Positions 1-24,466 of a DNA stretch of 24,466 bases are shown here, in pieces. The translations under genes were made by a program, and so were the position numbers. This DNA comes from a virus. The notes beneath the pieces are model-generated. The model made no database searches. It worked only from the letters and a program-made list of their open reading frames with translations, and was not told the origin of the DNA. How positions within the stretch are numbered: the first letter of the stretch is position 1; each line of letters begins with the position of its first letter. The stretch lies in IMG/VR virus record IMGVR_UViG_3300030109_004478, positions 1 to 24,466 of that record. The stretch is one strand, 5' to 3'.

Positions 1-72
1 GAAATTTTTGCTCGTTTGTCCAACCTGGAGCAATCAGTGGCACGACTTGAGGGTCATAGCAATCGGAACTAA
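1..72 (+). CDS. C-terminal end of an unknown protein (partial)
   Basis: Frame 1 is open from the window edge to a TAA and encodes the last 23 residues of a protein, ending LEQSVARLEGHSNRN. The heptad-like spacing of Leu, Val and Leu suggests the end of a coiled coil. It lies just upstream of lysis-type genes, so a tail-fibre or virion accessory protein would fit the position, but the fragment is too short to assign a family. Confidence 0.5.
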   Translation, partial: EIFARLSNLEQSVARLEGHSNRN

Positions 73-99
73 TGTGGCTGTGTAGTCAAGAGAAGTCCA

Positions 100-273
100 A
101 TGCTTTTGATTCTCAAGCCCTTTGTGATGGCAATGTGGCGCTCCAAAGCATTTAAGGAGCTGATCATTGCGATGTTGGAGCGTGTAGTGCAGCGCACTGA
201 CAACGATCTGGATGATTTAGCGGTCAAGCATCTCAAGGAGCTTTTGTTCCCTGAAACTCGCGTTGACCATTGA
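100..273 (+). CDS. Small hypothetical protein, 57 aa, next to the peptidase gene
   Basis: An ATG preceded by the purine-rich AGAGAAG four bases upstream opens a 57-codon frame. The product begins with a hydrophobic stretch (MLLILKPFVMAMW), followed by an amphipathic helical part with many charged residues and the ending FPETRVDH. The stop codon overlaps the TTG start of the peptidase gene, which suggests translational coupling. A short hydrophobic protein directly before a lysis enzyme could be a holin or a holin-like accessory protein. That is inference from position and size only; one weak hydrophobic segment is not diagnostic. Confidence 0.55.
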   Translation: MLLILKPFVMAMWRSKAFKELIIAMLERVVQRTDNDLDDLAVKHLKELLFPETRVDH

Positions 274-992
274 AACGTCTGATGGCACTAGCACTTCTAC
301 CCTTCTTTCAATTTTTCCGTGGTACGCCCCACCAGTTGGCTGCTGTCAAGGAACTTGAAGAGCGAATGCCTCAAGACCTTTTGGCGGAAGAAGACAACGC
401 ATGGTTTGATGCGTGGAAAGCAAGCGGCATTGACCAAGAAGTCTTTATGCCTTATTTCAGTCAATTTGACAATGAAAGTGGAACGGGATACCGCGAATGT
501 TTTAGTTCAGCGGCTGCCATGGTGGCAGCGTTTTACAAGAAAGTTAAAACGGACGATGAATACAACGCTATTCGCGTCAAATATGGCGACACCACGTCTG
601 TTGATGCTCAGATACAAACTTTGAGAAGCCTTGGATTAAATGTCGAGTTTCGCAAAGATGGCGACTCTGATTTAATCGAACTAGAGATTGAAAGAGGTCG
701 TCCAGTATTAGTTGGTTGGTTGCATCATGGTGATGTATTACGAGGTGAAGCGCCCCAATGTAATGGGATGGGTTGCGGCCATTGGAGCGTTATCAGTGGA
801 TATGCGGGCAAGTATTCCAATGATCCTGAGTGGATTATGCAAGATCCACGCGGTTTGCCTGACATGGTTAGAGGTGGTCATAAAAATGCCCATAGAGGGC
901 GTAATGCCAGAGTGCGACAGTCTGAGTTTTATCCAAGATGGTCAGTTGACGGACCTAGAACAGGCTGGGTGATTTTGGTTGATGAGCTGTAA
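270..992 (+). CDS. C39-like cysteine peptidase, probable lysis or wall-active enzyme
   Basis: The 240-residue protein shows the peptidase C39-like (papain fold) pattern: an oxyanion Gln at about 65 (PYFSQFDN), the catalytic Cys at about 77 in YRECFSSAAAMV, a His at about 171 in GHWSVISGY and an Asp at about 192 in QDPRG. The N-terminus, MKRLMALALLPFFQFF, is hydrophobic and could be a signal or signal-anchor segment, which would take the enzyme to the envelope. The start chosen is TTG, overlapping the previous stop; an in-frame ATG twelve bases later is the alternative. C39-like domains in phages often sit where an endolysin is expected, so a role in lysis or peptide cleavage in the wall is likely but not shown. 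The four catalytic positions appear intact. Confidence 0.75.
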   Translation: MKRLMALALLPFFQFFRGTPHQLAAVKELEERMPQDLLAEEDNAWFDAWKASGIDQEVFMPYFSQFDNESGTGYRECFSSAAAMVAAFYKKVKTDDEYNAIRVKYGDTTSVDAQIQTLRSLGLNVEFRKDGDSDLIELEIERGRPVLVGWLHHGDVLRGEAPQCNGMGCGHWSVISGYAGKYSNDPEWIMQDPRGLPDMVRGGHKNAHRGRNARVRQSEFYPRWSVDGPRTGWVILVDEL

Positions 993-1444
993 GGTAGGTT
1001 TTTGGCGACAAGACGTGGCAGTGCTTTGCGACTGGGAGATTAAAGCCCGGTGTGACAAAAATAGTATGGTCGTTCCATTTGATCCAGAGCTATTGAATCC
1101 GGCAAGTTTGGACGTACAGGCTGGAACCCGGCGAGTTTTGCTTGGCTGAGACAATTGAGTTATTTAACTTGCCCGACGACATCTGCTGCCAATTTGTACT
1201 CAAATCAAGCCGTGCAAGATCTGGTCTTAATCACTTGCTTGCTGGTTGGTGCGATCCAGGTTGGCACGGATCAAGACTGACCCTTGAGCTTAAAAACGAA
1301 AGGGTACATCATGCACAGATGTTATATCCTGGCATGAAAATTGGTCAGATGGTATTTCATGCAATGTCTAACGTTCCACTAAAAAGCTATGCAGAAACTG
1401 GGCACTACAATAATCACTTAACGGTGATGCCAAACGTTGCATGA
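982..1444 (+). pseudogene. dcd: dCTP deaminase gene, broken by an internal deletion and frame change
   Basis: Two adjacent frames each carry part of a dCTP deaminase. The N-terminal part starts at an ATG overlapping the peptidase stop and reads through the family signature MVVPFDPELLNPASLDV before drifting into an unrelated tail and a TGA near 1149. The next frame resumes about base 1118 with LEPGEFCLAETIE and continues through QFVLKSSRARSGLNHLLAG, DPGWHGSRLTLELKN and YPGMKIGQMVF to a stop. In intact enzymes of about 190 residues, some 50 residues lie between these two parts, so both a deletion of roughly 150 bases and a frame change are present. The catalytic LTLEL Glu survives in the second frame, but neither frame alone encodes a whole enzyme. 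Loss of function is likely; a sequence or assembly error is the alternative. Confidence 0.8.
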
Positions 1445-1653
1445 GCTTTTACGCGATCTGGAGCTATCTGACCGCGTTTTGGACGACAGTCGTTATTGGC
1501 TGTATGGACCCGTACAACTTTAAATACTGTGTACGGGTTGATCAATGGCTGTTTCCTGTTGTCGGTGACATCATGCGTGCAAGGAAGCCATACGCTTCTG
1601 AACGCCGTTACTTGGATTTATTGGAGCGTTCCAATGGACTGGATGATCATTGA
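1441..1653 (+). CDS. Small hypothetical protein, possible membrane segment, 70 aa
   Basis: The ATG overlaps the stop of the dCTP deaminase remnant in an ATGA junction, which favours this start. The N-terminal 20 residues, rich in Trp, Tyr, Ile and Val (AIWSYLTAFWTTVVIG), could span a membrane. The remainder is charged and ends LLERSNGLDDH. I do not recognise a family. Its position in the lysis region would suit a holin or spanin partner, but nothing in the sequence proves it. Confidence 0.5.
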   Translation: MSFYAIWSYLTAFWTTVVIGCMDPYNFKYCVRVDQWLFPVVGDIMRARKPYASERRYLDLLERSNGLDDH

Positions 1654-1837
1654 GCCAAGCTTGGAAGCCCAGCTAAACCTTGAATACAGTTGCCGTGGAA
1701 TCAAAGACGCAACCGATTTAGTTGAAATGCAGAACTTGTGCGTAGCGCTTATTCAGCAGAACTTTTATCAACGTCTGATGTTGCGTCAGGCGATAAACCA
1801 CATTGGGGCTCTGGAGTCTCAGAAGCCTCTTCTGTAG
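1634..1837 (+). CDS. Small hypothetical protein, 64-67 aa
   Basis: The frame gives MDWMIIEPSLEAQLNLEY followed by the helical, charged stretch DATDLVEMQNLCVALIQQNFYQRLML. Two in-frame ATG codons (the second at 1643) are possible; both overlap the stop of the gene before. The open frame extends further upstream, but that part reads as out-of-frame neighbour sequence. The last 89 bases overlap the end of a gene on the other strand, so the two transcripts would be antisense there. No domain is recognised; the predicted fold is mostly helical. Confidence 0.55.
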   Translation: MDWMIIEPSLEAQLNLEYSCRGIKDATDLVEMQNLCVALIQQNFYQRLMLRQAINHIGALESQKPLL

Positions 1838-2090
1838 TTTTGGAGCGTCGAGTTTGTGCGCGTCCTTCAAGCCTGGCGTCTACAGCCTGCTGCCATTTTT
1901 GCTTGTCTTTGACGACTGCATCACAGTAAGAGTCTTCATCAAGAGTCTCTGCAAGGTAGTCATAGACAATGTTTCGTATAAGAGCAGAGGGCTTGAGGTT
2001 GTGCTTTTCCGCTTCATCAAGAAAGAGCTGACCACGAAACGGTTCAAGTAAGACTTGGATATATACGCGGTTTCCGTGTTTTGTCGCCAT
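1749..2090 (-). CDS. Ribbon-helix-helix type DNA-binding protein, 113 aa
   Basis: Residues about 6-50 fit an RHH (CopG/Arc-like) fold: a short beta strand (NRVYIQVLL), a first helix (RGQLFLDEAEKHN), and a second helix with the typical LKPSALIRNIVYDYL turn. The C-terminal half is polar and low in complexity, which is common for linker tails. RHH proteins bind operators as dimers, so a regulator of this early region is the simplest reading. It is the last gene of the minus-strand run from the primase, and its 3' end overlaps a convergent gene. The family call is good; the target is unknown. Confidence 0.65.
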   Translation of the reverse strand: MATKHGNRVYIQVLLEPFRGQLFLDEAEKHNLKPSALIRNIVYDYLAETLDEDSYCDAVVKDKQKWQQAVDARLEGRAQTRRSKTTEEASETPEPQCGLSPDATSDVDKSSAE

Positions 2091-2115
2091 CGACCAATAC
2101 TGTATTACTGCAACC

Positions 2116-2325
2116 TTACCATGTTATTGAGTTGTCAACTTTTTTCTTCCAAGCAGTTGCTTGGGATTGTCTTGCACTGGTGCGTTGATTGCGGCTACCA
2201 GCGCGTACCTCTCTTGCACGCTCCAAAAACATGGCAGCCCTTTGCAGGTCGCCAGTAGTGGAGCGTGAAATGGCTTTTTTAAGCCGATCCATAATCAGCT
2301 GTCGTCCTGTTTGAGGATGAGACAT
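2116..2325 (-). CDS. Small basic hypothetical protein, 69 aa
   Basis: The protein is strongly basic with predicted helix (LIMDRLKKAISRSTTGDLQRAAMFLERAREVRAG), followed by a polar tail. It lies nine bases after the gene upstream and 25 bases before the RHH gene, a spacing that fits one operon. The charge suggests nucleic-acid binding, which is inference only. I do not recognise a family. Confidence 0.5.
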   Translation of the reverse strand: MSHPQTGRQLIMDRLKKAISRSTTGDLQRAAMFLERAREVRAGSRNQRTSARQSQATAWKKKVDNSITW

Positions 2326-2334
2326 TTGCCATGT

Positions 2335-2577
2335 TTAAGCATTAACCAGCTTATTTAACCATTTAAAATCCCTTAATTCAAAGGGTGATAAAACGCATAT
2401 ATCAACACCGCATTCAAGAGCGGCTGATACTTCGCTTTGAAAGTAGTCAGGATTGTTCTCATAAGTTATCTGCTCAACGGACACAACATTGTCGTTTTCG
2501 TCGTAGGCAGTAAACCTAACAATCGCAAGTGGGAGATGGGTGTCATCTTTATTGGTGCAGAACTGAAAGCTAGTCAT
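2335..2577 (-). CDS. Hypothetical protein, 80 aa
   Basis: The likely start is the ATG of MTSFQFC, overlapping the stop of the upstream RHH gene by eight bases; a second ATG nine bases earlier is possible. The frame stays open far upstream, but that extension lies inside the RHH gene and reads as shadow. The product looks like a compact mixed alpha/beta domain (LAIVRFTAYDENDNVVSVEQI, then VSAALECGVDICVLSPFEL). No known family is evident. Confidence 0.55.
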   Translation of the reverse strand: MTSFQFCTNKDDTHLPLAIVRFTAYDENDNVVSVEQITYENNPDYFQSEVSAALECGVDICVLSPFELRDFKWLNKLVNA

Positions 2578-2845
2578 CCGTATCATTTTTGCTTTGGTTA
2601 AACAATTCGTAGACAACGCAGGCGACGATGCTTTCAGCTTGTTGCCTGTCAAGGCCGTAACTGTAACGACGACGTACTTCCATAACAGTTTTACGAAAAG
2701 CATCGACTGTAACGCCAACGGGTTTTAGTGGAGAAGCAAGGCGTTCGCGTATCAATTCTGACCTTGGAATGCCTTGATAATCAGCTTGTTTTTGCAAACG
2801 ATCCAAAACTTCATCAGGTAAATAAGTGTTGACTTGTTTCATCAA
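2570..2845 (-). CDS. Ribbon-helix-helix type regulator, 91 aa
   Basis: The N-terminus, MMKQVNTYLPDEVLDRL followed by QKQADYQGIPRSELIRERL, is a classic RHH pattern: a beta strand with the turn YLPDEV, then two helices with the second starting at PRSELI. Such domains occur in ParD/CopG antitoxins and in phage repressors. No toxin-like partner gene is obvious beside it; the next gene downstream shows no RelE/ParE features. It may regulate the early region around the primase gene, together with the other RHH protein about 500 bases away. Confidence 0.65.
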   Translation of the reverse strand: MMKQVNTYLPDEVLDRLQKQADYQGIPRSELIRERLASPLKPVGVTVDAFRKTVMEVRRRYSYGLDRQQAESIVACVVYELFNQSKNDTDD

Positions 2846-2888
2846 ATAACAAGAGTTGCAAACATCAATAGTCTATTGCACGAAAGGG

Positions 2889-3047
2889 TCATGGGGATTT
2901 TTGTTTGGACTTTTTAGCTTTTGTCTTTGGCTTGGCTTTTGGCCTAGCAGCTCTAGCGCGTGAACGTTCCAAGGCCTGCTGGAGCGTTTCTTCTCTGCCT
3001 GGAGGTTCTGGGATTCCAGCAGCTTTGAGAATGTTGGTCCAATTCAT
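2889..3047 (-). CDS. Small basic protein with Lys/Ala/Pro-rich tail, 52 aa
   Basis: The frame opens MNWTNILKAAGIPEPPGREE, and its second half is a run of Lys, Arg, Ala and Pro ending KKSKQKSP. The ordered N-terminus with a disordered basic tail suggests contact with DNA or RNA. It lies between the primase gene and the RHH gene on the same strand, so it is probably part of the same transcript. The opposite-strand frame here looks like a shadow. No family is recognised. Confidence 0.6.
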   Translation of the reverse strand: MNWTNILKAAGIPEPPGREETLQQALERSRARAARPKAKPKTKAKKSKQKSP

Positions 3048-3072
3048 CTCTCGCGCGTATAGATGTAAAAAC

Positions 3073-3276
3073 TGTCCCTTTTGCCCAAATCGCAGTTATG
3101 CCAATGGATTTGGATAGGGACAGTCTATAGGGACAACTAGATTTGTCCCCGCTCTTCTTCAGTTAATTCAATCTCAACCGCTCCATCCATCAAAGGGGGA
3201 CACAAGGGCATGTCCCTATCTTCTTGTCCCGTACCAGATACCGCTCCATCACTACCTTTTCTAGTGTTAGGGGACA
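3073..3276. repeat. Cluster of eight GGGACA words, iteron-like, candidate replication origin
   Basis: GGGACA occurs at 3117, 3130, 3197 and 3271, and its complement TGTCCC at 3073, 3144, 3211 and 3225. Two triplets have 13-14 base spacing (3117/3130/3144 and 3197/3211/3225), flanked by single copies 44-46 bases away. A nine-base inverted repeat, ACTGTCCCT/AGGGACAGT, spans 3071-3124. By chance about 0.1 copy is expected in 204 bases. The cluster covers the end of the primase/helicase gene and the gap beyond it. Phage initiator genes often contain or adjoin their own origin, which is the basis for the origin hypothesis. Confidence 0.6.
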
Positions 3277-5371
3277 CGTTCCATCCCTCTCCACGCGCGA
3301 GATTAGCTTTGTATTGTTTGGAGCGGGAACCTTCTGGGACGCATGAGACTATCAATTGTTGAGCTTCCAGCCTTTGGAGCGTTTTCTTGATGGCAGCTGG
3401 AGAGCCGGCAACCAAACGATCTGCCATTAAGTCAGTTTTGGTACGTGACTCTGGGTAAGCAGTCCGTAAACGACTAAGCACCCTGCCTTGTACGGAGGAT
3501 GGAGCGGTGTCATCAGGGTCCATTTCAGGAGTGAAATCAGCGATATAGAAATCCAGGTCATCGCTTTGCCCAAGGATTAAATGCGTGCCAGAGCGTCCTG
3601 AACGGCTTTTCTCCACCTCAATCAACCGTTCATGTGGTTGCAGCTGTTGTTGCTGCTTGGAGCGCTTCTGAGGGTCGCTTTCAGCGCGTTTAAGGCTCCA
3701 TGTCTCATCCACTGCATCGCGGATAGCTGAAGTGCCTCTAAAACCACCATTCTTGTTGGCGTGATGGATGATCAAAATTGTGGTTGCAGGGAACAAATCA
3801 CCGTTGTTTTTGGTCAACCAGTAAAGGGGAGTTGCAAAGTCAGACTTGTTTTCATCAAATGCTCTTCCGCCAGAGCAACCAATCAAGGAATCAATAACAA
3901 CCAATTTTGGTTTATATGTCTCCATCAATTTAATGAACTGGGCATAACGTTGAAGCTGCCAATCAGTCTGAATAAAGGTTTGATCTGTGATCGGAAAGTC
4001 AGCTTCAATCAATTGTTCTTTCAACTGGATCAAAGGCTGATCACCGTTTAACAGCAAGACAGGGCCTTGTTGTGTTGGAACGTCAGCACCACGAACTTTG
4101 AAAGGTTTGCCGCTGACAATATGTTTTGCAAGAGCCCAAGCAGCAGTTGACTTACCATCGCCACCAGCGCCATATATAAGAATAACTGAAGGATGAGGAA
4201 GAACGTCAGGAATCAGATATTCACGTTTTTCATCCAATTCCATCAATTTTTCAACAGTGATTAATGATTGAGCTTTATCGTAAGCAATTTGATCAACAAT
4301 TAGTTTTTCAAGAGCAGTTTGGTCGCGATAACCAGCCTGGAGCGCAAGAGAATTTAGTTTGTAATTTACTTCAGCAGGATTGTCAAGTTCAAGGATTTGG
4401 AACGCACGTCGAATAACTTCTTCGTATTCAAGAGTCGATTGTCTAAATTCTTGCACTTGTTTTTCTTCTGCTGAACTGACAACTTTGGCTATGTCTTCTG
4501 AAAATCGATGACGCTTAGGGTCTTGCAGGTCAGCCAAGCGAATCAGAGTACCTAAGCCAACGCCATTGCCTTTGAAAGAATGCCAGATGTGCTCACAGGG
4601 ATTGCTGTCCTTCCATTCATCCTCAAAGTCTGGATCATCTGAGGACCAAGAAGACCAAAGCATCATTCCTGCTTCCGTAGGAAGAGCAGAATGGATAGCC
4701 ATACCAATTTTGACCCAATGATCGCGTGATCCTCTGCCTTTATTAGGAATTACGCTAAGGCAGTCTTTAATAATTTGAAAGAGTTCATCATCAGTGCGAT
4801 CAGAAAAATCTAAATCACGTTTGACAATAATTTTTGGAGGCTCACGCATTTCAGCAAGCAACCAATCTGGAACGGCAGGAATGTTATTGAGGTCGCCTTC
4901 TAATTTATATTCTCCGGGTTCAGAATTGTCACCGCCAGGGTAAGCGCCAAAAATAACACCTTGTTTCTTGGAATTCCAAAGAATTTCATAGTCGTTATTA
5001 CCTAAGCCGCGACCTTTAATGTCTGCCCAATGTTCTTCTGGGACACGAAATATAAATTTTGCAGCATTTGCACGTGTCGAAGTAACCATTGGAGCGCCTG
5101 CTAGGGAATCTCCCCAGTGCTTCATCCAACGCTTGAGGTTGTGGTCAACGTCAAGAAAAACGATGCCGTTGCCACGGATGCCAGTAAAGATTCCAACAGC
5201 CTTGAGATCAGGGTTACGTTGGAGCGCCAGAGCTACGTCAGCTGGCCCAAACTTCTGATCAAAGCTAGCTTTTAAGGGTTGCTTGCCACAGAACCCACGC
5301 GCTTCGTTTTTGGCATGAATTGGAGCGTAAACAAGCCCTTCTGGGAGGGTCTTGACGAAATCTTGTAGCAT
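3137..5371 (-). CDS. Primase-polymerase/helicase fusion, replication protein, 744 aa
   Basis: Three parts can be seen. Residues about 15-170 resemble a bifunctional primase/polymerase (AEP, Prim-Pol) domain, with the acidic motif FLDVD at about 72-76 and VTSTRANAAKFIFRV after it. Residues about 190-270 match a primase C-terminal (PriCT-like) domain, with HWVKIGMAIHSAL and LWSSWS. Residues about 385-620 form a RecA/RepA-like ATPase with Walker A GAGGDGKST at 401-409, Walker B KLVVIDSLIG near 489 and a following IIHHANK at about 534. A winged-helix-like tail follows. It should prime and unwind DNA at the phage origin. The C-terminal 45 residues look unstructured, and their coding DNA holds the GGGACA cluster. 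The gene is divergent from the SSB-like gene. Confidence 0.85.
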   Translation of the reverse strand: MLQDFVKTLPEGLVYAPIHAKNEARGFCGKQPLKASFDQKFGPADVALALQRNPDLKAVGIFTGIRGNGIVFLDVDHNLKRWMKHWGDSLAGAPMVTSTRANAAKFIFRVPEEHWADIKGRGLGNNDYEILWNSKKQGVIFGAYPGGDNSEPGEYKLEGDLNNIPAVPDWLLAEMREPPKIIVKRDLDFSDRTDDELFQIIKDCLSVIPNKGRGSRDHWVKIGMAIHSALPTEAGMMLWSSWSSDDPDFEDEWKDSNPCEHIWHSFKGNGVGLGTLIRLADLQDPKRHRFSEDIAKVVSSAEEKQVQEFRQSTLEYEEVIRRAFQILELDNPAEVNYKLNSLALQAGYRDQTALEKLIVDQIAYDKAQSLITVEKLMELDEKREYLIPDVLPHPSVILIYGAGGDGKSTAAWALAKHIVSGKPFKVRGADVPTQQGPVLLLNGDQPLIQLKEQLIEADFPITDQTFIQTDWQLQRYAQFIKLMETYKPKLVVIDSLIGCSGGRAFDENKSDFATPLYWLTKNNGDLFPATTILIIHHANKNGGFRGTSAIRDAVDETWSLKRAESDPQKRSKQQQQLQPHERLIEVEKSRSGRSGTHLILGQSDDLDFYIADFTPEMDPDDTAPSSVQGRVLSRLRTAYPESRTKTDLMADRLVAGSPAAIKKTLQRLEAQQLIVSCVPEGSRSKQYKANLARGEGWNVSPNTRKGSDGAVSGTGQEDRDMPLCPPLMDGAVEIELTEEERGQI

Positions 5372-5391
5372 CGTGTAAGATTTGAATGAGA

Positions 5392-5453
5392 GTAAACTGC
5401 AACCCGGTTCGTCCTTTGATCCCTAGGGCGAGTCGGGTCTTTTTTTAGTTTAC
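5392..5453 (+). terminator. Hairpin with T7 tract between divergent genes
   Basis: The arms ACCCG (5402-5406) and CGGGT (5434-5438) enclose further partial pairing (TTCG with CGA), and seven T residues follow on the + strand. An outer inverted repeat, GTAAACT/AGTTTAC, brackets the whole element, so it can also form a larger cruciform. As a + strand terminator it would stop transcripts running antisense out of the primase gene. Read on the - strand it sits in the primase leader. It may therefore be an operator or an RNA control element; the sequence does not decide. Confidence 0.55.
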
Positions 5454-5459
5454 CCGAAG

Positions 5460-5488
5460 TTGACAGCAGGTCAATCACGGCCTACAGT
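5460..5488 (+). promoter_or_regulatory. Near-consensus sigma70 promoter for the SSB-like operon
   Basis: A perfect -35 TTGACA is followed after exactly 17 bases by TACAGT as -10, giving a predicted start near 5495 and a leader of about 38 bases before the GTG at 5533. It is the best promoter match I saw in the window. Recognition by the host housekeeping sigma factor would give early expression of the SSB-like protein and the genes up to the terminator at 7130. Confidence 0.7.
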
Positions 5489-5532
5489 ATCAAAGCGTCA
5501 AATGAGACGCGACATTTTACCGAGACACTCAC

Positions 5533-6141
5533 GTGAAAGTTTCCGACGACTTTTTGGCAACACTTGATCCAGAAAACGAAGAACAGTCAACTGACAAGCC
5601 GTATCTTCGTCCAAACAAAATCGAGATAGGCAAGCCTGCAGTTTTTGCATTGCTTGATGAAGATCCGATGGAGTATTGGTTGGTTTGGGGCACGCCCAAG
5701 GAAGGTGGTAACAACTCACCATTTCGGTTTACTCAGAAGCCTTCTGACGAAGACATTGAGCTGGAGTTGGGGCGTGAATTTACTCGCGCACTGAACTATG
5801 ACAAGACAGGCGAAGATAAGCCATATAAATGCTTGACATGGCCGATTTACAACTGGGAAAAAAAACGTGTTGAAGTTCTTGAGATTACTCAGATTTCAAT
5901 TTCTCGCCAGTTTGTTAAATATGGTTTACACAAGACTTACAGCAAAAATCTTCTTGAATGGGATTTTCAGCTCGACAAAGGTAATGCTGGCGGCAAAACT
6001 AAGTATGAGCTAATGATTGTTCCACGCGACGAGGATGAGCATGACGACATTCAAATGGCAAAAGATTGGAAGGCTGCAATAAAAGCAGGTTTTGATATTT
6101 CTCGCATGATTGGCGGCGGAGATCCATTCAAAGAAGAATAA
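5533..6141 (+). CDS. Probable single-stranded DNA-binding protein, 202 aa
   Basis: The body is rich in beta-type segments (KIEIGKPAVFALL, YWLVWG, VEVLEITQISISRQFV, WDFQLDKGNAGGKTKYELMIVP), which fits an OB fold of the phage SSB type. It ends in the acidic, Gly- and Phe-containing tail GGGDPFKEE, reminiscent of SSB tails that recruit partners. Length suits phage SSBs of the gp2.5/gp32 kind. The start is GTG with only a weak GAGA upstream; no better in-frame start exists. Its place between primase/helicase and nuclease supports a role in replication or recombination. The family assignment rests on pattern and context, not on a decisive motif. Confidence 0.55.
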   Translation: MKVSDDFLATLDPENEEQSTDKPYLRPNKIEIGKPAVFALLDEDPMEYWLVWGTPKEGGNNSPFRFTQKPSDEDIELELGREFTRALNYDKTGEDKPYKCLTWPIYNWEKKRVEVLEITQISISRQFVKYGLHKTYSKNLLEWDFQLDKGNAGGKTKYELMIVPRDEDEHDDIQMAKDWKAAIKAGFDISRMIGGGDPFKEE

Positions 6142-6191
6142 AAACAGTGGGCATCAACGTCGGCCAGGAGGTTGAGTAAGTCCCACTGTTT
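6142..6191 (+). promoter_or_regulatory. Ten-base-pair hairpin between two early genes
   Basis: AAACAGTGGG and CCCACTGTTT pair perfectly over ten bases around a 30-base loop, directly after the SSB-like stop codon. Only three T residues follow the stem, so it is a poor intrinsic terminator. An mRNA stability or attenuation element between the two genes is more likely. The loop contains AGGAGG, an unused Shine-Dalgarno-like word with no start codon close behind it. Confidence 0.5.
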
Positions 6192-6214
6192 CTCTACTCC
6201 TTGATCGTAGAACC

Positions 6215-6724
6215 ATGACCACCACCACCACCCCGCAGCACAGAAGAAAAGGCAAAGCAAAAATTTTAAGGAAAGTCGAGCACAAAGGCTTGGCTATTGG
6301 TGAAGTTAGTTTTGACGTTTCAGATGAAAATTCTGAGGTCGGCAAAGAGGGCATGTTGTTTTTTAACAAGACAAAACAGTCTTGGATGCTTGATGCTCTT
6401 GACATTGGCGATGAAGTTGGCATTGAATTGCCATTGAGAGAAGGTCGAGGCCCAGATTTAATTACTTGGGTTTTGCCTACTTACGCTCAGCCTGAAGAAT
6501 TACAGGTTCTTGATCCAGGTCAAGCTACTCAATTTTCAGAGCAAAATGTTTTAGAAGAAAATTCTTTTGAAACGTCTAGTTCAAAAAGAGTTTCGGGCAA
6601 GCTACGCGACCCTGAAACAGAAAAAGCTTTTGAGCAATTTATGTTAGATCGTGGTCTGACACAAACAGAAGCTGTTGACGTAGCCATCAGGACAGGCTTA
6701 CGAAAAATGGGTTATGAGGCTTGA
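6215..6724 (+). CDS. Hypothetical early protein, 169 aa, with RHH-like C-terminus
   Basis: The first 95 residues look like a small beta-rich domain (ILRKVEHKGLAIGEVSFDV, MLFFNKTKQSWMLDAL, GDEVGIELPL). A Ser/Glu-rich linker follows, then a helical end, DPETEKAFEQFMLDRGLTQTEAVDVAIRTGL, which resembles the helices of RHH or other small DNA-binding domains. The N-terminus is basic and begins with a run of Thr encoded by an ACC repeat. It lies in the SSB operon, so a role in replication or its control is plausible. I do not recognise the family. Confidence 0.6.
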   Translation: MTTTTTPQHRRKGKAKILRKVEHKGLAIGEVSFDVSDENSEVGKEGMLFFNKTKQSWMLDALDIGDEVGIELPLREGRGPDLITWVLPTYAQPEELQVLDPGQATQFSEQNVLEENSFETSSSKRVSGKLRDPETEKAFEQFMLDRGLTQTEAVDVAIRTGLRKMGYEA

Positions 6725-6727
6725 ACT

Positions 6728-7120
6728 ATGCAGGATTACACAGATTCCTTGGAGTCAATCGCAAAGTCGATTAATTACGTAAGCTCCAACCTTCCTGAAA
6801 CTCCGTATTTCAATACTGAGGGCATTGAGCGTGCGCTTAGCGGTGTAGCCAACGGCTTTACTGAGCTTTCTCCCCATATTGGGGGGCAAGATTTATGTAC
6901 AAGCCTAGAAAACATTGAAGAGTATTTGGCTCAGCTGAATGAAACCATGGACAATCAAGTCAAATGGCTTCATGACATCAACATTTCTCTGCGCCTTTTG
7001 GTTCAGATAAAAGCCTGTGAACTTAGTCATTCAAATGTTTCGATGCCAAAGGCAAGCGGCACTATCACGCAGCCGTTAGACAAAGACGAAAACAGTCCTT
7101 ATTGGGCTGACGACGACTAA
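6728..7120 (+). CDS. Hypothetical early protein, 130 aa, probable coiled coil
   Basis: Translation probably starts at the ATG four bases after the previous stop, with GAGG eight bases upstream inside that gene. The chain is acidic and mostly helical, with heptad-like regions (LESIAKSINYVSSNL and LENIEEYLAQLNETM), and ends in a Pro/Asp-rich tail, SPYWADDD. It is the last gene before a strong terminator. No catalytic motif is visible and no family is recognised. Confidence 0.6.
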   Translation: MQDYTDSLESIAKSINYVSSNLPETPYFNTEGIERALSGVANGFTELSPHIGGQDLCTSLENIEEYLAQLNETMDNQVKWLHDINISLRLLVQIKACELSHSNVSMPKASGTITQPLDKDENSPYWADDD

Positions 7121-7129
7121 TTTTAAAGT

Positions 7130-7153
7130 GGGGGCCTTGCGCCCCCTTTTTTT
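7130..7153 (+). terminator. Strong intrinsic terminator of the SSB-like operon
   Basis: The stem GGGGGC/GCCCCC with the five-base loop CTTGC is followed at once by seven T residues. It closes the three-gene unit that begins at the 5460 promoter. Confidence 0.9.
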
Positions 7154-7185
7154 AGGGTTATATTAGTTTTGGGAAAGAGTACCTA

Positions 7186-8007
7186 GTGACAAACGAAGCT
7201 GATCCACAGAACATTCTTGCTTCGTTACGGCGCTGGCAACTAGAGCAAGACAACTCAGGCCCCTTCAGGGTTTACAGAGATCAAGAAGGGCTGATTTACC
7301 ATTCAGTAACGCATATCCTGAAGCACACAGCCCCTCAATCCCAGAAAGATGCCCTGGAGCGTTGGTCCAAGAGAGCAAGTAGTGATATGGAGCGTGACAT
7401 TGCCTGTGATCGCGGCACCATTGCTCATGAGCACTGTGAATATATTCTCAAAACAGCTTCAAAGCTGGCCCGTCAAAGTGCCAACAAGAAAGGAGCGTGG
7501 AAGATTTGGGATGATGGTTTGGCACGTCCTCCAAAAGCCATCACCTCCTGGGCACTTAAGAAGTCGAAAGATGGAGCGCCGAAAGTTGCATGGCCAGCCC
7601 GTGAGTACGCCAGAGGTTTATCCGACTGGTTGGTAAGTGGAACGGTAACGGCCATTCATGCGTCGGAATTCAGCGTTAGTAGTGAGGAAGGATTTGCTGG
7701 AACGGCAGATGCCTTACTTGATACGCCATTAGGTTTAACGATCTGCGATTTTAAGACCAGCAGTCGTGAAGCAGACAAGCCTGAAGCGTGGTTAAAGGAC
7801 CATCAGGACCAATTAGGTGCTTATAGCCTTGGATTGCGTGAGAGGGCTGGTATCCGAGTGGATGCTGGAGCGGTCATTATTGCCAAACCTAATGGGACCA
7901 TTCAACTGCGGATGCTTAGCGAATTGGAGATTAGGGGATGCGAAGCCCGCTGGACTGAACGCAACAACATATATAAGGAGATGTTATTGGCTGGTGAAGT
8001 CTGCTAA
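7186..8007 (+). CDS. PD-(D/E)XK nuclease, RecB/Cas4-like exonuclease, 273 aa
   Basis: The nuclease signature is complete: RGTIAHEH with His at about 81, GFAGTADALL with Asp at about 175, CDFKTS with Asp 188 and Lys 190, and QLGAYSLGL giving the QxxxY element at about 209-213. This order is typical of RecB-family and Cas4-type exonucleases used by phages for recombination, DNA repair or host DNA breakdown. The GTG start is supported by GGGAAAGAG six bases upstream. It follows the terminator closely, with a TTATAT-like -10 word at about 7158, so it probably has its own promoter. It may work with the SSB-like protein. Confidence 0.8.
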   Translation: MTNEADPQNILASLRRWQLEQDNSGPFRVYRDQEGLIYHSVTHILKHTAPQSQKDALERWSKRASSDMERDIACDRGTIAHEHCEYILKTASKLARQSANKKGAWKIWDDGLARPPKAITSWALKKSKDGAPKVAWPAREYARGLSDWLVSGTVTAIHASEFSVSSEEGFAGTADALLDTPLGLTICDFKTSSREADKPEAWLKDHQDQLGAYSLGLRERAGIRVDAGAVIIAKPNGTIQLRMLSELEIRGCEARWTERNNIYKEMLLAGEVC

Positions 8008-8192
8008 TGGAAGAAGCATTAGACCTTATATATCGCGGCAAATGCAACGTAGCTGTCAAAGCAAAAGAACTAGACATCTCAACAGAAACGCTAAAACGTC
8101 TAGTCCGTGAATATATATTGGAGCGCCCGTTAGATACGAGCGATCCAAATATTTGGAGCGGTGAAGTAGAACTAGGTTGGCCGTGGGCGTAA
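8007..8192 (+). CDS. Small helix-turn-helix protein, 61 aa
   Basis: The start codon overlaps the nuclease stop (TAATG), which indicates coupling. The segment MEEALDLIYRGKCNVAVKAKELDISTETLKRLVREYI fits a helix-turn-helix in which AVKAKELDISTETLKRLV supplies the two helices, similar to small phage or transposase HTH proteins. The C-terminus contains a Trp-rich tail, SGEVELGWPWA. A DNA-binding regulator or a partner of the nuclease is possible. Its last 21 bases overlap the end of a gene on the other strand. Confidence 0.6.
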   Translation: MEEALDLIYRGKCNVAVKAKELDISTETLKRLVREYILERPLDTSDPNIWSGEVELGWPWA

Positions 8193-8300
8193 CTTAGATT
8201 TAGCCGCTTCACGTTTCAATTGTCTGGAGGTTTTACCAGAACGTTTATCAGAATCTTTGCGAAGCTGCTCACGATCAAAGATACTTTTCTGAGTGTTCAT
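8172..8300 (-). CDS. Small basic protein, 42 aa
   Basis: The frame reads MNTQKSIFDREQLRKDSDKR followed by SGKTSRQLKREAAKSK, very polar and basic. Its ATG overlaps the stop of the upstream gene as ATGA, the same junction used by most genes of this block, and this is the main support for it. It is the last gene of the minus-strand block. Function is unknown; charge suggests nucleic-acid contact. Confidence 0.55.
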   Translation of the reverse strand: MNTQKSIFDREQLRKDSDKRSGKTSRQLKREAAKSKLRPRPT

Positions 8301-8587
8301 AAACTGTACTTGCGTTTGTAAGCGGCAGTGTGCATTTCATCCAAAGTTACAGGAGGTTCACCACCTGAATTATCCCAAAGATGATAGGGCGTTGGATCGT
8401 ACTCTAATTCATTTTCAAGTTGTGGAATCACCTCACTTTCGAGAAGATCCATCATGCCATGAGTCAATTCAACGTCCATCATGTGTCGTTTATTTTCACG
8501 CTCTACAACACCTTTAAGGATGTCCAGAGCGCGTTGAATCTTGGCAGATTCATATTCACGAATGGGACGATAGTGATAAGTCACCAC
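8297..8587 (-). CDS. Hypothetical protein, 95-96 aa
   Basis: Two tandem GTG codons are possible starts, both overlapping the stop of the gene upstream. The product is acidic and helical, with VTYHYRPIREYESAKIQRAL at the start and a Pro/Gly-rich middle (YDPTPYHLWDNSGGEPP). No family is recognised. It belongs to a run of coupled small genes between 10.1 and 8.2 kb. Confidence 0.6.
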   Translation of the reverse strand: MVTYHYRPIREYESAKIQRALDILKGVVERENKRHMMDVELTHGMMDLLESEVIPQLENELEYDPTPYHLWDNSGGEPPVTLDEMHTAAYKRKYSL

Positions 8588-8838
8588 TCCACCTCCTTTA
8601 CGAGTTGTGCAAGTCTTTTCAATGATTCAAGGCTGTCAACGTGACGTTTGCCAGCTGCATATATAGGATCTTCCATGCTTTTAGCATGTGCCATTTCCTG
8701 CTGAACCAACTTAAAACAAAATTCAATTCGCTTTAACGGTTCAGAAGCAAAATGAGCCGAAGCCTTGCTTTTTTCACCGCCAAGAATCAAACAAAGTAAT
8801 TGTGTGATGGAGCGGTTCGCTTGGTTTTTAGTGATCAT
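8581..8838 (-). CDS. Hypothetical protein, 85 aa
   Basis: The ATG forms an ATGA overlap with the stop of the gene upstream. The protein is almost fully helical, with LKRIEFCFKLVQQEMAHAKS and LESLKRLAQLVKEVEW. I see no catalytic or metal-binding motif. It is one of the coupled small genes of the block, and a small helical adaptor or inhibitor would fit. Confidence 0.6.
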   Translation of the reverse strand: MITKNQANRSITQLLCLILGGEKSKASAHFASEPLKRIEFCFKLVQQEMAHAKSMEDPIYAAGKRHVDSLESLKRLAQLVKEVEW

Positions 8839-9011
8839 TTGAGGTTGCGGTTACGTTCAGCAGCGTCAGGGATAGAAGCGTTGAGATCATCGAACTCCTG
8901 TTGTGCCAGTCGTTCACGTTCTTCAATTTCTTCATCAGAAGGAGGCCATGGATCAATAAAGTCATCAGGCATCAAATCATCATCAAAATCGCGGCGACGT
9001 TTTTTAGTCAT
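8835..9011 (-). CDS. Small highly charged protein, 58 aa
   Basis: The probable start is the ATG of MTKKRRRDFDDDLMPDDFID; the frame is open for a further 25 codons upstream, but that part overlaps the previous gene and is out of character. A basic N-terminus is followed by an acidic Asp/Pro region and a helix (EEIEERERLAQQEFDDLN). The stop overlaps the next start. Most likely a disordered or partly helical protein; no family is recognised. Confidence 0.55.
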   Translation of the reverse strand: MTKKRRRDFDDDLMPDDFIDPWPPSDEEIEERERLAQQEFDDLNASIPDAAERNRNLK

Positions 9012-9039
9012 GGTGTCGGAATGGTTTGAGATTTTTGTC

Positions 9040-9396
9040 TCAGTATTTTTGAGACTGGTTGCCGCCCATGCGGTGAAGGCGTTCAAAGGCTCTAGAAAGC
9101 TGCATTAGCTCACTCACGTTGTGTTGAGCGGATGCTTCCATCCAAGCTTGCTCAAGGTCTCTCAGCATTGCGTCACGCTGTTCAAGCATTGGTGTTGGAG
9201 CGGTGTCAACGTCCAACTCCATGTTTTCACTATCCATTTGAGTGCTTGCTAAGGCAACGTCACGGAAGCTAGTAGCGCGACTGATACTGAATAACCGTTC
9301 AACCCTTAAAGCAACGGCTGAAGGCTGATAGCCAAGGCTCAGGAGGCGCTTAGCCTCCCGAATGTGTTGGCCTTTGATTTCATTGGAGCGTTTCAC
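9040..9396 (-). CDS. Putative HTH DNA-binding protein, 118 aa
   Basis: The N-terminal 50 residues (KGQHIREAKRLLSLGYQPSA, then VALRVERLFSISRATSFRDV) look like a helix-turn-helix of the resolvase or small-terminase sort, with GYQPSAVALRV as the first helix and turn. A variable acidic linker and a helical C-terminus follow (LEQAWMEASAQHNVSELMQL). The start is GTG in a GTGA overlap with the stop of the gene upstream. It could be a regulator. A second small-terminase-like protein is a weaker option, given the HTH plus helical layout. Confidence 0.5.
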   Translation of the reverse strand: MKRSNEIKGQHIREAKRLLSLGYQPSAVALRVERLFSISRATSFRDVALASTQMDSENMELDVDTAPTPMLEQRDAMLRDLEQAWMEASAQHNVSELMQLSRAFERLHRMGGNQSQKY

Positions 9397-9647
9397 GACA
9401 AAGGCGTGATAAATAACACTTGATTGTCTTGGGGAAAATCAACGCGAATTGTTTCGCCAAGATCACAAGTAGTGTGCTCAAGATGGGTTAAACCCATAAT
9501 TTGTTTAGCCTTGCGGACAATCCAAGGACCTGAATACTTTGATGGAATCATCACATTTTCACGGATAACCCATGAATAGTTTGCTTGACCTCCGAAAGTG
9601 TCAGTGTGCTCAAGCTGCCAGCGAAAACATGGAATACCTTGTTTCAT
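9393..9647 (-). CDS. Conserved-looking hypothetical protein, 84 aa
   Basis: GAGG lies seven bases before the ATG and the start overlaps the previous stop. The sequence has many aromatic and His residues near the N-terminus (CFRWQLEHTDTFGGQANYSW), then WVIRENVMIPSKY and an ending of beta type, VLFITPLS. It appears to be a small folded domain. I do not recognise a function. Confidence 0.6.
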   Translation of the reverse strand: MKQGIPCFRWQLEHTDTFGGQANYSWVIRENVMIPSKYSGPWIVRKAKQIMGLTHLEHTTCDLGETIRVDFPQDNQVLFITPLS

Positions 9648-9886
9648 GACTGAACCTCAGCATTATCAAGCTTGCGGATGTGATCCGTCAAAACTTGCAT
9701 GAACCGTTCTTGATTGGAGCGGTCACAATAAGGCAGATACTTTGCGATAGCATCATTCAATGCTTTTGTTCCGGTAAAAATTGAAACGGAACAATCAGAG
9801 CCATCATTAATGGTGATCAAACCACTAATCAAGTCAATTTTGGTTTGACCTTCTACGTGGAAATGGTTGTTGGTAGTTTGTTTCAT
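9644..9886 (-). CDS. Hypothetical protein, 80 aa, similar in its C-terminal half to the protein at 11713-11961
   Basis: The second half carries KALNDAIAKYL, then LTDHIRKLDNAEVQS. The protein encoded 2 kb away has GALSDAVDSYL and LTDLNRKEDIKAEAKS at matching places, and both have a Gly/Asp/Ser-rich turn with beta strands before it. The match is too ordered to dismiss, so these two may be diverged copies. No Shine-Dalgarno is seen before the ATG, which lies four bases after the previous stop. Function unknown. Confidence 0.6.
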   Translation of the reverse strand: MKQTTNNHFHVEGQTKIDLISGLITINDGSDCSVSIFTGTKALNDAIAKYLPYCDRSNQERFMQVLTDHIRKLDNAEVQS

Positions 9887-9890
9887 AGTT

Positions 9891-10118
9891 TTAGAAAGGG
9901 TTTGTCCAGTTGTAGGCTTGGTGATTACTCACGATGCCATCCTTGTTCAAAGCATCGACAAAATTGTTGAATGATTCGCGCTTAGCGATGCTGTCGTTTT
10001 TGTAGTTTGGTTGTTCTGACAAGATGCCTTGCCATAAAATCTTGAATTCTTCCAAGACTTGTTTTTTAGTCGTTCGCACTGGTTTAAGTGGTTGTTGGTT
10101 TGGAGCGGAAACGGTCAA
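9891..10118 (-). CDS. Hypothetical protein with TTG start, first gene of its block, 75 aa
   Basis: No ATG or GTG is available near the start; TTG is preceded five bases upstream by a strong GAGGAG, which decides the start. The N-terminus is Pro/Thr/Lys-rich (SAPNQQPLKPVRTTKKQVLE), then a helical domain follows (FKILWQGILSEQPNYK). As the first gene after the divergent gap at 10.12-10.16 kb, it is probably closest to the promoter of the eight-gene block. The family is not recognised. Confidence 0.65.
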   Translation of the reverse strand: MTVSAPNQQPLKPVRTTKKQVLEEFKILWQGILSEQPNYKNDSIAKRESFNNFVDALNKDGIVSNHQAYNWTNPF

Positions 10119-10163
10119 CCCGTCTCCTCAATCCATTATTACACGATTAAAAGGGTTTTGGCC

Positions 10164-10373
10164 ATGGCTACCATGAAAACATCCCAACAACGCAGCAAAA
10201 TGCCTGACGTTTGGATAGCACCGGATGAACTCGAATTACTCTTAGAGTCCATCCATGCTTACGCTCACTCAAACGATGGAAAGCGCCGCTCAGGTCGCTT
10301 AACTTTCCTGCGTGAGAAAATTGTGCAAGTGAAACTCAACGGTTCAGCCTTGCGTGTCTACCCTTCTCGATAA
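10164..10373 (+). CDS. Small hypothetical protein, 69 aa, lone plus-strand gene
   Basis: The frame is open further upstream, but the ATG of MATMKTSQQRSKMPD with AAGGG upstream is the natural start. The remainder is basic and helical (LELLLESIHAYAHSNDGKRR, LTFLREKIVQVKL). It is divergent from the gene at 9.9-10.1 kb and convergent with the next block, isolated between two minus-strand operons. That placement is typical of a local regulator, but no DNA-binding motif is clear. Confidence 0.55.
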   Translation: MATMKTSQQRSKMPDVWIAPDELELLLESIHAYAHSNDGKRRSGRLTFLREKIVQVKLNGSALRVYPSR

Positions 10374-10386
10374 TTGGAACGGACAT

Positions 10387-10412
10387 AAAAAAAGCCCCCT
10401 ATACGGGAGGCT
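10387..10412 (-). terminator. Intrinsic terminator of the second minus-strand block
   Basis: Read on the - strand, AGCC-T-CCC pairs with GGGGGCT around a short loop, and seven T residues follow. The stop codon of the 53-aa gene lies in the hairpin itself. It also separates this block from the convergent gene at 10.2-10.4 kb. Confidence 0.85.
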
Positions 10413-10560
10413 CATCTTGAAAGTCTTCTACCTCGTAAGGCTTAGGAAAACTTCCACCATTAGCTTGAAACTCCTCCCATAAATAGCAGGCATGTTTCAA
10501 GCCGTCCGCTGTGCTTGGATCGTAACCGTTAAGCCGTGCAAGTTCTTCAAAGGTGATCAT
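10399..10560 (-). CDS. Small acidic protein, 53 aa
   Basis: MITFEELARLNGYDPSTADG is followed by LKHACYLWEEFQANGG and an acidic, Pro-rich end, VEDFQDEPPV. The start forms an ATGA overlap with the stop of the gene upstream, and the stop is inside the terminator. Codon structure and coupling support a real gene. It may be a small HTH-like or host-factor-binding protein; no family is recognised. Confidence 0.6.
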   Translation of the reverse strand: MITFEELARLNGYDPSTADGLKHACYLWEEFQANGGSFPKPYEVEDFQDEPPV

Positions 10561-10865
10561 TCAAAAAACCTGCCAACGACAACAAAATTACAATCCTCTG
10601 TCAGTTTAACTAAAATCCCGGACCATACCGAGTCCGAAACGTAACCATCCCAACCGTTAAGGTTTGGATCGCTAACGTCCGTTACTCGCATAAAATCCTG
10701 CAAGTGGTAAACCTGCCCACAATAGGCAAAGAATCCGAAGTTGGATTCAATGTCTTGAGGATTCATCCAATCGTAGTCCTTACGGATCTCTGACTGAATG
10801 TTTTCGTTAAAATCCCCCAGGTGCATCAGTGGCCTTGGAACGTTATTTGTTTTGATGGTAAACAT
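10557..10865 (-). CDS. Hypothetical protein, 102 aa
   Basis: The domain has a dense set of aromatic residues: MFTIKTNNVPRPLMHLGDF, then FGFFAYCGQVYHLQDFM, GWDGYVSDSVWSGILVKL and VVVGRFFE. The Gly-Trp-Asp-Gly-Tyr and VVGR elements look like signatures of a conserved phage or plasmid family, but I cannot name a function. The ATG is only six bases after a hairpin and short T tract and has no Shine-Dalgarno site. Confidence 0.65.
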   Translation of the reverse strand: MFTIKTNNVPRPLMHLGDFNENIQSEIRKDYDWMNPQDIESNFGFFAYCGQVYHLQDFMRVTDVSDPNLNGWDGYVSDSVWSGILVKLTEDCNFVVVGRFFE

Positions 10866-10871
10866 AAGAAA

Positions 10872-10894
10872 ATCCCGGCGGTTAAGCCGGGGAT
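10872..10894 (-). terminator. Hairpin with short T tract just before a start codon
   Basis: On the - strand ATCCCCGGC and GCCGGGAT pair around six bases, followed by TTTTCTT and then the ATG of the next gene. The T tract is weak for a full terminator. An attenuator or an RNA-stability hairpin controlling the downstream gene is a good alternative. Confidence 0.55.
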
Positions 10895-10907
10895 AATTGG
10901 AACGGAA

Positions 10908-11267
10908 CTAACAGCACGCCAACGCGGCTACGTTGTAAACTTGATCAATCGGGAAGTTGTAACCTTCAAGATCTGATTCCCTGTAAAAATACAAAGAACA
11001 ACCTCTAGGATCTCCCTGATGATAAATCTTGCCACCGCATTGAGCGGCTAACGTTTGAGCTTCTTTAAGGTATTTTGCCTCACGATTGGCAATAACTGGA
11101 CCTTTAACAGGACAGCCAAACTGATCGGATCTATACCTTCTCGGAATTGTGCAATCTTCATCATCCCATTGAATGAATCCGTTGCATTCATCCTCTGCCC
11201 ACTTGTTTAAATGCCGTTCAATCTGGCAAAGCCTTTGGAACGTTGCTGATGGTAGTTTGTTTTGCAT
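10908..11267 (-). CDS. Conserved-looking hypothetical protein, 119 aa
   Basis: MQNKLPSATFQRLCQIERHL leads to a Trp/Asp/Glu-rich middle (DECNGFIQWDDEDC) and a striking GGKIYHQGDPRGCSLYFYR segment, followed by a C-terminus with a Cys pair. The QGDPRG turn looks like a conserved phage-family signature without a known activity. The ATG lies three bases after the T tract of a terminator and there is no Shine-Dalgarno site, so translation may be leaderless or depend on read-through. Confidence 0.65.
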   Translation of the reverse strand: MQNKLPSATFQRLCQIERHLNKWAEDECNGFIQWDDEDCTIPRRYRSDQFGCPVKGPVIANREAKYLKEAQTLAAQCGGKIYHQGDPRGCSLYFYRESDLEGYNFPIDQVYNVAALACC

Positions 11268-11270
11268 GGT

Positions 11271-11298
11271 AAAAAAAGACCCCAGATTATTCTGGGGT
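11271..11298 (-). terminator. Strong intrinsic terminator inside the second minus-strand block
   Basis: ACCCCAGA and TCTGGGGT pair perfectly over eight bases around a four-base loop. Seven T residues follow on the - strand, four on the + strand. The loop contains the stop codon of the 47-aa gene. The next gene starts three bases beyond the T tract. Confidence 0.85.
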
Positions 11299-11430
11299 TT
11301 TAAGAATAAACTGTTTTAAAGGATTACACTTTTTAAGATAACGCAGCGTTTTGACTGCGTCATCTGGGGAAATGTCCCCCAGATGTAACACTTTCTCATC
11401 TCGTGATTCTGTGATGCAGATGATGATCAT
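11287..11430 (-). CDS. Small protein, 47 aa
   Basis: MIIICITESRDEKVLHLGDI is followed by SPDDAVKTLRYLKKCNP and LKQFILKTPE. It looks like a beta-alpha mini-domain. GGAGG lies ten bases before the ATG, and the start overlaps the stop of the gene upstream as ATGA. Its stop sits in a terminator loop, and a perfect nine-base-pair inverted repeat lies within its coding sequence (11361-11385). Confidence 0.6.
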   Translation of the reverse strand: MIIICITESRDEKVLHLGDISPDDAVKTLRYLKKCNPLKQFILKTPE

Positions 11431-11591
11431 TGCGTCACATCCTCCAATTTATGAGGATACTCCGGGCGGATCCTTGAAGCATAAAAGAACAGCCTTTCAG
11501 CGTCTTTTTTGCTTCTCGGATGTCCGTAAGTTATCCAGCCAAGACCCCCAGACTGGGGGATCCCGCGCCATACTTGAACGAGATAAGTCAT
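11427..11591 (-). CDS. Small basic protein, 54 aa
   Basis: The frame MTYLVQVWRGIPQSGGLGWI continues through TYGHPRSKKDAERLFFYASR to a Pro-rich end. It begins with TGATG overlapping the previous stop and ends overlapping the next ATG. The YASR and DAERLF helix with an initial beta strand suggests a small folded domain. A seven-base perfect inverted repeat, CCCCCAG/CTGGGGG, is embedded in it. Family unknown. Confidence 0.6.
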   Translation of the reverse strand: MTYLVQVWRGIPQSGGLGWITYGHPRSKKDAERLFFYASRIRPEYPHKLEDVTQ

Positions 11592-11716
11592 CAGCGAATC
11601 ACCCGGTTGTAAACCTGGGTTCCACTATGACCCTGGAACGTTGCGCTGTTAACAGCAACGACACAAAAAGCACCGGCTGCCACGTAGGCAGCCAGCACGG
11701 ACAGAAACGATTTCAT
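11591..11716 (-). CDS. Small membrane or secreted protein, 41 aa
   Basis: MKSFLSVLAAYVAAGAFCVV is a clear hydrophobic segment behind a Lys, followed by AVNSATFQGHSG and a short polar end. It could be a single-pass membrane protein or a signal peptide with a short mature part. It overlaps both neighbours (ATGA upstream, TGATG downstream), so the whole set is translationally coupled. Small membrane proteins in early operons often interfere with host envelope functions or with superinfection; that is only a suggestion here. Confidence 0.6.
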   Translation of the reverse strand: MKSFLSVLAAYVAAGAFCVVAVNSATFQGHSGTQVYNRVIR

Positions 11717-11961
11717 GATTTAGCTTCAGCTTTGATGTCTTCCTTGCGGTTTAGATCGGTCAGCATTGTGATAATGCGGTCCCGATCCCAACGTGTCAAA
11801 CGATCGGTGAGATAAGAATCCACCGCGTCAGACAATGCCCCGTAAGGTAGCTCAAGTGTCACGCTGTCTCCAGAGCTTTGGCACGTTGCAAGAATGCGAC
11901 CGCCGCTGATCTGAATGGCACCGCTGTTGATGCTGTGAACCGTTTGCACTTTGGTCTCCAT
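11713..11961 (-). CDS. Hypothetical protein, 82 aa, similar to the protein at 9644-9886
   Basis: The first half, METKVQTVHSINSGAIQISG then SSGDSVTLELPYG, is of beta type. The helical second half, ALSDAVDSYL and DRDRIITMLTDLNRKEDIKA, lines up with the protein encoded 2 kb downstream. It is the first gene of the second minus-strand block and follows a long structured non-coding stretch. Its function is unknown; the pair suggests a duplicated early-gene family in this phage. Confidence 0.6.
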   Translation of the reverse strand: METKVQTVHSINSGAIQISGGRILATCQSSGDSVTLELPYGALSDAVDSYLTDRLTRWDRDRIITMLTDLNRKEDIKAEAKS

Positions 11962-12139
11962 TGGTTCCGTTAGTTAGGGTTAGCTTTTTAGGTTTGCTGA
12001 GAGCTGCCCTTGTGGGACGTGAACCGCTGTGAACAGTTGTCAGCTAAGCAAGGGCTAACCCGTGCTGCTGGCTGTTTGAGGCGAATCGCTCTCAGACTTT
12101 ATTCAGTTGTCAAGGTGCGAGCTATGCTCACTTTGTATT

Positions 12140-12159
12140 GTATCACAACTAAGTGATAC
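12140..12159. promoter_or_regulatory. Perfect seven-base inverted repeat, operator-like
   Basis: GTATCAC and GTGATAC are separated by AACTAA. The 20-base dyad has the size of a dimeric repressor site and lies in the non-coding region between the early block and the terminase genes. No copy was noticed elsewhere in the window. Confidence 0.5.
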
Positions 12160-12176
12160 CTAGCAAGTGGTGGAGA

Positions 12177-12242
12177 ATGTTAAGTTCTCTTCCTTTCTTT
12201 GCTGTTTTAATTATAGCTTATCGAGTGCTACAGAGCAAGTAA
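12177..12242 (+). CDS. Possible 21-aa hydrophobic peptide
   Basis: The frame MLSSLPFFAVLIIAYRVLQSK would form one short membrane helix with polar ends. A purine-rich stretch with GGTGG lies just upstream, and the operator-like dyad is 17 bases before the start. Length is too short for confidence; a chance frame is quite possible. If real, it resembles small membrane-acting peptides of phages or type I toxins. Confidence 0.25.
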   Translation: MLSSLPFFAVLIIAYRVLQSK

Positions 12243-12359
12243 TATCACTACAATCTGACACGTCATTTGTTACAAGGGGGGTGGTGTAGCAAATGCTGCA
12301 CGCCTACAGCAAGGGCCGGGTACCCTGCACATATATCCACTAAACAGTAATCGTGTACT

Positions 12360-12382
12360 AAAAAAGCCCCCTTAGTGGGGGC
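12360..12382 (-). terminator. Intrinsic terminator of the small terminase gene
   Basis: On the - strand GCCCCC and GGGGGC pair around a five-base loop, followed by six T residues. It lies 27 bases beyond the stop of the gene it ends. Confidence 0.88.
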
Positions 12383-12409
12383 AGGGGTTGAATTTGTTGG
12401 AGCGTTAGA

Positions 12410-12784
12410 TCAGTCGTCTTTTTTTTCGATAGAGATTTTAAGTTCAGGTGCTTGGATATTGACGGTTTCAACGGACTCACCAATCACTTTGCCAATGGAG
12501 TCAAGAACCTGGCTAGCGGTTTGGAGCTGTCCTTTTTTAAGGGCTTGGTGAAAGAGTTTAGTACGCATGTGCTGAAGGCGTGCGAGCATATTTTCGCGGT
12601 CAGCTTGCCAGTCTTCATCAACGATCTTTTTAACTTCAGCCCAATCACGCCAAGCAGTTTGAACAGAGACCTGTTCTTTTTCAGCGTGATCGTAAACAAG
12701 CGCTGTAGAGGACAAGCCATCTAATTGGCGCTTATAGAGGCGTCGAACGCGCCCTACTTTGGATTCTGTCTGTTCTGGCTGCAT
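12410..12784 (-). CDS. terS: Probable terminase small subunit, 124 aa
   Basis: The N-terminal part (VGRVRRLYKRQLDGLSSTALV, then YDHAEKEQVSVQTAWRDW) fits a helix-turn-helix of the small-terminase type. The C-terminal part is a helical pair (NMLARLQHMRTKLFHQALKK and LQTASQVLDSIGKVIGES) of the sort that builds the terminase ring. AAGG nine bases before the ATG supports this start; a TTG three codons earlier is less likely. TerS binds the packaging site and feeds DNA to the large subunit. Here it is divergent from terL and has its own terminator, which is unusual. The family call rests on layout and on its position beside terL. Confidence 0.6.
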   Translation of the reverse strand: MQPEQTESKVGRVRRLYKRQLDGLSSTALVYDHAEKEQVSVQTAWRDWAEVKKIVDEDWQADRENMLARLQHMRTKLFHQALKKGQLQTASQVLDSIGKVIGESVETVNIQAPELKISIEKKDD

Positions 12785-12880
12785 CAAATTCAACCTTGAT
12801 TACTCGAATAATAACTTGCTGTGGAGCGTTGTGAACGGTTTAGGGGGTAGGGGGTTGAAAACCTGTGTAATGTAATAGGC

Positions 12881-14134
12881 ATGAGCATAAAAACAGAGCC
12901 TATTAACCTGAGATGGGCGCAGGGGCAGGTTTATTCAAGCGAAAACCGCTTCCGCGTATTGGTAGCAGGCCGCAGATTTGGCAAGTCGTACTTATCTTGC
13001 GTTGAATTGGTGCGTGGAGCGATTGAGAAGCCAGGGGAGACATTTTTTTATTGTGCTCCGACGTATCGAATGGCAAAAGACATAGCGTGGCGAGCATTAA
13101 AGAAGCTGGTTCCAAAGGTATGGATCAGGAGTAAGAACGAGACGGACTTACGAATCGAGCTAATCAACGGATCAACGATTGAATTAAAGGGAACAGAGAA
13201 CGCTATGGCGTTAAGGGGCCGGAGTTTAAGCGGTGTAGTGCTGGATGAAGCAGCATTTATGGATGCAGAGGTATGGTTTGAGGTTATACGACCTGCTTTA
13301 GCGGATAAGGAAGGCTGGGCATTATTTATTTCGACACCAGATGGGACGGCCAGCTGGTTTTATGACTTGTGGTGTTATGTACCAGAGGATGAGACGGGAG
13401 ATTGGCAGCGATGGTGTTATACGACGATTGAAGGCGGCAACGTTAGTAAGCATGAGGTCGAAGCAGCGCGTGCCCAACTTGACACTCGAACATTCCGGCA
13501 AGAATTTGAGGCCAGCTTTGAGAATCTGACTGGTTTAGTGGCGGTCAGTTTTTCAGACGACAATATTTCAACAGAAGCCCGCGACATCTCAATTCAACCA
13601 TTGCTATTGGGCGTTGACTTTAACGTTGATCCAATGAGCGGTATTTGCGCGGTAAAAGACGGCGAAACGCTTTATGTCTTTGATGAGATCATGTTGACAG
13701 GTGGAGCGACCACATGGGACTTTGCGGACGAGGTTACGCGAAGGTATGGAGTAGATCGCAGGGTTATTGCGTGTCCTGACCCTACAGGTGGAGCGCGAAA
13801 GACAAGTGGTGTTGGCGTAACGGACCATGCAATTTTGCGTCGTAGTGGATTTACGGTTCAGAGTCCGCGAGCACCATGGAAGATAAGGGACAAGATTACG
13901 GCAGTAAATACAGGATTAATGGATGCTGCTGGAGCACGAAGAGTCAAGATTCATCCAAGGTGTAAGGAGCTGATTAAATCGCTTCGGACATTGACGTATG
14001 CGCCGGGTACTGGGCTACCAAATAAGAATTTAGGAGTGGACCATGCGTTTGACGCATTTGGGTATTTGGTGCTGCAGCAATTTAACCTTGCAAAACCCGA
14101 AACATTAGGTACAACTTCCTATCGGCTTTACTAG
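12881..14134 (+). CDS. terL: Terminase large subunit, packaging ATPase and nuclease, 417 aa
   Basis: The ATPase domain shows Walker A AGRRFGKS at about 29-36, Walker B GVVLDEAAF at about 118-126 and the coupling motif STPDG at about 151. The RNase H-like nuclease domain has its acidic residues in GVDFNVD (about 246), CPDPTG (about 299) and GVDHAFDAF (about 387-391). All catalytic positions appear intact. Length is near the family's usual 400-550. It packages DNA into the prohead together with TerS and the portal. A G-rich tandem (TAGGGGG twice) lies about 30 bases upstream, and no strong Shine-Dalgarno is visible. It opens the plus-strand packaging and structural run. Confidence 0.93.
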   Translation: MSIKTEPINLRWAQGQVYSSENRFRVLVAGRRFGKSYLSCVELVRGAIEKPGETFFYCAPTYRMAKDIAWRALKKLVPKVWIRSKNETDLRIELINGSTIELKGTENAMALRGRSLSGVVLDEAAFMDAEVWFEVIRPALADKEGWALFISTPDGTASWFYDLWCYVPEDETGDWQRWCYTTIEGGNVSKHEVEAARAQLDTRTFRQEFEASFENLTGLVAVSFSDDNISTEARDISIQPLLLGVDFNVDPMSGICAVKDGETLYVFDEIMLTGGATTWDFADEVTRRYGVDRRVIACPDPTGGARKTSGVGVTDHAILRRSGFTVQSPRAPWKIRDKITAVNTGLMDAAGARRVKIHPRCKELIKSLRTLTYAPGTGLPNKNLGVDHAFDAFGYLVLQQFNLAKPETLGTTSYRLY

Positions 14135-14270
14135 AATGAGGCAGCAAACCTTGATAAGGGATGCGACAGAGTCTCTTGCAGCGGATCAGGAGTGAGGGAT
14201 GCGGGTGCGTGAGCCGGTTCTAGTCCGCAATCATTGGAGCGATTAGACTGTAGACACCTATTATTTTGAG

Positions 14271-14369
14271 ATGGCCGACAAAAAGAGCAATGGGATGAAG
14301 CGATGCGAGGGCTATATGAAGGCTGTGAGAAAGAGCAAGAAGAAACAGGCTAGTAAGAAGAAAAAGTAG
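14271..14369 (+). CDS. Lys-rich mini-protein, 32 aa
   Basis: MADKKSNGMKRCEGYMKAVR is followed by a tail of Lys, Ser, Gln and Ala. More than a third of the residues are Lys or Arg. The gene starts 20 bases after a TTAGACTG element. Small basic proteins between terminase and portal could bind DNA in the capsid or neutralise its charge, which is a guess from composition and place. Confidence 0.55.
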   Translation: MADKKSNGMKRCEGYMKAVRKSKKKQASKKKK

Positions 14370-14403
14370 GAGTTAGACTGGGGTCATCGTTGCGCTTTGC
14401 GTC

Positions 14404-14493
14404 ATGCCCAAAGGCCCTGGAACGTACGGTACGCAAAAAGGCCGTCCACCTAAGAAGAAGAAGGGCATGAAGAAGGGCAGCAAAAAGATGTGA
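14404..14493 (+). CDS. Lys-rich mini-protein, 29 aa
   Basis: MPKGPGTYGTQKGRPPKKKK and then GMKKGSKKM. The PKGPGTYGTQKGRPP start has the look of an AT-hook-like or conserved phage mini-protein. It follows the second TTAGACTG element and precedes the third. It is short, but the repeated upstream element and conserved-looking sequence support it. Confidence 0.55.
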   Translation: MPKGPGTYGTQKGRPPKKKKGMKKGSKKM

Positions 14494-14524
14494 GAATTAG
14501 ACTGTACCCAACGCATTTTTGATT

Positions 14525-14704
14525 ATGGCACCTAAAAAACGCGGACTTTACGCAAACATTGCGGCAAAGAAGAAGCGCATCAAGGCGGGTTCAGGCGAAA
14601 AGATGCGTAAAGCAGGAGATCCTGGCGCACCAACCGCCAAAAACTTCAAAGATGCTGCCAAAACAGCGAAAAAACGTAAACCAAAGGGTAAAGGTAAAAA
14701 ATAA
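14525..14704 (+). CDS. Small basic phage protein, 59 aa
   Basis: The ATG of MAPKKRGLYANIAAKKKRIK is chosen over an upstream TTG because the TTAGACTG spacing then matches the other two mini-genes. The segment KRIKAGSGEKMRKAGDPGAP followed by TAKNFKDAAKTAKK reads like a known kind of basic phage protein found near portal genes. Its stop overlaps the next start (TAATG). A DNA-binding or virion-internal role is likely but not shown. Confidence 0.7.
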   Translation: MAPKKRGLYANIAAKKKRIKAGSGEKMRKAGDPGAPTAKNFKDAAKTAKKRKPKGKGKK

Positions 14705-14988
14705 TGGCCAAAATCAAACGAGGCGGGCACGTTTTCGACGGTTACAACAAACCAATTCGTACTGCTGGTCATTCCAGTGGTAAATCTCATGCTGTTGTGA
14801 TCAAAGAGAACGGCAAAGATCGTTTAATACGTTTTGGTCAACAGGGAGCAAGTACAGCGGGTAAACCAAAGGCAGGTGAAAGCCAAGCGATGAAGGATAA
14901 GCGAGCTGCTTTCAAGAAGCGGCACGCAAAAAACATTGCTAAGGGCAAAACCAGTGCCGCATATTGGGCTAACAAAGTAAAGTGGTGA
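14704..14988 (+). CDS. Basic phage protein, 94 aa, upstream of the portal gene
   Basis: It begins MAKIKRGGHVFDGYNKPIRT, has a beta-type core (SHAVVIKENGKDRLIRFGQQG) and ends in the conserved-looking KKRHAKNIAKGKTSAAYWA NKVKW region. Proteins with this ending are common beside phage structural genes, though their role is not known to me. The start overlaps the previous stop and the portal start follows directly, so the four basic genes and the portal are probably co-expressed. Confidence 0.7.
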   Translation: MAKIKRGGHVFDGYNKPIRTAGHSSGKSHAVVIKENGKDRLIRFGQQGASTAGKPKAGESQAMKDKRAAFKKRHAKNIAKGKTSAAYWANKVKW

Positions 14989-14989
14989 C

Positions 14990-16441
14990 ATGACTTACTC
15001 CGTTCCAGGGCTCGTTCGGACCCATTTGGTCAGTAGCTCCTATATGGGGAGTGTTGACAGTCCATTTGTCCGTACACGGGCAGTAATCGACCAGATGAAA
15101 GGCTGGGAGATTATGAAAGCAGTGGTATCTGGAACGGAATACCTTCGAGAGAACAGCGAGACTTTCTTGCCGCTGGAGCCACGTGAGGACTATTCAGCAT
15201 ATTTGGCGCGTGTAAACCGTGCTGTTTTTACGCCTTATACGCAGCGTTTAATCCGAGCAGCAGCAGGACTTATTCTTCGTAAACCAATCAGTGTTGTAGG
15301 TGATCCGTACTGGACCGAAATTTTTAACAAGGATGTTGACGGTTGCGGTTCTGATTTGGATGAGTACGCACGTCGATTAGTCACTTGTGCTTTGACCTAT
15401 GGCCATTCACATATTCTTGTTGATTTTCCCGCTCCATCAAATGCGAAAAGTTTGGCGGAAGAGCGTGCTCTTAATCGCAGACCATATTGGATTGAGGTTG
15501 ATCCAACCAATGTTTATGGCTGGCGTTTAGATCGGGAAGCAAATTATGGCAGTCTTACGCAAGTTCGTATTGGCGAAAAAGCCGTTGTAGCCGATGGAGA
15601 GTTCGGAGAAAAAGTTTATGACCAAGTCCGTGTCATTGAGTCAGGTCGTTATCGCGTCTTTAGACAAGAGCAAAAGGACCAAGAAATGGAAGGGCCATTC
15701 CCATATCCCGCTTCATTCGATCAATCCGACGCTACAGCGGAGTACGAGTTGGTTGAGTCGGGTGATTTTTCACTTGGGCAAATTCCGCTGGTAACGATTT
15801 ATGCCGATAAAAAGGACACAATGACCAGCCGCCCGCCGTTGCTGGACATAGCGCATTTAAATCTGGCGCACTTCCAACGACAAGCTGACCTTATACATAG
15901 CTTGCATATTGCCAGCCAACCAATGCTGGTATTAGAGGGCTGGGACGATCAGACGAAGGATATGGCGATTAGCGTGAATTATGCGATGGCAACTCAACCG
16001 GGCAATAAGGTTTATTACGTGGAGCCTGCATCAAGCGCATTTGAAGCGCAGACATCAGAAATCCAGGAGTTACAGCAGCAAATGGCGACGTTAGGCATCA
16101 GTACGTTGAGCCAACAGAAATTTGTTGCTGAATCTGCAGATGCCCGCAGGCTGGATCGTATTGATACGAACTCAATGTTGTCGATGGTATCGATGGATCT
16201 GGAGTCAGGTTTGCAGAAGTCTTACAACCTTGCTGCTAATTATTTGGGCATTGAACCGCCTGAGGTCAAGATTAGTCGTGACTTTGACTTGCAGCGTCTG
16301 ATCGGGCAGGACATTACTGCAATGGGTCAGCTATTTCAGGATCAAATCATTGATCGCGAAGAGTTCCGCGACATGCTGGTACAAGGCGAGATTTTGCCCA
16401 TGTCGGCAGAAGCAGAATCAAGCGGTACAGTAGAAGAGTAA
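14990..16441 (+). CDS. Portal protein, DUF4055-like, 483 aa
   Basis: The protein has the length and layout of a phage portal: an alpha-rich beginning (RAVIDQMKGWEIMKAVVSG, then LPLEPREDYSAYLARVNRAV), the crown-to-wing beginning RLIRAAAGLILRKP typical of DUF4055 portals, and a long helical stem and crown region after the AHLNLAHFQRQADLIHSLHI stretch. It should form the dodecameric ring through which terminase packages DNA. It sits at the expected place after terL. No truncation or odd feature is seen. Confidence 0.85.
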   Translation: MTYSVPGLVRTHLVSSSYMGSVDSPFVRTRAVIDQMKGWEIMKAVVSGTEYLRENSETFLPLEPREDYSAYLARVNRAVFTPYTQRLIRAAAGLILRKPISVVGDPYWTEIFNKDVDGCGSDLDEYARRLVTCALTYGHSHILVDFPAPSNAKSLAEERALNRRPYWIEVDPTNVYGWRLDREANYGSLTQVRIGEKAVVADGEFGEKVYDQVRVIESGRYRVFRQEQKDQEMEGPFPYPASFDQSDATAEYELVESGDFSLGQIPLVTIYADKKDTMTSRPPLLDIAHLNLAHFQRQADLIHSLHIASQPMLVLEGWDDQTKDMAISVNYAMATQPGNKVYYVEPASSAFEAQTSEIQELQQQMATLGISTLSQQKFVAESADARRLDRIDTNSMLSMVSMDLESGLQKSYNLAANYLGIEPPEVKISRDFDLQRLIGQDITAMGQLFQDQIIDREEFRDMLVQGEILPMSAEAESSGTVEE

Positions 16442-16455
16442 TAGCTTTTGTCCCC

Positions 16456-16575
16456 ATGGGAATGCGCTTCGAGGAGATCAATCCACCCAAAAAAGATGAA
16501 TGCCCAATGCCCGAACCTAAAAAGACAACTAAACAAGCAAAAAGTAGTAAGGTAGAAAAGTCAACTAACTCCTAA
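16456..16575 (+). CDS. Small Lys/Pro-rich protein, 39 aa
   Basis: MGMRFEEINPPKKDECPMPE leads into a Lys/Thr/Ser-rich tail. It lies between the portal and scaffold genes, starts 15 bases after the portal stop and ends two bases before the scaffold start. It looks disordered. Short genes like this between portal and scaffold are frequent in phages, but I cannot name a function. Confidence 0.55.
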   Translation: MGMRFEEINPPKKDECPMPEPKKTTKQAKSSKVEKSTNS

Positions 16576-16577
16576 TA

Positions 16578-17282
16578 ATGGAAGAACAAGTCATCCAGGA
16601 AACGCCAGTGGCGTCTTCTGAACAGCCAGTGGCTGCGACTGAAACTCCTGCTGTCGATGTTTCTGCTTACGAGCAGCAAATTCAAGCGCTCCAACAACGT
16701 GCCAATGAAGCCGAAGAAAGATTTCAAGGCATCAAAGGAAAACTAGACGACGTTTACAAAAAACAAGACGATCAACGTCGCAAAACGCTTGAGGATCAAG
16801 GGCAGTGGAAGGATCTCTGGGAAGAGGCCAACAAAACTGCTCAAACCAAAGACCAGCAGATAGCTGATTTGGAGCGTCAGTTAGGGGAGCTTCGGACTTC
16901 TAACGAAACAGCAGCCATGAAAAACGCTGCACTTTCAGCGATCAATCAAGCTGGAGCGATCAATTCAGATCAAATGCTGCAATTGATTCAAACCAACCTC
17001 AAGAAAGCTGAGGACGGCACTGTCAAAGTTTTAGATGGTGGCGTTGAGCAAGACATCAATGTTTATCTTGCCAAACTAAAAAACCCTGGTTCTACCTACG
17101 AGCATCATTTTAAGCCTAGTAGTCAGGCTGGAATGGGCGCTAAGCCAGTTACTGGAATTTCTGGGGCTGGAGGCGTCGCGAATCCTTGGTTAGAAGGTAG
17201 TATTAACTTAACCAAGCAAATGACCTTGGAAGCTACCGACCCTGATCTTGCAGCTGTGCTCAAGAGAGAGGCTGGTAAATAG
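16578..17282 (+). CDS. Probable capsid scaffolding protein, 234 aa
   Basis: An acidic, low-complexity N-terminus rich in Glu, Thr, Pro and Ala is followed by a long coiled coil (about residues 30-115, with QQIQALQQRANEAEERF and QIADLERQLGELRTS). The C-terminal part is Gly/Ala/Lys-rich. This layout and the place just before the coat gene are typical of scaffolds that shape the prohead and are then removed. No protease motif is seen in this protein. Confidence 0.75.
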   Translation: MEEQVIQETPVASSEQPVAATETPAVDVSAYEQQIQALQQRANEAEERFQGIKGKLDDVYKKQDDQRRKTLEDQGQWKDLWEEANKTAQTKDQQIADLERQLGELRTSNETAAMKNAALSAINQAGAINSDQMLQLIQTNLKKAEDGTVKVLDGGVEQDINVYLAKLKNPGSTYEHHFKPSSQAGMGAKPVTGISGAGGVANPWLEGSINLTKQMTLEATDPDLAAVLKREAGK

Positions 17283-17347
17283 TCCCCGTGGGACACCATC
17301 TCAAGTCCGTGACTTGAAAACCCGCAAACTTTATCCCTGAATAAGAA

Positions 17348-18427
17348 ATGGCCGCACCATTTCAGAATTATTCCGGCGGTGTCCTTCTGGCGGACATCGT
17401 AAAAAGGAATAATCTCAGCACCTATGTGTCTGAGGCAATCAAAGAGCGCAGTCTTTTCATTAAGTCTGGTGCTGTTGTTCGTAACGCTCTTCTCGATTCA
17501 AGAGAAGGCGGTACTCGCATTCAAGTTCCTGAGTTCAATCCTGTATCCCCAACAGAAGAAATTCTGGACGGTACAGCCACTTGGGGCACTAGCTCTGGTG
17601 GTTATCTGACTCCTCAGAAGATTGGTACTGGCACTCAGATTGCAACCATCTGCCATCGCGGTTTTGCGTATGCCGTAGATGACGTTGCAGTTTTGGCTGC
17701 TGGTGAAGATCCAATGCTTCACATCCGCAATCAGCTTGCCGATGCAATCAACAAGTTGAACAGCGCACGTCTGTTTTCTCAGCTTGCTGGTTTGTTTGGC
17801 ACTGCTTTGTCTGCCAATGCTTTGGACAAAGGCAAGGCTGCTGCATCTGGTGGTGCGGAAGCTAACTTCCTGACTGCTGCAACAGTTGCAGAAGCACGTT
17901 CCAAGCTGGGAGAGCGTGGCGAAGAATTGGACACTCTGATTGTTCATCCTTCTGTTGCTTACTACCTGTATCAGGTAGGAATGCTGACCTTCTCTACTTC
18001 AGCACTTGCGGCTTCTGGCGCAGTGACTTGGGGTGGTGGCGGCGTTGGCATTGGCGCTCGCGAAGTTGGCGAATTTGCTGGAATGCGCGTAGTTGTTGAT
18101 TCTGCAGTCAACACTGTTGCACCTGGCACTGGTGGCCATCAACGTGAGTTCTACTGCTATCTGGTTAAGTCCGGCACCATCCTTGAGGGTGTGCAGCAAG
18201 ACTTGCGGATTGAGGCAGACCGTAACGTGTTGTCGAAGCAGGACGTCCTGTCAGTTGACTACCACTCCACTTATCACGTGATGGGTACGAAGTGGTCTGA
18301 TGCTGGTGACAACCCAACCAATGCCAACTTGGCAACGGCTAACAAGTGGGCTGCCACTTATGACATTGATCTGATCCCTATGGTTCAGCTTACTGTCAAC
18401 TCTCCGCTGGATACCAGCACCATCTGA
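17348..18427 (+). CDS. Major capsid protein, 359 aa
   Basis: Length, position after the scaffold and an overall HK97-like pattern support this. Visible features include an N-terminal arm (MAAPFQNYSGGVLLADIVKR), GTRIQVPEFNP, an early beta-strand region, a helical segment (DPMLHIRNQLADAINKLNS) as in spine helices, and the P-domain-like LDTLIVHPSVAYYL. About 415 copies would form an ordinary T=7 head. No N-terminal protease domain is present. The gene has no Shine-Dalgarno site but is preceded by a small CAAGTC/GACTTG hairpin. Confidence 0.8.
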   Translation: MAAPFQNYSGGVLLADIVKRNNLSTYVSEAIKERSLFIKSGAVVRNALLDSREGGTRIQVPEFNPVSPTEEILDGTATWGTSSGGYLTPQKIGTGTQIATICHRGFAYAVDDVAVLAAGEDPMLHIRNQLADAINKLNSARLFSQLAGLFGTALSANALDKGKAAASGGAEANFLTAATVAEARSKLGERGEELDTLIVHPSVAYYLYQVGMLTFSTSALAASGAVTWGGGGVGIGAREVGEFAGMRVVVDSAVNTVAPGTGGHQREFYCYLVKSGTILEGVQQDLRIEADRNVLSKQDVLSVDYHSTYHVMGTKWSDAGDNPTNANLATANKWAATYDIDLIPMVQLTVNSPLDTSTI

Positions 18428-18444
18428 TCCCTGATCAGAGCAAA

Positions 18445-18477
18445 GGCCCTACCATTAGGTGGGGCCACCTTATTTTT
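18445..18477 (+). terminator. Terminator-like hairpin after the capsid gene
   Basis: GGCCCTACC and GGTGGGGCC pair over nine bases with one G-U pair around the loop ATTA, and TTATTTTT follows six bases later. It lies between the capsid gene and the next gene on the same strand. It probably lets the coat protein be made in excess of the neck proteins by partial termination. Confidence 0.7.
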
Positions 18478-18482
18478 GCGCT

Positions 18483-19013
18483 ATGGCTGCCACGATCAAC
18501 GCCACCCTCAAGAGTGCAACAGCCAACAGCTATGTAACGTTGGCTGAAGCCGACGCTTACTTTGAGACCGTTCCAAGCAGCACGCAATGGGACAACAAGC
18601 AAGATGACAACAAAAATCGTGCATTGATTTCAGCAACAGGCTGGATCGACACGTTGGTTTTTTATGGTGATCGTTGCGACTCAGGCCAAGCATTGAAATG
18701 GCCGCGCAATAATTATCATGTCGATCGGGTGGAACTTACGTGTTCTGCTATCCCAAACGCAATCAAAAAGGCTACATATTTACTAGCGTTTGAGCTAGCC
18801 AATGACACGGACGCGATTACAGGGACTACCGGCGATAAGGGGTTATACGAGCAAGTCGAGCTTGGAGACCTCAAAGTCAAATACAACACTGATAGTCAGG
18901 CTGTCGGAACTATTAATAACGTATTCGACGTTTATCCTTGGTTGCAGTCTTATCTTGGTGCTTATTGTTCTGGAGGTTCTGGCTCTTATCAAGTTCGTGT
19001 GGTGAGGGGTTGA
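18483..19013 (+). CDS. Head-tail adaptor, DnaT-like neck protein, 176 aa
   Basis: The ATG lies just after the terminator; a GTG eight codons upstream falls in the hairpin and is unlikely. ANSYVTLAEADAYFETVPSS, the later GWIDTLVFYGDRC and ALKWPRNNYH match the pattern of phage adaptor proteins related to the DnaT-like ssDNA-binding family, which dock under the portal. Its place between capsid and stopper genes supports this. Confidence 0.65.
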   Translation: MAATINATLKSATANSYVTLAEADAYFETVPSSTQWDNKQDDNKNRALISATGWIDTLVFYGDRCDSGQALKWPRNNYHVDRVELTCSAIPNAIKKATYLLAFELANDTDAITGTTGDKGLYEQVELGDLKVKYNTDSQAVGTINNVFDVYPWLQSYLGAYCSGGSGSYQVRVVRG

Positions 19014-19014
19014 T

Positions 19015-19392
19015 ATGTCACTTGTAGACGACACTTTCAAATCAATCCCCAAAGATCTGCTGGACGATTGGGGTCAAGACATCACGTTAGTTAAAACAAC
19101 AACACCACGCACTTACGATCCAGCAACAGGTGCTGTCACTGGAGCGGATACGTCTGTGGTGTTGAAGGGTTTGATTTCCAATATTTCATCAAGAGAGAAC
19201 GACGGACTTTATCAAACAACTGACATCAAAGTAATCATTGGTGGCGATGAGTTGGGTTCTTATTATCCAACTGAAGCTGATCGTATTCAGTATTCACAGG
19301 CTGGTGCGACTAGAGAAGCCAAGATTTTAAATGTGCTGAGCTTTAGGGGTGAGGATCCCTTGCTTCACACAATCATTGCGAGGCCGCAGTAA
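19015..19392 (+). CDS. Probable head-closure (stopper) protein, 125 aa
   Basis: It begins with a short helix (DDTFKSIPKDLLDDWGQDIT), followed by beta-rich sequence (SVVLKGLISNISSREND and TTDIKVIIGGDELG). A small beta-barrel protein between adaptor and tail-completion genes is typically the stopper. The gene starts two bases after the previous stop and overlaps the next start. Confidence 0.6.
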   Translation: MSLVDDTFKSIPKDLLDDWGQDITLVKTTTPRTYDPATGAVTGADTSVVLKGLISNISSRENDGLYQTTDIKVIIGGDELGSYYPTEADRIQYSQAGATREAKILNVLSFRGEDPLLHTIIARPQ

Positions 19393-19925
19393 TGTCTAGA
19401 AGACGTAGAGAAATAAGTCAGTTGCCCACTGACATTCGTGAGTTAATTAATGAAGTAACTCGCGTTGCTGCTGTCAATATTATGAATGACCTTGCTGAGG
19501 CTGGTCCTGAATGGACAGGAGAGTTTCAGGATAGTTGGGTTGCTATTCCAATAGGCACTGCAGCATCAGGCTCTACAGGCGGTGGCTACCCATATACTTT
19601 GAATGACGTTCCAAAGCTTTCTACATCAATCAAAGAAACGGCAAGGGTGAAAAAATTTGAGATTGTAAATACACAGCCTTATGCAGCGTATGCACTTGAT
19701 TTGGAGCAAGGTGTATTTAGAGGAGGTATAAGGGCCGAAAATCCTGCAGGAGATGTTGTTGCTACAGGTTCTCGCCCTGTTCCTGGTTTTCGTGGAGATT
19801 TTTCTGGAGACGGCGAAGCAAGAAGCACCGCACCATTGGACTGGTACACCAACTATATCGACGGCGGTGGAATGCAAAAAGCGTTAGAAGACGGCGTAAC
19901 CTTGGGTTTTAGGAGTAAGCGATGA
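19392..19925 (+). CDS. Neck or tail-completion protein, HK97 gp10-like, 177 aa
   Basis: The start of the protein (SRRRREISQLPTDIRELINE, VTRVAAVNIMNDL) with TGEFQDSWVAIPIG, the segment YAAYALDLEQG and a helical end resemble HK97 gp10-like proteins, which close the head-tail joint. A Gly/Ser-rich loop lies in the middle. It overlaps both neighbours (TAATG before, ATGA after), so the four neck genes are coupled. Confidence 0.6.
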   Translation: MSRRRREISQLPTDIRELINEVTRVAAVNIMNDLAEAGPEWTGEFQDSWVAIPIGTAASGSTGGGYPYTLNDVPKLSTSIKETARVKKFEIVNTQPYAAYALDLEQGVFRGGIRAENPAGDVVATGSRPVPGFRGDFSGDGEARSTAPLDWYTNYIDGGGMQKALEDGVTLGFRSKR

Positions 19926-20353
19926 GATACCAAGCTATTCGCGCAGCGATTGAGTCCCCAATCCAAACAGCCTTTGGAGCGCTAAGTCCAGCAGTACCTG
20001 TATTTTTTGATGGAATTACTGCTGCGCCTGCAAACGCAACTACTGAATATGTTCGAGTTAACATTAATTTTGGACTAACAACAGAAGTTACGTTGACAGA
20101 TAATCTTGATTTTGCACGTGGCAGTGTAGTTATTCGTGTGTATAGCGAAAAAGGCAAAGGGCCTGCTCGAAACCAAGTCTTATTGAATACTGCAGTAACA
20201 ACTTTGACAGGTTTGTCTGCCTCAACACGCGATGATGCAGGTATTTATGTAAGGCCTGGAGCGATCAACGGGCCAACATTTTCAGCTGAAGAGACAAGTC
20301 CCCACTTGGTTGGACGTGTTGACACCGGTTTTACAGCAGAGGATCAAGATTAG
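19922..20353 (+). CDS. Tail terminator protein, DUF4128-like, 143 aa
   Basis: It begins MRYQAIRAAIESPIQTAFGA, then has the repeated beta/alpha pattern of phage tail terminators (EYVRVNINFGLTTEVTL, ARGSVVIRVYSEKGKGPARN). The terminator caps the tail tube and joins it to the stopper. The ATG overlaps the stop of the previous gene. Its place directly before the major tail gene agrees with this role. Confidence 0.65.
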   Translation: MRYQAIRAAIESPIQTAFGALSPAVPVFFDGITAAPANATTEYVRVNINFGLTTEVTLTDNLDFARGSVVIRVYSEKGKGPARNQVLLNTAVTTLTGLSASTRDDAGIYVRPGAINGPTFSAEETSPHLVGRVDTGFTAEDQD

Positions 20354-20428
20354 ATGTTTTGTCGTCAACGCGCTAAGCTAGATCTGTCCGGGTTCCGCCC
20401 GTAAAGTCCACCATTCTCCGTTTTACGA

Positions 20429-21169
20429 ATGGCTACCGTCCTTTCGGGCACCTCTGGAGCCCTCTATTACAAGCCTGCCGGTACATCTGGCAAGTTCAAA
20501 GCTGCTGATGTCACCAGCGGAAGCAACAACATTAGTGTTGGTGCCTTCTTGAATTTCAAGGTAGACGACAAGGTTTCGTTTACTGCTGGTGGCGGCACTC
20601 TGCCTGGCGGTTTAACTGAAGGCACTCCTGTTTTTATCAGGACTTACGTGGCCGCAACTGGCGTTGCTACGTTTGCTGCTACTGCAGGCGGCACTGAGCT
20701 TGCATTAAGCAGCGATGGTACTGATGGCACCAGCGACTTTGCGATCAACTTTACTGAGTTTCAGTCAGTCGCAAATGTTCGTTCCTGGAGCTTTGAGGTA
20801 AACCGCGAAGAAATCGACACCACCAGTATTGGTGGAACGTTGGGTCAAACCGCTCCATTCCGTACGTTCATCTCTGGTTTTGCTGACGGTACTGGATCTG
20901 CGGAAGTGTATTTCACAGATGATGACACAGGCATTTCTGCTCGTTTGATTGAGGACGTAACGCAGCGTCAGCAAGCTGGTGCGACATTTAAGTTGTATAT
21001 GGACACGGTGCTGTCTTCTGGCACGCCTGACGATGCAAAAAGTCGTTCGATTCAACTTGAGGCTGTACTGACCTCTGCAAGTTTCTCGGTTACACCGGAT
21101 GACGCGCAGACTGTTTCAGTCAGTTTCCGTCCCACAACTGCACCTACTTTCGACTTTGCTAAAAGTTGA
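20429..21169 (+). CDS. Major tail protein, tube subunit, 246 aa
   Basis: The protein is rich in beta strands, Gly, Thr and Ser, with a first half holding VGAFLNFKVDDKVSFTAGGG, an inserted Gly-rich domain and a core WSFEVNREEIDTTSIGGTLG typical of tube proteins in siphoviruses. A strong terminator follows, as expected for an abundantly made protein. In the gap before it a 16-codon frame (20354, MFCRQRAKLDLSGFRP) may be a leader peptide or nothing. There is no good Shine-Dalgarno site. Confidence 0.8.
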   Translation: MATVLSGTSGALYYKPAGTSGKFKAADVTSGSNNISVGAFLNFKVDDKVSFTAGGGTLPGGLTEGTPVFIRTYVAATGVATFAATAGGTELALSSDGTDGTSDFAINFTEFQSVANVRSWSFEVNREEIDTTSIGGTLGQTAPFRTFISGFADGTGSAEVYFTDDDTGISARLIEDVTQRQQAGATFKLYMDTVLSSGTPDDAKSRSIQLEAVLTSASFSVTPDDAQTVSVSFRPTTAPTFDFAKS

Positions 21170-21187
21170 TCGCTAGCTGATAGCAAG

Positions 21188-21215
21188 AGCCCCTGATATT
21201 GTCGGGGGCTTTTTT
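21188..21215 (+). terminator. Intrinsic terminator after the major tail gene
   Basis: AGCCCCTGA and TCGGGGGCT pair over nine bases with one wobble around a five-base loop, followed by six T residues. It lies 19 bases beyond the stop. The tail chaperone gene then probably has its own start of transcription or depends on read-through. Confidence 0.88.
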
Positions 21216-21250
21216 AATGCTATTGTGCTAGTACAACCAAGTGAGTATGT

Positions 21251-21589
21251 ATGGCAGTTCGCGCCATTGACCGTCTCAAGAAAGCAGCCAATCTCGAAGC
21301 AGTTAAAAAGACAGTAGAGCTTTCAGACGGCACAGAGTTTGAGATGTGGGTTACGCCATTGACGATGGCAGAGCGTGAACGCGCTCAAAAACGTGCTGGA
21401 TCGGAAGATCCCAATGCGTTTGCACTGCAGCTTGTGATTGCTAAGTCTCAAGATGAAAACGGCAATGCTTTATTTTTGCCAGGTGAAATTGATGTGCTCA
21501 AGAACGAAGTAAAGGACAAGGATCTGCAGTCTTTGATGCTGGCAGTTTTGACTGATGACGAGCAGGAGGTCATCGACCCAAAATCCTAA
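21251..21589 (+). CDS. Tail assembly chaperone, short form (gpG-like), 112 aa
   Basis: MAVRAIDRLKKAANLEAVKK then VELSDGTEFEMWVTPLTMAERERA has the acidic, helical nature of the gpG-type chaperone made before the tape measure. The end of the frame holds the slippery site CCCAAAA, then TCC TAA. Most ribosomes should stop here and produce this form. The chaperone coats the tape measure and recruits tube subunits. Confidence 0.85.
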   Translation: MAVRAIDRLKKAANLEAVKKTVELSDGTEFEMWVTPLTMAERERAQKRAGSEDPNAFALQLVIAKSQDENGNALFLPGEIDVLKNEVKDKDLQSLMLAVLTDDEQEVIDPKS

Positions 21590-21603
21590 GCGCCGAGCTT
21601 CGG
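21564..21603 (+). promoter_or_regulatory. Programmed -1 frameshift signal
   Basis: The heptamer C CCA AAA at 21577-21583 fits X XXY YYZ in the zero frame. An internal Shine-Dalgarno, AGGAGG, lies seven bases upstream, as in dnaX, and a small hairpin, CCGA/TCGG, begins ten bases downstream. All three parts of a stimulated -1 signal are therefore present, and the -1 frame continues with a plausible protein. Confidence 0.88.
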
Positions 21604-21774
21604 AAAGATAACTGGCTCATGCTGCAATTTGGCATTGCCAAAGAGCTTGGCATGAGCTTGTCGGAGCTTAAGGCGACAATGACAGCAGAAGAGGTCGTTG
21701 GCTGGAGCGCGTATTTTAAGATACTGAACGAGGATCAGGAGAAAGAGTTCGCCAAGGCCCGCAGGCGCAGGTAG
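21583..21774 (+). CDS. Tail assembly chaperone, frameshifted extension (gpGT-like)
   Basis: After a -1 slip at CCCAAAA the reading continues as ILSAELRKDNWLMLQFGIAK and MTAEEVVGWSAYFKI to a TAG, adding about 63 residues to 111 for a product of about 174. The extension has no start codon suited to separate translation, and its sequence (WLMLQFGIAKELGMSL, TAEEVVGWSAYF) is typical of the T part of tail chaperones. The second form is needed in small amounts to bind the tape measure. Confidence 0.85.
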   Translation: MLSAELRKDNWLMLQFGIAKELGMSLSELKATMTAEEVVGWSAYFKILNEDQEKEFAKARRRR

Positions 21775-21805
21775 AGTGTCCTGATACAGGTGTGTTGTTT
21801 CTGCA

Positions 21806-24448
21806 GTGACCTCTAGTTATCAGGCAAAAATTGATCTGATTGTCACAGGTCTGGAAAAGATAAAGGCAGCAGAGACTAGGATAAAAAATCTTGTTTCAGA
21901 ATCAAGAAAACTAAAACGAGGTAGCACTGCTCAGAGAGGAACAGTCGCTTTAGCAACTGTTACGCGTGCCGAGCGTCAAGCTTCCCAAAGAAGCGTTCGT
22001 ATTGCAGAGCGAAAACTTACACTTCAATCTCAGTTAAACGCCGCTACTGACCTCTACAACAGAAAGCTTAGAGAGTTTACACGCGCAGGGGGCGAATCAA
22101 ATAGTAAATTACAAGGTCGCGTTGCACAGATAAAGCAAGCATTCCAGGCCGGAACAAGAGGAGGGCAGAAAAATATACGCCTAGTCAGAGCATTAGGAAC
22201 AGAACTAGGCCGTGTTGTTGAAAAGCAACGTGAATCTAATCGTCTTCAAGTCATTAGGAACAAAGGACTTTCAGAGAGCAGGCGTGGGTTTGACCGAATT
22301 AAGGCGCTTAGAGATGGTGGTGTGGGTAACCTTACCCGTGCCACAACTCTTGTGCAAGGCGTTGGAGAAGCGGCCCAAAAAGGAGATCAAGTTGCCTATA
22401 ATGAGGCCGTAAGAAAAGCAAGAAGGGCTTTAAACAGTTTAGAAAGAGCTTATAAAAATGCTTCTGCAGCTCAAAAAGCTTCAACTAAGGCTAAGCGTGA
22501 TGTTGAGAAAGCGGAAAAGAGACTTGCCGCTGAGACAAAGAAGGCAGAGACTGCTTCTAAAGCACGTCGCCGTGCCCGCAAACAAAAATTTACCGATATA
22601 GCTACTGGGTTTGGCTTTCCACTGTTATTTGGTGGCGGCCCAATTCAAGCATTAGCAGGTGGCATCGGTGGAGCGGCAGGTGGTTTAGGCGGATCAATTG
22701 CTGCCAGCGCAATTGCTGCACAAGTTGAACAAGTTTTAAAAGCATCTGCCGAGCTTGGTCAAGCCTTAAATCCACTAACGCTCGACCTTGAACGTGTTGC
22801 GGAAGCCAGCGGTTTTGCCGGCACGGAGACTCAGAAATTTATGCAAAAAATTGAGCAATACGGTGAGGCAACGGAAGCTGCTCGATTGGCTACTGCATTG
22901 CTAGAGACAAAAGTTGGCAAAGATGGCGTAAAAGCCTTAAAAGACTTTGGTGAAGACGCAGCAACACTAGGTAACAATTTAAATGTAATTTTTACTCAAG
23001 TTTTGGCTGCTATCGCTAAAGCGGCTGGGCCTTTGCTTGATAGCTTGGCTAAGTTTGCGGGCGAGCAGGTAGATGTTAGTGCATTCTTAGCAAGAACCCC
23101 TGGAACGAGTCAAGAAAAATTAGCTCAGGAAATTTTAAAGGCTAGTTTTACGACTATTAAGGGTGAATTAACAACACCCTCTTCTAAAGCCTTGCGGGGA
23201 TTTAGCGAAAGAAGTGTTGGGCTGGGCGGTCAGGGATTTAAGACCGCTGATGAGGCTAAAACATTTGCCAGAGGAGTTGCGTCTTCATCCCAAAGAAGAA
23301 TTGAACTGCCGGTTCTAGAAGAAATTGAAACACTTGCTGGAACGTTAGGCCCAGAACCAAAAACCAAAAAAGGCCGAAAAAGTAGACTGCCACAGCTGCA
23401 AGCTGAAGTTGCTCTTCAGGAGCGTTTAGCGGTACTTGCAGGACAAATTGCTAAAGCCAAGGCTGACGAAGACCCGATTGCTCAGGCAGCTTTAGAAAGA
23501 GAAATTGTTCACGAAACAAAAGCTACACAAATCGCAAAAATAAATCTAGAAAAAATACCTGTTGCTGAAAAAATTGAAAAAATAAAATTAGCTGAATTGG
23601 CAGCTGATCGAAAAATTTTTAATATTAATAACCAGTTAAAAGTTTCTGAGGCTGCGCGGGCAAAGCAAGCTGCAAACATACTAGAAAGCCTACAAAATGA
23701 GCAAGATTTAGTGCAGGCGCAACTTGATGGACGGACAAAAGAGGAACAAATAAAACAACAAATAGCAAGAATTACAAAAAGCAATACAGATCTCTCTAAA
23801 GAAGAAGTTCGGGCAATTTTAGAAGGAACTGAAGCACTTAGAGAAAAGCTCACTTTGCAGCAACAACAAGAACAACTTTATTTACGAATCGGACAAACAA
23901 TTCAATCTGGAATTGTTGGCGGAATACAGAGCGCTATCGACGGCAGCAAGTCGCTTGGAGAGTCGCTGTCTGGCGTTCTTAAACAGCTCGGCGGAATATT
24001 CCTTCAAGCCGGTATCGGTAACTTTGGTGTTGGGGGTAAAGCAGGCAGTGGACTTCTTGGATTGCTTCCTTTTGCTGAAGGCGGATATGTTTCAAGCCCC
24101 ACTAACGCTTTAATTGGTGAAGGTGGCGAGCCTGAATATGTCATTCCTGAATCCAAGATGCGTACCGCAATGTCGCGTTATTCACGCGGCAGCCGTGGTG
24201 ATTCTGTTATTTCAGGCTCTGGCGCAACTGAATCAACAGGAGAAGGAGGAGGAGGCGGAACTGCTGTTGCCGCTCCAATTGATGTTCGCTACACAGTGGA
24301 GCGTATCAATAGCGTTGATTACGTGACTGCTGATCAATTCCAAACTGGAATGCAGCAGGCTGCACAGCAAGGTGCTAAACAGGGTGAACAGCAAACCCTG
24401 AAGCGTTTACAGATGAGTGGCAGTACACGTAAGAGGATCGGGATATGA
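21806..24448 (+). CDS. Tape measure protein, 880 aa
   Basis: The start is GTG 31 bases after the chaperone extension. Residues about 1-260 are basic and coiled coil (KIDLIVTGLEKIKAAETRIK, later AKRDVEKAEKRLAAETKKAE). Residues about 265-310 are Gly/Ala-rich and hydrophobic (FPLLFGGGPIQALAGGIGGA), a likely membrane-inserting region at DNA ejection. A second long charged coiled coil follows, and the C-terminus has FAEGGYVSSPTNALIGEGGE, the motif common at tape measure ends. At about 1.5 angstrom per residue, 880 residues give a tail of roughly 130 nm. No peptidase domain is seen. The stop overlaps the next ATG. Confidence 0.9.
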   Translation: MTSSYQAKIDLIVTGLEKIKAAETRIKNLVSESRKLKRGSTAQRGTVALATVTRAERQASQRSVRIAERKLTLQSQLNAATDLYNRKLREFTRAGGESNSKLQGRVAQIKQAFQAGTRGGQKNIRLVRALGTELGRVVEKQRESNRLQVIRNKGLSESRRGFDRIKALRDGGVGNLTRATTLVQGVGEAAQKGDQVAYNEAVRKARRALNSLERAYKNASAAQKASTKAKRDVEKAEKRLAAETKKAETASKARRRARKQKFTDIATGFGFPLLFGGGPIQALAGGIGGAAGGLGGSIAASAIAAQVEQVLKASAELGQALNPLTLDLERVAEASGFAGTETQKFMQKIEQYGEATEAARLATALLETKVGKDGVKALKDFGEDAATLGNNLNVIFTQVLAAIAKAAGPLLDSLAKFAGEQVDVSAFLARTPGTSQEKLAQEILKASFTTIKGELTTPSSKALRGFSERSVGLGGQGFKTADEAKTFARGVASSSQRRIELPVLEEIETLAGTLGPEPKTKKGRKSRLPQLQAEVALQERLAVLAGQIAKAKADEDPIAQAALEREIVHETKATQIAKINLEKIPVAEKIEKIKLAELAADRKIFNINNQLKVSEAARAKQAANILESLQNEQDLVQAQLDGRTKEEQIKQQIARITKSNTDLSKEEVRAILEGTEALREKLTLQQQQEQLYLRIGQTIQSGIVGGIQSAIDGSKSLGESLSGVLKQLGGIFLQAGIGNFGVGGKAGSGLLGLLPFAEGGYVSSPTNALIGEGGEPEYVIPESKMRTAMSRYSRGSRGDSVISGSGATESTGEGGGGGTAVAAPIDVRYTVERINSVDYVTADQFQTGMQQAAQQGAKQGEQQTLKRLQMSGSTRKRIGI

Positions 24449-24466
24449 GCCAATACGCTTTAGGGC
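24445..24466 (+). CDS. Start of the next tail gene (partial)
   Basis: The ATG overlaps the tape measure stop as ATGA and opens MSQYALG before the window ends. A distal tail or minor tail protein is expected at this place in siphoviruses. Only seven codons are visible. Confidence 0.6.

Follow-up and report, generated by a model that had tools for sequence, protein, structure and literature searches.

A polar word that tracks a primase/helicase module and is a probable marker of replication start and direction in a family of uncultured phages

Priming sites are usually too short for selection on them to show. The Chi and KOPS words of E. coli are short, over-represented and polar, with orientations diverging from the origin, and are read by the host RecBCD or FtsK. 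The Prim-Pol of phage NrS-1 reads the template 5'-TTTGGTTA-3' and starts at the first upstream base, GTG also being usable (PMC8718748). RSF1010 has RepA and RepB' together with the priming sites ssiA and ssiB (PMC4538821), and pRN1 has a putative origin just downstream of its Prim-Pol gene (PMC4234260). Many asymmetric sites dispersed over a phage genome are also found as the L5 stoperators (PMC9283540).

The DNA analysed here (the window, a virus contig of 24,466 bases from IMG/VR) carries siphovirus-type head and tail genes (terminase, DUF4055 portal, capsid, tape measure). It also bears a polar word, TGGARCG, which in this virus and its relatives probably shows the place where DNA replication starts and the direction that it takes. 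In the window phage, as in NrS-1, a Prim-Pol is joined to a helix-bundle domain and a helicase, and a long TTGG-containing motif, here a candidate template motif, lies at most 150 bp from the 3' end of the primase gene; unlike the window, NrS-1 has one motif copy and no array (its genome holds TTTGGTTA once, 147 bp beyond the primase gene), the two lack significant sequence similarity and the window phage helicase is RepA-like. RSF1010 offers a parallel in that a hexameric RepA-type helicase works with an AEP-type primase specific for certain template sites, but it has two sites as against dozens here, and the window phage has one polypeptide. The putative origin of pRN1 is likewise at the 3' end of a Prim-Pol/helicase gene (ORF904), but pRN1 relies on a stem-loop, its primase uses GTG and no polar word is present.

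Excess, polarity and form of the word

An exact script count of TGGARCG over the whole window gave 55 copies on the + strand and 17 on the - strand, with +:- ratios of 7:9 in 1-3282, 36:0 in 3283-15000 and 12:8 in 15001-24466. The original prediction had put these by hand count at about 54 and 17 for the window and about 35:0 for 3283-15000, with 7:9 to the left and 12:8 to the right, and its description of an over-represented word lying on one strand for nearly 12 kb is borne out. TGGAGCG tops all the 7-mers of the window (39 copies on the + strand against 2.6 expected under an order-2 model), and a same-strand run of 36 has P = 5e-5 when the labels of the 72 copies are shuffled. The polar array, which codon usage does not explain, extends over 3319..14424 with 36 copies, all +, and the closest - copies, at 3277 and 15001, are both just beyond the limits of the 3283-15000 stretch. 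Since only about 1.4-2 copies are expected on the - strand of this core, their absence is not strong avoidance, and the excess on the + strand is the striking feature.

Codon usage, composition or chance has a negligible probability as the source of the pattern. LER codons do slightly raise TGGAGCG in + genes, but synonymous-codon shuffling of the confident core genes gave 2.8 expected + copies of TGGARCG against 23 observed, and the minus-strand primase gene had 11 observed against 0.8 expected. The excess of + copies is thus present in plus-strand and minus-strand genes both, as the original prediction had maintained in setting codon usage aside, and the order-2 model, the label shuffling and the ranking of 7-mers by polarity (below) also refute this explanation. 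Type III restriction strand bias was rejected as well, as it cannot account for the excess. Repressor sites that block transcription in the manner of stoperators would be asymmetric and dispersed, as they are in the cluster A mycobacteriophages (PMC9283540); however, stoperators are 13-mers that follow transcription, whereas the window word is independent of gene direction, with + sites in genes of both directions, and its polarity flips within one gene, which makes such sites very unlikely.

Beyond the core, in 1-3282 and at 15-24 kb, TGGARCG is over-represented on both strands. The right edge of the pure + zone (15001..18575) runs from the portal to the post-capsid genes, and its first - copies, at 15001, 15430, 16687, 17897 and 18569, are interspersed with + copies. 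The head genes of the window (15001-18600) and of its relatives hold few TGGARCG copies, and the - copies in them sit at partly conserved places, such as about 2 kb past the terL start. A pattern search for paired sites within the window's own IMG/VR record found none.

The full motif is Y-TGG-NN-CG, in which NN is mostly AA or AG; it takes the form TGGARCG in the window phage and broadens to TGGNNCG in the relatives, with bases 1-3, 6 and 7 strict and bases 4 and 5 favouring A-R. The base at -1 is a pyrimidine in 83% of the + sites, compared with 58% at TGGAR without CG after it (P 5e-31), and in 55% of the - copies. This preference fits purine-first primers, as a consistency test short of proof.

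A divergent switch inside the primase gene

The polarity of the word switches at 3179..3325, in the 3' end of the primase gene (3137..5371, minus strand). The window has - copies at 3179, 3242 and 3277 and + copies from 3319 on, so that the flip falls between 3277 and 3319. An inverted pair, CGTTCCA-AGGCCTGC-TGGAGCG, is located to the left of the switch (2965..2986). No marked AT-rich stretch was found near the flip, and the folding of the switch region is not unusual (z -1.6). A primase search yielded 80 loci, and on alignment at the primase stop codon the - sites were found at x<150 and the + sites at x>150, with the site density peaking at the flip and the - sites almost absent over several hundred bases past it. 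The flip is clear in all but a few of 74 non-redundant loci, the exceptions being weak, and is also seen in most loci with a primase merely 36-50% identical. The idea that polarity switches just once, at a packaging site beyond terL, was rejected, as the sharp conserved flip sits in the primase gene instead.

When 11 long genomes, four of which have end overlaps of 55-127 bases as in circular assemblies, were pooled clockwise from the flip, + copies outnumbered - copies round nearly the whole circle. The reverse held mainly over roughly the final 2 kb ahead of the flip, and the head genes had few copies of either kind. Marking of replication direction, one of the roles offered in the original prediction, is therefore the suggestion that best fits the conserved divergent flip and the one-way polarity round the genomes.

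On the precedents of NrS-1 and pRN1, Y-TGG-NN-CG is taken here as a priming or initiation site and the flip as the candidate replication origin, from which forks would run mainly rightward from about 3.3 kb. With the origin placed within the primase gene, from 3277 to 3319, and by analogy with the NrS-1 polymerase, primer synthesis would begin at the base immediately 5' of the site and proceed toward the 5' end of the template. The + sites on the right of this origin would then be where lagging-strand synthesis of the rightward fork starts, and the - sites in the 1-2 kb to its left would prime the first strand, which would run rightward through the origin. Enrichment on both strands in 1-3282 and at 15-24 kb is not predicted by a one-way fork and counts against it. 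Alternatively, the helicase, or a module protein that has escaped notice, may bind the sites as double strands, for instance as an initiator, with a role in the loading or pausing of forks or in segregation and not in priming. Inverted pairs near the flip and the conserved cluster within the primase gene would agree with such a role, but initiator iterons cluster at origins and are not spread in a single orientation over a 41 kb genome, and it is considered improbable.

Distribution in relatives and probable hosts

Relatives were collected with the terminase large subunit (terL, 12881..14134, + strand) as the query. In the 80 terminase-selected loci, TGGAGCG (541 observed against 84 expected) and TGGAACG (387 against 98) lead all 7-mers in over-representation, and the TGGARCG words lie mostly on the terminase strand (766:162). 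Retention of the motif in relatives had been named as a check in the original prediction: at x = 400-8000 in the 74 non-redundant relatives, TGGAGCG (421:10) and TGGAACG (325:17, unique contexts in both cases) rank first and second among all 7-mers in polarity beyond composition, and in the family the word is about ten times too common.

The array is carried by the loci that have a module of primase, a 202-aa protein and an exonuclease. Seven low-GC loci that share terL and have no module within reach contain 0-2 copies, as against 15-20 in module loci of equal GC, and at GC 0.32-0.36 the site density is 2.0-2.5 per kb with the module and 0-0.4 per kb without it. The word's link with the module and with the polarity of replication is thus well supported. 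The absence of the word from phages that have the terminase and portal in common but not the module speaks against packaging or uptake signals, also suggested originally; a pac/cos packaging signal was rejected on the same ground. The module-less low-GC phages (L056, L078, L069 and others) have a different replication module. Upstream of terL in these and other low-GC loci, CATTCAT is strongly polar (93:3 pooled); as a polar word of the module-less group it was rejected, since it looks like the start-codon context (ATGAATG) of small minus-strand genes that overlap.

Among named phages the closest are cyanophages, whose sequences are all distant save for the single-cell record AG-345-A17. The hosts are probably picocyanobacteria, since relatives of the capsid gene sit in a Prochlorococcus single-cell genome and a cyanobacterial bin; those in two other bins probably reflect misbinning. 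A 41 kb contig of a Prochlorococcus single-cell assembly (L102, QCMG01000013.1) carries the head module of this phage without the word, and so connects the sister group to a host.

Marine Synechococcus and Prochlorococcus encode RecBCD (PMC5101192), and the word could accordingly be a host Chi site that shields phage DNA from this enzyme, as the original prediction had proposed for a RecBCD/AddAB-like nuclease; the probable hosts and the Chi-like polarity would suit it. However, 400 kb samples from each of four host-family picocyanobacterial chromosomes showed no consistent strand skew or leading-strand skew of TGGARCG, with TGGAGCG about 2x over order-2 and TGGAACG, TGGATCG and TGGCACG neutral or depleted. 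Neither the module-less sister phages nor the cultured cyanophages KBS-S-2A, S-H1, S-CBS4, MED4-184 and S-2L have the array. In contrast to the Chi and KOPS of E. coli, then, the word is tied to a phage module and shows no polarity in the chromosomes of the host family. This makes a host Chi site quite unlikely, with a small probability kept because the sampled chromosomes may not be those of the true host strain. One 20 kb chunk of a Cyanobium-like chromosome (L193), with 0:25 copies, mimics a polar TGGARCG array and was rejected, as the copies belong to a giant, repetitive adhesin-like gene (11849-19805) that contains near-identical 615-base repeats.

The replication module and candidate readers

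The primase/helicase (744 aa) comprises a Prim-Pol-like N terminus, a PriCT_2 domain and a RepA-like AAA_25 helicase, as judged from Pfam, alignment and fold matches. PriCT_2 and AAA_25 were detected in 46/46 aligned primases and PF09250 Prim-Pol in 21/46 (best E 2.4e-7), the window protein itself being without a match to the latter. In motif A, D74-x-D76, both aspartates are invariant in the primase alignment. The second AEP motif reads GAYPGG where SxH is usual, with Y144 invariant as judged by eye, and its usual His appears to be replaced by Tyr. The mean pLDDT of the predicted model is 73.7, and therefore only the helicase part was used; it matches the fold of RSF1010 RepA (E 4.6e-9). Homology of the primase to the NrS-1 polymerase is not significant (BLASTP E 0.37; hhalign probability 0.1%), nor is there significant sequence or profile similarity between the S-2L primase and the window-family primases, and the protein is therefore described as working like these enzymes and not as a member of their family.

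The small, acidic 202-aa protein (5533..6141, +) accompanies the primase in 85/85 loci with enough flank. Its fold search gave weak OB-fold matches, none significant, and it is possibly a putative ssDNA-binding protein. The PD-(D/E)XK exonuclease (7186..8007, +; phrog_298 E 2.9e-27; PF12705) always accompanies the array where the flank permits, and in named phages just weak matches to cyanophage exonucleases were found. Family A DNA polymerase is absent from 8/8 relatives examined, in one of which the large ORFs beyond the module either have structural roles or lack a known function.

It is about an even call that Y-TGG-NN-CG is read by the replication module of the phage, most likely as a priming signal of the Prim-Pol/PriCT_2/RepA-like helicase, with the origin in the 3' end of the primase gene. 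The tracking of the module, the flip, the whole-circle polarity, the -1 pyrimidine, the precedents and the want of a family A polymerase argue for priming, with the Prim-Pol primase as the presumed reader; the single NrS-1 site without an array, the missing similarity to NrS-1 and S-2L and the Tyr in place of His argue against it, as do the ordinary folding and the want of a marked AT-rich stretch at the flip, and the co-inheritance of the exonuclease and the 202-aa protein, either of which could be the reader. The fuller proposal, that this primase/helicase has shaped its genome through a 7-8 nt code, Y-TGG-NN-CG, enriched about ten-fold on the lagging-strand template all round the circle, with the origin in the primase gene, falls a little short of even. 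If true, origin, fork direction and the template specificity of the primase could be read from sequence alone in a large family of uncultured cyanophages, by way of a long and polar word that spans the genome and belongs to one primase family. The word also allows a Prim-Pol/RepA-like fusion of abundant marine cyanophages to be put to a clear test in vitro.

Constant co-inheritance with the primase makes the exonuclease the chief rival reader, in line with the suggestion of the original prediction that the word may guide recombination by the nuclease encoded at 7.2 kb. The word would then be a phage-encoded Chi-like site to which the exonuclease, with the 202-aa protein, responds during end resection, steering broken forks or packaging cuts towards recombination. 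The constant company of exonuclease and array where the flank allows and the shared geometry of E. coli Chi, diverging from the origin, speak for it, and an end generated close to terL would be faced by the + sites on the left of that gene. However, the flip and the density peak lie in the primase gene, away from the exonuclease and terL, the -1 pyrimidine has no obvious role, and single-subunit phage exonucleases are not known to read Chi; a site of this kind is rather unlikely.

Adjoining terL is a conserved gene for a 127-aa protein (12410..12793, minus strand), a small terminase by position only, which is on the strand opposite terL in most relatives and on the same strand in some.
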